Assembly (NCBI GenBank): GCA_947259375.1 | Contig: CAMYLZ010000027.1 | Coordinates: 62,001 to 126,000 of the forward strand | Reading direction: 5' to 3' | Source: an uncultured Parvularculaceae bacterium | GTDB taxonomy: Bacteria; Pseudomonadota; Alphaproteobacteria; Caulobacterales; Parvularculaceae | Length of the DNA stretch: 64,000 bases | Shown here: in pieces, positions 1 to 64,000 of the stretch | How positions within the stretch are numbered: position 1 is the stretch's first letter | How the letters are laid out: every line of letters begins with the position of its first letter | Position numbers and translations under genes: made by a program | The notes under the pieces: generated by a model | Databases searched by the model: none | Seen by the model: the letters and a program-made list of their open reading frames with translations, nothing else | Told to the model about the DNA's origin: nothing

Positions 1-157
1 GCTCTTGCGCATCCGTGATGTCAGCGAAGGCGGCCGGCGTTTGAAGACCGGCGACCGCCATTTCGCCGCTCGGTGCGGCGGCTTCTTTGCGGTCGCCGCA
101 AGCAGCAAGCGCGAGCGCGGCAGCCGCCGCCAGCATTATCGAACAATGAGCGCGCAT
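1..157 (-). CDS. Lipoprotein, partial; probable IorAB-associated cytochrome-like subunit
   Basis: The 3' part lies beyond the window start, so only about 52 N-terminal residues are visible. They start at an ATG (CAT at 155-157) and form a lipoprotein signal peptide: Arg/His start, Ala/Leu-rich core and a lipobox LAAC with Cys near residue 20. After that comes a mature segment ending in PAAFADITDAQE. I recall that segment type from the heme-containing accessory protein often found beside isoquinoline 1-oxidoreductase genes; no heme motif is visible here. It lies 14 bases downstream of the molybdenum subunit stop and is probably co-transcribed. The lipoprotein signal is solid; the function is inferred from context. 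Confidence 0.6.
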   Translation of the reverse strand, partial: MRAHCSIMLAAAAALALAACGDRKEAAAPSGEMAVAGLQTPAAFADITDAQE

Positions 158-171
158 TAATGAATCCCCCA

Positions 172-2391
172 TCAGGCTTGCAGGTCTTTGATCATCGGCA
201 GCCGTCGCGGCGTCCGCCCGGCAAGGCGGCGCACCGCATTCGCGACCGCCGGGCCGATGGGCGGCACGCCCGGTTCGCCGACGCCGGTGGGCGGCGCGTC
301 CGAAGCGATGATCGCCACTTCCACCTCCGGCATTTCCGAAATACGCAGCGAGCGATAATCATGGAAGTTCGATTGCGCGACGGCGCCGCCCTCTTCGAGC
401 GTCAATTCATTGAACAGGATAGCGCTGAGACCGTAGCCGATGCCGCCTTCCATCTGGGCACGGATGATGTCCGGATTGACGGCAATGCCGCAATCGACCG
501 CACACCAGACTTTGTGAATGTGTGGAATGCCGTTTTCTATCGAGACTTCGGCGATCTGCGCGACGAAAGACCGGAAAGATTCAACCGCGGCGACGCCGCG
601 CGCCCGGCCTGCCGGCGCAGCCATGCCGCCGGCGAGATCGGCGACCCGGCGCAGCACGCCCGCAAGGCGCGCATGTTTTTCGTCGGTCATCATTGCCAGA
701 CGGCCTTCGACCGGATCCTTGCCGGCTTTTTCCAGCAATTCGTCAATGAAGGTTTCGACGGCATAGCCTGTATGGGTGTGACCGACCGAGCGCCACCACA
801 ATGTCGTCACCGGGTTGTTGATGATATGGGCCGAGGTTTTGAAATTCGGCACGGCGTAGGGGATCACCGAGGCGCCTTCGACCATGGTTGCATCGACGCC
901 GTTCTGGACCATGCCTTCGAAAGGCGAGCCGGCGAGAAAAGACTGCGCCGCTATGGTCTGCTCCCAGGCGGTGATCCGGCCTTCGGCGTCGAGCCCGCCG
1001 CGCAGGCGATGCACGGTCAACGGGCGATAAAAGCCGCCCTGAATATCGTCTTCGCGGGTCCACATAAGCTTGACCGGCGTTTCGCCGCCCGCCGCCATGA
1101 ACGTCGCCGCAAGTTCCGCGGCGAATTGCGAGGTCGGCTGCGCGCGCCGGCCAAAACTGCCGCCAGCGAGCATGGTGTTGAGTTGAACCTGCGCCGGTTC
1201 GAGCCCGCAGACGGCGGCGATGGTCATGTGGTCGCCGGTCTGGAGTTGGCTGCCCATCCACACGTCGACGCCGCCATCGCTTGACCGCTCGATGACGCCG
1301 TCTAGCGGCTCCATCGGCGCATGAGCGAGATAGGGGAAAACATATTCGGCCTCGAGCGATGTCTCGGCGGCGGCGAGCGCCGCTTCGACTGCGCCAGTTT
1401 CGCCGGCGACCGCGCCGGGGTTTTTCACCGCATCGAGGCGTTCGGCGGCGATAGCGTTCGTTGAACGGGTTTCCGCGGCGCGCTCATCCCAATCAATGGT
1501 CAGCGCCTTGCGGCCTTTAAGCGCCGCATAGGTATTGCGGGCGTAGACAGTGACGGCGTCACCCACCTGTTTTACGTCGATGACGCCTTTGATTGCGCGC
1601 GCTTTGGACGCGTCGAAAGATTGCGGCGTCGCGCCGAATTTCACCGGATGCGCGGCGACTGCGGTCAGCATGCCTTCGCGATAGACGTCGAGGGAGAACA
1701 TCGCCGCGCCGGTGGATTTCGCGCCGGTATCGAGCTTGGGCACATCCTTGCCGATATAGACGAACTGGTCTGGTGTCTTGAGCGTCGGGTTTTCCGGCGG
1801 CGTTTGCTGCGCCGCGGCGTCGGCGAACTCGCCAAAGGCGCCCGATCGGCCGCTTCCCGGATGGTTGATGATGCCGTTCGCGACGCTGATCTGGTCGACA
1901 GGAACGCCCCAGCGCTGCGCGGCGGCGGCGACCAGCATGGCTTTTGCGGCCGCGCCGGCCTTGCGCATCAGGTCATATGAGGCAGCCATGGCGGTCGACC
2001 CGCCAGTGCCCTGAATGCCGCCAAAGGCCGCATTGCCGTAGATTTCCGCGTTTGAAGGGGCGTGTTCAGCGCGGATTTGCGCCCAGTCGGCGTCCATTTC
2101 ATCGGCGACCAGCGTTGCCAGCCCGGTCATCGGTCCTTGACCAAACTCGATATGCTTGATCAGCACGGTGACGAGATTGTCCGGGCTGACGCGAACGAAA
2201 GCGTTCGGCGTGAACAGGTTTTCGCCGCGCCCGGCAGCGCCGAGAACGGTTTCCTCGCCGGATTGCGCGCGGACCTTGATCGGCAGCGCGACGGAAATAA
2301 CCAGCCCGCCGGCCCCAGCCAGAAATGCGCGGCGCGACGGGGCGGGCTGTGGTCCAGATTGCCGAGCGGGGGAATTTTGCAGTGGCGGCAT
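172..2391 (-). CDS. Molybdopterin-binding subunit of IorB/xanthine-dehydrogenase-family aldehyde oxidoreductase
   Basis: Large catalytic subunit of a molybdenum hydroxylase, 739 residues. Residues 19-43 hold a twin-arginine signal (SRRAFLAGAGGL, then AQ), so export as a folded enzyme to the periplasm is expected. The molybdopterin/oxo region shows AGGSFGRR near residue 410, and the C-terminus has GVGEPGVPPIGPAVANAV, which carries the family's catalytic Glu. The 2Fe-2S subunit lies directly upstream with only 3 bases between the genes. The pattern (Tat-exported large subunit, separate small iron-sulfur subunit, downstream lipoprotein) matches isoquinoline 1-oxidoreductase-like enzymes. The actual substrate (N-heterocycle or aldehyde) cannot be read from the sequence. 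Confidence 0.9.
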   Translation of the reverse strand: MPPLQNSPARQSGPQPAPSRRAFLAGAGGLVISVALPIKVRAQSGEETVLGAAGRGENLFTPNAFVRVSPDNLVTVLIKHIEFGQGPMTGLATLVADEMDADWAQIRAEHAPSNAEIYGNAAFGGIQGTGGSTAMAASYDLMRKAGAAAKAMLVAAAAQRWGVPVDQISVANGIINHPGSGRSGAFGEFADAAAQQTPPENPTLKTPDQFVYIGKDVPKLDTGAKSTGAAMFSLDVYREGMLTAVAAHPVKFGATPQSFDASKARAIKGVIDVKQVGDAVTVYARNTYAALKGRKALTIDWDERAAETRSTNAIAAERLDAVKNPGAVAGETGAVEAALAAAETSLEAEYVFPYLAHAPMEPLDGVIERSSDGGVDVWMGSQLQTGDHMTIAAVCGLEPAQVQLNTMLAGGSFGRRAQPTSQFAAELAATFMAAGGETPVKLMWTREDDIQGGFYRPLTVHRLRGGLDAEGRITAWEQTIAAQSFLAGSPFEGMVQNGVDATMVEGASVIPYAVPNFKTSAHIINNPVTTLWWRSVGHTHTGYAVETFIDELLEKAGKDPVEGRLAMMTDEKHARLAGVLRRVADLAGGMAAPAGRARGVAAVESFRSFVAQIAEVSIENGIPHIHKVWCAVDCGIAVNPDIIRAQMEGGIGYGLSAILFNELTLEEGGAVAQSNFHDYRSLRISEMPEVEVAIIASDAPPTGVGEPGVPPIGPAVANAVRRLAGRTPRRLPMIKDLQA

Positions 2392-2394
2392 GGC

Positions 2395-2856
2395 TTAACC
2401 TCCCAGTTTCTCGGCGGCGTTCCTGATCGCCTGACGGATGCGCACATAGGTGGCGCAGCGGCAGATATTGCCGGCCATGGCGTTGTCGATATCCGTGTCG
2501 GTTGGGTTTGAATTGCGGGCCAGCAGCGCCGCCGCCGACATGATCTGCCCGGATTGGCAGTATCCGCATTGCGGCGCGTCGACCTCGGCCCAAGCGTCGC
2601 GCACCGCTTGCGCCTCGGCGCTCTCAAGCCCTTCGATGGTGGTGATGGAGGCGCCGTCCAGCGATCCGACAGGCGTGACGCATGACCGCCTCGGCGCGCC
2701 ATTCACATGCACGGTGCAGGCGCCGCATTGCGCTATGCCGCAACCGAACTTGGTTCCCGTAAGTTGCAACTCGTCGCGTAAAACCCACAAGAGCGGCGTG
2801 TCGGGTTCGACATCCGCTGTTCGTTTTTCGCCATTGACGCTGAAAGTAACAGGCAT
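2395..2856 (-). CDS. (2Fe-2S)-binding subunit of IorA-type oxidoreductase
   Basis: Small electron-transfer subunit, 153 residues from the ATG at 2856, which has an AGGAG ribosome site 6-7 bases upstream. A longer upstream frame to 2895 lacks such a site. Two iron-sulfur clusters are visible: a plant-ferredoxin type ([15 protein letters not shown] plus a following Cys) and the C-terminal helical one (CGYCQSGQ...ICRC). It pairs with the Tat-exported molybdenum subunit just downstream and passes electrons from it. It has no signal of its own, so it should ride out with its partner, as is known for this family. Confidence 0.92.
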
Positions 2857-2949
2857 GCTTTTCTCCTGATCGCCGCCTCGGGCGTCAGCATGCATCCTCG
2901 CAATGAGGGATGTCTAGGCTGAAGTTAAACAAACTCAGCGCATTGCTCG

Positions 2950-4053
2950 TCAGGTGGCTTTTTCCGCCATGATCTTGTGGAGTGCGGCTTCAAATTTGTC
3001 GGCGGCGTCTTCCCATGTGTAACGTGTCGCCGATTCATAGGCGGCATCTGACATGCGCCGCCAGGCGCTATTGTCAAGCCGGAGCACGGATAAAGCCTTT
3101 TCCGCCAGCGCGTCGGAATCCTCCACTGGGACCACAAACCCCTGCACGCCGTTCTCAATGACTTCCGGCATGGCGCCAGCGCTCGTGGCGACGACAGGCG
3201 TGCGGCATGCCATGGCCTCCAATGGCGGCAGGTTAAATCCCTCAACGCGGCTGCCTGAGAGCCAGACGTCGCATTGCGCGTAGAGATTTCGGATGTTGTC
3301 CTGCGCCGGCTTGAAGTGGAATGTGCAGCCCGGCGGCAGGGGCAAAGATTTACCCACAGGACTTGAGCCAAAAGCCACTACTTTCAGGTCTGGAATGTTT
3401 TGTTGAAGCTGTTGGATCGCCTTAAGCGTTACATCGACGCCCTTGATAGGGCTGTCACCGTATAAGAAGCCGACGCAAGGGACGTCGTTCTTATTTCTTG
3501 GGCTTGCGTGAAATTGATTTAAATCCACGCCGTTGGCGATATTGGCGACCGGCTCTTGTTCGAATTTTTCGCGCATCAATGTTTCGAGCCAGTTACTTAT
3601 AACTATTTTCCGAATGGAAGCGGTATAAGTGGCGTCTACCTGTTTAGGCGGCGCCCCAGGAAAAGTGCTCTCATAGTTCTGTACGAAATAGGCTTTAACG
3701 CCCTTCGATGGGCTCATTTTCATCGCCCATTCGGCAGTTATCCAGAAGGTTGCGAGCAGAATGTCGCCGTCGGGAATATCGCTATCTTCAAGCGCAGACT
3801 TGCCGCTAACGACGTTCACGCGAACGCCGGCATTGTCAAAATGCGCAGTTGTAAAGCTGCGCTTCAAAATTTTACCGGTCTTTAGGAAATGCTTAACTCG
3901 ATGTAAAAAAGGCGGCAACGGTCCCATAAGGGCGGTGACGTGTACGTTGTGCCCCTTATCGAGCAGATGTTTTGCATAAATCGACGTGACGCGATCGCCG
4001 CCGCCGAGCCCGGTGTTAAAAAGCAGGATATTGACTGTCAGTTTTTTTGTCAT
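2950..4053 (-). CDS. Glycosyltransferase, GT4 (group 1) family
   Basis: A GT-B fold retaining sugar transferase of 367 residues, probably cytosolic and acting on a lipid-linked glycan. The N-terminus (NILLFNTGLGGGDRV) is the usual acceptor-domain glycine loop. The C-terminal half has VEGFNLPPLEAMACRTPVVAT, the E-x7-E nucleotide-sugar site typical of GT4. I chose the ATG at 4053, where homology begins; the frame stays open to 4200 but that extension overlaps the upstream polymerase gene and looks non-coding. It follows the Wzy-like gene by 31 bases on the same strand, so it is probably in one operon. Donor and acceptor are unknown. Confidence 0.85.
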   Translation of the reverse strand: MTKKLTVNILLFNTGLGGGDRVTSIYAKHLLDKGHNVHVTALMGPLPPFLHRVKHFLKTGKILKRSFTTAHFDNAGVRVNVVSGKSALEDSDIPDGDILLATFWITAEWAMKMSPSKGVKAYFVQNYESTFPGAPPKQVDATYTASIRKIVISNWLETLMREKFEQEPVANIANGVDLNQFHASPRNKNDVPCVGFLYGDSPIKGVDVTLKAIQQLQQNIPDLKVVAFGSSPVGKSLPLPPGCTFHFKPAQDNIRNLYAQCDVWLSGSRVEGFNLPPLEAMACRTPVVATSAGAMPEVIENGVQGFVVPVEDSDALAEKALSVLRLDNSAWRRMSDAAYESATRYTWEDAADKFEAALHKIMAEKAT

Positions 4054-4084
4054 TGTGTGCCCGATAAGGATGACGGCTCCGCGT

Positions 4085-5626
4085 TCATTTCCATTCAAAA
4101 GCTTTTGTGGTCGCCAATGGCGTTTCAATTGGGTGTGGCATTGTTGGTTGATGCACGGTGTGTTCGACGATGCGCGACAAGGCGACGCCAAGGGCGCCAA
4201 TTGACCAGTAAAGATACGGAATTTGGCCTTCGCTGCTGGTGGTAAAGATCGTCAATAACACACCGACCAATGTTGCGAGATAAGCGCGGCAATAGTTGCC
4301 GATAATGGGAGACAAAGTTTTGATGTTCTTGTGTGCTTTCAAGAGCGAGCTGATCACGCAGGTAAAGAATGCAAGAAACAGCGTTAGTCCGACAAACCCG
4401 CTTTTCAGTCCGACCTGAAGATATGAATTGACAATATCAATGATCCCTTGGCCTTGCCGCATCGATTGCAGCGCGCTGTGCTCGAGAAATTCGCCCGTGC
4501 CGAAGATCGGGTTTTCAAGCATGACAACCCAGGCTTGTTCAAGTAACTGCTGGCGGTAACTAATGGTGCTGTCGGCGCGTTCGCCGACAAAAGGCAGAAG
4601 GTCGACGATGTCCCGACCGAATGGCGTAGCGAGCGAAATAACAAATGCCGCAAGCGCTGCGGCCCCGGTCTGAGTAGCGCGTGAGATCATTCGTGGGCTG
4701 AGTAGGATGTAGACCATGATTGTGGCAATTGCGCCAATCCAGGGGCCGCGGGACAGGGAAACGATCAGGCCGGCGCCGAGCAGAACGAATGCGCCAAGCC
4801 GATAGATTTTTCCGAGGCGGTCGTTCAGCACCGCCAAACCAATCCCGATGGCGCACATTGCGACATACCCCCAGACGATCGGGTTAAATACCGAGGCGGT
4901 AGCGCGCAAGTATCCCTCTCGCATGGAGTATCCGAACGGCATTTGTCCGAACCAGTTGGTTGAAACGGAATTGTAAAAATGCCAATTACGTAGGAATTCA
5001 GGTATGGAGGTTGCCGCTAATACGATCACGGGAAAAACCAGCGCGGCGGAGAGGATCCGAAAATCTCCAAATGATTTCGGATAACGACTGAAAACATAAT
5101 AGATTGGTGCGATCAACAGGAATTGTTCGATCGCAGTGCGCACCATATGCGTAAAGCTGGGCGCTCTGATGGATAGTGCTATTTGCAGGATTAAAAATAG
5201 CAGGAAAAAGAGGTCTGCATTGCGGCCCACCTTATTTAGCCTCTTCATTCGCGTTGCCGCGAACATCGCGGGCGCCAATGTAAATAACAAAACGACGAGC
5301 TGTGGGTTGATCTGGATGAGTTTGTTAATGCCGGCAATCCCGGGGATGGATTCGCCAAGCGTTGGCGCGACGGGCATCAGCAACAGGTAGATGGCGGGCT
5401 TAATTGGTTCGGCGCGAGACAGTGCGAATACAAGCGCAGCCGACCCCGCCACGAAGATCCAATAATTGGTCAATATGAACGCAGCGCTGGTCATACCGAG
5501 CCAGACAAAGGCCCAGTGAGTTGCACGAGATCGACCGATCGAAGACGCAAAGCCGGCGCGCACGAATATGAGGGACATGGCGGAAATAACGAAAACCGCA
5601 ACAAAGGCTTTTAGATGTGGCCCCAT
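4085..5626 (-). CDS. O-antigen ligase/polymerase (Wzy/ExoQ-like) membrane protein
   Basis: A polytopic inner-membrane protein of 513 residues with ten or more hydrophobic segments. A long periplasmic loop around residues 210-260 precedes the SLSRGPWIG motif, which is characteristic of the O-antigen ligase/polymerase superfamily. Members either polymerise undecaprenyl-linked repeat units or transfer a glycan to lipid A. The flippase-like gene starts 104 bases away on the other strand and a GT4 gene lies downstream, so a polymerase role in a Wzx/Wzy pathway is the simplest reading. A ligase role cannot be excluded. Confidence 0.8.
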   Translation of the reverse strand: MGPHLKAFVAVFVISAMSLIFVRAGFASSIGRSRATHWAFVWLGMTSAAFILTNYWIFVAGSAALVFALSRAEPIKPAIYLLLMPVAPTLGESIPGIAGINKLIQINPQLVVLLFTLAPAMFAATRMKRLNKVGRNADLFFLLFLILQIALSIRAPSFTHMVRTAIEQFLLIAPIYYVFSRYPKSFGDFRILSAALVFPVIVLAATSIPEFLRNWHFYNSVSTNWFGQMPFGYSMREGYLRATASVFNPIVWGYVAMCAIGIGLAVLNDRLGKIYRLGAFVLLGAGLIVSLSRGPWIGAIATIMVYILLSPRMISRATQTGAAALAAFVISLATPFGRDIVDLLPFVGERADSTISYRQQLLEQAWVVMLENPIFGTGEFLEHSALQSMRQGQGIIDIVNSYLQVGLKSGFVGLTLFLAFFTCVISSLLKAHKNIKTLSPIIGNYCRAYLATLVGVLLTIFTTSSEGQIPYLYWSIGALGVALSRIVEHTVHQPTMPHPIETPLATTKAFEWK

Positions 5627-5730
5627 GGCCCCGCTTCCCCAAAGATTGTGTTTTGCCGCTAACTCCGCTGTTCGAACATGGCGTTTACCGGCTAATCAGC
5701 TTACTGGCATAGCTTAGCTGATATTGAAAT

Positions 5731-7113
5731 ATGAAGACGTTAATCGCTTTCTTTCTACGCCATTCGCCTTTCGCCCGTCGCGAGGGCTCCTTGCGTGCGC
5801 GGGTCGAGAAAGGAAGTGTTTTTACACTCGGCGGCTTTGGCGTCAGTCAATCGCTGCGGCTCGTTTCGAACCTGATATTGACAAGGCTGGTCGTTCCGGA
5901 GGCGTTCGGACTGATGGCGGTCGCGGTGTCAATCAATATCTGGGCGATCATGTTGACTGATATCGGTATCGGTTCAAGCGTGATTCGGAGCAAGAACAGC
6001 AATGATCCGGCGTTCGTGCAAACAGCGTGGACCATGAAGATTGCCCGAAATTTGTTGGTTTGGCTGCTGATCATGGTTGCGGCCTTATTGGTGTGGCTAT
6101 TGGCGCGCGCCCGCGCATTTGCCCCAGAAAGCATTTATGCCAATCCAATGTTGCCCTTCGTGATGGCTGGCGCTGGCGCACAGTTGCTGATTGGCGCTTT
6201 TTCTTCGATCAATCAGGCATTAGCCCAAAGGCGCCTTGCGCTTTCTCGCGTCGTGATGTTGGAGATCGGCAGCCAGCTGGCGGCGATGATGGTAACCATC
6301 GGATTCGCCGCTGCAGGATTTGGTGTTTGGGCGCTGGTGATTGGCATGCTCGCAAATGCAAGCGTGAACACTTTAGCAAGTCATTTGGTGTTTCCAGGCC
6401 CCCCGATGCGTTTTCGCCTGCGGCAAGAATATGTGTCGGAGATTTTCAATTTTGGAAAGTGGCTAGTTATAGCGTCGTTCTTCGGATTTCTCGTGAATCG
6501 CGGCGACCAAGTGTTGTTTGGCGGTTTCATGAGCGGCGAACGGTTCAGCTATTACGCCATTGCTGGAATTTGGATCACGGCCGCGTCTACCGTGATGCAA
6601 ACACTTGTGGGGCGTATATTGTTCCCTGCATTCAGTGAAGTGATACGCGAACGGCCCGGCAATCTGACAATGGTCTACCGGAAAGCGCGCGCCGTGATCG
6701 ACATTGTTTCTGTGGGTCTTGCGTTCGGCGCGTTTTTCCTTTCCGAACCGGTATTTGCGATTCTTTATCCGGATAATTTCAGCAGGGTTGGGTATTACGT
6801 TAAGTTGCTCTCACCATTTCTTTTGCTTACGCCGTTCCGCTTGATCAATACAGTAGTGTTGGCGGGTGGCGACAGCAGGAGCTTCACCGCGGTGACGGTT
6901 TTGGCGGGCGCTACTATGTTGGTGCTGACGCCTGTTTGCTTTTCTTTATTTGGGGAAAAGGCCGCCATTGTCGCATTTGCATTAATTGAGGCGGTGTCGT
7001 TACCGATTATTTGGCGGATCGGGTCGAAATGGGTCAAAATCGATCCGCTCGTTGAAATGCGCATGCTGGCGGCGATCGCTGCTCTCTTGTTTTTGATCTT
7101 TACAATTCAGTAA
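5731..7113 (+). CDS. Oligosaccharide flippase (Wzx/PST family)
   Basis: A 460-residue membrane protein with about 12-14 hydrophobic segments. It starts with a cytoplasmic basic N-terminus followed by GSVFTLGGFGVSQSLRLVSN and TRLVVPEAFGL, the pattern of polysaccharide-transport (MOP superfamily) flippases. Such proteins turn lipid-linked repeat units across the inner membrane. It is divergent from the Wzy-like gene, and the 104-base gap between them should hold both promoters. No strong ribosome site precedes the ATG. Together with the polymerase it defines a Wzx/Wzy-type route. Confidence 0.85.
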   Translation: MKTLIAFFLRHSPFARREGSLRARVEKGSVFTLGGFGVSQSLRLVSNLILTRLVVPEAFGLMAVAVSINIWAIMLTDIGIGSSVIRSKNSNDPAFVQTAWTMKIARNLLVWLLIMVAALLVWLLARARAFAPESIYANPMLPFVMAGAGAQLLIGAFSSINQALAQRRLALSRVVMLEIGSQLAAMMVTIGFAAAGFGVWALVIGMLANASVNTLASHLVFPGPPMRFRLRQEYVSEIFNFGKWLVIASFFGFLVNRGDQVLFGGFMSGERFSYYAIAGIWITAASTVMQTLVGRILFPAFSEVIRERPGNLTMVYRKARAVIDIVSVGLAFGAFFLSEPVFAILYPDNFSRVGYYVKLLSPFLLLTPFRLINTVVLAGGDSRSFTAVTVLAGATMLVLTPVCFSLFGEKAAIVAFALIEAVSLPIIWRIGSKWVKIDPLVEMRMLAAIAALLFLIFTIQ

Positions 7114-7126
7114 TATCTCGCGCGAT

Positions 7127-7140
7127 GCCTGCGCGCAGGC
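7127..7140. repeat. 14-bp GC-rich perfect palindrome
   Basis: GCCTGCGCGCAGGC just after the flippase stop. It has no T-run behind it, so it is not a classic terminator by itself. It may cooperate with the second palindrome 50 bases on. Confidence 0.4.
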
Positions 7141-7180
7141 TGTCACGGCCTGATTTATCGGAATTATCGAAAAACTGATT

Positions 7181-7203
7181 AAATCCTGCGGTCAGGATTT
7201 TTA
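7181..7203 (+). terminator. Possible weak terminator after the flippase gene
   Basis: Perfect 8-base inverted repeat AAATCCTG / CAGGATTT around a CGGT loop, followed by a short T stretch. The stem is only moderately GC-rich. It lies between the flippase stop and the type I secretion genes, a sensible place for termination, but an operator is equally possible. Confidence 0.35.
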
Positions 7204-7354
7204 AGAAAATTTCATCCGGCCGCGTATTGTCCGCTTGGCTCATTTCCCTATGAGTTAAGCCTTTATCAGTGATCTCGTTCTATTAACGATTTTGTTAACC
7301 TTAATGAGCCCCGTTGAGCCGGCGCGGGGCTTTGTGCCGAAGGCAGGTGGCGTA

Positions 7355-8851
7355 ATGTTCAGGCTTCAGATGATTATCGTTTCTGGCGCCGTTTTTCATG
7401 TTTTACTCGGCGAGTCTTTCGCCGCCACGCCTGAAAACCTCAAATATTACGGTTCTGTTTATCCTGACGCGGAAGCCGAAGGCGCGGCGCAAAATAGCCC
7501 TTCTCAACCGGCGCTGCATCGCGTTGCGCCGGAGGACGTCAAAAAGGCGCTTGGCCCGGCCGGCTATGTCGTATCGGTCCGCAACGACGATGCGGCTTTT
7601 GCGGCGCTGGTGCGGCGGGCGATCGGCCGGCATCCGGCCTATCATGCCCAGGCGTCGAACCTTGATGAATCGTCCGCGGCGCGCCGCCGCGCGCGATCCG
7701 CCTTGTTGCCGCAATTGTCGGGACAGGTGCGCGGCGACTATTCGATCACCCGCGATTTCGCGGCGGGAACGGATAATGTCGTCGAGTCGCTGCGGCCGCG
7801 CGAGCAATATACCGCTGGCGTATCAGCCTCACAGCTAATATTTGACGGCGGCGCGACCATCAATCGAATTCGCAGCGCGCGCGCGACTGACAAGGAATAT
7901 AAGCAAGCGCTCAGCACAAGAATCAATGATCTGGCGATCAACGGGCTGACCGCTTATCACGATGTCGCCGCACATCAGGCGCTGCTGGCCTTGGGGGGCG
8001 CCTTTATCAAGCGTCATGAGGAAATCCTCGAAAATGTAAAAGAACGCGAGCGTCTTGGTGCGGGCTCGAGGGCGGATGTCACCCGCGCGCGCGCACGACT
8101 TGCGGCGGCGCGCGCACGACTTTCCGAGATCAAGGAAAGCAAGCGTTTCGCGGATATTCGCTATGAAGAGTTTTTCGGCGCGGCGCCGAAGCTCTTGTCG
8201 CGGCCGACAATCATTCCGCCGACGCTGGAAACGCGCAATGAGACGGTTGCTGAGGCGATTGTCAACAATCCGGAGCTTGCCGCCGCCGAAGCGCGGGCCG
8301 ATGCGCGTCAGGCGGATTACAAGGCGGCCAAAGGCGCGCGCTATCCGGAAGTTCGGCTGTCCGTCGATGCGGTGAAATACGATATATTCGACAGCGGCGA
8401 CGATTTTGACGTGCGCGCCGGGGTCAATGTCAATTACAACATTTTCGGCGGCGGGGCGCGGGCGGCGGAGATCGCCATTGCCCGTTCGCGGGCCAAGCGC
8501 GAGGCGTTCAACGAAACGCAAATTCGCCAGGAAATCGCTCGCGAAGCGGCGATGTCCTTCGAGCGATTGCAGTCGTCAGACGAGCGTGTTGCGGCGCTTG
8601 CCGAAGCGGTCATCGCCCATGATGAGACCCGTGATCTCGTGCTTGAGCGGTATCAGCTTTCGCGCGGCGACTTGATTGATGTTCTGCAGGCGGAAAATGA
8701 CTATTTTGAAGCGGGCGTCGCCTATCTGACGGCGCTTACCGGCCGGGACATGGCCGGTTATGCGTTGATGGAGCATACGGGCGATCTCTTGGGGCTGTTT
8801 TCGCCAGTGCTGGAATATGAAGACGCTTTGTCAGGAGCGCAGTATGAGTAA
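7355..8851 (+). CDS. TolC-family outer-membrane efflux protein (type I secretion)
   Basis: Outer-membrane channel of a type I secretion system, 498 residues from the ATG at 7355, which has AGGTGG just upstream. The N-terminus is a signal peptide (MFRLQMIIVSGAVFHVLLGESFAA). The body carries the two long coiled-coil repeats of TolC proteins: an LDESSAARRRARSALLPQLSG stretch near residue 110 and a matching ADARQADYKAAKGARYPEV stretch near residue 320, which show the internal duplication. The next gene begins inside this one (8-base overlap), so the three export genes form a translationally coupled operon. Confidence 0.9.
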   Translation: MFRLQMIIVSGAVFHVLLGESFAATPENLKYYGSVYPDAEAEGAAQNSPSQPALHRVAPEDVKKALGPAGYVVSVRNDDAAFAALVRRAIGRHPAYHAQASNLDESSAARRRARSALLPQLSGQVRGDYSITRDFAAGTDNVVESLRPREQYTAGVSASQLIFDGGATINRIRSARATDKEYKQALSTRINDLAINGLTAYHDVAAHQALLALGGAFIKRHEEILENVKERERLGAGSRADVTRARARLAAARARLSEIKESKRFADIRYEEFFGAAPKLLSRPTIIPPTLETRNETVAEAIVNNPELAAAEARADARQADYKAAKGARYPEVRLSVDAVKYDIFDSGDDFDVRAGVNVNYNIFGGGARAAEIAIARSRAKREAFNETQIRQEIAREAAMSFERLQSSDERVAALAEAVIAHDETRDLVLERYQLSRGDLIDVLQAENDYFEAGVAYLTALTGRDMAGYALMEHTGDLLGLFSPVLEYEDALSGAQYE

Positions 8852-10619
8852 TCGTCGTTTCCTCCACAATCTGGCGCCGACCACGCATTGGCTTTTTGGG
8901 CCGCTTCGCGACAACGCCAAGATCTATGGCCAGACTATTCTGGCGGCGATGGTCGTTAACCTGCTCGGGCTTGTCTCATCGTTCTTCATCATGACGGTCT
9001 ATGACCGGGTTTTGCCGAACCAGGCGATCGAATCGCTGATTGCGCTCACCATCGGCGTCGTCCTCGCGCATATGTTCGATTTCCTGTTGAAGTCGCTGCG
9101 CGGCTATTTCATCGATATTGCCGGTCAGCGCCTTGATGCGACTGTGGGCGCGAGCGTATTCGACAATTTGACGGCGATGCGGCTCGACGCGCGCCGCGGG
9201 GCGACAGGCGCGATCGCCGGGCTCGTCAAGGAGTTCGAAAATCTCCGCGATTTCTTCAGTTCGGCGACCCTTGTCGCGATTGTCGATCTTCCTTTCATTT
9301 TGCTCTTTATCGCGACGATTGCGCTTATTGGCGGGCCGGTGGCGCTGGTGCCGCTGATCGGCGTGCTTGTCGCCCTGGCGTCGGGCGTCCTTGTCCAACC
9401 GCTGATTATGAAGCGCACGCAGCAAGCGATGGCGGAAGGCCATCACAAGAATGCGGTTCTCATTGAAACGCTCGGCGGACTTGAAACGGTAAAAAGCGTT
9501 CAGGCGGGCGAGCTTATGCGCTCGCGGTGGCGTTCCGGCGTTATGCGTCAGGCGAAAGTCTCGACCATTGGCCGTTTTCTCAATCAGTTCGCTGTCAACA
9601 TTTCAGGCTTTGCGCAACAGGCGAGCCAGGTGGGCGTTGTCGTCATCGGCGTGTTTTTGGTCAGCGCCAATGAAATCACCACCGGCGCGCTGATCGCCAG
9701 CGTCATCCTGACCGGTCGCGCCATGGCGCCGCTCGGGCAGGTTGCAACGCTCCTTAGCCGGGTGAATGGCGCGCTGGCGTCCTATAAATCGCTAAACCAG
9801 TTGATGACCGCGCAAAGCGAAACCGATCCTAGCCGCGATTACCTGCCGCGGCCAAAGCTTCAGGGCAAGATCGAATTTCGGGAGTTGAGTTTCGCCTATC
9901 CGGGCGAGACGGCGCGTGCGCTTGACGATGTGTCCTTCACGATCGAACCGGGCGAGCGTGTCGCCATCCTCGGCAAGAATGGTTCGGGCAAAAGCACGAT
10001 CGTTCGTCAGATCACGGGCGTTTATCAGCCGACCGAAGGCTCGGTGCTGGTCGATGATACGGATATTCGTCAATTGCGCCCGGCGGATTTGCGCTCGAAT
10101 ATTGGCGCGGTGTTGCAGGATGTTTGTCTCTTCTCGGGCAGTATCCGTGAGAATATCGCTCTCGGCCTTGAAAGCGTTTCCGACGAGGACATTCTCGCTG
10201 CGGCGCAAATTTCCGGGGTTCATGAATTTGTCGGCGCTTCGGCCGGCGGTTACGACCAGCGCTTGGCCGAGCGCGGCGAGGGACTTTCGGGCGGCCAGCG
10301 CCAGGCGATCGCGCTTGCCCGGGCGCTGGCGCCAAAGCCGTCGATCCTGCTGCTTGATGAGCCATCTAGCGCGCTCGACAGCCAGGCGGAAGCCATGCTG
10401 ATCGCTCGCCTCGAACAGGCGACGCGCGGGCGTACCTTGCTGGTCGTGACGCATCGCATGTCCATGGTGAAACTGGTCGATCGGATTATCGTGCTCGACA
10501 AGGGACGAGTGATCGTCGACGGACCGCGCGATACGGTGTTGCGCGCGATGTCTTCGGCGCGCGACCTCAAGACGCGGCGGATCGCTGGACCGAAAGTCGT
10601 TGCAACGAGGGCTGCCTGA
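8844..10619 (+). CDS. Type I secretion ABC transporter (permease/ATPase)
   Basis: Inner-membrane ATP-driven exporter, 591 residues, from the ATG at 8844 with AGGAG 8 bases upstream. A membrane domain of about 300 residues contains YDRVLPNQAIE and ESVRDFF-like text (EFENLRDFFSSATL), typical of the LapB/LssB branch. The C-terminal nucleotide-binding domain has Walker A GKNGSGKST, signature LSGGQRQ and Walker B ILLLDEP. The LapB branch normally carries an N-terminal C39-like (CLD) domain of about 130 residues. Here only some 30 residues precede the first membrane helix, so that domain is missing. The start overlaps the TolC stop, and the stop overlaps the HlyD start (TGATG). Confidence 0.92.
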   Translation: MSNRRFLHNLAPTTHWLFGPLRDNAKIYGQTILAAMVVNLLGLVSSFFIMTVYDRVLPNQAIESLIALTIGVVLAHMFDFLLKSLRGYFIDIAGQRLDATVGASVFDNLTAMRLDARRGATGAIAGLVKEFENLRDFFSSATLVAIVDLPFILLFIATIALIGGPVALVPLIGVLVALASGVLVQPLIMKRTQQAMAEGHHKNAVLIETLGGLETVKSVQAGELMRSRWRSGVMRQAKVSTIGRFLNQFAVNISGFAQQASQVGVVVIGVFLVSANEITTGALIASVILTGRAMAPLGQVATLLSRVNGALASYKSLNQLMTAQSETDPSRDYLPRPKLQGKIEFRELSFAYPGETARALDDVSFTIEPGERVAILGKNGSGKSTIVRQITGVYQPTEGSVLVDDTDIRQLRPADLRSNIGAVLQDVCLFSGSIRENIALGLESVSDEDILAAAQISGVHEFVGASAGGYDQRLAERGEGLSGGQRQAIALARALAPKPSILLLDEPSSALDSQAEAMLIARLEQATRGRTLLVVTHRMSMVKLVDRIIVLDKGRVIVDGPRDTVLRAMSSARDLKTRRIAGPKVVATRAA

Positions 10620-11938
10620 TGACGGACGGTCGCCGTGACCTTGCGCTTGCCGATGTCGATGAGGCGTTGCCCGTCGAACCGGCTAAGGCTGCGCAATATC
10701 TGCTTTATCTTATTTCCGGTCTGGTGGTGTTGACGCTGGTCTGGGCGTCGCTCGCCAAGCTCGATCGGGTGACGCGCGGAGCCGGCTGGGTCGTTACGTC
10801 CAACCAATTACAGGAGCTTCAATATTTCGAAGGCGGGATCGTCGAGGAGATTCTCGTTTCCGCCGGCGACAAGGTTGAGGCGGGCGCGCTTCTGGTGCGG
10901 CTTGATCCGACCCAGATGAATGTCGCTTTCTTGCAAGGACAAGACGAAATCAACACCCTTGCGGCGCGCATCGTCCGTCTCGAGGCGGAAGCGGCGCTCG
11001 CGCCATTGATGATCCCAGCTGAGCTTTCCGCCGTTGCGCCGAATGTCGTTGAGAGTGAACGCAAGCTCTATGATGCGCGCCGTGATGAGCTCAACGCTTC
11101 GCTCGGCATTGAGCAGAACAAGCTTGATCAACGGCGCAAAGGGCTCGACGACGCGACAGTGGCGCTCACGACCGCGAGGCAAGCCCATCATTTGGCGACG
11201 GAAGAGCTCGCCATCATGGAACGGCTCGTCAGCCGGGGGATCGAACCGCAGGTGGAGCTGTTGCGCGCCCGTCAGCGCGAAGCGGCGGCCAAAGGCGAAG
11301 CGCAACGTGCGGAAATCGCCATTAGCCGGCTCGAGTTTGAGATCGCTGAGGCGCAAGGCGAAGTAGACCGTATGCGCAAGACCTTTAGCGCCGCGGCGGC
11401 GGATGAGTTGACAAAAGCGAAAGCCGAGCTTGAAGAATTGAAAGGCGAATTGCCGGCATTGCGCGACAAGGTCACGCGCACCGATGTACGCGCGCCGGTG
11501 GCGGGCACCGTCAACCGCGTGCTTGTTTCCACCATTGGCGGCGTCGTCGCGCCGGGCGCAACGATTGTCGAACTGGTGCCGAGCGAAGACACGCTGCTCA
11601 TTGAAGCGAAAATCAAACCGGCCGATATTGGGTTCTTGCGCATCGGGCAGGATGCGCGCGTGTCGATTAGCGCGTATGATTCCGCTCTTTACGGATCGCT
11701 TGACGGCGTTATCGAGACCATTAGCCCTGACGCCATCGAGGAAGAAAAAACCGACGAGCGTTTTTACAACATCAAAGTGCGCACTTCAGCCGAAGCGCTG
11801 AAAAGCCGTCGCGGCGACTTGCGGATATTGCCCGGCATGGCGGCGGAAGTCTCCGTCCTGAATGGCAAGCGTTCGGTGCTCGCCTATATCATCAAGCCGG
11901 TGGCCGACATTCAGGAAAAAGCGCTCAAGGACAAGTAG
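10619..11938 (+). CDS. HlyD-family periplasmic adaptor of type I secretion
   Basis: Membrane-fusion protein of 439 residues bridging the ABC transporter and TolC. There is one N-terminal membrane helix (AQYLLYLISGLVVLTLVWAS). A lipoyl half follows (FEGGIVEEILVSAGDKVEAGALLVRL), then a long coiled-coil hairpin (about residues 110-290). The second lipoyl half (TDVRAPVAGTVNRVLVSTIGG) and the HlyD beta-barrel close the protein. Order and overlap with the two preceding genes make a complete exporter. No RTX or glycine-zipper substrate gene is adjacent. Confidence 0.92.
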   Translation: MTDGRRDLALADVDEALPVEPAKAAQYLLYLISGLVVLTLVWASLAKLDRVTRGAGWVVTSNQLQELQYFEGGIVEEILVSAGDKVEAGALLVRLDPTQMNVAFLQGQDEINTLAARIVRLEAEAALAPLMIPAELSAVAPNVVESERKLYDARRDELNASLGIEQNKLDQRRKGLDDATVALTTARQAHHLATEELAIMERLVSRGIEPQVELLRARQREAAAKGEAQRAEIAISRLEFEIAEAQGEVDRMRKTFSAAAADELTKAKAELEELKGELPALRDKVTRTDVRAPVAGTVNRVLVSTIGGVVAPGATIVELVPSEDTLLIEAKIKPADIGFLRIGQDARVSISAYDSALYGSLDGVIETISPDAIEEEKTDERFYNIKVRTSAEALKSRRGDLRILPGMAAEVSVLNGKRSVLAYIIKPVADIQEKALKDK

Positions 11939-11984
11939 CCGCACGGCAGGGCTTGGGCCCGTTTAAATTCGGACTGCACTTAGC

Positions 11985-13019
11985 CTACGATTTGTAACCG
12001 TCCGGGTTCTGACTTTGCCAGCGCCAGTGGTCGGCGCACATCGCCTCAAGCGATTTATCCGCGCGCCAGTCAAAAAGCTTTTTGGCGCGATCGGCGTCTG
12101 CATAAATCTCCGCCACATCGCCTTCGCGCCGCGGCGCGATAGAAAATGGAATGTCGCGGTTCGAGGCGCGCTTGAACGCGGCGATAGCCTCAAGGACGGA
12201 ATAGCCGGTCCCCGTGCCGAGATTGACGTCGAGGGCGCAGCCCGTCGTCTGCTTGTCAAGATAATCAAGCGCCGCAGCGTGCCCGCGCGCAAGATCGCAA
12301 ACATGAATGTAATCGCGCACGCCAGTGCCGTCGCGCGTCGGATAATCATCGCCAAAAACACTTAAAGTCTTGCGTTTGCAGACCGCGACCTGGGCGATAA
12401 ACGGAAAAAGGTTATTGGGGATGCCGTTCGGATCCTCGCCGATGCGGCCGGAAGGGTGCGCGCCGACAGGGTTGAAATAGCGCAAATTGACGGTGCGCCA
12501 GCGACTGTCCGCCCGGGCGATGTCTTTGAGCATTTCCTCAATGAAAAGCTTCGTCCTCCCATAAGGGTTGGCGGGCGCGGTGCGCCCTGTCTCGCTTACC
12601 GGATTTGCGTTTTCATCGCCATAGACTGTCGCCGAAGACGAAAATACGAGTGAGCGCGCATTTGCGGCTTCAAGCGCCTCGACAAGGGTCAACGTTGCGC
12701 CAAGGTTAATCCGGTAATACATGGCGGGTTCGGCGACGGATTCGCCAACCGCCTTCAATCCCGCAAGATGGATGGCGCCGTCCGGGTGAAATTCGCGCAC
12801 AGCGCTGACAATATCGTCTTTATGCGCCGGATTGGCGAGGTCGCGTTCAATGAGGCGGATGTCGCCGGGCGCCAGTTCACTGATGCGGTTGATGGCTTCG
12901 GGATGGGAGTTCGCCAGATTATCAATGACCAGGAGCGCTGCGCCGCGCGATAGAAGTTCGACGCAAACATGACTGCCGATATAGCCGGCCCCGCCGGTGA
13001 CGACGATCCGTTTTGTCAT
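11985..13019 (-). CDS. galE: UDP-glucose 4-epimerase
   Basis: Extended short-chain dehydrogenase of 344 residues that interconverts UDP-glucose and UDP-galactose. NAD-binding GGAGYIGSHVCVEL is at the N-terminus. The Ser of the SSSATVYG stretch and the YGRTK motif form the catalytic site, and LRYFNPVGAHPSGRIGEDP is the substrate loop typical of GalE. I prefer the ATG at 13019 because AAGG lies about 10 bases upstream; the ATG at 13028 sits right on it. It should feed UDP-Gal to the surrounding glycan genes. It is convergent with the secretion operon. Confidence 0.93.
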   Translation of the reverse strand: MTKRIVVTGGAGYIGSHVCVELLSRGAALLVIDNLANSHPEAINRISELAPGDIRLIERDLANPAHKDDIVSAVREFHPDGAIHLAGLKAVGESVAEPAMYYRINLGATLTLVEALEAANARSLVFSSSATVYGDENANPVSETGRTAPANPYGRTKLFIEEMLKDIARADSRWRTVNLRYFNPVGAHPSGRIGEDPNGIPNNLFPFIAQVAVCKRKTLSVFGDDYPTRDGTGVRDYIHVCDLARGHAAALDYLDKQTTGCALDVNLGTGTGYSVLEAIAAFKRASNRDIPFSIAPRREGDVAEIYADADRAKKLFDWRADKSLEAMCADHWRWQSQNPDGYKS

Positions 13020-13241
13020 TTGACGCATACCTTCATTCTTTGCAATTCACTTATATGCCGACATAACGCCAGTCCGCCATTGGGGGCGCGAAACGCCTCG
13101 GTTCGTGATCAGCCTGCTCAAGGCTTAGATTGCTTGCAAAGGCCGGTCAAACCGAATGCAAGGGTTAATTCTTGACGACTTGCCGGCTTAGCCGCATCAA
13201 GGGAGTTGCTGCAAGACGCGGGCGTTGCTTTAAGGGAATTT

Positions 13242-14243
13242 ATGGAAATTGTTTCGCGCGATGGGCCGGCGATCTCTGTCATAATCGTCAATTACAATGC
13301 CGGCGACCGGCTGCGTAAATGCCTTGCCCATCTGGCCGAGCAGACCTTCAAGGACTTTGACGTCATCATTGTCGACAATGCGTCAGCCGACGATTCCATT
13401 GAAAATGCGCGCGGCGCCGGCGCCGGTTTTCGGCTGATTGAGGCGGGCGGCAATATTGGCTTTGCCGCCGCCAATAATCTCGCCGCGAGACAGGCAAAGG
13501 GGAGTTGGCTCGCCTTTTTGAATCCCGATGCTTTCGCCGCGCCGGACTGGCTTGAAGCGCTGCATGCCGCCGCAAAGCGTTATGACGGCGTTGACGCCTT
13601 CGGTTCAACTCAGATCAATGCGGATAATCCGCTGTTGATCGACGGCGCGGGCGATGTTTATCACGCTTTTGGCCTCGCTTATCGCGGCGGCTTCGGCCAG
13701 GACATCGACAATCTCCCCCCAGACGGTGATTGCTTTGCGCCATGCGCTGCTGCTGCATTTGTGCGTAAGCAGACGTTTTTGGCGGTTGGCGGGTTTCATG
13801 AGCCTTTTTTTTGCTACAGCGAGGACGTGGATTTCGGTTTTCGACTCAGGCTCCAGGGCGGTCGCTGCATCCAGCTCAAAAACGCGCGCGTTCATCATGA
13901 AGGATCGGGCGTTACCGGGCGACGCAGTGCGTTCACGACCTATCATGGGCATCGCAATCGCGTTTGGACCTATTATTTCAATATGCCGTTGGTTTTGTTG
14001 TTGGCGACATTGCCGTTTCATCTGGTGCTGAATGTATTGTTGGCGGGCGCGGCGCTGGCGCATGGGCAAGTCGGGGCTTATTTTCGCGCCATGTGGGATG
14101 CGCATAAAGCGCTTCCGGCGGTCTTGCGAGAACGGACCCGCCGGCAGCGGGCGCGCACCGCCTCAACGGCTGCCATTGCGCGCGCAATAACCTGGTCTCC
14201 GCTCAAGTTGCTGCGCCGCTCGGCCGATTTGAGGTCAGTTTGA
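13242..14243 (+). CDS. Glycosyltransferase, GT2 (rhamnosyltransferase-like)
   Basis: A 333-residue GT-A transferase. SVIIVNYNAGDRLRKCL at the N-terminus, DNASADDS, and FLNPDAFA (the metal-binding DXD position) match GT2 enzymes of the WbbL/rhamnosyltransferase group. FFCYSEDVDFGFRLRL is the ED motif carrying the likely catalytic base. A hydrophobic stretch near residues 245-285 probably anchors the C-terminus to the membrane. The ATG at 13242 has AAGGGA 6 bases upstream; an alternative TTG lies at 13206. Donor unknown. Confidence 0.85.
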   Translation: MEIVSRDGPAISVIIVNYNAGDRLRKCLAHLAEQTFKDFDVIIVDNASADDSIENARGAGAGFRLIEAGGNIGFAAANNLAARQAKGSWLAFLNPDAFAAPDWLEALHAAAKRYDGVDAFGSTQINADNPLLIDGAGDVYHAFGLAYRGGFGQDIDNLPPDGDCFAPCAAAAFVRKQTFLAVGGFHEPFFCYSEDVDFGFRLRLQGGRCIQLKNARVHHEGSGVTGRRSAFTTYHGHRNRVWTYYFNMPLVLLLATLPFHLVLNVLLAGAALAHGQVGAYFRAMWDAHKALPAVLRERTRRQRARTASTAAIARAITWSPLKLLRRSADLRSV

Positions 14244-14370
14244 TACACAACCGACACGCACCGCCTTCGGGAATGCTTCGATGAGAATTGGTGCGAATGT
14301 CGGTTTTCTGTTAAAGCCCTGGCAATCGGCGATGGGTTTCCTAAAGACCATCGTCGGTTTGGAAAGCGAT

Positions 14371-15348
14371 ATGCGTATGGCGAACAATAAATACGGCCTT
14401 GAGGTTGTTGCCACTGAAATCAACGGTCTTGAAGCCTTGCGCGCAGCGCTGACGGCTGAAGAGAACGGGCTTGCGAAAGCGTTTGATGCGGTTATATCGC
14501 TGCTGCTCGCGAATAATGGGCGCGTCACGGTCACGGGCATCGGCAAATCGGGCCATGTGGCGCGCAAGATCGCCGCGACGCTCGCCTCTACCGGCGCGCC
14601 ATCGAGTTTCGTACATCCCAGCGAGGCAAGCCATGGCGATCTCGGTATGATCGGCCGAGGGGATATGATCATCGCGCTTTCGAATTCCGGCGAAACGGCG
14701 GAGCTTGGCGATATCATCGCTTATGCAGGCCGGTTCGGCATTCCGCTGGTGGCCATGACGTCGGGCGCCGGCTCAACGCTGGCGCGGGCGGCCGATATTG
14801 CGCTTATCCTGCCGCCGGCGCGCGAAGCCTGCGCGATCACCCGGGCGCCGACCACCTCAACCACCATGATGATGGCGTTGGGTGATGCGCTGGCGGTGAC
14901 GGTCTTGCGCCGCAAAGGTTTTACGGCCAATGAATTTCATCAGTTCCATCCCGGCGGCAAGCTGGGCGCGGCGCTGAAGCGGGTGACCGATCTGATGCAT
15001 CACACCTCGATGCCGCTCTGCGGACCCGATGAAAAAGTCTCCAGCGCCGTCGAAATCATTACGCAGATGGGGTTCGGTTGCGTCGGCGTGACGAATGGCG
15101 AAGGCGCGCTGATCGGCATCGTTACCGATGGGGATTTGCGCCGGCATTTCCGTGCGGCGCTCAATGATGCGCGCGTTGAAGAGGTTATGACGCGCGACCC
15201 TCAAACCGTGCGGGAAACGAGCCTGGCGGCGGAAGCGCTGTCCTTGCTTTCAGAACGGAAAATCACCGCGGTCTTCATCGTCAATGAAGCGCATCACCCA
15301 CTCGGGCTTTTGCATGTCCATGACTGCCTGTCTGTTGGCGTAGTTTAG
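14371..15348 (+). CDS. kdsD: Arabinose-5-phosphate isomerase, KdsD/KpsF family
   Basis: First enzyme of Kdo synthesis: ribulose-5-phosphate to arabinose-5-phosphate. The protein has 325 residues, close to E. coli KdsD/KpsF. A SIS domain (GIGKSGHVARKIAATLASTG, then SNSGETAEL) precedes two CBS domains (LMHHTSMPLCGPDEKV and EEVMTRDPQTVRETS). The ATG at 14371 has GGAAAG 5 bases upstream; the frame is open to 14281 but that part shows no homology. It lies beside kdsB and kdsA, and the 3' end overlaps the convergent phosphatase gene by 4 bases. Confidence 0.92.
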   Translation: MRMANNKYGLEVVATEINGLEALRAALTAEENGLAKAFDAVISLLLANNGRVTVTGIGKSGHVARKIAATLASTGAPSSFVHPSEASHGDLGMIGRGDMIIALSNSGETAELGDIIAYAGRFGIPLVAMTSGAGSTLARAADIALILPPAREACAITRAPTTSTTMMMALGDALAVTVLRRKGFTANEFHQFHPGGKLGAALKRVTDLMHHTSMPLCGPDEKVSSAVEIITQMGFGCVGVTNGEGALIGIVTDGDLRRHFRAALNDARVEEVMTRDPQTVRETSLAAEALSLLSERKITAVFIVNEAHHPLGLLHVHDCLSVGVV

Positions 15349-15953
15349 TCTGGACGAATGTCCCATTCAGCAATATGCGCGGCCCCGCCCTCATTGATTG
15401 CGACAACACCATAAGCGCCGGTGCGTAATTTCAGCGGGAATGTTCCATTGACCTCGTCGGCGGCGGCAAGCGCAAACCGTGCGACGCCGTTTGACGTTAC
15501 CGCAAGGATCGGGCCTTGCGCCCCGGCAAGGCTTTCGAAGAGGCGCCGCCAAGCCCAGGTTAGCGCGGGCGGGTCGACACGCCATCCCGGCGGCGGTGCG
15601 GCGTGGTTTTCCCATGCGGCAAGAGCGTCAGCGCCGATGCGCTTGATCACCTCGCGTTCCGGCTTTCCTTCATCAGGGCCATAGTCAATCTCGGTCAAAT
15701 GTTCAGCCCGCTCGATCGCCGGCGGATTGGCCAGTGTTTCGCGAATGATCAATGCAGTTTCAAGAGTGCGTTTTAAAGGCGCGGCGCAGATCTTTTCAAA
15801 ACGGCCATAGCGTCTCGCGAGCGCGCGCCCGGCGGCTGCGGCCTGTTTGCGCCCGGACGCAGACAGCGGCAGATCGGTTCTCGCGCCGACCCGCAATATG
15901 ACATCGCCTTGGTCAAAGGTATTGCCATGCCGCAAGATGACGAGGTCAGGCAC
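15345..15953 (-). CDS. Histidine phosphatase family protein (candidate Kdo-8-P phosphatase substitute)
   Basis: Phosphoglycerate-mutase-like phosphatase of 202 residues. The catalytic LRHGNTF motif is near the N-terminus, an Arg lies in APLKRTLETA, Glu in LTEIDYG, and a possible late catalytic residue in VTSNGVARF; the usual second His of VSHG is replaced there by Asn (TSNG), which is odd. The preferred start is GTG at 15953, inside the kdsB stop (GTGCCTGA), giving tight translational coupling; a longer frame reaches 15992. Kdo synthesis needs a Kdo-8-phosphate phosphatase and no HAD-type KdsC is in the window. A role in that step is inference from coupling only. Confidence 0.8.
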   Translation of the reverse strand: MPDLVILRHGNTFDQGDVILRVGARTDLPLSASGRKQAAAAGRALARRYGRFEKICAAPLKRTLETALIIRETLANPPAIERAEHLTEIDYGPDEGKPEREVIKRIGADALAAWENHAAPPPGWRVDPPALTWAWRRLFESLAGAQGPILAVTSNGVARFALAAADEVNGTFPLKLRTGAYGVVAINEGGAAHIAEWDIRPD

Positions 15954-16770
15954 GGCCGAATAGCTCCGTATCCGGATCGCCATGCTCAGCAATGAGCATT
16001 TCGGCGCGCGCTATATCCTCCGGCGTATCAATGCCGCTTGAAGAAACTGGCGCTGCCTCTACCAGTTCGCAGCGGATGCGCATGCCGTTTTCAATAAGCC
16101 GCAATTGTTCGAGGCCTTCGAGTTTTTCATATTTTGAAGGCGGTAATTGTGTGAACTGCTTCAGCGCATCGTACCGAAACCCGTAAAGACCGATATGGCG
16201 GAAAACGGGCGAAAGCCCGCCGCCGTGACGCAGGGCGGCCTCATCGCGGATGGCCGGCAAAATTGATTTTGAAAACCACAAGGCGTTTTGATCAGGCCCA
16301 ATCAGGCATGTCGTGCCGCTGAATGGCGTGATTTCCTTCGCCTTGCGGAGGGCGTCGAGGCCGGCCCAGTCAAGCTGAACGCATGGCGTAGCGGCATCGG
16401 CCTCGCTGTTTTCAAGCGCGCGGATAACCGCCGTAATATGCTCAACCGGGGTGAAAGGCGCGTCGCCCTGAAGATTGATGATGAACTCGGGCCGTTCGGC
16501 GGCAGCTTCGGCCGCGGCAAAGGCGCGATCAGACCCGCTTGCAAGCGCCGGGTCCGTCATCACCGCCGGGATCCCCGCCTTGGCGCAATGACTGATTATC
16601 CGTTCGTCGTCGGTGGCGACGACGAAATGCGCGCCATTGATTGCACGCGCCGCCGCGCTGGCGCGGACGGCAACCCGGTCCAGCATGGTGCGCCCGGCGA
16701 TCAGCGCGAGCGGCTTGCCGGGAAACCGCGTCGAGCCATATCGCGCGGGCGCTACTATCAGAACGGACAT
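15946..16770 (-). CDS. kdsB: 3-deoxy-manno-octulosonate cytidylyltransferase
   Basis: Activates Kdo with CTP to CMP-Kdo in the cytosol. It is 274 residues long, against about 250 for the usual enzyme. Family motifs are present: ARYGSTRFPGKPL at residues 8-20, VATDDERI, and NLQGDAPF in the place of the usual NLQGDEP. The late GLYGFRYDALKQF and EQLRLIENGMRI also fit KdsB. It is divergent from kdsA and overlaps the downstream phosphatase by 8 bases. The 5' leader holds two interleaved inverted repeats described separately. Confidence 0.92.
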   Translation of the reverse strand: MSVLIVAPARYGSTRFPGKPLALIAGRTMLDRVAVRASAAARAINGAHFVVATDDERIISHCAKAGIPAVMTDPALASGSDRAFAAAEAAAERPEFIINLQGDAPFTPVEHITAVIRALENSEADAATPCVQLDWAGLDALRKAKEITPFSGTTCLIGPDQNALWFSKSILPAIRDEAALRHGGGLSPVFRHIGLYGFRYDALKQFTQLPPSKYEKLEGLEQLRLIENGMRIRCELVEAAPVSSSGIDTPEDIARAEMLIAEHGDPDTELFGRA

Positions 16771-16786
16771 CGCAAAGCTCGTTCGC

Positions 16787-16836
16787 CAACTTCCAGATAG
16801 GATAACCCCAATTGGTACGGGAAGTTGCTTCCTATC
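16787..16836 (-). promoter_or_regulatory. Interleaved inverted repeats in the kdsB leader
   Basis: Two inverted repeats are interleaved as A-B-A'-B'. A is CAACTTCC (16787-16794) with its complement GGAAGTTG (16820-16827). B is GATAGGA (16796-16802) with TCCTATC (16830-16836). The two hairpins exclude each other or would form a pseudoknot. The element begins 17 bases upstream of the kdsB start, in the divergent kdsB-kdsA gap. It could be an RNA switch or a pair of protein sites; the sequence alone does not decide. Confidence 0.35.
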
Positions 16837-17004
16837 GCCAGTCTATTGAGTGTTATAGCGTCGCCTTCATGCCGTCGTTATCAAGATGGCGTTCAATTGA
16901 TTCTACTGGGGTGTTCGGATAGTGGTTTTGACTGATGGATGTTCCGGCATTTTCGCGGTTCCCATGCCCGCGCTGGCTACGAAACTGAAACAAGGAAGCC
17001 TGAT

Positions 17005-17850
17005 TTGTTGACGCTTGAACGAAATGGGTGGTCAATTGGCGCAGACGCTCCGCTTGCTGTGATCGCTGGGATTAATGTGCTAGAAGATGTGAATCTCGCG
17101 CTGACCATTGGGCGGTCTTTGAAAGGAACCTGCGAGGCGTTGGGCCTGCCGTATGTTTTCAAGGCGAGTTTCGACAAGGCGAACCGATCTTCCACAAAAT
17201 CCTATCGCGGACCGGGGCTTGAAGCGGGGCTCGAGCAATTGCGCGTCGTCAAGCAAGAGCTCAATGTGCCGGTGTGTACGGATATTCATGAGCCGGAGCA
17301 GGCGGGTGTTGTTGCGAGCGTCGCCGACATTTTGCAGATCCCGGCATTCCTTTGCCGGCAGACGGATCTCGTCACCGCCGTGGCGCGCGCCGCGGAAGAA
17401 AATGATGCGCTCATTCATGTGAAAAAGGCGCAATTTTTAGCGCCGTGGGATTGCAAGAATATTCTGTCGAAAATCAGTGAAACAACCCAAAGGGACCGGG
17501 TGATTCTTTGCGAGCGAGGCTCAAGCTTCGGTTATAACAACCTGGTCGTTGATATGCTGGGCATTGCCGAGATGCAAAGGCTTGGCGCGCCTGTGACGAT
17601 CGATGCAACGCATGCGGTGCAATTACCGGGCGCGGACCCGCGCACAAAAGGCGCATCAACCGGCGGGCGGCGCGATGGCGTCGCTATCATCGCCAAGGCG
17701 GCGGTCGCGGCCGGCGCCGACGGCGTGTTCCTGGAGTTCCACACCGACCCCGAGACTGCGCTGTGTGATGGCCCGTCCTGTCTGCCGATTTCGATGGCGG
17801 CGGCCTTGCTGATGACCTTGAAGGAAATCCGCGAGATTTCGATGGCTTAG
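17005..17850 (+). CDS. kdsA: 3-deoxy-8-phosphooctulonate synthase
   Basis: Condenses arabinose-5-phosphate with phosphoenolpyruvate to Kdo-8-phosphate. From the TTG at 17005 (AAGGAAG about 8 bases upstream) it has 281 residues, the usual KdsA length; an ATG at 16939 would add 22 residues without family likeness. Core motifs are all there: PYVFKASFDKANRSS, SYRGPGLEAGL, TDIHEP, GYNNLVVDM, GGRRDGV. The AGINVLED loop has Asn where metal-dependent enzymes have Cys, so it should be the metal-independent type. It forms a Kdo cluster with kdsD and kdsB. Confidence 0.93.
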   Translation: MLTLERNGWSIGADAPLAVIAGINVLEDVNLALTIGRSLKGTCEALGLPYVFKASFDKANRSSTKSYRGPGLEAGLEQLRVVKQELNVPVCTDIHEPEQAGVVASVADILQIPAFLCRQTDLVTAVARAAEENDALIHVKKAQFLAPWDCKNILSKISETTQRDRVILCERGSSFGYNNLVVDMLGIAEMQRLGAPVTIDATHAVQLPGADPRTKGASTGGRRDGVAIIAKAAVAAGADGVFLEFHTDPETALCDGPSCLPISMAAALLMTLKEIREISMA

Positions 17851-17881
17851 CGTGCGAGGCGCATTCCTGATTTGTGAGAGG

Positions 17882-18988
17882 TTAGCTTCGCCGCCGGGCC
17901 CGTCTGTGGTGCGGTAGATTCTCAATTAGCTTTAGACGCGCGTGCGTGTTTTTGAGTTCTTCCTCAAGGCGAGCGAGATGCGCAATGATGACAAAGCGAA
18001 AATATAACATCCCCGCCGCCATGATAAGCGCGATCATTAACCCCGCACCGGCGAACGTCGCCAATGACGCCGAGGGATGCATGATTGTTAGCCAGAGAAT
18101 GAAGAGGCTGATCAAAGAAACTGTGGCAAGAACGCCTTTTTGCACATAAGCCTTCAGGAAAGCCCGAATTTTACTTACTTGCGGCGCCTGTGGGGCGGGC
18201 GTTTCTGAATCAAGTTCGCTCAATGGTTCTTTTGCGGGGACGGGAACATCGCCCTCGCCGAGGAACCGGTCAACACCGATATAGGGAAAACATTCGACGC
18301 CTGACGCCTCGTTGCCATTAAAGACATCAAAGTCTGCGATGCGAAGCATTCGCGCCGCGCGCCGCCATGCTGTCAAATGAAGTTCGGGGCGGGGATTGGG
18401 CAGATTGAACCGGTCCCCGGTAGTCTGGTAACCGTCGAAGTAGTAGTTCGGATTGGCGCCTTCGCGCACAATTTCCAGTTCTATGCCGTCACGCCGAGTG
18501 GCTCCCTCAACAATTTCTTTATATTGCGCGTCGACGCCCAAAAGCACGATTTGATCGTAACCCATGCTTGCGGCCCAAAGCGCGGAATGGCTGCCAGTGG
18601 TAATCGGTTTGATGTTGAGGAAAGGCGACTTGTTGCTGACATCGTCATAATTGACGACGCGCGGGTTCTTCCCGGTAGGCCCCAACGCCTCGATCAGATT
18701 GTCGCGCAGCAAAAACCGCTGGATTTCCCCTTCATCTATCAGTTTGGCGATTTCTTCCTTGTGCGAAATCCCCACAACAAGGTCGAGACAGGCGTAGTAT
18801 CGCGGTCGCCAGCCGATTGAGCGCCAATGCCGGTAAGCCGCGTTGAGGCCGATGGTTGCATAATCTGATAGCGAATGCAGATCGACCATTGCCAGCGATG
18901 GTCCATTGCCGAGAATAAATGCTGTGCGGCTATCGACACGGACATTGTCGAGCTGATTAAAACGGTCTGTTGCTTCAACGGTGGTCAT
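17882..18988 (-). CDS. MptE/DUF115-like domain protein with membrane hairpin and C-terminal coil
   Basis: 368 residues. Residues 20-250 begin with FILGNGPSLAMVDL and continue with GLNAAYRHW and RPRYYACLD, then TGSHSALWAASMGYDQIVLLGVD. This pattern is seen in DUF115/MptE-like and sialyltransferase-related proteins of surface-glycan loci, so a role with nucleotide-sugars is plausible. Two membrane helices follow (about 288-335, VLATVSLISLFILWLTIM and FAGAGLMIALIMAAGMLYF). A charged tail rich in Leu and Arg ends the protein. It lies downstream of the Wzt gene and is probably co-transcribed with the exporter. The precise reaction is unknown. Confidence 0.6.
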   Translation of the reverse strand: MTTVEATDRFNQLDNVRVDSRTAFILGNGPSLAMVDLHSLSDYATIGLNAAYRHWRSIGWRPRYYACLDLVVGISHKEEIAKLIDEGEIQRFLLRDNLIEALGPTGKNPRVVNYDDVSNKSPFLNIKPITTGSHSALWAASMGYDQIVLLGVDAQYKEIVEGATRRDGIELEIVREGANPNYYFDGYQTTGDRFNLPNPRPELHLTAWRRAARMLRIADFDVFNGNEASGVECFPYIGVDRFLGEGDVPVPAKEPLSELDSETPAPQAPQVSKIRAFLKAYVQKGVLATVSLISLFILWLTIMHPSASLATFAGAGLMIALIMAAGMLYFRFVIIAHLARLEEELKNTHARLKLIENLPHHRRARRRS

Positions 18989-19074
18989 AGAGTTTTATTT
19001 CCGTGGCGCGTAACGCGGACCAAATTTTATTATTGGCGAAAAGAGGCACAATATTCGGTACTAATGCCGGCAAC

Positions 19075-19827
19075 TTAATTAGCTCTTGTGGCCAAGCGAA
19101 ACTGTTGCAAGCCGTCTTCGACGCGGCCGTCAAACCGAATTCTCCCTTCGTGGAGCCATATTACCCGATCGCAAAAACTCTTGATCAACGGATCTGAGTG
19201 GGTAGCCATCACCAGAATTCCGGCGCTTTTCATCATCTGAAATATGCGCTGTTTGGCGCGTTGTTGAAATGCGGTATCGCCGGCGCCGAAAACTTCATCC
19301 ACCAGCAGGACTTCGGGCTGAATAGCGGTGGCGATGGCGAAACCGAGCCGCATGCGCATGCCGGCCGAGTAAAGCCTGATCGGCAAGTCAATGAATTCAC
19401 CGAGATCCGCGAATTCTATTATGTCGTCTTTGACGGCGGCTATTTGAGCGCGCGACAATCCGAGCGTGCGTGCGGAAAGAAAGATGTTTTCGCGCCCGCT
19501 CGCATTGTCCATCATGCCGACTGTTGCGGCGAAGAGAGTTGATATTTTACCCTGGGATCGAAAAGATCCTTCGGTCGGTGCGTAAATACCCGCCAATACG
19601 CGCAACAACGATGACTTACCTGCGCCGTTGACGCCAATTAAACCGACGTTTTCGCCGGATTTTATTTCAAGCGTAATGTCATGCAGCGCCTTGCAGTATC
19701 GCCCGCTTCCGCGCTGACCGATTCGATTGTCTGAAGCCGCTTTTGGAGCTGGCTTGAAAAGCGCGCTTAAGGAAGCCTCTCCGACCGGCAGGTTGAGGTC
19801 AACAGATGTCAGGCGCAGATAGCTCAT
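19075..19827 (-). CDS. Polysaccharide ABC exporter ATPase (Wzt/KpsT type)
   Basis: Cytosolic ATPase half of a capsule or O-antigen exporter, 250 residues. Walker A GVNGAGKSS, the variant signature YSAGMRMRLGFAIA and Walker B VLLVDEVFGAGD are the exact pattern of the Wzt/KpsT/TagH group rather than importers. It ends shortly after the nucleotide-binding domain and has no C-terminal carbohydrate-binding module. That suggests KpsT-like export that does not read a chain-end cap. It follows the permease by 40 bases. Confidence 0.92.
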   Translation of the reverse strand: MSYLRLTSVDLNLPVGEASLSALFKPAPKAASDNRIGQRGSGRYCKALHDITLEIKSGENVGLIGVNGAGKSSLLRVLAGIYAPTEGSFRSQGKISTLFAATVGMMDNASGRENIFLSARTLGLSRAQIAAVKDDIIEFADLGEFIDLPIRLYSAGMRMRLGFAIATAIQPEVLLVDEVFGAGDTAFQQRAKQRIFQMMKSAGILVMATHSDPLIKSFCDRVIWLHEGRIRFDGRVEDGLQQFRLATRAN

Positions 19828-19867
19828 GATACGAGGCCTTTTTCAGACGTCATTGGCGGGCGATAAA

Positions 19868-20665
19868 TCACAAGCTGTAGATTAATCGGTTGCGGAAAAC
19901 GGTTTGCATCCATATCGCCAACAGAAATCCGCCAAGTGATATAGTGCAAACGATTATCCATGCTTGAAGAGAAGGCATGCGTCCTTCGAGGGGTGCGCGC
20001 GCCAGTTCCAGAAAGTAGGAAATTGGATTGTATGTGGAAATAGTCTTTCGAATCCCGGCGTCGCCGCGCCATATGATTGGCGACGTAAAAAACAAAAATC
20101 TTACGAGAGATGGCACGAGAAAGCGTGCGTCACGAATCCGTGCCCCGATCAATCCTAGAATGACGAGGCAAGTATAAGAGAAAAATATTAGAAGGATGGA
20201 AAAGGGTACGTAAAGCAAAAGCAGCGCCGGGCTAATCAAATTGCCAAACAATACGATTAGGATAATGGGCACGGGTATCTGAAAAAGGGTGCGAAAAACC
20301 AGAAATGCGATTTTCCTTATCGTCAGGTAAGAAATGTCAGTGGGGACGTTTCGAATCAGCGAGGATTGAGACGTGAAATGAGTAGGACCCTCTACCAGGG
20401 AACTGGACAGAAATTCCCAAGCGTAAAAACCAAGGCCGAGATAAATCAGGTAGTCGCCGAACCCTTCTCCGAGGGCTTCGTGGAAGACAAGACCAAGCGA
20501 CAAGATCCAAAGAGCGAGCTGGAATGTCGCCCAAAGCGGCCCGAAATAGGATCTTCGGAAGCGGGAAATAAAGTCATACCAGCCAAGCTCGACAGCGCCC
20601 CGATACCGGGCGATGAAGTGATAGGCACGGGCAAGGTGCGGGGCGGAGGGCGTCGTGTTCGGCAT
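19868..20665 (-). CDS. Polysaccharide ABC exporter permease (Wzm/KpsM type)
   Basis: Inner-membrane half of the exporter, 265 residues, six predicted helices. The N-terminal amphipathic stretch (LGWYDFISRFRRSYFGPLWATFQL) and the late RDARFLVPSLVRFLFFTSPIIW and YNPISYFLELARAPL are hallmarks of the ABC2 type Wzm/KpsM/TagG permeases. With the ATPase downstream it makes a complete exporter for an undecaprenyl- or phosphatidylglycerol-linked glycan. The 371-base upstream gap contains a 12-G tract. Confidence 0.92.
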   Translation of the reverse strand: MPNTTPSAPHLARAYHFIARYRGAVELGWYDFISRFRRSYFGPLWATFQLALWILSLGLVFHEALGEGFGDYLIYLGLGFYAWEFLSSSLVEGPTHFTSQSSLIRNVPTDISYLTIRKIAFLVFRTLFQIPVPIILIVLFGNLISPALLLLYVPFSILLIFFSYTCLVILGLIGARIRDARFLVPSLVRFLFFTSPIIWRGDAGIRKTISTYNPISYFLELARAPLEGRMPSLQAWIIVCTISLGGFLLAIWMQTVFRNRLIYSL

Positions 20666-21036
20666 CTATGACACAGCTTCTATCGGACTTTCCTCCATTT
20701 ATCCCTATCCCCCCCTCGGAACAATCGATTGGGGGCAAGAATATCAGGCGGTTATTCGATGAGGCGCACCCGCATGCCGAGAATGACCGGTCTGCGACCA
20801 TATCCACTCAACGCGGCATGTCGATTTGTTTTGTGCCGGATTGGGTTGCACGTCTCGCGCCCAAGGGGGGGGGGGGCTGACAGGAATAGGGGCCTGCGGC
20901 GTTAATTCTTGCGGCCGCTCCAAGACTGCCATTTACGACAAGCCGATGTGAATATGTGAATCAAGCGAGAGCCCCCCGACACACAACCTCAAAGGCGGCT
21001 GCATGGCGGAATGGAGTGGGGCGCCGGGCTATATAT
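20666..21036. other. Intergenic region with homopolymer tracts, upstream of wzm
   Basis: 371 bases with no convincing gene. It should hold the promoter of the minus-strand wzm-wzt operon. It contains a 7-C run at 20709-20715 and a 12-G run at 20865-20876. Two short open frames cross the G run, a 70-codon plus-strand one at 20668-20880 and a 62-codon minus-strand one at 20744-20932. Neither has a family likeness or good ribosome site. Confidence 0.5.
20865..20876. repeat. Poly-G tract (12 G)
   Basis: An uninterrupted run of 12 G residues, about 200 bases upstream of the Wzm start codon. Runs of this length are prone to slipped-strand mispairing and are used elsewhere as phase-variation switches. 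Here it is in non-coding DNA, so any effect would be on promoter spacing. The run length should also be treated as prone to sequencing error. Confidence 0.9.
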
Positions 21037-21696
21037 TTAGGCAGCCTTACTTTTCTTGCGCCGTTGAAACCAGCCGCCGGCGGCTACAGCGGAGCCGAAC
21101 AGCCAGACGGCGCCAGGGATTGGGTTCACCAGAACGTCGTCATCGTTATAGGCGGCGAAATAGGTGAATTCTTCAGTATTAATGCCGGCCCCAACGATGA
21201 TTGTGATTTCTCTGATGGCTTCGCCGATATCAAATCCGAATGACGAAAGATCGATAGTCAGCGCTTTGAGCGGCGCAACGCCCAGCATAACCCCTGTAAA
21301 GGCGAGACTGAGATCGTTTTGCGTGAAGCCGCCAATTTGCAGGGCAAAACTCTCTATGCCGTCGGGGACAAGGCCAAGCCCCGCAATAATCAGGTCATCC
21401 CCAGCGTTGTTGACAACGTCAAAGTCGAATCCAATTGTGAACGCACAACCATCGACGTTATTAGTGCAACGCACGCCGTCTAACAAAGAGCCGCTAATGG
21501 CGTCAGTCTGCGTAGCGACGCCTGTTCCGAATTTATCGAAGATTTCCGTTGTTCCGGAAATGGTTGTAATGAAACTTGCTGCATCTTCTTCGTTAACGGC
21601 ATGATCGCCGATCTGAATTGGTGCGGCAGTTGCAGAACCCCCGGCTGCCGCCAAGGCTAGCAGCCCGAATATCGCCAAAGAAATCTTGTACGTCAC
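21037..21696 (-). CDS. PEP-CTERM/VPLPA-like exported protein
   Basis: 219 residues from the GTG at 21696, which has GGGGAG 7 bases upstream; an ATG at 21759 has no ribosome site. The N-terminus is a signal peptide (TYKISLAIFGLLALAAAGGSATA). The C-terminus is a sorting tail: NPIPGAVWLFGSAVAAGGW, then basic QRRKK. That is the tripartite motif, hydrophobic helix and Arg/Lys cluster of PEP-CTERM proteins cleaved by exosortases. The middle is acidic with two Cys in a CTNNVDGC loop and otherwise unlike families I know. Such proteins usually depend on an exopolysaccharide locus, as here. No exosortase is in the window. Confidence 0.75.
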   Translation of the reverse strand: MTYKISLAIFGLLALAAAGGSATAAPIQIGDHAVNEEDAASFITTISGTTEIFDKFGTGVATQTDAISGSLLDGVRCTNNVDGCAFTIGFDFDVVNNAGDDLIIAGLGLVPDGIESFALQIGGFTQNDLSLAFTGVMLGVAPLKALTIDLSSFGFDIGEAIREITIIVGAGINTEEFTYFAAYNDDDVLVNPIPGAVWLFGSAVAAGGWFQRRKKSKAA

Positions 21697-21973
21697 CAGC
21701 TTTCTCCCCACACGCTTCAACTTTCTCCTCGGGAGCGCCACTGTGATCGCTTCCCTCATTCGATTAGGAAAAATTTAATACATATTGCGTGACACGGGCA
21801 ACGCGTATAGGTGAAAAAAGATTGAATTAACTAAACAAACCGCGCGCATTTCCCGCTAGAATGGTTTCATCGGCGTTGGGTTAGCGTAAAGGGTGTATTC
21901 TTTGAAGGCTCTTAAATCAAAATAGGGTTAGTTTTGGGGAATCTCCGGCCAACCGAAATCAACTGCGCTTGAA

Positions 21974-22978
21974 ATGGAAGATTTTGAACATATCGGCGTC
22001 GTGTCGGGCTTGTTGGATCTGGTCAATTTCCTCGCCGCCTGTCGCGTCTGGTCCAGGGAGCGTGTGCCATCAAAGCCAAAGATCACCGCGATTTTATTCG
22101 GCCATGAAGCCTCATTGCCGGAGCGTTTGCGCTCCGAGTTTGAATTCACGATCAGGCGTGCTTTTCCATATGTCGATCTGGAGATTATCCCGCCTAGTTG
22201 TTTGAATGGGAACAGGTTTGACGAGAGCGACGCGTCAATCGGGATAGATTTGAAATCGGCTAGCCGCCGCATCGTGTACGGAAACGCTATCCACAAAAAA
22301 CTCCATCGGGAGTTCTTTAAATATCTCAACCCAGACGAGTTTGTATTTTTTGACAACGGGCTTTCAAGTTACGCAGATCACCCAACGGATGTGGCAACTG
22401 AGTTTGTGAAGCTCGATATCCCGTTTCCTTCCCTTGCGTGCTATTCTCTAGCGCCGCCGTTGCCGATCCCGGATTATCTTAAATCGATTTCCAATTATGA
22501 TCTGACACATAATGATTTTTCCAGCCTCTTTGAGTGCTTGCGAAGGGTCGATGCACAAGCGCTGCCTCACGACTGTCTGCCGTCGCGTGTTGTAATCGGC
22601 ACAAGCCTATTCCGTACAAAGCGGATCCGTTGGGAGGAAGAACGAGCCATTTATTTAAAACTTTTTGCGAAGCTCCGAGAAGAAGAAGACTCTCGAATTC
22701 TATTTAAAGCACACCCTCGAGCAAGCAACCGGCCATTAATTGGACCAGGTGACGGCGTTGACGTAGTTGATAATAGCATTCCGGTAGAAGCGTTTGCCAA
22801 ACCTGACGAAAAAGGAGTTGTATACAGTATCTCATCGACGTCGTTATTGACGATGGAAAAGTATTTCGGCTGGAGGGCCTATAGGATTGAAACCGAGGCG
22901 ACGCGCGCGCTTCTGGCTGATAGCCCGCATTTGTCAAAGGTCAAAGAGGTTGAATCGATTTCGCTTTCTATGGCTTAA
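21974..22978 (+). CDS. Polysialyltransferase-like capsule glycosyltransferase
   Basis: 334 residues, no signal peptide. FVFFDNGLSSYADHP near residue 120, LFKAHPRASNRP near residue 250 and the later VVYSISSTSLL match the three signature blocks of the alpha-2,8-polysialyltransferase family (acid-rich DG loop, HP motif, SS motif). Family members add sialic or related acidic sugars to capsule chains in the cytosol. The gene is visibly AT-richer than the housekeeping genes of the window, which fits acquisition by transfer. The chosen ATG has no strong ribosome site. Assignment rests on motif pattern alone. Confidence 0.6.
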   Translation: MEDFEHIGVVSGLLDLVNFLAACRVWSRERVPSKPKITAILFGHEASLPERLRSEFEFTIRRAFPYVDLEIIPPSCLNGNRFDESDASIGIDLKSASRRIVYGNAIHKKLHREFFKYLNPDEFVFFDNGLSSYADHPTDVATEFVKLDIPFPSLACYSLAPPLPIPDYLKSISNYDLTHNDFSSLFECLRRVDAQALPHDCLPSRVVIGTSLFRTKRIRWEEERAIYLKLFAKLREEEDSRILFKAHPRASNRPLIGPGDGVDVVDNSIPVEAFAKPDEKGVVYSISSTSLLTMEKYFGWRAYRIETEATRALLADSPHLSKVKEVESISLSMA

Positions 22979-23045
22979 CTGCGTTATGCGCAGTTCGCGT
23001 TGTCGGGCTTCCAGAATAATTTGCTGAGAAAAGTTGGTATTTTGT

Positions 23046-23606
23046 ATGTCTAACTTTCTGCTGAAAGATCCGAATTGCGTACTGATCCATATTCCAAAGA
23101 CTGGCGGTTCGTCGATCCGCCACGGAATTTGGGCGTCCAATTACGATGGCCCAGCATTTGCCGAAATTCCGTCCGATTGGCGCAGTTTTTTCAAGTTCGC
23201 TTTTGTTCGACACCCGTTGGACAGATTGGTTTCTGCTTGGGCGGATTTTGCGCAGCTTCGCAATTACAAGGGCGACATAGAGGATTTCGTCGCTATCGTT
23301 ATGGACGAGACGATAATCTATGACGAACGCCGCAAGACCATGGAAGAACGCATCCGTCATCACGCCATTCCTCAAACGCACCGATTCAATAATTTGCAGG
23401 AGGCGGATTTTGTCGGCCGTTATGAAAATTACAACGCTGATTTGGCGTACATTCTTGAGCGTGTTGGCAAGAGCGTGAATACCGTACCTGCATTGAGAAA
23501 AACAAACCGAGGACATTACCACGACTATTTAAAGGGTGAATCGCTGCAAAAAATCGCTGATTATTACGCGGACGATTTTCGGCTGCTCGGATATGAGCGT
23601 CCATAA
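23046..23606 (+). CDS. Sulfotransferase family 2-like protein
   Basis: 186 residues. HIPKTGGSSIRHGIW near the N-terminus is the 5'-phosphosulfate loop for PAPS, and FAFVRHPLDRLVSAW is the 3'-phosphate site; this spacing is standard for sulfotransferase family 2. The product would transfer sulfate to a sugar hydroxyl in the cytosol. It is short for the family, which suggests a minimal version. The ATG at 23046 is favoured over an upstream TTG. It follows the polysialyltransferase-like gene by about 70 bases and is probably in the same transcript. Confidence 0.85.
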   Translation: MSNFLLKDPNCVLIHIPKTGGSSIRHGIWASNYDGPAFAEIPSDWRSFFKFAFVRHPLDRLVSAWADFAQLRNYKGDIEDFVAIVMDETIIYDERRKTMEERIRHHAIPQTHRFNNLQEADFVGRYENYNADLAYILERVGKSVNTVPALRKTNRGHYHDYLKGESLQKIADYYADDFRLLGYERP

Positions 23607-23635
23607 CACTGAGCGAACTGTATAGTGGCGGGGGG

Positions 23636-23680
23636 CGCCCCACGCCGGGCCCTAACTCGCCGCGGCGTGGGTGGGGCTTT
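23636..23680. terminator. Bidirectional terminator-like hairpin
   Basis: GC-rich stem CCCACGCCG (23639-23647) pairs with CGGCGTGGG (23663-23671) around a 15-base loop, followed by GGGGCTTTG. It sits between two convergent stops, that of the small sulfotransferase and that of the 1862-residue gene, so it can serve both. The T-run is short. Confidence 0.55.
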
Positions 23681-23701
23681 GACAATCGCTGTATTGCCAG
23701 A

Positions 23702-26700
23702 TTACCAGTCGAAATTTTCCGCGTAACCTAAATCGATTAGCGCCTGGCCGTACCTTTCCTTAAATACGCTCCGCAGCTTTGACGTGAAATGCTGTCGCCA
23801 CGGCCCGCTTTCCGGATTGGCGGCGGTTCGCGTGTAGTCGATCCCTGCAAGGTCTGGCACGCAGAGAAACTCCGATATAGTGGCCAAGCTCGTTTGGGAG
23901 GCTCGAGAGAAATCTTCGATCTTAATGGTCAGGATGCGTTCATCATCAAAATCCGCCAGCAATTGCGTTTCGATGATTTGTTTTGAAATATTATCAAGTT
24001 CGTACAACAACCCTTCTTCCTCGGACAGCTCACGTAGTATCGGCTTGTCATTCGCAAGCTGGTCCCAAATCCATCCGCCATATTCGGACAAGTGGTCTCC
24101 TTTATGATGGAAATAGTTTGACACAAGCACCTGCCTTGGATCACGCAAAATCCGGATTCCTTTCCAATCCTTTGTAGAAGCTTTGATTCGGTTGAGAGAG
24201 CGTGCGGTGGCGTTGGAAAATAAAACTACGTCGCGGCTCTCTTCGCCGAGCCCGTTAAAGTCCATATTGCAAAGGTCGAGATCGTCGCTCATCGAATAGT
24301 GAAACGGCGGCTCCTTGATTTCATATTTTCGCACTTGCGAGCCGGTCGCCTCCGCCGCAATGGCGAATACTTCATTACGGAAAAAACGTGAGGCGCATTT
24401 GTGATGTCCGAAGAAAACTAGTGTTGTGGGCGCGTTTGGAAAACGCATAGCGCCGATCTGCCGCTCGCTGGCGGCAACGCGTTCGCGTAGCAATTGCGCT
24501 TCTCTATTACGAACGCTGATTTCTTTTCGAGAGGAAGTGGCGGCGGCCTCCGCGTTTTTAGCGAGAGTCGCCGCCTTATTGATTTCGGCTCTTAATGCGT
24601 CGTCAGCTGATTTAGAGGTTTCAATCTCGGCCTTGAGCGCTTCTCTTGCGCTCTGGGCGGACTGCGAAGAGTGTGCGATTGCACCGGCAAGCGCCTTTTC
24701 CACGGCGGATTTTGCGTCCGCAATTTCGCTCCGCAATACTTCACCGTTAACTTGCGAAACTTCTTTGGCGGTGGCGATCGCGTCCTGCAGCGCTTTTTCG
24801 GCGGTCGCCTTGGCAGCGTCAATCTCGGATTTGAGATCTATACCGTTAGATTGCGCTGATTCTATCGTTGCCGCGACTTCGGCCTTAAGCGATTGTTCGA
24901 CCGCCGCCACAGTCGCACATAAGTCACTCCGCGTAGCAGTTATTTTCTCCTCAAGGGCCTCTCGCAAGATTGCATTCTGGTCGGAGAGATCATTCAGTCT
25001 ACGGCGCAATTCCGCCGCAACGCGGTCTTGTCGCGCTACGCGCGCATTGAGCGCTTTTGTTTCGCTCCCGGACTTTTTTTGCAATGTGCGCAACGCCGCG
25101 GTTTCCGCGCCAAGCGCTGTTGCAAAATGAAAGACGCGGAATCCGAGATAAAAGAGTGCGAATAGGACGGCGGAGAATCCCGCGGCGATCCAGAGCGCGC
25201 CTCGGTAATCAGAAAGCGCAGGAAGGAGACCCAGCGCCGCAAGCCCTGTAATCGCCACAAGGCCGGGAACGGTAAAGGCGCGCCGCCGCCAAAGGCCGGC
25301 GAGCGCGCGCCGTGCGAACCGGAGTATGGCGAAAACCTGCGGTGAGCGTTTTCGCAGCCGCTCGCCAAAGGCGGCATAGAGGGGAGGCTTCAGCTTGGTC
25401 GATGCGTCCGTCGCGAACTCCGACATCGCTCGCCTCATAACGCCAACAACTTCTTTCCGCGTCAGTTTATAGCTCGGAGGAAACGGACCGCAATGAAGCG
25501 TGATGACGGAATTTGCAGCCGACCGAAGCTTTCGGGCATCCAATCGTGTTTTCGTTGCGTCGAGCAAGCTTCCAAGATGGGTCTGGCAGAATGTATATCC
25601 GGAAAAGATCGGGGAATCGCAGAAAAAGAAGGGCTGTATTCCGCCGCGCGTGCTTAGTATTGTTGCAATGGTATGGTCCTCATATATGTAGTCAGAAAAT
25701 TCAATTTTGTTCGTGACCGCCGCGTCTATTTCGCTGGTCGCGCGCTTAGACAATCCATAGATGCCGCCGCACGCCCAGTAAGTCGGCCCTCCATTGAACT
25801 TGAAAGGCTTGTTAAAATATTTCGAGCTCTCGCTGGTTTTGCCAAAGTGCCATGTCTCGCTGGGTTTCGATCCCCGCACCGACGGAACTCTCCTTCCGAA
25901 ATAGTCGCTTTCTACATTAGACACAGCTGGATAAAACAGGTCGAAGTTTATGACGACGTCGTCATCGACTTTGAAGAGATAGCGATACTCGAAATTTTGG
26001 TGTGCGAAGGCGATCGCCTTCAAGACTTTTTCGGGAAGATCCTCATAAAGGTCGCCGGCGGCCAGGTGGAGAGTGTCGGTCTTACGATTGTATAATGTTT
26101 TCTTTGCGCCACCGACGACGAAGATCGCCTTATCGCCCTTGCGCAGATGCTTAGCGTAATAATCCTTTAGGACGTCGCGCCGCTCCTTATATGCGACACA
26201 GGAAATGATCAGGAACAGAATGGGACCGTTGATTTCTTTTTCACTTAACGGTTTCCTCTCGGCCTTTTCGACATTCGTCACCTTTTGTGAAGGTGCCGTC
26301 TTGGTCTTTACTGGAGTAGATTTTACTGACTGCTCCACGAGGACGCGGAGCGCGTCTTCTTCCGGATCGCGAAGAAACCCGATCAAATTGCCCCATGTCC
26401 TGCTGAGATCGAGTTCGGGCGTATAGCGAATGAATCGGCGCCAATCATGCGCGACGCCATAGCGAACGATTGGATACCATTCGCTGACATATACGAAATA
26501 TCCTTGAGCGATCATCGCATTCACGAGGTCATCTGTCGAGTAGCCAAGAGGGACGGTCTTCCTATCTTCAAATTCAGCAAGAACAACCTCCGGCCTGTCT
26601 TTCTCCCAAGGAAAGCCGTCGAGCACGAACTTATCAAATCCTTCAACATCAATTTTCAGAAAGTCGACATGCTTGATTCCGGTTTTCTGGTAATAATCCT

Positions 26701-29290
26701 TGAGCGTTGTCGTCTGGACTTCCGCAATCTTTTTGTGGCCGTCGGTGAATGCAGAAAGCCCGCTTATTCCTGTGCTTTCATCGCTTGCATAAAAAGGAAC
26801 CGTAAGCCCCGCCTTGTCAGAGACGGCCTCCTCATTCACGATAAGCTGCGGGTTTGATCCCCAAGCTTTCAATAGCTCGCGGCGGTTATTGGGGTCGGGT
26901 TCAAAAGCATGAACCGTCCAGCCCTTACGCAGATAAACATCGCAGCTATTTCCAAAATTCACACCGACGTCAATCATCAGTTCGCCGCGATCACCGAAAT
27001 AGCGGGCGATCATTTCCTCTTCGTTGATCCGCGCCTTTTGTGCGCGGGAAAACTCACCAAAGATGACCCTTTCGCGCTCTACCTCGAACGGCTGCTTTGC
27101 GTCCGTCTGCACAAGGGACTCTCGCAACATCGTTGGCTGCGTGCGTTTCACTTCCGACAAAACGGTGCCGACCGCATCCGCAACCCGCTCGGCCACCGAG
27201 GGCCCGTCTGGAACGTAATTCGTGTGATGTTTCAGGAAGGGCAGGGCGCGCTCGCGGAAATCGACGCCCGCCGCAATATCGGCGCAGACTTTGTGCAGCG
27301 CCGCGACCAATTCTTCTTCGGTGCTCGCGACGTCGAATGCACCAAGCGGTTCCTTGAATTTATCGACTTTCTCGCCATGGGGATTGAAGTATATTGCCGG
27401 CTTGCCACTCGCGAGCGCCTCGAGAATTCCGGTAGCGAAGCGGCTAACAAAAACCGAACACTTATCGATTAGTTCGTATTGAGAGAAGTCGGACACCGGA
27501 AGTCCGCGCAAGTTCCCCTTGTCCGCCGGGTGCCGCGTGATCTTCCAGTCGAAACCCGTGGCGATGAACGCATCTCTCGCTTTTGTGATGAATTGATCGC
27601 GCGCATCCTCGAGTACGCCATAAGTAAAATTGACGTTCAGGATCGCGAAGGGCTCCCCTGGAAACGCCGGAGACCTTTTGGACAACTTCTCAATGATCGG
27701 CAGGCCCGCGATCATCGTCTTGCGGTCGGCAAAGTACTTCCTGTCGTTTTCTCCCGCAAGGAAAACATAATCGCATTGTCGATAGGGTAACGACGATCGG
27801 TGCTTTGAATCAACGCGCAGAAAATCATTGATGCCCTCTACAACGCCGACGGTGGGCAAGCCGAGAGTACGCCGATAATCCAAAGCGTCGGAAAAATCTT
27901 TGTTCCAGTCGTGAAAGACGAGGACAAGCTTTGCGGTCGAGAGCCAGTCGATCTCGTAAGGTCCCTTGTCGACCTTAATATACTCCGCATCCAGGATAAC
28001 GTGCATTTCCGCTTCGGGAAATTGCCGTCTTCCGCCTTCGACAAATCCTGAATTGTCAAGAATGACGCTACGATGCCCCCTAAGGTGGAGCTCGCGCGCG
28101 AATGATGCGGCATTCCGAATGTGGTAATCGACCTGCCCGATGATGACGATCTTGTCTTTCAGCCTCTGCGCCATTGGCGTCGGGGCGGTGCCATTCTTGA
28201 GATGGGCCGAGGGCCCCACCTCCGCGGAAGGGCTGTCCGGGAAGGCGCAGGTTGCTTCATCCATCCGAGTCCAGGACGGTTGAAAATCCCTTCGAACCCC
28301 ATTGCGATGAACCAGGAATATTTCACTGCGACGTTTGGACAATTCGTCCAGTGACATGGTTTGATTGAACACGCCGTCATAGGTTTGCTTTGACGCTTCT
28401 ACATCGGTTACATCAAATATCATCCCTGTGGCGCGCTCATAACCATAGCCTTGATTATGAATCAGCCATGTGAACAGAAACTGGTCATGCCGGTGACCGT
28501 TAAAATGGTCATGGATGCGGTCGATTCCAGCGTCATCACAGTACCGGATAAATTGTTGGATCCGCTCCGACCGTTCGGCTGCCGGCGTGTGTGAAAACTT
28601 ATATCCCGTAATCAGGTGAGGCCGCGCCTGAGCCAAGTCAAATGCTTTAGCAATTACGTCATTATAGAATGCGCTGTTTAGACGGAAACCGAAAATGTTC
28701 GGCCGCAGAAGCGGTTTTGCAAGGGTGCTGTTTGGAATATCCAGTTCATCGACAACATCGTCCGGGGAAAAATTGAAAAGCCGAATTTTGTCGCCGGTTT
28801 TTTTTCCCACCATCCGGTCAGTCATGTCAGTGATATAAAAATCCTTTTCCTGAATGATCTTCCAAACGTCTGACAAGCTCCGATTTACGAGTACGCCAGC
28901 ATCAAGATACAAAAGCAACGTCTTATCCAGGTTGGTCTGAATATAATTTTGCGCCAAGTGCATCATATCGATTTTGAAGGCGTAACTCTTGATGTAATCC
29001 TCTGTCTTTTCGCGAAATGGAATTTCGATGATATTAACTCGCGGAATAACGGCCAGCTCGTTACGTTGAGCCTCATCAAGGCCGATATCATAGACATGGA
29101 TTTGGTCGAATTCTTCAAAAGCATTACGATTCAGGGATTCGATCAGCACTATCAAGGCGTCGAAAAACCGAGCGTTGCAGGACGTCAAGATGTAGCGGTG
29201 GAGCGTTTCTCGGCTTCCGGAACGGTGCAGGATTGCTTCTGTTTGTTTGGTTTGTACTGTCATTTTTGCCCTATGCATTTTTGTCATCAC
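23702..29290 (-). CDS. Giant multidomain glycan enzyme: GT-A-like, GT-B-like, FkbM methyltransferase, GT31-like, membrane hairpin, coiled coil, sulfotransferase
   Basis: 1862 residues in one uninterrupted frame. Domains in order: 31-340, a nucleotide-sugar transferase-like GT-A fold (HRYILTSCNARFFDAL, LLYLDAGVL); 378-690, a GT-B-like domain (KIVIIGQVDYHIRNA, SRFATGILEALASGKPAIYF); 760-975, an FkbM methyltransferase (MIDVGVNFGNS, FLKIDVEGFDKFVLDG); 1020-1280, a GT31/galactosyltransferase-like domain (FKVDDDVVINFD, a DXD site, and YWACGGIYGLS). Two membrane helices lie at 1340-1386. A coiled coil at 1395-1612 holds three 33-residue repeats. Residues 1620-1862 form a sulfotransferase (FFGHHKCASRFF for PAPS, ILRDPRQVLVSNYFHH). 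Both ends should face the cytosol. Start could also be the Met at residue 10. Substrates are unknown. Confidence 0.85.
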   Translation of the reverse strand: MMTKMHRAKMTVQTKQTEAILHRSGSRETLHRYILTSCNARFFDALIVLIESLNRNAFEEFDQIHVYDIGLDEAQRNELAVIPRVNIIEIPFREKTEDYIKSYAFKIDMMHLAQNYIQTNLDKTLLLYLDAGVLVNRSLSDVWKIIQEKDFYITDMTDRMVGKKTGDKIRLFNFSPDDVVDELDIPNSTLAKPLLRPNIFGFRLNSAFYNDVIAKAFDLAQARPHLITGYKFSHTPAAERSERIQQFIRYCDDAGIDRIHDHFNGHRHDQFLFTWLIHNQGYGYERATGMIFDVTDVEASKQTYDGVFNQTMSLDELSKRRSEIFLVHRNGVRRDFQPSWTRMDEATCAFPDSPSAEVGPSAHLKNGTAPTPMAQRLKDKIVIIGQVDYHIRNAASFARELHLRGHRSVILDNSGFVEGGRRQFPEAEMHVILDAEYIKVDKGPYEIDWLSTAKLVLVFHDWNKDFSDALDYRRTLGLPTVGVVEGINDFLRVDSKHRSSLPYRQCDYVFLAGENDRKYFADRKTMIAGLPIIEKLSKRSPAFPGEPFAILNVNFTYGVLEDARDQFITKARDAFIATGFDWKITRHPADKGNLRGLPVSDFSQYELIDKCSVFVSRFATGILEALASGKPAIYFNPHGEKVDKFKEPLGAFDVASTEEELVAALHKVCADIAAGVDFRERALPFLKHHTNYVPDGPSVAERVADAVGTVLSEVKRTQPTMLRESLVQTDAKQPFEVERERVIFGEFSRAQKARINEEEMIARYFGDRGELMIDVGVNFGNSCDVYLRKGWTVHAFEPDPNNRRELLKAWGSNPQLIVNEEAVSDKAGLTVPFYASDESTGISGLSAFTDGHKKIAEVQTTTLKDYYQKTGIKHVDFLKIDVEGFDKFVLDGFPWEKDRPEVVLAEFEDRKTVPLGYSTDDLVNAMIAQGYFVYVSEWYPIVRYGVAHDWRRFIRYTPELDLSRTWGNLIGFLRDPEEDALRVLVEQSVKSTPVKTKTAPSQKVTNVEKAERKPLSEKEINGPILFLIISCVAYKERRDVLKDYYAKHLRKGDKAIFVVGGAKKTLYNRKTDTLHLAAGDLYEDLPEKVLKAIAFAHQNFEYRYLFKVDDDVVINFDLFYPAVSNVESDYFGRRVPSVRGSKPSETWHFGKTSESSKYFNKPFKFNGGPTYWACGGIYGLSKRATSEIDAAVTNKIEFSDYIYEDHTIATILSTRGGIQPFFFCDSPIFSGYTFCQTHLGSLLDATKTRLDARKLRSAANSVITLHCGPFPPSYKLTRKEVVGVMRRAMSEFATDASTKLKPPLYAAFGERLRKRSPQVFAILRFARRALAGLWRRRAFTVPGLVAITGLAALGLLPALSDYRGALWIAAGFSAVLFALFYLGFRVFHFATALGAETAALRTLQKKSGSETKALNARVARQDRVAAELRRRLNDLSDQNAILREALEEKITATRSDLCATVAAVEQSLKAEVAATIESAQSNGIDLKSEIDAAKATAEKALQDAIATAKEVSQVNGEVLRSEIADAKSAVEKALAGAIAHSSQSAQSAREALKAEIETSKSADDALRAEINKAATLAKNAEAAATSSRKEISVRNREAQLLRERVAASERQIGAMRFPNAPTTLVFFGHHKCASRFFRNEVFAIAAEATGSQVRKYEIKEPPFHYSMSDDLDLCNMDFNGLGEESRDVVLFSNATARSLNRIKASTKDWKGIRILRDPRQVLVSNYFHHKGDHLSEYGGWIWDQLANDKPILRELSEEEGLLYELDNISKQIIETQLLADFDDERILTIKIEDFSRASQTSLATISEFLCVPDLAGIDYTRTAANPESGPWRQHFTSKLRSVFKERYGQALIDLGYAENFDW
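24548..24844 (-). repeat. Three 33-residue (99-bp) coiled-coil repeats inside the giant gene
   Basis: Protein residues 1483, 1516 and 1549 each begin a similar block: GIDLKSEIDAAK, GEVLRSEIADAK and REALKAEIETSK. The period is 33 residues, that is three 11-residue hendecads, a spacing seen in rod-like coiled coils. They link the membrane hairpin to the sulfotransferase domain and may act as a stalk. Confidence 0.7.
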
Positions 29291-29298
29291 CGCACGAC

Positions 29299-29394
29299 GC
29301 TACTTCAGCGTGATCATGACTACTCGCTGCTTTAGCGTGGGCTTGTCTCGCTGCTTTAGCGTGGGCTTGTCTCGCTGCTTTAACGTGGGCTTGT
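29299..29394. repeat. Tandem 24-bp repeats upstream of the giant gene
   Basis: Three tandem 24-base units lie at 29323-29346, 29347-29370 and 29371-29394. The first two are identical and the third differs at one base. A degenerate fourth unit (16 of 24 matches by eye) precedes them at 29299-29322. They fill most of the gap between the GT-FkbM stop and the start of the 1862-residue gene, so they lie in its leader or promoter. Confidence 0.85.
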
Positions 29395-29418
29395 CAAGGT
29401 TGGGCTTTATGCTGTGTC

Positions 29419-31485
29419 CTAGCGGGCCGCTCGCAGGATGGGCGAAAGAAAAATGCGCAACACCCGCGCCGCGACCGGAAATCTCAGCCAGAACCAGTCG
29501 GCGGCCTTGCGATAGGTCGAGCGCGCGGGAACAGGAGCGACTGTTTCGATTGTCGCCCTGGCGCCGACCCCGGCAGCGCCGCCGCTACGGGCGGCGATAA
29601 ACGCGCGCTCGACGACATCGATAGGCGGGTCTTTGGCAAATGCAATGAGGTTTCCCCATGCGTCCGGCGCCGCCGCGCAGGGGTGTTTACGCAGCCGGCG
29701 CCAGCTGTGTCGTTGGCCGTATTGTTCAATGGAATGCCATTCGCTGATATAGACCGTATAGCCCGCGCCTTCGAGGCGCGCGATTAAGTCTTGTGCGGTA
29801 AAGCCTCGCGCGCGCGTCTTGGCGTCTTCAAATTCGGCGAGAATAGCGAGCGGTTTGGTGCGGTTGAGGTCGAGGCCGTCGAGAACGTCCATTTCATGGC
29901 CTTCGACGTCTATTTTCAGAAAGTCTACCGAAGTGATTGCGTTTTTCGCGATGAATTCGTTGAGCGTGACGACATTGACGCGCGCGCCGCCGACATGACT
30001 TTCATGAAACGGCGTCAGCGTGCTGATGCCGCTGCTGACGCCTGAGCTGTAAAATGCAGCGCCTTTTTGTGCGCGTGCGCCAAGCGCGTCAGGGGAAATT
30101 GAAACGCGCTTGTCGCGACCCCAGCCGCGTTTCAGGATCTTGCGGTTTGTCCGATCGGGCTCGAACGCCCATACGCGCCAGTCCGCGCAAACGAAGTCTG
30201 CAAGCGAGCCGCCATGATGCGCGCCGACATCAATCATGACGCCTCGGCGTTTATCTGCGTTCAGGGTTTCAAAAACAAAGCGGCATTCATCCAATTGCGC
30301 CTTTTCCTCGCGCGTTGCTTCTTCTCGCAGCGCGCCAGGGCGGCGCACCGGCGATGACAGCGCCAGCCGCAGGCGTCCGCGCATTTCATCAAGATCAAAT
30401 TTCGAAAAGGCAAGCTGGCGCCCTGCTTGGCCCATTGTCGCGCGCCGCCCCGGATCGCCGGCGAGGGCGGCGAGCGCTGCGGCAAGCGCATCCGGGTTGT
30501 TTTCCGTCACCACATCCGCAGCGCTCGATTCGGCGAGTATGGCGATGGATTCGAGATCGCGCGGGCCGAAGGCCAGGATCGCGGCGCCGGCCGCGAGTGC
30601 TTCCGGCGTCTTGTTGGCGAAGGAGTAGCGTAAATAACGCCTGGTCGCGTTGTCGAAGTTATAGGCGATCAGGACAATGTCTGCGTCCACAAGCCATTGG
30701 CGATAGTCCTTCATCGGCATTGTGGCAGGTTCAACCAGGACAGATGGCAGTTCGTTAAAGCTCTGGCCAAATTGGTCAAACCAGTATTGTTGCGTGCGGC
30801 CTTCGAATTGGATGTGGTGGCCCTCCGCTGCAAGGCGGGAGACGCTGCGGGCGGCGGCGAATACGCTGTCTTTTGTCGTATCCGGCGCCAGCGACCCGGC
30901 ATAGCGCACTTTAACCGGCTCCCGGTCTGGGGAGCGCGTGCGGGTCGGCCAGTCTTTTTCATTGACGCCGTTGCGGGCGACGCTGAAGGGCGTCTGATAA
31001 CGCTCGCTAAATGCTCGCGCCATGCCTTCGGAAATTGCGAAGTTGGCGGCGGACCGGGCGAATAGCTTACGCAAATCGGCGTCCCAGGCGTTGTGCTGGG
31101 CGGGGGCGCGCTCGCGCAAGCGTTCTGGCCAGTCGTCCATTATCCACATGGCGAGTGGAGCGGGCGAGGCTGTGATTGCCTCCATTGCGAAGCGGTGGAG
31201 CATGGGGCGGTCATCGACCGGCCGATAGAGGATCACTTCCGGACGGAATGCATCGATCAGCGCTTTCGTTTTGGCGCTGTCGGCGGAAAGCGGGCGCGCA
31301 TCCGCCACGCCATCGCTCACGCCCAGCGCCTGGGGCCCAAGCGCCTGGACGTGCAAGAGGGCGTCCTGGCGCCAGTTCGCAAAATAGGCATGTTTTAGCG
31401 TGCTGGTCGCAGCGCTGCCTGAAAGCGGCGTCATGTCGAAGAGCAGCAGTCTGGGGTCAGTGACGTCTTGTGATTTTGCGGTCAT
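29419..31485 (-). CDS. Glycosyltransferase-FkbM methyltransferase fusion
   Basis: 688 residues from the ATG at 31485. Residues 10-380 form a GT-B/GT4-like transferase (NGVNEKDWP, FANKTPEALAAGAAILAF). Residues 410-620 form an FkbM-type SAM methyltransferase (MIDVGAHHGGSLADF, WAFEPDRTNRK, VDFLKIDVEGHEMDVLDG). The FkbM half is clearly a paralogue of the one inside the neighbouring giant protein: both carry the late block YxSEWxxIxxYGxxHxWRR and WGNLIxFxxDP. A C-terminal hydrophobic, basic segment may touch the membrane. It probably adds a sugar and O-methylates it or a neighbour. It is upstream of the giant gene on the same strand. Confidence 0.82.
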   Translation of the reverse strand: MTAKSQDVTDPRLLLFDMTPLSGSAATSTLKHAYFANWRQDALLHVQALGPQALGVSDGVADARPLSADSAKTKALIDAFRPEVILYRPVDDRPMLHRFAMEAITASPAPLAMWIMDDWPERLRERAPAQHNAWDADLRKLFARSAANFAISEGMARAFSERYQTPFSVARNGVNEKDWPTRTRSPDREPVKVRYAGSLAPDTTKDSVFAAARSVSRLAAEGHHIQFEGRTQQYWFDQFGQSFNELPSVLVEPATMPMKDYRQWLVDADIVLIAYNFDNATRRYLRYSFANKTPEALAAGAAILAFGPRDLESIAILAESSAADVVTENNPDALAAALAALAGDPGRRATMGQAGRQLAFSKFDLDEMRGRLRLALSSPVRRPGALREEATREEKAQLDECRFVFETLNADKRRGVMIDVGAHHGGSLADFVCADWRVWAFEPDRTNRKILKRGWGRDKRVSISPDALGARAQKGAAFYSSGVSSGISTLTPFHESHVGGARVNVVTLNEFIAKNAITSVDFLKIDVEGHEMDVLDGLDLNRTKPLAILAEFEDAKTRARGFTAQDLIARLEGAGYTVYISEWHSIEQYGQRHSWRRLRKHPCAAAPDAWGNLIAFAKDPPIDVVERAFIAARSGGAAGVGARATIETVAPVPARSTYRKAADWFWLRFPVAARVLRIFLSPILRAAR

Positions 31486-31884
31486 CAAAAAATATACAAA
31501 GTTTAATGGTGTGGCATAGCTAAGGCGTAAGGGCGGCGGCGCTCTGGTTTCAATATAACGAAAGGAGCCAATATTCCATGCTTCCGCCTGCCAGGCACCT
31601 AGGCCCATTCGGCGTGTGGGTAAATGAATTGTGATCTCGTCGGATCAAGTTGGGTGTTTCGAGCGTCTGTCCAAGCGGTCGCTCTTTATGAATTTCGATG
31701 TGAATTTTTTGCACCGCCGTCCTGATTGTCGCGACTTTTATTAAGGCCGTGCGCCAAAAAGGGAGAGCGCATCGCTATTATGCGGTTCGAGCGGGGCGCC
31801 GGGTTCACGAAGTGATGAATTTGCGGCATAAGTCGAAAGCTAGATAGAGCAGCATGCTTTAATTTGGGATCAGAACGGGCCTCT
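31486..31884. other. Divergent promoter region with a possible leader peptide
   Basis: 399 bases between the minus-strand GT-FkbM gene and the plus-strand GT2 operon. No full gene was seen. One 18-codon frame at 31578-31634 (plus strand, ATG to TGA) has a good AAAGGAG ribosome site 10 bases upstream and could be a leader peptide, but such small frames occur by chance. Confidence 0.35.
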
Positions 31885-32844
31885 ATGACGCAAGGGCGGG
31901 TAAGTATTGTTTTTCGTTCGCTGAATGAAGAAAAATGGTTCAGCGAGGCATTGAGTGCATGCAAGCGGCAAGTGATAGACGGCTATGATGTCGAAATCGT
32001 CCTCGTTGATTCCGGATCGACCGATCGCACGATTGAGATCGCAGAGGCGCATGACTGCCGTATTGTTCATATTGCAAAAGCGGATTTTACCTTTGGGCGG
32101 TCGTTAAATTACGGCTGTGAGGCGGCGACCGGCGATTTTCTCGTTTTCATATCCGCCCATTGCGTACCTGCTCATGAAAAATGGCTGGCCAATCTCATTG
32201 CTCCGCTTGCAGACAATCGCGCCGACTATGTCTATGGGCGACAAGTTGGTCATGACGTTACACGATATTCCGAGCGTCAGGTCTTCGCGCAGTATTTTCC
32301 GGAGCATGATAAAATCCCTCAGGCGGATTTCTTTATCAACAATGCCAACGCCGCCATTCGGAAAGATTTGTGGGCGCGTTACAGGTTCGACGAGGCGGTT
32401 ACCGGGTTGGAAGACATGGTGCTCGGCAAGTCCGTGATGAAAGACGGCGCACGGATCGGTTATGTAGCGGATGCGCCAGTTTTTCACATTCACGAGGAAT
32501 CCTTCGCGCAGATCCGAAGGCGTTACTATCGTGAGGCGCTGACTTTGCGCGAAATCATGCCGGAAGTGCATTTTCATATCGGTGACTTCGTGCGATTCTT
32601 CGTTGCCGGCGTGTTCCACGACTTTTCCGAGGCATCGGCCGCCCGGCGCTTCTGGACAGCTGCGCCAGAGATCGTCATGTTCCGGCTGATGCAATATTGG
32701 GGAACCTATCTCGGTCATAATGAGCACCGGATTCTTTCCCGCGCCCAGAAAGAAAGCTACTATTATCCGCGTCCGCACAGAGCGCGGCCGCAAGAGCGCC
32801 GCGCCGGCGCGGCGCAGCGCGCTGAAGAGGCGCCCGCCGAATAA
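31885..32844 (+). CDS. Glycosyltransferase, GT2
   Basis: 319 residues. SIVFRSLNEEKWFSEAL opens a GT-A domain; VDSGSTDRT, GRSLNYGCEAATGDFLVFISAHC and the TGLEDMVLGK block (ED catalytic region) are typical of GT2 transferases of the rhamnosyl/glucosyl group. A C-terminal region rich in Arg and aromatic residues may bind the membrane. The ATG at 31885 follows the open frame from 31864, whose first residues look spurious. It leads a plus-strand operon whose next gene makes a CMP-sugar, so it may use that donor, although GT2 enzymes more often use UDP, GDP or dTDP sugars. Confidence 0.82.
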   Translation: MTQGRVSIVFRSLNEEKWFSEALSACKRQVIDGYDVEIVLVDSGSTDRTIEIAEAHDCRIVHIAKADFTFGRSLNYGCEAATGDFLVFISAHCVPAHEKWLANLIAPLADNRADYVYGRQVGHDVTRYSERQVFAQYFPEHDKIPQADFFINNANAAIRKDLWARYRFDEAVTGLEDMVLGKSVMKDGARIGYVADAPVFHIHEESFAQIRRRYYREALTLREIMPEVHFHIGDFVRFFVAGVFHDFSEASAARRFWTAAPEIVMFRLMQYWGTYLGHNEHRILSRAQKESYYYPRPHRARPQERRAGAAQRAEEAPAE

Positions 32845-32870
32845 ATTTTTACAATGAGGATGAATAGACG

Positions 32871-33590
32871 ATGATTGGCGACGGCAAGCGCCTGACGGCG
32901 CTGTTACCCATGAAAGCGCACAGCGCCCGCGTGACTTCAAAAAATTTTCGCATGATTGCGGGCAAACCGCTGTTTCGTTGGGTGCTCGACGAAATGGCGG
33001 CGCAGAACACGATTGACCAGATCGTTATCAATACGGACGCGCGCGGAATTCTCGCTGATAACGGGCTTGCAGACGGCGATTACGACGGCAAGGTCATGAT
33101 CCGTGATCGCAAATCGGATATCTGTGGCGACTTTGTTTCGATGAATCTCGTGCTTGGTGATGATGTAGAAAACGTGGCTTCGGATTATTATTTGATGACG
33201 CATACGACCAACCCGCTTTTGCGCGGGAAAACGATCGATGCGATGATCGAAGCGTTTCTGGACGCGGAACGCAAAGGCGAGGCCGATACGCTGTTCACGG
33301 TGAATCGGCACCAGACGCGGTTTTACACGCCGGATGGCGCCCCAATCAATCATGACCCGGCGAACCTCGTCCGCACGCAAGATCTGCCCCTCTATCTCGA
33401 AGAGAATTCCGTATGCTATCTGTTTACTGGCGAGAGCTTTGCCAAGACCGGCGCCCGCATTGGCGAGAGGCCGGTTTTGTTTGAAACGCCGCGGCTCGAA
33501 TCGGTCGACATTGACGAGCCGTCGGACTGGTATATGGCGGAATCGCTTTTGATGCGCGTCGCCGCTGGTGAAGCGCTGCCGAAGGAATAG
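32871..33590 (+). CDS. Acylneuraminate-type cytidylyltransferase
   Basis: 239 residues. LLPMKAHSARVTSKNFRMIAG is the CTP-binding start of the CMP-sialate/CMP-acidic sugar synthetase family, with KPLFRWVLDEM and YYLMTHTTNPLL as further matches; the late ESVDIDEPSDW carries the metal-binding Asp pair. It should activate a nonulosonic or similar 2-keto acid sugar. No NeuB-type synthase is in the window, so the sugar it uses is unknown and need not be sialic acid. The ATG at 32871 follows the GT2 stop by 26 bases; the next gene starts 4 bases after its stop. Confidence 0.85.
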   Translation: MIGDGKRLTALLPMKAHSARVTSKNFRMIAGKPLFRWVLDEMAAQNTIDQIVINTDARGILADNGLADGDYDGKVMIRDRKSDICGDFVSMNLVLGDDVENVASDYYLMTHTTNPLLRGKTIDAMIEAFLDAERKGEADTLFTVNRHQTRFYTPDGAPINHDPANLVRTQDLPLYLEENSVCYLFTGESFAKTGARIGERPVLFETPRLESVDIDEPSDWYMAESLLMRVAAGEALPKE

Positions 33591-33594
33591 CTTG

Positions 33595-34539
33595 ATGACG
33601 CGTCCGAACATTCTTGTCACCTGTCCGCCGATGCTCGGGCTGATTGACGAATTCGAGTCGACGTTCGAAGAGCGGGGGCTGGACTTTACGCCGGCCAATG
33701 TCACGCAGATATTGAGCGTGGAGGAGCTGCTCGACATTGTCCCTCATCATGAGGGCTGGATTATTGGCGACGATCCGGCGACGCGGGCCGTTGTGGAGGC
33801 GGGGGCGAACGGCCGGCTTAAAGCTGCGGTCAAATGGGGCGTCGGCGTCGACAATGTAGATTTCGAGGCATTCAAAGACTGTAATGTTCCGGTTGAGAAT
33901 ACCCCGGGCGTGTTTGGCGGAGAGGTCGCAGACATCGCGTTGACGTATCTGCTGGGGCTTGCGCGCGAGACCTATCGCATTGATCGCGAGATCAGGGTGA
34001 ACAATGCCTGGCCAAAGCCAAGCGGCATTTCAGTTGCGGGGCGCACGGTTGCGCTTGTCGGTTACGGCGATATTGGGTCCCAAACCGCAAAGCGCATCAT
34101 CGCCTGCGGCGGCAAAGTGGTGGCTTATGACCCCATGTACAGACCGGTTGAAGGGATCGAGGTTGAAACCGCTGAATGGCCGGCCCGGCTCGAAGAAGCG
34201 GATTTTCTGATTTTCACCTGCCCCCTAAACCCGGCAACGCGAGGAATGTTCAATAACGATATTCTGCCGAAGCTGAAGCCCGGCGTGCGTGTGGTGAACG
34301 TCGCGCGCGGACCGGTGGTGGTGGAAACCGCGCTAGTTGACGGATTGAAAAGCGGCGTCGTTCATTCGGCCGCGCTCGATGTATTTGAAGAGGAGCCATT
34401 GGCGACGGACAATCCGTTACGCGATTTTGATCAATGTATTTTCGGATCGCATAATGGTTCGAACTCTGCGGACGCCGTGCGCCGCGTCAGTCACATCGCG
34501 ATCGACAAGATCGCACGCTTTTTGGGGACCGCGGGATGA
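33595..34539 (+). CDS. D-isomer-specific 2-hydroxyacid dehydrogenase (phosphoglycerate dehydrogenase-like)
   Basis: NAD-dependent oxidoreductase of 314 residues. The Rossmann motif VGYGDIGSQTAKRI lies near residue 150. Further on are the Arg of NVARGPVVVE, the Glu of the ALDVFEEEPL block and the catalytic His of FGSHNGSNS. The ATG at 33595 has AAGGA upstream and overlaps nothing; the longer frame from 33568 is not needed. It sits between a CMP-sugar synthetase and an SDR in a coupled operon. A hydroxyacid or sugar acid intermediate is a more likely substrate than phosphoglycerate, but this is inference. Confidence 0.88.
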   Translation: MTRPNILVTCPPMLGLIDEFESTFEERGLDFTPANVTQILSVEELLDIVPHHEGWIIGDDPATRAVVEAGANGRLKAAVKWGVGVDNVDFEAFKDCNVPVENTPGVFGGEVADIALTYLLGLARETYRIDREIRVNNAWPKPSGISVAGRTVALVGYGDIGSQTAKRIIACGGKVVAYDPMYRPVEGIEVETAEWPARLEEADFLIFTCPLNPATRGMFNNDILPKLKPGVRVVNVARGPVVVETALVDGLKSGVVHSAALDVFEEEPLATDNPLRDFDQCIFGSHNGSNSADAVRRVSHIAIDKIARFLGTAG

Positions 34540-35267
34540 CAAGAGCCGTGCTCATCACCGGTGCGGCCGGCGGTATCGGTTCGGCGCTGGTCACGGTTTT
34601 CTCGGCCGCTGGTTGGCGGGTTATCGCTACTGATCTCGCGGGCTCCGGCGGCGATGTATTTATTGCCGAAGATATCTCTCGGTTTGCGTCGGATGAGGCG
34701 GCGCTGGGCGCCTTTTCCAGCGGCGTGCGAAATGCGCTGGAGGGGGCGTCGCTGGCGTGCATTGTCAATAATGCGGCTGTTCAGCGGCTTGGCCGTATCG
34801 ACCAATTGAGTGCGAAATCAATTGCTGAAACATTCAACGTCAACGTAATCGCGCCGATGTTGTTGGCGAAAACATTCCTGTCTGAACTCGAAGCGGTGAA
34901 TGGGGCGATCGTCAATGTCGGATCGGTGCATGCGCAGGCGACGAAACCGGAATTTTCCGCATATGCAACCTCGAAGGCCGCTCTTCACGGCTTGACACGC
35001 GCGCTTGCGGTCGATCTCGGGCCGAAAATTCGCGTCAATACGCTGGCGCCGGCGGCGACGGCGACACAAATGCTTAAAGCGGGCTTTGAAGGCAATGAAA
35101 CGGGATTGGCCGCGCTCGAAGCCGTGCATCCGGCGGGCCGCATCGCGACGCCGGAAGAGATCGCCAGGATTGCGCTGTTTCTGGCTTCGGATGAGCCTGC
35201 ATTCTTGACTGGGGCGACCATTTACGCCGATGGCGGCGTTCTTTCGCGCCTTCATGATCCCTTATGA
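34536..35267 (+). CDS. Short-chain dehydrogenase/reductase
   Basis: Classical SDR of 243 residues. TGAAGGIGSAL is the NAD(P)-binding turn, NNAAV the structural motif, and S-(x)-YATSK the Ser/Tyr/Lys catalytic set (VGSVHAQATKPEFSAYATSKAAL). The ATG overlaps the previous stop by 4 bases (ATGA) and its own stop overlaps the next start the same way, so the genes are translationally coupled. Likely oxidises or reduces a sugar-acid hydroxyl or keto group in the same pathway. Confidence 0.9.
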   Translation: MTRAVLITGAAGGIGSALVTVFSAAGWRVIATDLAGSGGDVFIAEDISRFASDEAALGAFSSGVRNALEGASLACIVNNAAVQRLGRIDQLSAKSIAETFNVNVIAPMLLAKTFLSELEAVNGAIVNVGSVHAQATKPEFSAYATSKAALHGLTRALAVDLGPKIRVNTLAPAATATQMLKAGFEGNETGLAALEAVHPAGRIATPEEIARIALFLASDEPAFLTGATIYADGGVLSRLHDPL

Positions 35268-36160
35268 TAGCGGCCTTGGAGATCGCTAAGCCGCGCTGTC
35301 TGGCGAATCTGGGCGCTGTTCTCGGCGAAGGGCCGCTTTGTGATCCGCGAGACGGCGCGCTCTATTCGCTGGACATCAAAGGCGGGAAATTATTCCGTAC
35401 TGACCTGGTTACGGAAGAATCACATGCCATTCCGGCGCCCGGCATGGTGAGCGCGCTTGGACTGGCGCAATCGGGCGGGCTCATCTGTGCCATGGGCGCC
35501 GGGTTCGCGCATCTCACGATCGCGAACAACAAGGCGTCGTTCACGTCGATCGCGGATCCTGAAAAACACTTGCCCGGCAACAGATTCAATGACGGCAAAG
35601 TCGATCCCGCAGGCGGCTTCTGGGCGGGGACGATGGATAACTCAGAAGCCGCAACCACGGGCGCTTGGTGGCGCCTGGCGCTTGATGGCGCCGTCACGAA
35701 AATCGACGACGGTTATCGCGTCACTAATGGTCCGGCCTTTGATGCGGCGCGGGCGCGCGTATTTCTTACGGATTCGGCGAGGCAGACGGTATTCGTCGCG
35801 CAAACAGACGGCGCCGCCATTTCAGAAAAGCGTGTTTTTTTGCAGTTCGGCGATGGAGACGGTTACCCTGACGGGATGGAAGTCGACGCCGATGGGTGCT
35901 TGTGGATCGCTTTCTGGGACGGTTGGTCGGTGCGGCGATATTCTCCTGACGGCGACCTTCTGGCCGAGGCTCGATTGCCTGTCCCGCGCCCGACCAGCAT
36001 CGCCCTGGCGGCCGGCAAACTGTTCGTAACATCGGCTTCGATCGGACTTGATGAGAAAGCGATTGACGACGCGCCGCTTTCGGGCGGGCTGTTTTGCTTC
36101 GACCTGTCGCGCAACATTGATAGCCCGGTTCGTTACTTTGACGATGCTGAATTGGAGTAA
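35264..36160 (+). CDS. SMP-30/gluconolactonase-family lactonase
   Basis: Six-bladed beta-propeller lactonase of 298 residues. Early LGEGPLCDPRDGALYSLDIKGG has the metal-binding Glu. NRFNDGKVDPAGGFWAGTMD has the Asn and Asp ligands, and TNGPAFD and YPDGMEVDADGCLW complete the pattern. Family members hydrolyse sugar lactones such as gluconolactone or arabinolactone. It ends the five-gene operon with a 4-base overlap at its start, and its 3' end overlaps the convergent fcl gene by 28 bases. It would hydrolyse a lactone made by one of the two dehydrogenases upstream. Confidence 0.9.
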   Translation: MIAALEIAKPRCLANLGAVLGEGPLCDPRDGALYSLDIKGGKLFRTDLVTEESHAIPAPGMVSALGLAQSGGLICAMGAGFAHLTIANNKASFTSIADPEKHLPGNRFNDGKVDPAGGFWAGTMDNSEAATTGAWWRLALDGAVTKIDDGYRVTNGPAFDAARARVFLTDSARQTVFVAQTDGAAISEKRVFLQFGDGDGYPDGMEVDADGCLWIAFWDGWSVRRYSPDGDLLAEARLPVPRPTSIALAAGKLFVTSASIGLDEKAIDDAPLSGGLFCFDLSRNIDSPVRYFDDAELE

Positions 36161-37089
36161 TTTTCAAATACCTTTTTCAGCCCTTCTTCAAGCGATATGC
36201 GGGGACGCCAGCCAAGCGCGCGCAATTTGTCGCCAGACATGAGTTTGCGCGGCGTGCCGTCCGGCTTAGTACGGTCGAACTTTAGATCGCCCGTCAATCC
36301 GGCGATATTTGAAATTATTTCCGCGACTTCGCGGATCGTTATGTCTGCGCCCGAGCCGACATTGATCGGCGCGCTTTCGGAATAATTCTTCATCAAGAAT
36401 ATGAGCGCGTCCGCGCAGTCATCGACATGCAAAAATTCCCGGCGCGGGTCGCCGGAGCCCCAGATTTCGATGTAGTCGTCACCGCGTGTCCTGGACTCAT
36501 AGGCCTTGCGGATTAAAGCGGGCAAGACATGACTTGACTGCAAATTATAATTGTCTCCCGGCCCATAAAGATTTGTCGGCATTGCCGAGATAAAGTCCGC
36601 GCCATGTTGTTTGCGAAAGGCCTGGCAGAGCTTGATTCCGGCGATTTTTGCGATGGCGTACCACTCATTGGTCGGCTCAAGCGGCCCAGTCAGTAGGCTG
36701 TCTTCTGTGATCGGCTGTATCGCCATGCGTGGATAAATGCACGATGAGCCGAGAAACAAAAGTTTTTCGACGCCAGCATTGAACGACGCTCGAATGACAT
36801 TCGCCTCGATCATCAAATTGTCATAAAGAAAATCCGCTGGGTGCGTATCATTGGCGAGAATACCGCCAACTTTGGCCGCGGCGACAAAGACCGCATCGGG
36901 TCGCTCGGCGCGCACCCAATCTTCGACCGCCGTCTGGCGCATGAGGTCAAGTTCGCTGCGCGGCGCCGTCAGCACCGCTGCGCAACCTTCTTGCGCCAGC
37001 CTGCACGTGATCGCGGCGCCGACCATGCCGCGATGTCCCGCTACCCAAACGCGTTTGCCTTCAAGGCTGTATGGCAAGGTATTAAACAC
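36133..37089 (-). CDS. fcl: GDP-L-fucose synthase
   Basis: Epimerase/reductase of 318 residues making GDP-L-fucose from GDP-4-keto-6-deoxy-mannose with [19 protein letters not shown] is the NADP motif and GSSCIYPR the Ser of the active site. [14 protein letters not shown] gives Tyr and Lys, and [10 protein letters not shown] follows. It overlaps the gmd stop by 8 bases, so the two enzymes should be made together. It follows the GDP-mannose route supplied by manC. Confidence 0.93.
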
Positions 37090-38134
37090 GGCTGGCGTTT
37101 TCGATGGCGTTGATGTCTTCGGTCACCATTTCACCAACAAGCTCGTCAAAGCTGGTCTGATGGACCCAACCGAGTTTTTCTTTTGCTTTGCGGGGGTCGG
37201 CGACAAGCAGGTCGACCTCAGTGGGGCGAAAATATTTTGGGTCTATCCTGACAAGCGTTTCGCCCGAGGCGCGATCGACGCCGGTCTCGTCTTTGCCTTC
37301 GCCGCGCCAGTCAATGTTGATCCCGGCATTCTTGAAAGCCAGCTCCGCAAATTCGCGTACGGTGTGTTTCTCACCGGTACCAAGGACATAATCGTCTGGT
37401 TTTGCCTGTTGCAGGATCAGCCACATTCCTTCGACGTAATCTCGCGCATGCCCCCAATCGCGCTCCGCATCCAGATTGCCGAGATATAGGCAGGACTGTT
37501 TCGCCGCCTTGATAGCGGCGACGGCGCGCGTAATTTTGCGCGTTACGAAAGTTTCGCCGCGCAAAGGGCTCTCGTGGTTGAACAAAATACCGTTGGATGC
37601 GTGAATGCCGTAAGCTTCACGGTAGTTAATTGTGATCCAGTAGCCATAGAGCTTCGCGGCGCCGTATGGCGAGCGCGGATAGAAGGGCGTTTTTTCAGAT
37701 TGCGGAACTTCCTGCGCCAACCCGTAAAGCTCTGACGTCGACGCCTGATAGAAACGCGTTTTTTCTTCCATTTTCAAAATTCGGACGCCTTCCAGAAGAC
37801 GCAATACGCCGAGTGCGTCCGAATTTGCCGTATATTCCGGTGTTTCAAAGCTTACTTGTACATGGCTTTGGGCGCCGAGATTGTAGATCTCGTCCGGTTG
37901 CGTTTCTTGGAGCAGACGAACGAGATTGGTGGCGTCCGTAAGGTCTCCATAATGCATGAAAAAGTTTGTCGACGTTTCATGCGGATCTTGGTAGATGCTA
38001 TCAACGCGGGCCGTGTTGAATGACGAAGAACGCCGCTTTACGCCGTGTACTTCATACCCTTTTGACAAAAGGAGCCGAGCGAGATAAGCGCCGTCCTGAC
38101 CCGTGACGCCCGTTATCAGCGCTGTTTTCTTCAC
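37082..38134 (-). CDS. gmd: GDP-mannose 4,6-dehydratase
   Basis: 350 residues from the GTG at 38134, which has GGGAG 7 bases upstream; the longer frame to 38209 lacks such a site. [19 protein letters not shown] is the family's NADP start, followed by [12 protein letters not shown] and [13 protein letters not shown]. The active-site QASTSELYG holds Thr and Glu, with Tyr in [14 protein letters not shown]. It converts GDP-mannose to GDP-4-keto-6-deoxymannose and is coupled to fcl. Confidence 0.95.
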
Positions 38135-38165
38135 TTTTAAGCTCCCGTTGTTTTGCCAATTGACC

Positions 38166-39233
38166 TTAAGAGATTGATAGGTGGGACAGCAATGCCTGCC
38201 TTCCGCCATTGTTTTTGATCGTTAGAATGACGATTTCGGCGCTTTCCGCCGGTTTGTCGAGAATGAGCGATAACTTGCCGCCCTCAATAATGCATGCACC
38301 GCCATGGGACGGCGAAGACAGCACTACATCGCGAGGAGCCTTGATGAAATCAGCTTCGATTCGCGATAGTCGGCCGCCAAAGCGAACGAGAGGAATGTTT
38401 GCGGCGTCAACAATTTCGCCATTGCGGCCGAGGCCCTGGATGACCGAACCTGTTTTGAATATGAATCGGCGCAGCGAGCGCGCCAGCGTGCCTGGCAGGA
38501 CATATTCGAACAAATGATGGAATGTAAAACCGAGTTTGCTTTTTAATCTTTGGAGCGGTGATGCATTCTGGTTGATGATGCGGTTGAGCTCCTTGCGGCG
38601 GGCGAAGTTAAAGCCGCCGGTTTTTGCGTGGCGGGTCCAAAGAACGCGCGAGAGGGTTTTATCAATGAAGTCGAATTTCGCGCCGCCGCGCCATAGCCGC
38701 ACCCAAAGGTCCCAGTCCATTGTATAGTGTAAGTCAGCATCAAGTCCGCCGACGCGCTCGTAGAAATCGCGCTTGAAAAAACACGATGGTTGCGAAATGA
38801 CGTCGCCGAAAAGCAGCCTTTCGGAAGGCGTTTCCACTGCCCAGTGATAACCGGTCACTTGGTTATCATCATTGATAATGACTGTGTGGCCGCAAACCAC
38901 GTCAGGTTGGGCCGCGCTTTCAAAATGTTGCACCGCAGCCGCCAGCGCATCCGGGTAGAGCGCGTCATCAGCGTTTAGCCAGCCCAGGATATCGCCGGGT
39001 GCGTTCCGCCACCCCTCCAAAATTGCATCTGATTGGCCGTTATCCGGTCCGTGCCGGCGGTAGACGAACAGCCCGGCAAATCGGTCAGCGACTTCGGCGA
39101 CGCGCGCATCGCCGGAGGCGTCAAGCAGTGCGACGCGTGGCTTCGGTGACTGGATTGAGAGGCTTTCGAAGCATTCGGCCAGTAGCGGATGATACGCGCC
39201 GATCGGAACGGAAATGGTAAATGTCGGCGACAT
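38166..39233 (-). CDS. Glycosyltransferase, GT2
   Basis: 355 residues. Residues 5-225 form a GT-A domain: [44 protein letters not shown] (the DXD-like site) and [18 protein letters not shown]. The remaining third has no clear likeness and includes a basic stretch near residue 270 that may attach to the membrane. The ATG at 39233 is chosen because homology begins there. It lies between rfbC and gmd on the same strand and may transfer fucose or a dTDP-sugar; that is a guess. Confidence 0.82.
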
Positions 39234-39273
39234 AACTCGTAACGGCCCTTCTGTGCGCGTCTGTGAATAATAG

Positions 39274-39825
39274 CTAAAATGGTGAGCGGAAATCGCTCCA
39301 GCATAGCGCGGTTGCATCTTTTTCTGAAAGTACCGCCTTGCTTTGATCAACGCCCCACTCGACGCCTAGGTCTGGATCGTCCCATTTCACCGACCCGTCG
39401 CTGCCGCCGTCGTAGAACGCGTCGACTTTATAAGCGACTTCCGTATCGGGGGCGAGCGTAACGAACCCATGCAGAAATCCCTTGGGGACGAAGAGCTGAA
39501 CGCCGTTCTCCGCCGAAAGCTCGGCCTTCACCCACTGGCCAAATGAGGGCGAGCTTTTCCTTGCGTCGACGGCGACATCAATAATCGCGCCGCGCAGGAC
39601 CCGCACCAGTTTCGCCTGAGCGTACGGCGGCGCCTGGAAATGCAGGCCGCGCACTGTGCCGCGCTTTGCGGAATAGGATTGGTTGTCCTGAACAAATTCG
39701 CACCCAATGCCGGCCGCCTTGAAAGCGCGGGCATTGTAGGTCTCTGAGAAAAAGCCCCGATCATCGGAAAACCGGCGCGGCGTGATCAGCTTGACTTCCG
39801 GTATGGCGAGCGCCGCGACTTCCAT
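39274..39825 (-). CDS. rfbC: dTDP-4-dehydrorhamnose 3,5-epimerase
   Basis: Cupin-fold epimerase of 183 residues. RFSDDRGFFSETYNARAF, the catalytic His of RGLHFQAPPYAQAKLVRV, DVAVDARKSSPSFG and FVPKGFLHGFVTL are the full family pattern. The ATG at 39825 has AGGGATT upstream. The partner genes rfbA, rfbB and rfbD are not in the window, so dTDP-rhamnose or a related dTDP sugar must rely on genes elsewhere. Confidence 0.93.
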   Translation of the reverse strand: MEVAALAIPEVKLITPRRFSDDRGFFSETYNARAFKAAGIGCEFVQDNQSYSAKRGTVRGLHFQAPPYAQAKLVRVLRGAIIDVAVDARKSSPSFGQWVKAELSAENGVQLFVPKGFLHGFVTLAPDTEVAYKVDAFYDGGSDGSVKWDDPDLGVEWGVDQSKAVLSEKDATALCWSDFRSPF

Positions 39826-39982
39826 GATTGAATCCCTTTTTGATTTCGCGGTGTTGATCAAGACGACGTCACGCGGTTTTGCAAGAGCCCTTATCGGCTT
39901 GTCGGGCGGCGCCCAACGATTCCAGGTGATTGACAGCCGGTTTCCACAGCGCGATTGCGGAAAAATCGGCTCATCCGAGAAC

Positions 39983-40030
39983 CTACTCTATCTTGCGTGC
40001 GCGGCAAAAATGAGACACAAGATAGGGTAG
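39983..40030 (+). promoter_or_regulatory. Twin NrdR-like boxes upstream of nrdB
   Basis: Two 16-base elements lie at 39983-39998 (CTACTCTATCTTGCGT) and 40015-40030 (ACACAAGATAGGGTAG). The second, read in reverse complement, matches the first at 14 of 16 positions. They begin 32 bases apart, about three helical turns. NrdR, the ribonucleotide reductase repressor, is known to bind such paired boxes. Match to the box and to the spacing is good by eye. The location, 51 bases before the nrdB ATG, supports repression of this gene. Confidence 0.65.
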
Positions 40031-40080
40031 GAACATGCGCGATTCTCGCGGCCTTCCCTCAGCAAATCAGGACGCCAGAC

Positions 40081-41121
40081 ATGCTCGATGCAGCCGAAAC
40101 GAACCCATCTCTTCCGGGGCTTTTGACGCCGTCATTCGCTTACAAGCCGTTTCGCTATCCTTGGGCTTATGAATTCTGGAAGCGTCAGCAGCAGGTCCAC
40201 TGGATGCCGGAAGAAGTGCCGCTTGGCGAGGACTGCAAGGACTGGGCGAATAACCTTGATGACGCTGAGCGCAACTTGCTGACCCAGATTTTCCGTTTCT
40301 TCACCCAGTCCGATATTGAGGTGAACGACAATTATATGGAGCGCTACGCCCGCGTCTTCAAACCGACTGAAGTCAAGATGATGCTGTCGGCGTTTTCCAA
40401 CATGGAGACCATTCACGTCGCGGCGTATGCGCTGTTGCTTGAGACCATTGGCATGCCGGATTCGGAATTCTCTGCGTTTCTCGAATATGAAGCGATGCGC
40501 GACAAGCACGACTTCATGCAGAAATTTGGCGTTGAAACAAACGAAGACATTGCGCGCACGCTGGCGATGTTCGGCGCCTTTACAGAAGGGCTGCAGCTCT
40601 TCGCGTCTTTCGCCATGCTGATGAATTTCCCGCGCTTCAACAAAATGAAGGGCATGGGCCAGATCATTACCTGGTCGATTCGCGATGAGTCGCTGCATTG
40701 CGAGGGCATGGTCAAGCTTTACCATGCATTCGCGCGCGAGACGGGGTGCGTCACGCAGGCTGTCGCCGACGACATTGTCGAGTGCTGCAGAACCGTTGTC
40801 GGGCTTGAGGACAAGTTTATCGATCTTGCTTTCGAAATGGGGCCCGTGCAGGGCATGACCGCAGACGATATCAAGCAATATATCCGTTACATTGCTGACT
40901 GGCGTCTCGGCCAGCTTGATCTGCCGAAACTTTATGGTGTTGAGAAGCACCCGCTGCCCTGGCTTACGGAAATCCTTAATGGCGTCGAGCACGCGAACTT
41001 TTTTGAAGCGCGCGCGACGGAATATTCCAAAGCCGCTACCAAAGGCGAATGGCATGGCGATGAAGGCGTTTGGTCGAATTTCGATCAGATGATGGTCAAG
41101 CGCAAAGCTGCAAACGCCTAA
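40081..41121 (+). CDS. nrdB: Ribonucleotide reductase class I beta subunit
   Basis: Small subunit holding the di-iron centre and tyrosyl radical, 346 residues. The ligands show: DIEVNDNYMERY, SNMETIHVAAY (Glu, then His three residues on and the radical Tyr seven on), TEGLQLFASF and RDESLHCEGM. That is a complete class Ia site. The ATG at 40081 is chosen since the longer frame to 39955 runs through the NrdR boxes. Its partner nrdA is not adjacent, an unusual location inside a glycan locus. Confidence 0.95.
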   Translation: MLDAAETNPSLPGLLTPSFAYKPFRYPWAYEFWKRQQQVHWMPEEVPLGEDCKDWANNLDDAERNLLTQIFRFFTQSDIEVNDNYMERYARVFKPTEVKMMLSAFSNMETIHVAAYALLLETIGMPDSEFSAFLEYEAMRDKHDFMQKFGVETNEDIARTLAMFGAFTEGLQLFASFAMLMNFPRFNKMKGMGQIITWSIRDESLHCEGMVKLYHAFARETGCVTQAVADDIVECCRTVVGLEDKFIDLAFEMGPVQGMTADDIKQYIRYIADWRLGQLDLPKLYGVEKHPLPWLTEILNGVEHANFFEARATEYSKAATKGEWHGDEGVWSNFDQMMVKRKAANA

Positions 41122-41166
41122 CGCCGAGCCGAAGAAATCATTATCTGAGTGATTTAAGCCCGAGGA

Positions 41167-42216
41167 TCAAAGCAGATCTTCGCGCCCGCGCTTTTTGAGC
41201 TCTTCGACAAGTGCGCGCACCTCTTGCGCCTGGTCGCGGCGGGCCACCAGCACCGCATCGCCCGTCGCCACGATGATCAGATTTTCGACGCCGACGGCGC
41301 CGACCACAGGCCCGTCTGAGCGGATCAGCACGTTCCGGCTGTCGTGAATCAGATGCGCCGCGTCAGCATCGCCCGTCACTTCGCTCCAACTGCCGATATC
41401 GCTCCAGCCTGCATCGACATCAGGGATGACGGCCGCATTGGCGGTTTTTTCCATGATCGCATAGTCGACGGAAATGCTGGGGCAGGCCGCAAAAGCGTCT
41501 TCGTCCAGGAGGCGCGCCTTGCCGGCCGCTTTGGCGTAATCAAGAGCGTTTTTCGCGGCCGTTAGGATTTCCGGATTGAGACGGGCGAATTCTTCAATCA
41601 TCGCCTCGGCGCTGAAAAGGAACAGGCCGCCATTCCAGAAATAGCCGCCTTCGCTGAGGTAATATCGTGCTGTTTCGGCGTCAGGTTTTTCCTTGAATGC
41701 GTCAATGCGGAAAGCGCCTGTCGCAACTTTATCCCCAGACTGAATATACCCATAACCGGTATGCGGATGGGCGGGTTTTATCCCGAATGTGACGATAAAG
41801 CCTTTTGCGGCGGCCTCGGCGCCAGAGATAACCGCGTTTCGAAATTTCTTGTTATCCGCAATATGATGGTCCGCAGGCGACAGAAAGGTGAGGGCGCCAG
41901 GGTTGTTCTTCGCCGTCCAAAGCGCAGCGACGGCGGCGACGGCGGCGGTGTTGCGTGCGCAAGGCTCGAGGATGATGTCGGCAACGCTGACGCCTATTTT
42001 CACCAGTTGCTCTTCAATAAGGCTTGCATGATCCTTACCTGCGATGATCAGCGGCGCAGAAAATTTATCGCCGCCATCAGACAATCTCAAAACCGTATCT
42101 TGAAACAGCGTACGTTGCGTCGCCAGCGACAGGAATTGCTTGGGCCGCGCCCGGCGCGACAATGGCCACAACCGCGCCCCCGAACCGCCCGACATGATCA
42201 CCGGTTGGATTTTCAT
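41167..42216 (-). CDS. manC: Mannose-1-phosphate guanylyltransferase
   Basis: Makes GDP-mannose, 349 residues. IMSGGSGARLWPLSR and the Lys of RPKQFL form the nucleotide site; EPCARNTAAVAAVAAL, SPADHHI and GYIQSG follow. The WSDIGSWSEV block near the end is typical. It lacks the C-terminal phosphomannose isomerase half of bifunctional ManC/AlgA enzymes. The isomerase step may come from the AGE-family gene that overlaps it by 4 bases. Product feeds gmd and fcl. Confidence 0.93.
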   Translation of the reverse strand: MKIQPVIMSGGSGARLWPLSRRARPKQFLSLATQRTLFQDTVLRLSDGGDKFSAPLIIAGKDHASLIEEQLVKIGVSVADIILEPCARNTAAVAAVAALWTAKNNPGALTFLSPADHHIADNKKFRNAVISGAEAAAKGFIVTFGIKPAHPHTGYGYIQSGDKVATGAFRIDAFKEKPDAETARYYLSEGGYFWNGGLFLFSAEAMIEEFARLNPEILTAAKNALDYAKAAGKARLLDEDAFAACPSISVDYAIMEKTANAAVIPDVDAGWSDIGSWSEVTGDADAAHLIHDSRNVLIRSDGPVVGAVGVENLIIVATGDAVLVARRDQAQEVRALVEELKKRGREDLL

Positions 42217-43364
42217 GAAGCCTCCTCGGCTGCAAATGTCCTGCTGACTTCCGCGACAGCCTCGTACACATGGTAAAGAATGCTCGCCGGCACGTCGCTT
42301 GCCGCCGGCGCGCCTTTCTCATCGAATTCGTCAACCCAGAGGCCCGGGCAGTCGACATCCAGATAAGTCGCGAACATGGCGCTAATCAATCCGGCAGCCT
42401 TTTCCCGAGCTTGCTCATCGCCTTCCGCGCCCTGAATGCAGCTTGCTTTTAGATATTCCGTTTGCGGCCAAAGACGTTTCGCACTTGCTTGTTGCAGGGC
42501 CTTGATATCGACCTGATTGGCGACAAAGCCGTGAAAATTCAAATCCTCGCCCATCCGCGCGCCATGAGCATAGAGCGTATTTCTCGCTTCTTTGAAATTG
42601 GCGCCGCTCAACCGTTCCCAAATACGTAACAGCCACGTCCACTCGAACATGTGTCCCGGTGCGATGTCGGTGTGGTGCGTATGTCGGCTCAAATCTTCAT
42701 TGAAATATTCGATAATGACGCCGTCAGACTCGTCGAAAAAAGCTGCAAAGCAATCCTTTATGATGATGCGTGCTTTTTGAAAGTAATGCTCGTCTTTGGT
42801 CGCCTGATAGAGCGCTATGAATGCTTCAAACAGATGCATATGCGGGTTTTGTCGGCGGGGCAGCTCTTTGTGGTTGCTTTCGAGCCACCCGCCATGCGGA
42901 GAAGCAAGCTCCCAATCGAGGAAATTAACGGTTCGTTGGGCGAGCGCCAATGCGCGTTCGTCTTTCGCGGCTTGCCATCGTGAGGCGCAGGCGAGCAACA
43001 GGAAGGCCTGATCATAAAGATCGCGACGGTCGTCGATGATGACGCCGTCGTCGTTAATGAGATGGGCGCAGCCGCGCGTGCCGTCTTCGGGGCATGCCTT
43101 TTCGAGAAGGTAACCGAAGCCTTCTGCAGCAAGCGCTTCGGCCCCGTCATGCCAGCCCATTATTCCGGCCTGTGAAAGCGTATGGATTTGGCGGGCTTGC
43201 ACCCGCACCCGCCGGGGACGGCTGCATGAAGGCGTTGCGTCGAAATTGAGCGCCTCATAAAACCCGCCGCGATGGTGATCGTAGCCGCGCTCTATCCACA
43301 ACGGCAAAGCGACGCTGACGAACCAACGCTCAAACCTTTTCCCTGCTTCCTGCAGCGTTCCCAT
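42213..43364 (-). CDS. AGE-family sugar epimerase/isomerase (possible mannose-6-phosphate isomerase)
   Basis: (alpha/alpha)6-barrel protein of 383 residues of the N-acylglucosamine 2-epimerase family. RGGFYEALNFD near the start, VRVQARQIHTLSQAG, an Arg/His-rich HLFEAFIALYQ and HTDIAPGHMFEWTWLLRI are typical. The ATG at 43364 is preferred to a TTG at 43376. The 4-base overlap with manC, which lacks its isomerase half, suggests it supplies mannose-6-phosphate or converts mannose; that is inference. Confidence 0.85.
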   Translation of the reverse strand: MGTLQEAGKRFERWFVSVALPLWIERGYDHHRGGFYEALNFDATPSCSRPRRVRVQARQIHTLSQAGIMGWHDGAEALAAEGFGYLLEKACPEDGTRGCAHLINDDGVIIDDRRDLYDQAFLLLACASRWQAAKDERALALAQRTVNFLDWELASPHGGWLESNHKELPRRQNPHMHLFEAFIALYQATKDEHYFQKARIIIKDCFAAFFDESDGVIIEYFNEDLSRHTHHTDIAPGHMFEWTWLLRIWERLSGANFKEARNTLYAHGARMGEDLNFHGFVANQVDIKALQQASAKRLWPQTEYLKASCIQGAEGDEQAREKAAGLISAMFATYLDVDCPGLWVDEFDEKGAPAASDVPASILYHVYEAVAEVSRTFAAEEAS

Positions 43365-43827
43365 TGACTTGCACAATCTGTGTTGGGGTTTCCTTCAATG
43401 GCTTTTAAATTCGCATGATGCGGCAAGGCAAACAAGCGTGCTGAGGCGCAAATGACCGGCTGGGCATGTTGGGTTCAGCGATGATGCGCTTATCGCTTCG
43501 CGAACGGGGCGCCGAGTTTTTTGCGCGGGGCGCGGTCATCAGCGGCATGGTTCAGCCATACCAGGCATTGGTTTCATCAGCTTCTATTCTATCGCTATGT
43601 ACCTGTTCCCCGCACGTGCCGGGACCGCCTCTTGCGGTCGCAGTCTCGGGCGCGTTATGGCGCCCGCCGATCATGACGGGTGTGACCGGCCGGGCGGCGC
43701 GCCGTTCGACACTATCGAGAGTTAGGTAATAATCGCCGAGAGATTGGGCCTTTGCCCGGCTAAAACCAACGGCGACCTGGCAGGTGTTGAGCATTTCTTG
43801 ACGCCGCCGCCGGTTGTAAATCAACCT
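43365..43827. other. 463-base gap with one weak frame
   Basis: Divided by a possible 80-codon minus-strand gene described separately. The rest, including the upstream region of the AGE-family gene, contains nothing I can name. A plus-strand frame at 43466-43729 mirrors the minus-strand one and is less convincing. Confidence 0.4.
43552..43794 (-). CDS. Short hypothetical protein, uncertain
   Basis: 80 codons, beginning MLNTCQVAVGFSRAKAQ. It has no signal peptide, membrane helix or motif that I recognise, and the putative start is preceded only by a weak AAGAA. It lies 34 bases downstream of the autotransporter-like gene stop on the same strand. It could be real, but an accidental frame in GC-rich DNA is as likely. 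Confidence 0.25.
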   Translation of the reverse strand: MLNTCQVAVGFSRAKAQSLGDYYLTLDSVERRAARPVTPVMIGGRHNAPETATARGGPGTCGEQVHSDRIEADETNAWYG

Positions 43828-46185
43828 CTAGAAATTGAAACGGCTTCGGATGAGCGCTGAGGTCTGCGCCGTGAGCCCTTCTTCGCCGAATGTCTGATGC
43901 AGAAGGTTGATGTCGACGGCGCCGAACCTGCTCGAATAAAGCCGATAGCCGGCTTCGAAATCAAGGCGGCGGCCTGCCGGCGCCAGCGAGGCGTCGAATG
44001 AAGTAAAAGTGAGCGTTTCCGTAAACGGATCATAATCTGTCGGCAAGGATAGTTGCAGCGCGCCGGCTTCGATCTGCAGCGGCTGACTGACGCCTAGCCA
44101 GAGGCTGTCATCCGCGCCGAATAGTTTTTCACGGCTGAAAGCCATCGAAAATTGGGTCGTGGTCAAGGTCGGAGTTTTTTGCGCCAATGCGTCAAAACCG
44201 AAGTCATCAGTAAAGGTGAGACCGGCGGCGACGCGCCCTTGCAGCCGCCAAAGGGGCGCCGGCGACCAGCCCGCTTCGAGGGCGCCATATACGGTTGATG
44301 CCGAGGTCCCCTCGCCGAACCGCGCATTGAAAACGGCGCCGTTTTCCTTGCGGAAGCCTTGTTCCAGGCGCAGCGACGAATTGGCGAGCGCTAGATTTAT
44401 CCCGGAGCGCAACACAAGGATTTGTGTTTTGCGTGCTGGAATTTGTGCGCCGGAAAAGAACTGCTCTTCACGGTAGCTTTGATCTTCACCGCTTGTTGCA
44501 AGCACATCCATGCTGGCGTTCGGCGTTATTGAGAAAGTCGTCAGCGCAGTCACGCCTCGAGTATCGTTCGGCAAGTACCCGTCGCGGAAGGCGCTGTCGG
44601 CCAGGAATGGCGTTTGCCGGGAAGCGAACGCCATTGTGTCAACCGCTGCGGGAGAAAATCCGTGTGCCGCGACGAGGCGCGTTGTTGCATTGAGCGCGCC
44701 TGAAAGAGCGAAACCGATTTCCTTGTCGATAAGGTCTTCATCAATCCCGGCGCCGTTGATTAGGGCGACCTGGCTGGCGAACAGAGAGTCGGTAGAACGA
44801 TCACGCGCTGTCAGGCGTAAGCGTGCGGACCAATCGCCGCTGAAGCGAACGCCGGAGTAATAATACCGGTCAAATGGGCTGAAGCGGCGCTCTATGTCGA
44901 AAGATTGCGGAGCTGTGCGCCGAACCGCCGCGCCGAGTGGCGTCCGGAAATCGCGCTGATAGGAATCAAAGACGACGATCTCGCCAAGGTCGGCAAGGCC
45001 CGATCCGAATACGCCAGAAAGATCAGCGCTGAGACTTTCAAGGTTTATTGATTGTCCGCTGGCGTTGGAGACCGATACTCCGCCGATCGGGCTGACGGCC
45101 GCGCCGACATTGAGAAGACCGCGTCCATAAATCGGGTCGACGCCGGGGTCGCCAAGATCGGTAGCGCTCGTCAGCAGGATGTCGACAATCTCCGCCGCGC
45201 TTAAGGTGGGCCAAAGTGAACGCAATAACGCTGCAGCGCCGGAAACCACTGGGGTTGAAGCGCTGGTGCCCGAGAACGATCGTGTCTGGCCAGCCACGCC
45301 ATTGGGAACGACGCCGCGCAGGAATTCGCCAGGCGCTACGAGAAAGATATCGGCGGCCTCGCCAGCGCGATTGGAAAAGCCGGAGATGACATTGAATTGG
45401 TCAACCGATCCGGAAACGATTGTCGTAGGGTCGCCTGCAACATCGAGCGCGCCGAGCGCGGACTGATCCGGATCAGCTTCGCCGTCATTACCGGCGGCGA
45501 TGACGCCGACAATGTCATTGGCCTGAAGGAATGAAAAAACAGATTCAAATTCGCTGCGCGCGCCCGGTTCGTCAGACCCGAAAGACATGTTGACGACGCC
45601 GGCGCCGTTGTCTGCGGATCGTTGCAGCCCTTCGGAGATTGCCGCGCCCAAAAGTGAGTTCTCATCGTCTCCGTCATCGTCGACGCGAAACACCAGGAGC
45701 TCGGCTTCCGGCGCCACGCCGTGAATGCCGACATTATCGCGCGCGGCGCCAATAATGCTGGCGACGGGCGTGCCATGATCGTCTTCATCTTCGAGGCTGG
45801 GCCCACCGGCGCGCTCATCGCCTGGATCGACCACACCGGCGATAACGAGGTCGGCGCTTTGCGGGTGAATCCGGCCGGCGAATTCTGGATTGTCTACATC
45901 GATGCCAGTATCGATCACTGCCACGATGACGCCTACGCCATCAGCGCCATCCGCATAGGCGGGAATGACACTGACCTGATCAAGCGCCGGCTGGTTTTGA
46001 AACTCCGCCGTATCAAAATTAACGGGCGGCGGAGGAGGGGGCGGCGGAGGGGGGGGCGGTGGCGGCGGCGAGGACATGAAAGAGGACTGTCCGCCCCCGC
46101 CGCCGCCGCATCCGGCGGTCATGATTGCTGCTGCTATTGATGCTGCGAAAAGCAGCTTCTTTATGTTTGAAGCCACGCAACCCAT
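43828..46185 (-). CDS. Subtilase (S8) lipoprotein with C-terminal beta-barrel (autotransporter-like)
   Basis: 785 residues. A lipoprotein signal with MTAGC (Cys26) is followed by six Gly, a short Ser linker and 15 Pro. The subtilisin domain has Asp92 (VIDTGIDV), His137 (DDHGTP), oxyanion Asn233 and Ser308 (GTSASTP). From about 420 the sequence alternates polar and hydrophobic strands and ends in Phe (RSRFNF), as in outer-membrane barrels. The layout recalls NalP of Neisseria, a surface lipoprotein protease. A run of eight C residues in the Pro codons (46049-46056) could shift frame. A GTG at 46176 with AGGA upstream is an alternative start. Confidence 0.88.
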   Translation of the reverse strand: MGCVASNIKKLLFAASIAAAIMTAGCGGGGGGQSSFMSSPPPPPPPPPPPPPPPVNFDTAEFQNQPALDQVSVIPAYADGADGVGVIVAVIDTGIDVDNPEFAGRIHPQSADLVIAGVVDPGDERAGGPSLEDEDDHGTPVASIIGAARDNVGIHGVAPEAELLVFRVDDDGDDENSLLGAAISEGLQRSADNGAGVVNMSFGSDEPGARSEFESVFSFLQANDIVGVIAAGNDGEADPDQSALGALDVAGDPTTIVSGSVDQFNVISGFSNRAGEAADIFLVAPGEFLRGVVPNGVAGQTRSFSGTSASTPVVSGAAALLRSLWPTLSAAEIVDILLTSATDLGDPGVDPIYGRGLLNVGAAVSPIGGVSVSNASGQSINLESLSADLSGVFGSGLADLGEIVVFDSYQRDFRTPLGAAVRRTAPQSFDIERRFSPFDRYYYSGVRFSGDWSARLRLTARDRSTDSLFASQVALINGAGIDEDLIDKEIGFALSGALNATTRLVAAHGFSPAAVDTMAFASRQTPFLADSAFRDGYLPNDTRGVTALTTFSITPNASMDVLATSGEDQSYREEQFFSGAQIPARKTQILVLRSGINLALANSSLRLEQGFRKENGAVFNARFGEGTSASTVYGALEAGWSPAPLWRLQGRVAAGLTFTDDFGFDALAQKTPTLTTTQFSMAFSREKLFGADDSLWLGVSQPLQIEAGALQLSLPTDYDPFTETLTFTSFDASLAPAGRRLDFEAGYRLYSSRFGAVDINLLHQTFGEEGLTAQTSALIRSRFNF

Positions 46186-46296
46186 CCTGTAAAACGCCCG
46201 ACGCTTGAATTCCCTCAGATGACTCTAGGATAGGGGGCGAAGCACAGCAAATGGTAAACGAGCCCAACCGCGAATGAGTGATCGGCTGAGAGCCAT

Positions 46297-47322
46297 TCAG
46301 GCCAAGGGCTTTAAGCTGGCCGCCAGCGCGCGCAATTGAGGACGCATGTTGTCGACCATTTCGAGCGCGCCGCGCGTAAGGCGGGCGAGATTCTTGCTCG
46401 ATGCATCGTCGATCCGGTCAGAGCCGCGTCCCTTTTCGAGCCGGTAGTCGAAACGAACATAGCGCTCATCGAGGAGATATTCGAGCTGCCGCATCACAGC
46501 GCGGGTCTGGCCGTCCTGAATGGCGGAGATCAACGGCGTGCGAAAACGCCCTGCCGGAGAGATCCATTGCGAAAAGCCCCAGCCCTTTGCCTGATCGAAG
46601 GGGTAACGCCGGGTCTGGCGCCCGGTGCCGAGCGACAATACCTCGATTTCATCTCCGGGAAAAAGCCGCATGGTTTCGACGACCGCCGCCATCGCCGGGT
46701 CGTTGAGATAAACACCCCCGTCGATCCCGGTCCAATGTTCGGATCTGTCCGGCGTTTCGACGCGATGGGGCGGGAAAAAGGTTGGCGCGGCGCTTGACGC
46801 CATCATGGCGTCACGTACACGGATCATGCCGAAGCGTTGGCATTCTTTCATATTCTTGTAATCTGGGCCGCCTCGAAAAAGAACAATATCGCGCGGATCG
46901 ATCGAGTATGCGGGAATCAGCAAATTGCGCCGGGCGCTGGCGAGAACAACGTCCCCGAATTGTTCATGCAGGACCGCGTTTAGCCGCCGGGCGTCATGCA
47001 ACGGGCCGAAGAGCTGCGGCAGGCGACCGAGCACCGGGATGTTGCAATACCATTTCGAGGGAAATACACGCCGTGCGGTGGTTTCAAGAAACCGCCTGAT
47101 CTCCGCTGGCGCGGGGCCTGGTCCGCCGTCGGGACGCGGCAAGGCGAGTGCGGCGGCGACGAATGAACCGCTTGACGCGCCGGCGATCAGGTCGAAACAA
47201 TCACCAATGGCGCAGTCCTTGCCAATCGCTGTGAACTCGCCGTCAAGCGCGTCGAGAACAATCGCCGCGACAAGCGCGCGCACGCCGCCGCCGTCAATTG
47301 AAAGAATGCGTCGCGTTGTCAT
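46297..47322 (-). CDS. Patatin-like phospholipase
   Basis: Lipid acyl hydrolase of 341 residues. GGGVRAL at 11-17 gives the oxyanion hole, GASSG at 48-52 places the nucleophile at Ser50, and DGG at 201-203 supplies the catalytic Asp of the Ser-Asp dyad. No signal peptide is seen, so it acts in the cytosol or is exported by another route. Downstream neighbour on the same strand is the subtilase lipoprotein, with about 110 bases between. Substrate unknown. Confidence 0.9.
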   Translation of the reverse strand: MTTRRILSIDGGGVRALVAAIVLDALDGEFTAIGKDCAIGDCFDLIAGASSGSFVAAALALPRPDGGPGPAPAEIRRFLETTARRVFPSKWYCNIPVLGRLPQLFGPLHDARRLNAVLHEQFGDVVLASARRNLLIPAYSIDPRDIVLFRGGPDYKNMKECQRFGMIRVRDAMMASSAAPTFFPPHRVETPDRSEHWTGIDGGVYLNDPAMAAVVETMRLFPGDEIEVLSLGTGRQTRRYPFDQAKGWGFSQWISPAGRFRTPLISAIQDGQTRAVMRQLEYLLDERYVRFDYRLEKGRGSDRIDDASSKNLARLTRGALEMVDNMRPQLRALAASLKPLA

Positions 47323-47438
47323 CGGCCCCTCCCGCTCTTCCGTCCCTGCACCACGCTGTGGACAAGTCGCCCCTGCCTATTCATATTCAGCCGGACTAAT
47401 GTGACAAATCAAATCACACTGACGATAAAGGGTATCCC

Positions 47439-47651
47439 ATGTCGAATGATCCCGAACGCATCACTATTCTCGCTCGCGAGTTCACGGCCGCCGCGCTCGA
47501 ATTTCATCGCGGCAAGATGGCGGAAAAGGGCTATCGCATGGAAGGGTCGATCACGCCGCGCATATTCAAGATGATCGAGGGGATGGAGCCGCCGAAGGAC
47601 ATGTTTGACGGCGACCCCTTATTTGCGGTGACCTTCGTCAAGAAAGACTGA
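47439..47651 (+). CDS. Small hypothetical protein
   Basis: 70 residues, MSNDPERITILAREFTAAALEFHRG at the start, two charged helices and an FKMIEGMEPP turn. Its ATG has AAAGGG 8 bases upstream, which supports translation. No family recognised. It lies between the divergent patatin and the convergent amidase; an imperfect TGTGA/TCACA dyad lies about 20-40 bases upstream of the start. Confidence 0.55.
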   Translation: MSNDPERITILAREFTAAALEFHRGKMAEKGYRMEGSITPRIFKMIEGMEPPKDMFDGDPLFAVTFVKKD

Positions 47652-47661
47652 CCCCGGACTT

Positions 47662-48513
47662 TCAGCTTATCCGCGAAATACGCTCGTATAGATCCGGGCG
47701 CCGGTCGCGGAAGAACCCCCAGCCAGCGCGTTGCTCCGCAACCCGGTCGAGATCGATTGTCGCCGCGGCGAAGCCTTCTTCTTCGCGCGACATGTCGGCG
47801 ATCATGTCTCCGCCATCATCGACGATAAAGGACGATCCGTAAAAGAGCTGGCCGTCTTCGTCGCCAATCCGGTTGGCGGCGGCGACCGGCACGATGTTTG
47901 ATACTGCATGGCCGGTCATGGCGCGCCGCCAGCGATTGCGCGTGTCGAGCGAGGGGTTTTCAGGCTCGGCGCCGATCGCAGTCGGGTAGAACAAGACCTC
48001 AGCGCCCATCATCATCATGGCGCGGGCGGCTTCGGGGAACCATTGGTCCCAGCAAATGCCGACGCCCAGCTTGCCGAACCGCGTGTCCCAGACCTTGAAG
48101 CCGGTATTGCCCGGACGGAAATAGAATTTTTCTTCATAGCCGGGCCCGTCGGGAATATGGCTCTTGCGGTAAAGGCCCAGCAACGCTCCGTCCGCATCGA
48201 CGGCGACGAGACTGTTGTAATATTCCTGCCCGGCTTTTTCGAAGATCGACAGCGGCAGAACGACGCCAAGCTCGCCCGCAAGCGGCGCCAGCGCGGTCAC
48301 CGCCGGGTGTTCCTTGTAAGGATAAGCCGTTTTGAAGTGCGCGGTGTCTTCCGTCTTGCAGAAATAAGGCCCCTGAAACAGTTCCGGCGGCAGGATGATT
48401 TGCGCGCCATCCTTGGCGGCGTCGCGCGTCAGCGCCTCAACCTTGGCGATGTTGGCGTTGATGTCCTCGCCAAAGGCGGCTTGTAATACGGCAATGCGAA
48501 CGGTGCGGGCCAT
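47662..48513 (-). CDS. aguB: N-carbamoylputrescine amidase-like nitrilase
   Basis: Carbon-nitrogen hydrolase of 283 residues from the ATG at 48513, with AGGAG upstream. The catalytic triad is in PPELF (Glu), YRKSHIP (Lys) and GICWDQWFPE (Cys). Long stretches such as ELFQGPYFCKTED, RNRWRRAMTGHA and FYGSSFIVDDGG match N-carbamoylputrescine amidases, which yield putrescine, carbon dioxide and ammonia. The partner agmatine deiminase is not in the window. The next gene starts 85 bases away on the opposite strand. Confidence 0.85.
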   Translation of the reverse strand: MARTVRIAVLQAAFGEDINANIAKVEALTRDAAKDGAQIILPPELFQGPYFCKTEDTAHFKTAYPYKEHPAVTALAPLAGELGVVLPLSIFEKAGQEYYNSLVAVDADGALLGLYRKSHIPDGPGYEEKFYFRPGNTGFKVWDTRFGKLGVGICWDQWFPEAARAMMMMGAEVLFYPTAIGAEPENPSLDTRNRWRRAMTGHAVSNIVPVAAANRIGDEDGQLFYGSSFIVDDGGDMIADMSREEEGFAAATIDLDRVAEQRAGWGFFRDRRPDLYERISRIS

Positions 48514-48598
48514 GGCCTCGTCTCCTGATGAAGCGCTTGACGCATAAAGATGCGGCGTCATTGTTTCAATCGCAAGTTTGAAGAAAGGCAGGCCGGCA

Positions 48599-49243
48599 AT
48601 GGCGCGACTTGAGATCTTCTGGTCTTTTCGCAGCCCCTATTCCTATCTCGCGGTGGACCGGATTTGCGCCATTTCTGAGCGGTACGCGCTTGAGGCGCAA
48701 TTCCGGCCCGTGCGCCCGCTGGCCCTGCGCGAGCCGGACTTTTTCGAAAAAGGGCGCAGTCAGTTCCTGCCCTACCTATTCAAGGATGTCCCGCGCGAAG
48801 CCGCGCGGCTTGGCGTCGCCTTTGCGCCGCCAAATCCGGACCCTGTCGTGATGGACATGGCGACCGGCAAAGTGGCGCCGGACCAGCCTTTGATGACGCG
48901 GCTGATGGCGCTTGGCGTTGCAGCGGCGGAGCATGGCGCCGGGCTCGCTTTCGCCAAGGCTGTTTCGCGCCGCATCTGGACCGGCGCGCCGTGGTCTGAC
49001 GACACGGCGCTCGGCGCGGCCTGTTCAGAAGCCGGGGTCGAGATTGGGGCGCTGGGAGGCTGGGCGCGGGCGCACCCGGATAACGTCAGGAAGATCATCG
49101 ACGCAAATGAGGCGGCGCAATTGAAACATCATTGGGGCGTGCCGTTGATGGTGCTCGATGGCGAGCCGTTTTTCGGCCAGGACCGGATCGCCGCGCTCAT
49201 CTGGCGCCTTGATGCGCTTGAGCTGGCGCGGCCGAGCGGTTAG
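48599..49243 (+). CDS. DsbA-family 2-hydroxychromene-2-carboxylate isomerase-like protein
   Basis: 214 residues. EIFWSFRSPYSYLAVDRI is the opening of the thioredoxin-fold HCCA isomerase/kappa-GST branch of the DsbA family, with Ser in place of the Cys pair. The late GVPLMVLDGEPFFGQDRI is the cis-Pro loop and closing helix. The real substrate is likely a glutathione conjugate, not necessarily a chromene. The ATG at 48599 is preferred over the TTG at 48578 because of the AAAGG upstream. Confidence 0.82.
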   Translation: MARLEIFWSFRSPYSYLAVDRICAISERYALEAQFRPVRPLALREPDFFEKGRSQFLPYLFKDVPREAARLGVAFAPPNPDPVVMDMATGKVAPDQPLMTRLMALGVAAAEHGAGLAFAKAVSRRIWTGAPWSDDTALGAACSEAGVEIGALGGWARAHPDNVRKIIDANEAAQLKHHWGVPLMVLDGEPFFGQDRIAALIWRLDALELARPSG

Positions 49244-49296
49244 GTCAGGATATCCGGGCGGCCGTTAAAGGGCGCCGTTTTCGCGAGGAACGCCAC

Positions 49297-49602
49297 ATGA
49301 TGATGAAATCCATTCTCCTGATTGCTGCGCTGGCGCTTGCGGCTTGCGCCACGGTGTCGCCGCGCATGCGCATCGAGAACCGGTTTGTCGAATTTGGTCT
49401 TTCCGAGGAAAAAGCCAAATGCATGGGCAATGAACTTGATGACCGGCTTTCGCGTTCAGATCTTCAGGACGTTGCGGATTTTGTCGGCAATATCAATGCC
49501 GCCTCTTCACCGGGCGAGGGGCTTGATGCGCTTTTGAGCATCGATAACGCCCGCGCCGCCGGGGCGATTGCGCGCGCATCGATCGCCTGCGCGTTCCGCT
49601 AG
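49297..49602 (+). CDS. Small lipoprotein, unknown function
   Basis: 101 residues. MKSILLIAALALAACATV is a lipoprotein signal with lipobox LAAC. The mature part is helical and charged, with a later Cys pair (KCMGNELDD and SIACAF). Start has AGGAA upstream. The next gene begins 16 bases after its stop. I do not recognise the family. Confidence 0.7.
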   Translation: MMMKSILLIAALALAACATVSPRMRIENRFVEFGLSEEKAKCMGNELDDRLSRSDLQDVADFVGNINAASSPGEGLDALLSIDNARAAGAIARASIACAFR

Positions 49603-49618
49603 GCCGAAAGGGATTAAA

Positions 49619-50758
49619 ATGGGCTGGTCCGATCCGCGCATTCCGTATGCGGAGGGTGTTTTGTCGCCTTTATTTGCCGCTGCCGGCGACGCCTTCGCGG
49701 CGAATTTCGCTGACGGGCTGGAGCTCGGCGCGTCTTTCGCCGTGTTGATCGATGATGAGCTGGTAGTCGACATTCGCGGCGGATATTCGGACAGAGCGAA
49801 AGTCCATCCATGGGATGAGAGCACGCTCGCCTGCATCTATTCGAGCGGCAAAGCGGTGGTCTCGCTTTTGATTGCTCACGAAGTAACAAATGGCAGGCTC
49901 GATTATGATGCGCCCGTGGCGCAATATTGGCCGGAATTCGCGGCGGCCGGCAAAGAGCGCATTACGCTTGCGCACGTTCTTTCGCACCAGGCGGGGCTTT
50001 GCGGCATTGCTGAGGAGATGCCGCCGGAAACCTGGCTTGACTGGGATGCGATCATCGAAAAACTCGCCGCCATGGCGCCGTTATGGGCGCCGGGCACGGC
50101 GAATGGTTATCATCCGCAGACGGTCGGGTTTATCGCTGGCGAATTGCTAAGGCGCGTTTCTGGAAAATCGGTTGGCGCAATGATTGCCGATCTCACCGCT
50201 TCCTCGGGCCTGCAGCTCTATTGCGGCATGGGCGCCGGCGAGGCCGCACGCGCGGCATATATGCCGAAACCGCCCAAAGCGCCGGATCTCGGCGCGCTTA
50301 ATGAATATAAGACGCTCGCCTTTTTGAAGCCGTGGTCGGCGCCGGCGCGGGTGGCGCGCGAGGCGTGGATGGCGGCGGAACTGCCAGCCTCCAACATGCA
50401 TGGTGATGCGCGCGCGCTTGCCAGCATCATTCACCCTTTCGTCAATGGCGGGAAATGGCGCGGAGATCCCTATCTTGATCAAAACGCGATCGATGCGGCG
50501 CTCGCCGAACGCATCCGCGGCGATGATCTTGTTCTGCCGTTTCATCTTTCCTGGGCCGCCGGGTTGATGTGCAACATCAACCATCATTTCGGACCGAATG
50601 AACGCGCATTTGGTCATGCCGGCTTTGGCGGCTCTTGCGTCGTGGTTGATCCGCAAAATAACCTCACCGCCGCTTATGTCATGAACAAGATGTCGCCGCA
50701 TCTTGTGGGCGATCCGCGCGCGGTGCGATTGCTGGATGCGGTCTATGCGCGGCTTTGA
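49619..50758 (+). CDS. Serine hydrolase, class C beta-lactamase family
   Basis: 379 residues from the ATG at 49619, with AAAGGG upstream. YSSGKAVVSLLI carries the Ser-x-x-Lys catalytic pair. The second site Tyr appears in NGYHPQTVG, and HAGFGGS is the third, HxGxGG-like. No signal peptide is seen, so it resembles intracellular esterases (EstB type) more than antibiotic-hydrolysing enzymes. It follows the small lipoprotein closely and stops exactly one base before the convergent gene. Confidence 0.85.
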   Translation: MGWSDPRIPYAEGVLSPLFAAAGDAFAANFADGLELGASFAVLIDDELVVDIRGGYSDRAKVHPWDESTLACIYSSGKAVVSLLIAHEVTNGRLDYDAPVAQYWPEFAAAGKERITLAHVLSHQAGLCGIAEEMPPETWLDWDAIIEKLAAMAPLWAPGTANGYHPQTVGFIAGELLRRVSGKSVGAMIADLTASSGLQLYCGMGAGEAARAAYMPKPPKAPDLGALNEYKTLAFLKPWSAPARVAREAWMAAELPASNMHGDARALASIIHPFVNGGKWRGDPYLDQNAIDAALAERIRGDDLVLPFHLSWAAGLMCNINHHFGPNERAFGHAGFGGSCVVVDPQNNLTAAYVMNKMSPHLVGDPRAVRLLDAVYARL

Positions 50759-51043
50759 TTAGAATTTGAATCGAATATCGAAAGTGATGAAAGCGGGCTG
50801 CGGATAGCCGGGCATCATTTTCGCCATGTTTTGGCTGTCATAGAGATGCTCGCGGCGCAGCGGCGTATCGGCGCGCGCGCGCCGCGTCACCGCGAGCATT
50901 TCCACGCGGCGATTGGCGAGGTCAATGGCCGCGAGCGTCCTCGGCGCGGCGTTCTCCGGCGTCAGATGTTTCAAATCCTGCGCCGCCGCAGGCGCGCTCA
51001 AAACAACCCCGCCAGTAATCAGAAGTGCGAGTATTTTTTTCAT
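50759..51043 (-). CDS. Small exported hypothetical protein
   Basis: 94 residues from the ATG at 51043, which has GGAGG 6 bases upstream. MKKILALLITGGVVLSAPAAAQ is a clear signal peptide. The mature part of about 72 residues ends in FITFDIRFKF and has no recognisable domain; the final aromatic pattern might be a strand but is too short for a barrel. Convergent with the serine hydrolase. Confidence 0.65.
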   Translation of the reverse strand: MKKILALLITGGVVLSAPAAAQDLKHLTPENAAPRTLAAIDLANRRVEMLAVTRRARADTPLRREHLYDSQNMAKMMPGYPQPAFITFDIRFKF

Positions 51044-51147
51044 CAGACCCTCCACGCCTCATCATGAAAGCGTGGCAGGGGCAGGTCACCGAAGAGTGAT
51101 TACAATTGCCGGAATTTACATAAACCTCGGCAGGAATTTCCGACAAA

Positions 51148-52116
51148 TTAAGTTGAAAACCGTCGGGTCAGCCAGTCGATTATCAGCGCGTTTGCTTCAG
51201 CAGGCTTTTCCCAGGTCACCCAATGGCCGCAACCGGCGATGACGTGCTTTGCGAGATCCAGCGCGATCTTGTTCATATTGGCGGCGCTTTCGGGCGGCAG
51301 GAACAGGTCCAGTTCGGCGCCGATCCACAGCGAAGGCGCGTAAATTTTTTCATCGCGTCCTTCCATTTGCGCCCAGTTGTGATCGATATTGCGATAAATA
51401 TTGACGCCGCCATGAAAGCCGCTGCGCCGGTAAGCATCGACGTAAATTTCAACATCCGTAAGCGGAATGATAAGGTCGTCGTCAGCCAGTGCGGGAGCGT
51501 TGCGAAACCGGCCGGGCAGGTCAAAAACGCGCGGGATGAGTGCCGCCCAGCGCTCGCGCGGCGCCGGTTTTTGGAACATCAACCGAAAAAACCGGTCGGG
51601 ATCGGTTTCGAACAGCTTTTCCGGCGCATCGGGCTCCTGGAACTGAACGAAATAATGCCCGCCGCCGAACCGCTTTTTGATGATTGAAATGGGCGGCGCC
51701 GGAGGACGCGGCAGCGCCGGCGTGCATAGGCTGATGACGCCGGCGACGCGCGACGCATGGCGCTGCGCCATCGCCCAGACCAGCGCGCCGCCCCAATCAT
51801 GACCGCAGAAGATCGCTTGCTCAATATCAAGCGTATCAAGAAGCGCGCAGAAATCGCTGGTCATGTGTGCGGCGTCGTAAAGCGCGGCCTCATGAGGCGC
51901 ATCGGAGCGGCCGAAGCCTTTGAGATCAAGCGCAATGACCCGAAAGCCGGCGCCCGCGAGCGCATGGATCTGGTTTTTCCAGGAATAAGCGATCTCCGGC
52001 CAGCCATGGACGAGAAGCAGCGGCGGGCGGGCGCGCTGGCTGTCGCCGTCAGTTTCGTAAATGGCGAGCGTGACCTCGCCCGCCGCCACGAGTTGAGCAT
52101 CTGGGAAATCCGTCAT
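51148..52116 (-). CDS. Alpha/beta hydrolase, epoxide-hydrolase-like
   Basis: 322 residues from the ATG at 52116; the longer frame to 52281 is not needed. HGWPEIAYSWKNQI gives the oxyanion HGxP; the nucleophile Asp lies in GHDWGGALVW; Asp in the SLWIGAELDLFLPP loop and His in GCGHWVTWEKP complete the triad. The Asp nucleophile and the HGWP turn are typical of epoxide hydrolases and haloalkane-related enzymes. It lies divergent from the thioesterase, about 100 bases apart. Confidence 0.85.
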   Translation of the reverse strand: MTDFPDAQLVAAGEVTLAIYETDGDSQRARPPLLLVHGWPEIAYSWKNQIHALAGAGFRVIALDLKGFGRSDAPHEAALYDAAHMTSDFCALLDTLDIEQAIFCGHDWGGALVWAMAQRHASRVAGVISLCTPALPRPPAPPISIIKKRFGGGHYFVQFQEPDAPEKLFETDPDRFFRLMFQKPAPRERWAALIPRVFDLPGRFRNAPALADDDLIIPLTDVEIYVDAYRRSGFHGGVNIYRNIDHNWAQMEGRDEKIYAPSLWIGAELDLFLPPESAANMNKIALDLAKHVIAGCGHWVTWEKPAEANALIIDWLTRRFST

Positions 52117-52222
52117 GGGCGTACAGTCAGTTCTACGCGCTGCGCTCGCAAGTCCTTTTCGCAGCGAGGCGTGCTGCGCTTGTTCGTTGAGACGAGCGCC
52201 GGTTCGCGCCATGTTCGCCGGC

Positions 52223-52636
52223 ATGAACAATAGCACCAGAAATATTCCCGAAGGCTGGGTTCTGCAGAACCATGCCGACACCTTTAGCGGGCGGGCAGGT
52301 CCTTATTATTTTCGCGAGGACGGGCCGACGCCCGGCGTGGGGTTTTATGCTGAACCGCACCATATGAATCTCGGCGGCGTCGCCCATGGCGGCGCCTTGA
52401 TGACGTTGGCGGATATCGCCTTGTGGGATATCTGCCGGCGCAAAATCGGCCTGTTCCGGGGTGTCACGGTGACCATGAATACGGAATTCCTGCGCCCCGG
52501 CCCGGCGAATTGCTTTATTGAAGCGACAGGTGAAACGCTGGCCGTAGGCAAGAATCTTTTATTTGCGCGCGGCGTCATCAACGCCAAGGGTCGCATGTTG
52601 ATGAGTTTTTCGGGCAGCCTCAAGCGGATCGATTAG
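52223..52636 (+). CDS. PaaI-type hotdog thioesterase
   Basis: 137 residues. HHMNLGGVAHGGALMTLADIALW is the hotdog signature with the HGG helix cap, and the later TVTMNTEFLRPGPANCFIEATGE matches the family. It hydrolyses acyl-CoA thioesters; substrate unknown. The start is uncertain: ATG at 52211 or 52223 are both possible, with no clear ribosome site, and a longer frame begins at 52115. Its end overlaps the convergent rarD gene by 17 bases. Confidence 0.8.
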   Translation: MNNSTRNIPEGWVLQNHADTFSGRAGPYYFREDGPTPGVGFYAEPHHMNLGGVAHGGALMTLADIALWDICRRKIGLFRGVTVTMNTEFLRPGPANCFIEATGETLAVGKNLLFARGVINAKGRMLMSFSGSLKRID

Positions 52637-53561
52637 CGGCGGCGGCGGCCCGCATGGCCCGGGCTTTTTGGTTCTCTCGCCAGGCGTCGATGCTGAAAAC
52701 GCCGAGCGCAATCCAGATCAGACCGAAACAGATTGCATGAAACACCGTGAATCGCTCGCCATAATACAGCCCCAGCGCGAACTGGAATGTCGGGCCGATA
52801 TATTGCAGGAACCCAAGCGTCGAAAGCTTGAGGCGACGGGCGGCGAGGGCGAAACACACGAGCGGAATTACGGTGACCGGCCCGGCGAGGATTAACAACA
52901 GGTCCATGCCGCCGCCGCCGGAGAGGAACATGGCCTTGCCGGCGCTCATCAGCCACAGGACGTAGAGCAACGCGATTGGCGACAACAGCAAGACTTCGAG
53001 AAACAGGCCGGGCATGGCGCCGACATGGGTCGTTTTGCGGATATAGCCATATGCCGTGAACAGGACGGCGAGCGCGAGCGACACGGCCGGGAACACGCCG
53101 GCGCCGAAAGTCAGTACGAGGACGCCGATCGATGCAAGCGCGACCGAAATGATCTGCGCCCGGCGCAATTTTTCACCCATGATGAAGACGCCTGCGGCGA
53201 CATACATAAGCGGGTTGATGTAATAGCCGAGACTTGCCTCAAGCACGCGGTCATTGATCACCGCCCAGACGTAAATCAGCCAGTTCAGGGAAATGGCGAC
53301 GGCGGAAAGGGCGAGCATCAGCAATACGCGCCGATTGAGAAGCGCCGCAAGGACCTCCGACCACTGTTTTCGGAAGGTGAGGATCAAAGCGCCGAAAGGA
53401 ACGGACCAGAATACCCGATGCGCCAGGATCTCAAGCGCCGATACGTCAGACAGCGCTTTCAGATAGATCGGAAAAACGCCCCAGAGCGTATAGGCTGTGA
53501 CGCCGGCAATCAGGCCGAAGCGCAGCGTGTTTTCGGTATCGGACGGGTCGTTCTTGTTCAT
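52620..53561 (-). CDS. rarD: RarD-type EamA drug/metabolite transporter
   Basis: Inner-membrane protein of 313 residues with ten predicted helices and the duplicated EamA layout. GLIAGVTAYTLWGVFPIYLK, LEILAHRVFWSVP and SLNWLIYVWAVIN with LGYYINPL are the RarD pattern, and LGFLQYIGPTFQF lies near the end. Substrate not known. It is convergent with the thioesterase gene, overlapping by 17 bases. Confidence 0.9.
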   Translation of the reverse strand: MNKNDPSDTENTLRFGLIAGVTAYTLWGVFPIYLKALSDVSALEILAHRVFWSVPFGALILTFRKQWSEVLAALLNRRVLLMLALSAVAISLNWLIYVWAVINDRVLEASLGYYINPLMYVAAGVFIMGEKLRRAQIISVALASIGVLVLTFGAGVFPAVSLALAVLFTAYGYIRKTTHVGAMPGLFLEVLLLSPIALLYVLWLMSAGKAMFLSGGGGMDLLLILAGPVTVIPLVCFALAARRLKLSTLGFLQYIGPTFQFALGLYYGERFTVFHAICFGLIWIALGVFSIDAWRENQKARAMRAAAAANRSA

Positions 53562-53634
53562 TTTTCCGGGCGCCTCATGGTTGAGGTTCGATAGCCGCGC
53601 CAGGGCGGCGCGGCCACCCGGAATAGGCGTATTG

Positions 53635-54660
53635 TTACGCAGCGTGCTTCAAAATACCGCGATTGAGGAGCAATTCGGCGATCTGGACGGCATTCAGGGC
53701 TGCGCCCTTGCGCAAATTGTCTGAAACGCACCAGAAAGCCAGGCCGTTATCGACGGTCGGATCAACGCGCAGACGGCTGATGAATGTGGCGAAATCGCCG
53801 ACGCATTCGACCGGCGTCACATAGCCCCCGTCCTCGCGTTTGTCGACAACGAGAATGCCTGGCGCTTCGCGCAGGATTTCTCTGGCTTCGTCGTCGGAAA
53901 GCGGGTTTTCAAGCTCCACATTGACGGCTTCGGCATGACCGACGAAAGTTGGTACGCGCACGCAAGTCGCGGTCAGCCGGATTTTCGGATCAAGGATCTT
54001 TTTCGTCTCCGCCGTCATTTTCCACTCTTCCTTGGTGAAGCCGTCTTCCATGAAGACGTCGATATGCGGAATGACGTTAAAGGCGATCTGCTTGGTGAAT
54101 TTTTCCGGGCTAGGACTATCATTGACAAAAATGCCTTTCGTCTGATTGAAAAGCTCGTCCATGGCGTCCTTGCCGGCGCCCGATGTCGACTGATAGGTGG
54201 AAACAACGACGCGCTTGATTTTGGCGGCGTCATGCAACGGTTTCAACGCAACCACCAACTGCGCGGTCGAACAGTTCGGGTTTGCGATGATGTTTTTCTT
54301 GCGCGCGCCGGATACGGCGTCGGCGTTCACTTCCGGCACGATCAGCGGTACCTCCGGGTCCATGCGGAAATGCGAGGAGTTATCTATGACGATCGCGCCG
54401 GCTTTGGCCGCTTTTGGCGCCCATTCTTTGGCGACCGAACCGCCGGCGGCGAAAAGCGCGATATCCACGCTTGAGAAGTCAAAAGTTTCAAGATCGCGGC
54501 ATTTGAGTTTCTTGTCGCCGTAAGAGACCTCGCGGCCAATGGATTGGCGCGAGGCGAGGGCGAAAACTTCCGCAGCCGGAAACAGGCGCTCTTCCATGAT
54601 CGCCAGCATTTCCTGGCCGACATTGCCGGTCGCGCCGACGACCGCGACTTTGACTTCCAT
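53635..54660 (-). CDS. asd: Aspartate-semialdehyde dehydrogenase
   Basis: 341 residues. VAVVGATGNVGQEML is the NADP motif; the active-site Cys is in NPNCSTAQ; the His of RVPTFVGHAEAVN and the late TVDNGLAFWCVSDNLRKGAALNAVQIAEL complete the family signature. It makes aspartate semialdehyde for lysine, diaminopimelate, threonine and methionine synthesis. It stands alone here, upstream of rarD on the same strand with about 70 bases between. Confidence 0.95.
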   Translation of the reverse strand: MEVKVAVVGATGNVGQEMLAIMEERLFPAAEVFALASRQSIGREVSYGDKKLKCRDLETFDFSSVDIALFAAGGSVAKEWAPKAAKAGAIVIDNSSHFRMDPEVPLIVPEVNADAVSGARKKNIIANPNCSTAQLVVALKPLHDAAKIKRVVVSTYQSTSGAGKDAMDELFNQTKGIFVNDSPSPEKFTKQIAFNVIPHIDVFMEDGFTKEEWKMTAETKKILDPKIRLTATCVRVPTFVGHAEAVNVELENPLSDDEAREILREAPGILVVDKREDGGYVTPVECVGDFATFISRLRVDPTVDNGLAFWCVSDNLRKGAALNAVQIAELLLNRGILKHAA

Positions 54661-54813
54661 TGTGCTTACTCCTTCTTGTCGGGGCGCGAGAGACGATTTT
54701 GTTCCCCCGCTGTCAAGCGGCGCGCGGCAGGGAAGCGCCTGCGCGAGCCGTAAAAATAATGAATTAGCGGATAGTCTGGCTAACGATGTGCGGCGAAAAT
54801 CGTTTTCATCCGG

Positions 54814-55659
54814 TCAGGCGATATTCGCATGGCCAAACGGAACGATCTGATTTTCGCTGTCATGCCCAATATTCGCGCGGCCGCGATAGGCGACGCCATA
54901 GCGCGCGCACCAGCTTTGGACGATCTCTTCTTCCGTTTGCCCGAAAGGCCGGTCATTTTCCGGGGTTTCGCTGACGCGGCCGAGCATAAGGCCGGCGGCG
55001 TTCCGGACCCCTCGATCGCCCATGATCGAGAACATCGCCCGATCGATGCGATAGAGATATTCCGCAACATCTTCCAGCATGACGATATGCCCGGACAGGT
55101 TCGGCATCCAGTCTGTGCCGGCGAGATGCGCCAGAATGGTGATGTTAAAAGCTGCGTAACGCTCGCCGGCCTTGATCGCGGGCTCCAGACCGGCGGAACC
55201 GCCATTGACCAGAAAGTCCAGCGCGCGGGTAATGGCGGCCTCGCCGCCCTGGCGCGGCAGGTCGGCCGGCATCGGTCCGTGTACGGGGCGGCCGATCCCT
55301 TCTTTCATCAGCCGGGCCAGCAGCATGCCGGCGTCGGAATAGCCAAGATAGGTTTTCGCGCGGGCATGGGCGTTCAACTTGGCGAATAGCGCGTCATCCA
55401 GGCGGCAGGCGCCATAACCGCCCCGAGCGAACCAGACAGCGTCGAAAGCCGGGTCATTGGCGGCATCGAGGAACGCCGCCGCACGTTCCGCATCGCTGCC
55501 GGCGAAATGTCCCGCCTCGACAAAGCATTGCTCATGGAAATGCAGTTTTGCGCTCTCGCCAAAGCGGGCGGCCGCAATTTTGGCGGTTTTATCCGCAATA
55601 TCGCGACTAATGGGTCCGCCCGGGCAGACGAGGGCAATATGTTTGGCGGCGTCAGCCAT
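54814..55659 (-). CDS. LD-carboxypeptidase (S66)
   Basis: 281 residues. Nucleophile Ser is in YLGYSDAGML, Glu in VMLEDVAEYLYR and His in ANIGHDSENQIVPFG, the Ser-Glu-His triad of family S66. VWFARGGYGACRL is the oxyanion loop. It has no signal peptide, so it acts in the cytosol, cleaving the terminal D-Ala from recycled tetrapeptides. It is divergent from the Mpl-like ligase with a 49-base gap, consistent with a shared recycling role. Confidence 0.92.
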   Translation of the reverse strand: MADAAKHIALVCPGGPISRDIADKTAKIAAARFGESAKLHFHEQCFVEAGHFAGSDAERAAAFLDAANDPAFDAVWFARGGYGACRLDDALFAKLNAHARAKTYLGYSDAGMLLARLMKEGIGRPVHGPMPADLPRQGGEAAITRALDFLVNGGSAGLEPAIKAGERYAAFNITILAHLAGTDWMPNLSGHIVMLEDVAEYLYRIDRAMFSIMGDRGVRNAAGLMLGRVSETPENDRPFGQTEEEIVQSWCARYGVAYRGRANIGHDSENQIVPFGHANIA

Positions 55660-55708
55660 ATAAATAGGTTACGACTTGTTACAGGAATCTCGATACAGCG
55701 ATCCGGTC

Positions 55709-57103
55709 ATGAGTGAAACAAAAGACTATTTTTTCTGCGGCGTCGGCGGCTCAGGGATGCTGCCGCTGGCGATGATCGTAAAAACGCGCGGCGCCCATGT
55801 GGAAGGCTCCGACCGGGCGCTCGATCAGGGGCGCACCGGCGCGAAATTCGCATATCTTGAAAGCCTCGGCGTCAGGCTGCACCGGCAGGATGGGTCGGGC
55901 GTCGCCCGTTCCGGGCAAATTCTTGTCGCCTCGGCGGCGGTGGAGAACACGGTGCCGGATGTTGCGGCGGCCAAGGCGCTCGGCGCCGGGCGCATGAGCC
56001 GCGCCGAGTTGCTGGCGCAGCTTTTCAATGATTCGCAGCAGCGCATCGGCGTCGCCGGCACCAGCGGCAAGTCTACCACCACGGCGATGATCGGCTGGAT
56101 ACTGCATCATGCCGGTCTCGCCCCGACGGTGATGAACGGTGCGGTGATGAAGAACTTCGTCGCGCCGGAAGCGCTGTTCGCCAGCGCGGTGGTGGGCGAG
56201 GGTGCGGCGTTCGTGTCGGAAGTTGATGAAAGCGACGGTTCCATCGCCATGTTTCATCCAACGATCGCGGTGCTGAACAATATCGCGCTCGATCATAAAT
56301 CCATGGACGAATTACGCGCGCTGTTTGCAGGTTTTATCGGCGAGGCCGATCTCGCCATTCTCAATCTCGACAATGACGAGACCCGGCGGCTCGCGGCGGT
56401 GCATGCTGGCGAGAAAGTCACCTATTCGATCGCCGGCGCAGACGCAGATCTGACTGCAACGCATATCGAGCCCGCCCCGTTCGGCGTTTCGTTCGACATT
56501 GTCGCGCGCGATGGCGAATGCGCGCGCGTTACGCTCAAAATGCCCGGCCGGCACAATGTTTCGAACGCGCTTGCGGCCGTCGCCGTCGCCGGCGCTTGCG
56601 GCGTTTCGCTGGCGGACGCAGCCGCCGCGCTTGGCGAATTCGAAGGCGTCAAGCGGCGGTTGGAATATGCGGGCGAGGCGGGCGGCGTCATCGTCATTGA
56701 TGATTTCGGGCACAATCCGGACAAGATCACCGCCAGCCTCAAGACGCTGCATGAATCTCCGGGACGTCTGCTCGTCATGTTCCAGCCGCATGGCTTCGGC
56801 CCTTTGAAGAAGATGAAAAACGAATTTATCGCGACATTCGCCGACCATCTGGAGGAGGAAGACGTGCTTGTGATGCCGGAGCCGGTTTATTTTGGTGGCA
56901 CGGTCGATCGTTCCGTTTCGAGCGAGGATATTGTCGAAGGCGTCGTCGTTGCGGGGCGCAAGGCCGAAGCGCTCGCGGATCGCGCGGCGTGCGGCGACCG
57001 CCTGTCTGCAATTGCAAAGCCCGGCGACCGTATCGTGGTTATGGGCGCGCGCGACGATACGCTTTCCGTTTTTGCGCATGAATTGCTTGAGCGCCTTGCC
57101 TGA
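55709..57103 (+). CDS. Mur ligase, Mpl-like (UDP-MurNAc tripeptide ligase) or MurC
   Basis: 464 residues from the ATG at 55709. GVGGSGMLPLAMI is the UMP-binding turn, GVAGTSGKSTTTAMIGWIL the ATP loop, and NIALDHKSMDELR the middle-domain signature; NALAAVAVAGACG and GVKRRLEYAG are also Mur-like. MurC normally sits in the division cell-wall cluster. Here it is beside an LD-carboxypeptidase gene, which favours Mpl, the ligase that reattaches recycled tripeptide to UDP-MurNAc. Confidence 0.85.
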   Translation: MSETKDYFFCGVGGSGMLPLAMIVKTRGAHVEGSDRALDQGRTGAKFAYLESLGVRLHRQDGSGVARSGQILVASAAVENTVPDVAAAKALGAGRMSRAELLAQLFNDSQQRIGVAGTSGKSTTTAMIGWILHHAGLAPTVMNGAVMKNFVAPEALFASAVVGEGAAFVSEVDESDGSIAMFHPTIAVLNNIALDHKSMDELRALFAGFIGEADLAILNLDNDETRRLAAVHAGEKVTYSIAGADADLTATHIEPAPFGVSFDIVARDGECARVTLKMPGRHNVSNALAAVAVAGACGVSLADAAAALGEFEGVKRRLEYAGEAGGVIVIDDFGHNPDKITASLKTLHESPGRLLVMFQPHGFGPLKKMKNEFIATFADHLEEEDVLVMPEPVYFGGTVDRSVSSEDIVEGVVVAGRKAEALADRAACGDRLSAIAKPGDRIVVMGARDDTLSVFAHELLERLA

Positions 57104-57171
57104 CGGCGCTGGCGTGGTCGCCTGATTTCAGCTAACGCGGCCTTTCAGTGACTTTTTGAAGGGCCGCAAGC

Positions 57172-57852
57172 ATGTCTGATCTGTCGACCTGGCGAGGCTG
57201 TGATGCGCCGCGCCTCGGGCCTCTTGACGGACGCTATGTCCGTATCGAGCCGGCGCGCTTTCCCGAAGATGCCGAGACGCTTTTTTCGGCGCTTTGCGGG
57301 CCGGGAGACGGACCGCTTTGGACCTATATTCCGTTCGGGCCGTTTGACGACGCTGCAGCGTTCGGCGAGCGAATGGCCGCCGCCATCGAAAAAGGCGGCT
57401 GGACGGCGCACATCATCCGCGCGGCCGGCTCAGGCGCGCCGCTCGGCATGGCGAGTTACATGCGCATCCGGCCCGACGCCGGTTCGGCGGAGATTGGCTG
57501 CGTCATATTCTCAAAAAAGCTTCAACGCACGCCCGCGGCGAGCGAAGCCATGTATCTGATGGCGCGTCATCTCTTCGACGATCTCGGCTATCGCCGCTAT
57601 GAATGGAAATGCGACAACGCCAATGAGGCGTCAAAGCGCGCGGCGCGCCGTTTCGGCTTCGCCTTTGAGGGCGTTTTCCGCCAGGATCTTGTGATCAAGG
57701 GCCGCAACCGGGACACGGCCTGGTTCTCCATGCTCGACAGCGAATGGCCGGCCGCGCGCGCCGCGTTTGAAAGCTGGCTTGCGCCGGAAAATTTCGATGC
57801 GAACGGCGATCAACGAAGTTCTCTCGAAGAAATACGCGGCAAATTCCTGTAA
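57172..57852 (+). CDS. GNAT-family acetyltransferase
   Basis: 226 residues. RYVRIEPARFPEDAETLFSAL starts a GNAT fold of the RimJ/RimL branch. EIGCVIFSKKLQRTPAASEAMYLMARHLFDDLGYRRYEWKCDN is the acetyl-CoA pocket and conserved last strands, and ASKRAARRFGFAFEGVFRQ ends the domain. Substrate unknown. It follows the Mpl-like gene by about 70 bases. Confidence 0.88.
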   Translation: MSDLSTWRGCDAPRLGPLDGRYVRIEPARFPEDAETLFSALCGPGDGPLWTYIPFGPFDDAAAFGERMAAAIEKGGWTAHIIRAAGSGAPLGMASYMRIRPDAGSAEIGCVIFSKKLQRTPAASEAMYLMARHLFDDLGYRRYEWKCDNANEASKRAARRFGFAFEGVFRQDLVIKGRNRDTAWFSMLDSEWPAARAAFESWLAPENFDANGDQRSSLEEIRGKFL

Positions 57853-57940
57853 ACCGCCGCAAGAAAAAATGTAAAATAGCCTTTTGTTAAGTAAAGCATC
57901 CCGTGCTAGACAGTGAATTCTGCAATTAAAGGGGAGAAAT

Positions 57941-58447
57941 ATGCGCAGAATTCCTGTTTTTCTCGCTTTGGTGGTGTTTGGCGTTGCTGTTACGGCCGAT
58001 CCGGCAGCGGCGCGATCGATAGAAGAGGCCGATCACAAAGCCTTGACGGAGGCGGCCAGCACATGGCGCAACCAGGACGGCTCGACGATGGCGCTAACCT
58101 TCACGGCGGATCCGTCCAATCCTGGCGTGTATTTTCTCAGCGGCAGTTACATCAATAATGCAGCCGGCTATGCCTGCCAGGGCACGCCCTATCCTCTGAC
58201 GGGGCGCTATTACGCGAACACGCTCACCGCGTCATTCAATGTGGTTTGGTCCAACGCCTATGCGGACTGTCAGTCTGTAACCGGGTGGACGGGCTATTTT
58301 TCGGCAGGGGCGTCAGCTTGGCAATTTACGACCGATTGGAACCTTGCCTATCAGGATGCGAGCGGAAACATGAAAATCGAATCCGGGTCGGATCGTTTCA
58401 CGCAAACGAACACCGCTTCCTATCTTTCTCTAAAGACGGTTGACTGA
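57941..58447 (+). CDS. Secreted avidin, rhizavidin-like
   Basis: 168 residues with signal peptide (cleavage probably after Ala24) and a strong AAAGGGGAG ribosome site. The mature protein matches the biotin-binding avidin fold in order: Asn44 and Ser48 (RNQDGSTM), Tyr70 (SGSYIN), Trp103 (VVWSN), Ser112, Thr114 and Trp116 (QSVTGWTG), Trp133 (TDWNLAY), Asp151 (GSDRF). Two Cys (79 and 110) sit as in rhizavidin, where they form a disulfide in a dimeric avidin. CQGTPYPLTGR and TGWTGYF are almost rhizavidin text as I recall it. It should bind biotin tightly outside the cell. Role unknown; biotin scavenging or antibiotic-like starvation of rivals are both possible. Confidence 0.9.
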   Translation: MRRIPVFLALVVFGVAVTADPAAARSIEEADHKALTEAASTWRNQDGSTMALTFTADPSNPGVYFLSGSYINNAAGYACQGTPYPLTGRYYANTLTASFNVVWSNAYADCQSVTGWTGYFSAGASAWQFTTDWNLAYQDASGNMKIESGSDRFTQTNTASYLSLKTVD

Positions 58448-58487
58448 ACGGGTGCGCGCGGGCGCATCCATGATATTTGAGGCTTGG

Positions 58488-58515
58488 TTGAACATGCGCG
58501 GCGGAGGCGTATAAG
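58488..58515 (+). promoter_or_regulatory. Candidate sigma-70 promoter of sucC
   Basis: TTGAAC, a 16-base spacer and TATAAG, 40 bases before the sucC ATG, with a fair match to -35 and -10 boxes. Ribosome site AGGAG lies between. No experiment supports it. Confidence 0.4.
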
Positions 58516-58554
58516 GCGAGGGAAATTTATTCTTCGCCAGGAGCCCTCTCGCTT

Positions 58555-59748
58555 ATGAATATCCACGAATACCAGGCAAAACGCCTCCTTAAAGAATATG
58601 GCGCGCCCGTTTCAGAAGGTCGCGCGGTGCTTGCCGCCAACGAAGCAGAGGCTGCTGCGAAGGAGCTTCCCGGGCCGCTTTACGTGGTCAAGGCGCAGAT
58701 CCATGCCGGCGGGCGCGGCAAGGGCAAGTTCCAGGAAGAACGCGCTGGCGAAGGCGGCGGCGTCCGGCTGGCCAAGTCGCCGGAAGAAGCCGCGAGTTTC
58801 GCCAAGCAGATGCTCGGTTCGACCCTCGTCACCAAGCAGACCGGCCCGGCCGGCAAGCAGGTGAACCGCATCTATATCGAGAACGGTTCCGACATCGAGA
58901 CCGAGTTGTACTTATCGGCGCTGGTTGATCGCGGTATGGGCCGCATCGCATTCATCGCCTCCACCGAAGGCGGCATGAATATCGAGGAAGTCGCCGAGGA
59001 AACCCCGGAGAAAATCGTCACAGTTGAAGTTGATCCGGCGACCGGCTGCATGCCGCATCACGCGCGGCGCATCGCGCAAGCCTTGGGCCTAAAAGGCGCG
59101 GCGGCGAAGCAATGCGGCAAGCTGATCCCGACGCTCTACAAGGCGTTTGTCGAAAAGGACATGAGCCTTCTGGAAATCAATCCGCTGATCGTCACCAAAT
59201 CCGGCAACCTTCTGGTGCTCGACGCGAAAGTCGGCTTCGACCCCAACGCGCTGTTCCGTCATGAGAATATTCTCGAGATGCGCGACAGGACCGAAGAAGA
59301 CCCGATGGAAGTCAAAGCGTCCGAGTTCGACCTGTCTTACGTCAAGCTCGATGGCGATATTGGCTGCATGGTCAATGGCGCAGGTCTCGCCATGTCGACC
59401 ATGGACATCATCAAGCACTATGGCGCAGAGCCGGCGAACTTTCTCGATGTGGGTGGCGGCGCGACCAAAGAAAAAGTCACCGAAGCGTTCAAGATCATCA
59501 CTTCCGATCCGGGCGTCAAAGGCATTCTCGTCAATATTTTCGGCGGCATCATGCGCTGCGACGTCATCGCCGAAGGCGTAATCGCGGCGGTGAAGGAAGT
59601 CGGCCTCGACGTGCCGCTCGTGGTGCGCCTTGAAGGCACCAATGTGGAGAAGGGCAAGGAGATCCTTTCAACTTCCGGCCTCAAGATCACCCCGGCCGAC
59701 GACCTTGAAGACGCTGCGCAAAAAGTGGTCGCGGCGGTGAAGGGGTAG
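58555..59748 (+). CDS. sucC: Succinyl-CoA ligase beta subunit
   Basis: 397 residues. [18 protein letters not shown] is the diagnostic start of the ATP-grasp subunit. [10 protein letters not shown], then LEINPLIVT and [12 protein letters not shown] are nucleotide and CoA sites. It makes succinate and ATP or GTP from succinyl-CoA in the TCA cycle with SucD. An AGGAG ribosome site lies 12 bases upstream. Unusually, three small genes separate it from sucD. Confidence 0.97.
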
Positions 59749-59757
59749 GCGCACCGC

Positions 59758-60183
59758 GTGGCGTTGCGTAGTGATTTCCGGCTTGTTCACCCCATCCGCG
59801 TGCGATGGGGTGAATGCGATGCACAAGGGATCGTCTTCAACGTCAATTATTTTCTCTATTTCGACGTGGCGATGACGGAGTGGTTGCGGGCCATCGGCCT
59901 CAGCGGCGCGCAGCAGCCGGAATTTTATACCGTGCACGCCGAAGCGGATTTCAAAGCCTCGGCGAAGTTTGACGACATGGTCGATGCGTGCGCGCGTTGC
60001 GCGCGGCTCGGGCGCACCTCGATGACGATTGAGGCGGCGTTGTTTCGCGGCGATACGCTTTTGACCGCCGGTCGGCTGGTCTATGTGCATGCGCGCCCGG
60101 GCACGCAGAAGAAAACGCCGCTGCTGGAAGATTTCATCGCCCGCGTCAGGGCGTTCGAGCGATCACCGCCGGGACGCGCTTGA
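59758..60183 (+). CDS. Acyl-CoA thioesterase, 4HBT family
   Basis: 141 residues beginning at a GTG 9 bases after the sucC stop. [21 protein letters not shown] is the hotdog signature with the catalytic Asp of the 4-hydroxybenzoyl-CoA thioesterase/YbgC branch. It would hydrolyse acyl-CoA in the cytosol. Its position between sucC and sucD is unusual. Confidence 0.85.
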
Positions 60184-60209
60184 GTTTTCGCTGGGTGTGA
60201 AAATGGAGA

Positions 60210-60590
60210 ATGCACGTGACTGTCTGCAAGCTGAATATTCTAAAAGCTTTCGATCGGATCGACGATCATTGGTCGCCGCATATCGCCGCAAACGTAAACG
60301 GCCAGGACGTGCGGCTTGCGAAGATTCAAGGCGCTTTTGAATGGCATCATCATGATGGTGTTGAAGAAGCGTTTTTCGTTGTCCGCGGCGGTTTCACCAT
60401 GCGCTTCCGCGATCGTGATGTTGAAATGCGCGAAGGCGATTTCATCGTGGTGCCCGCCGGCGTCGAACATATGCCGGTAGCGGATGAAGAATGCTGGATT
60501 ATGATGATTGAATACGCCGGCACGCTGAACACCGGCGCGCGCGAGACGGCGCGGACGAAAAAAGATCTGCCGGTCCTTGATGCTGAATGA
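60210..60590 (+). CDS. Cupin-domain protein
   Basis: 126 residues. WHHHDGVEEAFFVVRGG gives the first cupin motif with His-His-Glu metal ligands, and DFIVVPAGVEHMPVA the second with His. A single-domain cupin of this kind often binds iron or zinc. Ribosome site GGAG is directly upstream. Function unknown. The next gene is 235 bases downstream. Confidence 0.85.
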   Translation: MHVTVCKLNILKAFDRIDDHWSPHIAANVNGQDVRLAKIQGAFEWHHHDGVEEAFFVVRGGFTMRFRDRDVEMREGDFIVVPAGVEHMPVADEECWIMMIEYAGTLNTGARETARTKKDLPVLDAE

Positions 60591-60825
60591 AAGCCGGTGC
60601 GGGGTTGCGTGTTCGGAGGGCTTGAAACGCAAATGGTCAAAAGCGTAGCGTCCTATCGCAGGCTTTTGTTGTCGGTGGACGCCGGTCGCGTGACAGCCTG
60701 GCGGCGGTTTTTAAAAACGCGGCGTTTGGCGCGATAGCGTAGAATTGATCGCTCACCGTGACGCAGACGGCCTCGGTTTGCCGCGCATGCCCTATATTTC
60801 ACGGGTCGCAATAAGGAGAAACCGT

Positions 60826-61215
60826 ATGGCGCAATCTCGCACCGTATCTGGCGCATCGCTCGAGGCCGGCTATGCCGAACACCCCGATCATAAGCTGGTG
60901 CTGGAAAAGGCGCGGGGAACCGTTGCCGTGAAGGCGGGCGGACGCGTGATCGCCGTATCGGACGAAGCGCTGGTGCTGCGCGAGGCGAATTATCCGCCGG
61001 TCTATTACCTGCCGAAAGAAAGCTTGAAGGCCGGTGATGTCGCCAGAACAGAAACCGCTTCCTGGTGCCCGTTCAAGGGCCGGGCATCTTACTTTTCCAT
61101 CGCTGGCGTCGCCGACCTCGCCTGGTCCTATGAAGATCCGTTTGTGGAAGTCGGCGACATCGCCGGGCGGCTCGCATTCTACCCGGACAAGGCGACGATC
61201 AGGCTGAAAGATTGA
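60826..61215 (+). CDS. DUF427 protein
   Basis: 129 residues from the ATG at 60826, with AAGGAG 6 bases upstream. The DUF427 pattern is clear: HKLVLEKARGTVAVKAGG, LREANYPPVYYLPKES, CPFKGRASYFSI, AWSYEDPF and AFYPDKATI. Function of the domain is not firmly known. It sits between the cupin and sucD. Confidence 0.88.
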   Translation: MAQSRTVSGASLEAGYAEHPDHKLVLEKARGTVAVKAGGRVIAVSDEALVLREANYPPVYYLPKESLKAGDVARTETASWCPFKGRASYFSIAGVADLAWSYEDPFVEVGDIAGRLAFYPDKATIRLKD

Positions 61216-61326
61216 GGCGCAGCGAAAAGCTTGAATTGGCTGCGCCTTGAGAGTTGCGGCGGGCCGCTTGCGCCGTTATGACCACGGCGATTTCTCGTTC
61301 AAATTTCAAAGTCCACCGGAGCGCCC

Positions 61327-62226
61327 ATGTCTATTCTCATCGACAAGAACACCAAAGTCATTTGTCAGGGGCTGACCGGCAATACGGGCACGTTCCATAC
61401 TGAACAGGCGATTGCCTATGGCACCAAGATGGTGGGCGGCGTCACGCCGGGCAAAGGCGGTATGGTCTGGGAAGCGGGCGAGGCCGCCAAGGGCGCGACC
61501 TTGCCGGTATTCGACACGGTGGCCGAGGCGAGGGAAAAGACCGGCGCCGACGCATCGGTCATTTATGTGCCGCCCCCATTTGCGGCGGATTCGATTCTTG
61601 AGGCGATTGCAGCGGAAATACCGCTGGTGATCTGCATCACTGAGGGCATCCCGGTGCTCGACATGGTCAAGGTCAGGCGCGCGCTTGACGGCTCCAAGAC
61701 CCGGCTCGTCGGACCGAATTGTCCCGGCGTCATCACGCCGGATGAGTGCAAAATCGGCATCATGCCTGGCCATATTCACCGCAAGGGCCATGTGGGCGTG
61801 ATCTCGCGCTCCGGCACGCTGACCTATGAGGCGGTGCATCAGACGACCATGGCCGGCCTTGGCCAGTCGACTTGCGTCGGTATTGGCGGCGATCCCGTGA
61901 AGGGGACCGATTTCATCGAGATCCTCGACATGTTCCTTCACGATGACGAGACCCATTCGATTATCATGATCGGCGAAATTGGCGGCTCGGCGGAGGCGGA
62001 CGCAGCCAAGTTCCTCGCCAGTCACAAGATCAAGAAGCCGACCGTCGGCTTCATCGCCGGCGTCACGGCGCCGCCGGGACGGCGCATGGGCCATGCCGGC
62101 GCGCTGGTTGCCGGTGCGGACGATACGGCGGCGGCGAAAATCGACGCCATGAAGTCGGCCGGCATCGCTGTATCGCCGACACCGGCGGCGATGGGGCGCA
62201 CGCTTATCGAAATTCTCAAAAAATAA
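61327..62226 (+). CDS. sucD: Succinyl-CoA ligase alpha subunit
   Basis: 299 residues. [19 protein letters not shown] is the start of Suc[10 protein letters not shown] is the CoA loop and [17 protein letters not shown] has the phosphorylated His. It partners SucC. A GGAG ribosome site precedes the ATG. It is 1.6 kb from sucC with three small genes between; sucA follows after about 100 bases. Confidence 0.97.
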
Positions 62227-62326
62227 ACGGAATTATAGGTAGTAGAGCCTTCCAAATGATTGAATCGCGCGGCAATGGGCGTATCTAGAGGACCGATCGT
62301 CAAGCGGTAAGAAGACGGACAGGGTA

Positions 62327-64000
62327 ATGGCCAAGGACGGCGACGCTCCCTCGCAAGCGGCTTCAGTGAAGCCCGAGATGCTTTCAGTTTTATCGGGCGC
62401 GAACGCCCGTTACATCGAGGCGCAATATGAGCGCTTTTTGGCCAATCCCGGCTCGGTCAGCGAAGACTGGCGCGCATTCTTCAGGGATAATGCGGATGCC
62501 GGCGGCGCGCCTTCGGGCGGCGCGGCAAGCCATGGGCCAAGCTGGGCCCGCCGCGACTGGCCGCCACGCGCAAATGGCGAATTGACCGCCGCGCTTGACG
62601 GCGACTGGTCGGCGCTCGAGCCCAAGATCGAAGAAAAAGTCGCGAAGCGGATGCCGGCGGCGAGCGCCGAAGATGTGCGCCAGGCCACCAAGGATTCATT
62701 GCGCGCCTTGATGCTGATCCGCGCCTACCGCATTCGCGGCCATCTGATCGCCGATCTCGATCCCCTCGGGCTGCAGCAGCAAACGGTTCACCCCGAACTC
62801 GATCCCGTGACACTCGGCTTTTCCGAGAGCGACATGGACCGGCCGATCTTTATCGATCATGTGCTGGGACTGGAGACCGCGACCCTGCGCGAGATCATAG
62901 CGATCCTGAAGCGGACCTATTGCGGCACTTTCGCTGTCGAATTCATGCATATTACGGACCCTGAGCAAAAGGCGTGGATGCAGCAGCGCATTGAAGGGGT
63001 CGACAAGGACATCACCTTCACAAATGAAGGCAAGCGCGCGATCTTCAACAAGCTTGTCGAGGCGGAAGGCTTCGAGAATTTCCTGCAGAAGAAATATACC
63101 GGCACCAAGCGGTTTGGCCTTGACGGTGCGGAAGCGATGGTGCCGGCGCTTGAGCAGATCATCAAACGCGGCGGCGCCCTCGGCGTCAAAGAGATTGTCA
63201 TCGGCATGCCGCATCGCGGGCGGCTCAATGTGCTCGCGGCGGTGATGGGCAAACCTTATCACCATATTTTCCATGAATTTCACGGCGGCTCAGTGACCCC
63301 CGACGAAGTCGGCGGATCGGGCGACGTCAAATACCATCTCGGCGCTTCGTCGGACCGGGTATTTGACGACAACAAGGTGCACTTGTCGCTGACGGCGAAC
63401 CCATCGCATCTCGAGGCTGTCAATCCGGTGGTGCTCGGCAAGGCGCGCTCCAAACAGGATCGCATCGAACCGCCTGAACTTGACGCGCCGCGCACCCATG
63501 TCCTGCCCTTGCTCCTGCATGGCGACGCGGCCTTTGCCGGGCAGGGAATTGTCGCCGAATGTTTCGGTTTTTCGGGGCTGCGCGGTTATCGCGCCGGCGG
63601 AACCATTCATTTTATCGTCAACAATCAGATCGGGTTCACCACAAGCCCGCGCTTCGCCCGGTCTTCTCCGTACCCGTCGGATGTGGCGAAAATGGTCGAA
63701 GCGCCAATTTTCCACGTCAATGGCGACGATCCGGAAGCGGTTGTCTACGCGGCCAAGGTGGCGACCGAGTTTCGGCAGAAATTCGGCGCCGATGTGGTGA
63801 TCGATATGTTCTGTTATCGTCGCTTTGGACACAATGAAGGCGATGAGCCGAGCTTTACCCAGCCACGGATGTATAAAAAGATCCGCTCACTGAAGACATC
63901 GCGTGAGATTTACGCCAAGCGGCTGGTCGAAGAGACGGTAATCGATGACGCTGAGGCCTCGGGCGCGCTCGAGAAATTCCGCACTTTCCTCGATGAAGAA
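62327..64000 (+). CDS. sucA: 2-oxoglutarate dehydrogenase E1, N-terminal part
   Basis: The first 558 codons are in the window; the 3' part continues beyond it. The N-terminus has NARYIEAQYERFLANPGSVSEDWRAFF, the E2-binding start of SucA. Later GMPHRGRLNVL, GDVKYHLG and HLSLTANPSHLEAVNPVV are thiamine diphosphate-domain motifs of E1o, followed by the GDAAFAGQGIVAE and HFIVNNQIGFTT blocks. It decarboxylates 2-oxoglutarate in the TCA cycle; a GGAC-like ribosome site lies 8-10 bases upstream. The order sucD-sucA is common in alphaproteobacteria. Confidence 0.96.
   Translation, partial: MAKDGDAPSQAASVKPEMLSVLSGANARYIEAQYERFLANPGSVSEDWRAFFRDNADAGGAPSGGAASHGPSWARRDWPPRANGELTAALDGDWSALEPKIEEKVAKRMPAASAEDVRQATKDSLRALMLIRAYRIRGHLIADLDPLGLQQQTVHPELDPVTLGFSESDMDRPIFIDHVLGLETATLREIIAILKRTYCGTFAVEFMHITDPEQKAWMQQRIEGVDKDITFTNEGKRAIFNKLVEAEGFENFLQKKYTGTKRFGLDGAEAMVPALEQIIKRGGALGVKEIVIGMPHRGRLNVLAAVMGKPYHHIFHEFHGGSVTPDEVGGSGDVKYHLGASSDRVFDDNKVHLSLTANPSHLEAVNPVVLGKARSKQDRIEPPELDAPRTHVLPLLLHGDAAFAGQGIVAECFGFSGLRGYRAGGTIHFIVNNQIGFTTSPRFARSSPYPSDVAKMVEAPIFHVNGDDPEAVVYAAKVATEFRQKFGADVVIDMFCYRRFGHNEGDEPSFTQPRMYKKIRSLKTSREIYAKRLVEETVIDDAEASGALEKFRTFLDEE

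Follow-up and report, generated by a model that had tools for sequence, protein, structure and literature searches.

The window, a stretch of 64,000 nucleotides from an uncultured Parvularculaceae bacterium, was found to contain a single ORF for an 1862-residue protein, which we regard as a somewhat probable one-polypeptide polysaccharide assembly machine, where a chain would be built, capped with sulfate at the end of a rod and exported. The GT8-like, GT-B and GT31 modules together with the FkbM module would extend and decorate a lipid-linked surface glycan. A membrane hairpin would hold these catalytic modules at the cytoplasmic face of the inner membrane, with both ends of the protein in the cytoplasm, and the rod past the hairpin would keep the C-terminal sulfotransferase distant from the growing end. 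Only a chain long enough to reach the sulfotransferase would be sulfated, the sulfate would halt its growth, and the finished chain would leave through the nearby KpsM/KpsT-type exporter. The features of the window that bear on this proposal are listed in Table 1.

Table 1. Features of the large ORF and of its surroundings in the window (positions are those of the window)
Feature	Position	Strand	Evidence
MptE-like protein	17882..18988	-	PF01973, below cut-off; 58% identical to G044, same place relative to exporter
KpsT-like exporter ATPase, 250 aa	19075..19827	-	Pfam ABC_tran; 71% identical to G044 gene
KpsM/Wzm-like ABC exporter permease	19868..20665	-	Pfam ABC2_membrane; 65% identical to G044 gene adjoining a relative
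Polysialyltransferase-family protein	21974..22978	+	Pfam (PF07388)
Separate Sulfotransfer_2 gene	23034..23606	+	Pfam
Whole ORF, 1862 aa	23702..29290	-	Single uninterrupted frame; FkbM and GT31 above Pfam cut-off
Sulfotransferase domain of the PAPS-dependent type (residues 1615-1862), the apparent cap or end enzyme	23705..24448	-	Pfam, alignment, PDB profile, Foldseek
Helical, coiled-coil-like rod, residues 1403-1614, without proline, faint 33-residue repeats	24449..25084	-	Repeat analysis, AlphaFold
Anchor module, residues 1303-1402: basic juxtamembrane helix and two-helix membrane hairpin	25085..25384	-	Alignments, hydrophobicity, AlphaFold helices
GT31-like domain with DDD motif, residues 1030-1285	25436..26203	-	Pfam PF01762 1.5e-7; B3GALT6 E 0.065
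FkbM methyltransferase domain, residues 748-980	26351..27049	-	Pfam PF05050 8.1e-19; local profile
GT-B-fold domain, residues 378-700	27191..28159	-	AlphaFold and Foldseek
GT8-like GT-A domain, residues 25-330	28301..29218	-	Pfam below cut-off; LgtC match; homologues
Upstream gene for a 729-aa protein with GT-B and FkbM	29419..31608	-	Pfam

The ORF was found in one full-length copy, without internal stops, in its own genome of 3.2 Mb. It starts with a GTG at 29290, an ATG follows directly after, and the true start is uncertain by a few residues. A sequence-only reading of the same DNA had described a fusion of 1862 residues in one frame; this was borne out by the single uninterrupted ORF and by relatives with the same kind of fusion. 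Its list of domains (GT-A-like, GT-B-like, FkbM, GT31-like, two membrane helices, a coil and a sulfotransferase) was also supported, the GT8-like part being weak. In the Pfam scan, the FkbM match at residues 774-931 (68.8 bits, cut-off 22.7) and the Galactosyl_T/GT31 match at residues 1054-1218 (31.9 bits, cut-off 23) were above the Pfam cut-off, whereas the GT8 match at residues 34-158 (20.0 bits, cut-off 24.3) and the Sulfotransfer_1 match at residues 1705-1809 (17.9 bits, cut-off 22) were below it.

The GT8-like part, the weakest of the domain calls, matched LgtC at E 0.039 in a profile search and had homologues in the loci L046, L047 and L059 at 25-28% identity. GT8 enzymes usually carry a D-x-D motif; at the corresponding place D-A-G was present in all four aligned sequences. 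Residues 370-746 had no credible family in Pfam. Their AlphaFold model, made from a 5-sequence alignment (mean pLDDT 79.9), took a GT-B-like fold, and in Foldseek it resembled GT-B transferases and the UDP-GlcNAc 2-epimerases that share this fold; the best match was an epimerase (E 3.6e-11), and the TM-scores ranged between 0.33 and 0.59 among the 50 matches listed. When 299 genomes were searched, the closest match of the GT-B module was the hairpin protein of G200, followed by a frame of G044 that is cut by the contig end; the other matches were shorter ORFs. The sole match of the GT31 module besides itself was the ORF adjoining the hairpin gene of G252, with 44% identity. The two genes beside the large ORF that had been noticed earlier, the sulfotransferase gene and the GT-FkbM gene, were both recovered in the Pfam scan, and the FkbM region of the latter shared 39% identity with the one in the large ORF. 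Just upstream of the large ORF, a short gap contains three near-perfect direct repeats of 24 bp (97% matches) at 29323-29395.

The anchor module of about 100 residues was the part common to most large relatives. Its basic helix has the consensus RSPRLF...RRAL.G.WRRR and is followed by two hydrophobic segments at residues 1341-1359 and 1366-1384. The AlphaFold model of residues 1290-1862 (pLDDT 79.5, pTM 0.56) contains the hairpin, helices and the sulfotransferase domain; the modelled helices lie at about residues 1357-1481, 1487-1507 and 1522-1616, and confidence is low in the stretch around 1480-1529. The 33-residue repeats that had been noticed in the coil are real and faint: the self-identity at an offset of 33 was 24%, against a maximum of 21% in 30 shuffles.

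The sulfotransferase call in the window protein was secured by its relatives, since the same domain passed the Pfam cut-off in five loci (L033, L038, L110, L118 and L121; below it in L109 and L111) and a profile of 14 sequences of this part found only sulfotransferases in the PDB (10 of 10 matches at E up to 0.01, with E 0.001-0.006). The motifs GHHKC and RDPR, which we take to be the PAPS-binding motifs 5'-PSB and 3'-PB, were invariant across the 14 sequences. The top four Foldseek matches of the sulfotransferase model were sulfotransferases, all of them weak (E 0.009-0.03, none at 0.001 or better). The domain was 70% identical between G044 and the window, and the last 274 residues of the G006 protein were 69% identical to those of the window protein. 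An APS kinase is encoded in the window's genome, and therefore the supply of PAPS is plausible.

In our survey, the window protein was matched in 37 of the 62 genomes of the same taxonomic family. Many of these matches covered the FkbM part only, in ORFs of about 300 aa, and a dozen or so fell in larger ORFs (up to 2223 aa) that share differing parts with the window protein. No close relative of the whole protein was found in the scan of named genomes, and residues 1290-1862 gave no match in a plasmid search. A profile of the hairpin had matches in 29 of the 398 genomes of the order, the best 25 of them in frames of 886-2391 aa, and with a wider profile two more families of the order gave matches, one in 11 of 105 genomes and the other in 9 of 137. 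The class-wide hairpin search matched 5 of 385 genomes, namely the window's own and four others with weak matches (E 2.5e-4 to 8.1e-4). The scan with an alignment of the hairpin-to-sulfotransferase part found 32 loci; two alignments that mixed unrelated domains were left out of modelling and counts. The module map was drawn with local profiles for 39 hairpin ORFs, some of them truncated at contig ends and three of them encoded by a single genome (G788); L146, which overlaps L114, and the relatives L052-L059 are outside the map. Family members served to build the local profiles, and the module counts thus lean on our own delimitation.

Before the hairpin, an MptE-like module was found in 28 of the 39 ORFs, FkbM in 18, GT2 in 16 and GT-B in 13; the MptE-like module had no match in the window's own protein with Pfam or the local profiles. 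Among seven loci examined outside the order (L052 and L054-L059), similar layouts were seen. The protein of L055, from a Pseudomonadales MAG, contained MptE, GT-B, FkbM, two hydrophobic segments and a sulfotransferase, and that of L059, from a Pseudomonadaceae MAG, contained GT2, GT8-like, MptE, two hydrophobic segments and Methyltransf_24, followed in the locus by KpsM, KpsT and separate sulfotransferases. Two Stappia loci (L054 and L056) had one hydrophobic segment and Methyltransf_24 followed by a separate sulfotransferase gene, and L052, from a Sphingobium MAG, had MptE, a coil and a sulfotransferase without hydrophobic segments. The hairpin profile had no match to the anchors of the loci examined outside the order. 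By comparison of these sequences, the layout recurs across the order and, in forms whose anchor is divergent or missing, also appears in some other proteobacteria, few in number.

The fusion is no assembly accident, to judge from the gene sequences, because many relatives carry the same kind of fusion. An accidental or degenerating fusion of tailoring genes that are unrelated and do not work together is very improbable to us, even with an exact module order seen nowhere else among the hairpin ORFs and a GT8-like part that lacks the canonical DxD; the frame has no internal stops, the same layout occurs in many species and the sulfotransferase motifs are conserved. The sequence-only reading was aware of no described bacterial protein with this domain order, and the exact order was absent from the other 38 hairpin ORFs. 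The protein is not a one-off, as the layout recurs across the order.

An end enzyme was found in 27 of the 39 hairpin ORFs: a sulfotransferase in nine, Methyltransf_24 in 13 and a third, methyltransferase-like domain in five. The third type was recognised by a short motif pattern that we wrote from family sequences; in Pfam it gave Methyltransf_24 below the cut-off (E 0.012) in L045 and nothing in L117. The end enzyme followed the coil in all 27 and there were never two in one protein. The stretch between hairpin and cap in these ORFs was proline-poor and varied from 106 to 950 residues, as a ruler might, and heptad periodicity was present in nearly all of them (z 3.2 to 20.9; weak in L038, z 1.5, a point against the model).

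No recognised end enzyme was present in the other 12 hairpin ORFs. These were the GT-B, FkbM, hairpin and coil proteins of L041-L043, the proteins of L137 and L138 with hairpin and long coil only, the ORF of L123 that is cut by its stretch, the short GT2, MptE and hairpin ORFs of L141, L144, L145 and the second ORF of L114, the 355-aa MptE-hairpin ORF of L109 and the 160-aa hairpin ORF of L125. The proteins of L041-L043, with hairpin and coil and no end enzyme, speak against the cap model. The short proteins of L141, L144 and L145 (707-740 aa, without coil or cap) belong to genus g23 of family f5. In L122, L138 and L139 the hairpin lies near the N-terminus and is followed by about 880-950 residues of coil, with no catalytic array recognised; Methyltransf_24 ends the proteins of L122 and L139, and the layout of all three resembles a separate terminator protein, as in WbdD. 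In L036 a 517-aa FkbM protein (14139-15692, genome G021) ends inside the juxtamembrane helix of a hairpin module, directly before KpsM; it is a truncated or split hairpin gene about 6 kb from the intact one.

To judge from the sequences, what sets close relatives apart is either a swapped end enzyme or the length of the coil. G001 and G006 shared 83% identity over about 1600 residues, with 97.5% in three 40-residue windows before residue 1460; past this residue the hairpin was 45-62% identical and was followed by an unrelated coil and cap, Methyltransf_24 in one protein and a sulfotransferase in the other. G244 and G252 were 69% identical over residues 1-1339, which comprise the catalytic array, the hairpin and most of the coil, and their end enzymes were a sulfotransferase and the third type. 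G117 and G782 were 73% identical over the full length with coils of 138 and 234 residues, respectively, and tandem two-heptad repeats were present in G782. Between the window and G044, which is of the window's genus, the module before the hairpin differed, GT31 in the former and GT2 in the latter. Coil repeats of 37 residues were also seen: L117 and L118 gave strong signals at offsets 37, 74 and 111, and L120 weaker ones.

We tentatively propose, at somewhat less than even confidence, that catalytic array, coiled-coil ruler and cap are exchangeable cassettes of lineage-wide single-chain assembly lines, with the window member ending in sulfate and the coil length tuned by tandem heptad repeats. 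If this is true, bacteria alter their surface sugars by recombining whole enzyme cassettes inside a single protein, and the logic of anchor, ruler and export stays the same. The natural pairs G117/G782, which differ mainly in coil length, and G244/G252 and G001/G006, which differ at the protein end, would be ready-made experiments on the ruler model.

A different role is given to the end enzyme if the sulfotransferase is a tailoring enzyme that acts on internal residues of each repeat unit, the rod only tethers or oligomerises the protein, and something else, such as the exporter, determines the chain length. This explanation is less likely in our judgement, yet a serious one. Sulfotransferase genes of the same family stand alone beside Methyltransf_24-ended proteins in L054, L056, L059 and L113, and further stand-alone genes were found in L057, where the neighbour is a 716-aa protein matched by Methyltransf_24, and, on its own, in L058; the enzyme is therefore not always a cap and may act at other places of the glycan. 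PMC11641403 and PMC11766843 appear to deal with sulfated capsules of marine origin and with sulfotransferase genes, and the window's short KpsT, without a cap-binding module, would agree with tailoring as well. Against it stands the end slot, which takes one enzyme type at a time and lies beyond a rod of variable length, and the other tailoring enzyme, FkbM, was always within the array, before the hairpin in 18 of the 18 ORFs that have it. Because FkbM always precedes the hairpin and a separate end slot holds one of three enzyme types or none, end capping with chain-length control fits the sequences better than tailoring of every unit. The sequence-only reading had placed all the enzymes in one assembly line on a membrane scaffold; the anchored line stands as an idea, whereas the sulfotransferase as one more step of that line fits less well than end capping.

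The export step of the capping model would depend on the adjoining exporter genes. KpsM and KpsT were both found near 18 of the 27 capped ORFs, 0-11 kb away, and also beside L047; KpsM-like genes numbered only two in the window's genome, a background figure from this one genome. No exporter was found near the other nine capped ORFs in the fetched stretches, which counts against the model. Six of these (L117, L118, L120, L121, L140 and L142) come from one genus of family f5, and about 20 kb more per side in L117, L118 and L120 contained no KpsM and only large ABC proteins of 619-691 aa; the other three (L045, L139 and L143) lie at contig ends. The window KpsT had no Wzt_C match in Pfam and is, with 250 aa, too short for a C-terminal carbohydrate-binding module. 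This also speaks against the cap model, as it is with such a module that the prototypes recognise capped chains.

The exporter ATPase was short in all six sulfotransferase-capped loci (249-278 aa) and long in nine of 12 Methyltransf_24-capped loci (420-603 aa), the short ones being L039, L047 and L122. An exporter was present for 11 of the 13 Methyltransf_24 ORFs, and L047 makes 12; this locus was missed by the hairpin profile, has two hydrophobic segments and Methyltransf_24, and was counted in the Fisher tests but is outside the set of 27 capped ORFs. In L039 about 10 kb separate the exporter from the ORF, and the contig stops shortly past the ORF; L036, whose end enzyme is of the third type and whose ATPase is short (274 aa), was in no Fisher test. 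With 2x2 counts compiled by hand, the Fisher p for ATPase length against cap type was 0.009; it was 0.017 with four loci outside the order (L052, L054, L056 and L059), 0.002 without L039 and 0.067 within family f2 alone. That ATPase length tracks cap type is suggestive only, because the association weakens within one family and with the added loci, and the species are related. Wzt_C was matched at E below 1e-4 in six of ten ATPases of Methyltransf_24-capped relatives, one of them above the Pfam cut-off, and in six of the eight long ATPases scanned (L136, the ninth long one, was outside the scan).

Genes with KdsA-, KdsB- and KpsF-type domains and nucleotide-sugar genes were present in the window, which is an envelope-polysaccharide setting. 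A row of GT2, CTP-transferase (KdsB-like), 2-hydroxyacid dehydrogenase, SDR and SMP-30-like genes was observed at 31864-36160; it may make a CMP-linked ulosonic-acid-like sugar, and close homologues of its GT2 and CTP-transferase genes are found again next to many hairpin loci. No Rfam family reached the gathering threshold in the window. Between the exporter and the large ORF, positions 21037-21759 encode a 240-aa protein without a Pfam match, whose C-terminal tail is presumably a PEP-CTERM-like sorting motif.

Such a neighbour would suit a protein that polymerises no chain and modifies something else, either a glycoprotein or an oligosaccharide that is short and of fixed size. Maf-type enzymes glycosylate flagellin, and the MptE-like (Maf-family) modules found by local profile in most hairpin ORFs would likewise fit protein glycosylation. 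We hold this quite improbable, since the exporter genes nearby are of the capsule/O-antigen type, the Kdo-pathway-type domain genes lie in the window and the window protein itself is without an MptE-like match.

The polymerase, ruler and terminator model of Klebsiella and E. coli, as given in excerpts of PMC11231755 and PMC3482155, places the terminator at the distal end of a coiled coil, so that only sufficiently long chains are capped, and capped chains are exported. As in those systems, an end enzyme was found past a proline-poor, mostly heptad-periodic stretch in 27 of the 39 hairpin ORFs, the window included, and an ABC exporter is in the same locus (19075-20665), whereas the cap-recognising ATPase module is absent. 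The glycosyltransferase modules adjoin the hairpin; their polymerase role is putative. Within the literature searched, to which the terminator census cited in PMC11231755 did not belong, no example of a sulfate cap in a coiled-coil-ruler system was found; among the open-access papers searched none combined Wzt, sulfotransferase and coiled coil, and nothing on multidomain proteins with FkbM and sulfotransferase seemed fitting. The portion available of a review of capsule chain length (PMC12220298) contained neither 'sulfat' nor WbdD. According to an excerpt of PMC13171606 (2026), the putative methyltransferases encoded in group 3 capsule clusters of E. coli have coils of variable length.

WbbB of Klebsiella pneumoniae O12 and Raoultella terrigena has polymerising glycosyltransferases, a coiled coil and an end enzyme in one chain (PMC11231755, in part), as proposed for the window protein, and belongs to an ABC-exporter pathway, as the window locus has an ABC exporter (parts of PMC11231755; see also PMC9587256). 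In WbbB, as far as these excerpts go, the beta-Kdo terminator is N-terminal, the glycosyltransferases are C-terminal and the cap is a Kdo sugar, whereas the window protein has the reversed order, an internal two-helix hairpin anchor and a sulfotransferase end enzyme. WbdD, which works with WbdA in E. coli O8/O9a, has an end enzyme spaced from the membrane by a coiled-coil ruler (PMC3482155 and PMC11231755, in part), as proposed for the window protein, and methyltransferase end enzymes also occur in the hairpin family. It differs, according to the same partial texts, in a polymerase that is a separate, recruited protein, a C-terminal membrane-associated amphipathic helix and a methyl or methyl phosphate cap. 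In Klebsiella O7 ORF6, a methyltransferase, a kinase, a coiled coil and two GT2 modules are joined in one large protein, so that terminator, coil and polymerase modules are fused as proposed for the window protein; the polarity is opposite, the cap is methyl phosphate, and an internal hairpin is unmentioned in the part of PMC11231755 concerned. By this analogy and from its sequence, the window protein appears to follow WbdD and WbbB in its logic of polymerase, ruler and terminator, in reversed order, with an internal hairpin and with a sulfotransferase as the apparent cap, and a sulfate cap, if true, would be an added chemistry among the known terminators.
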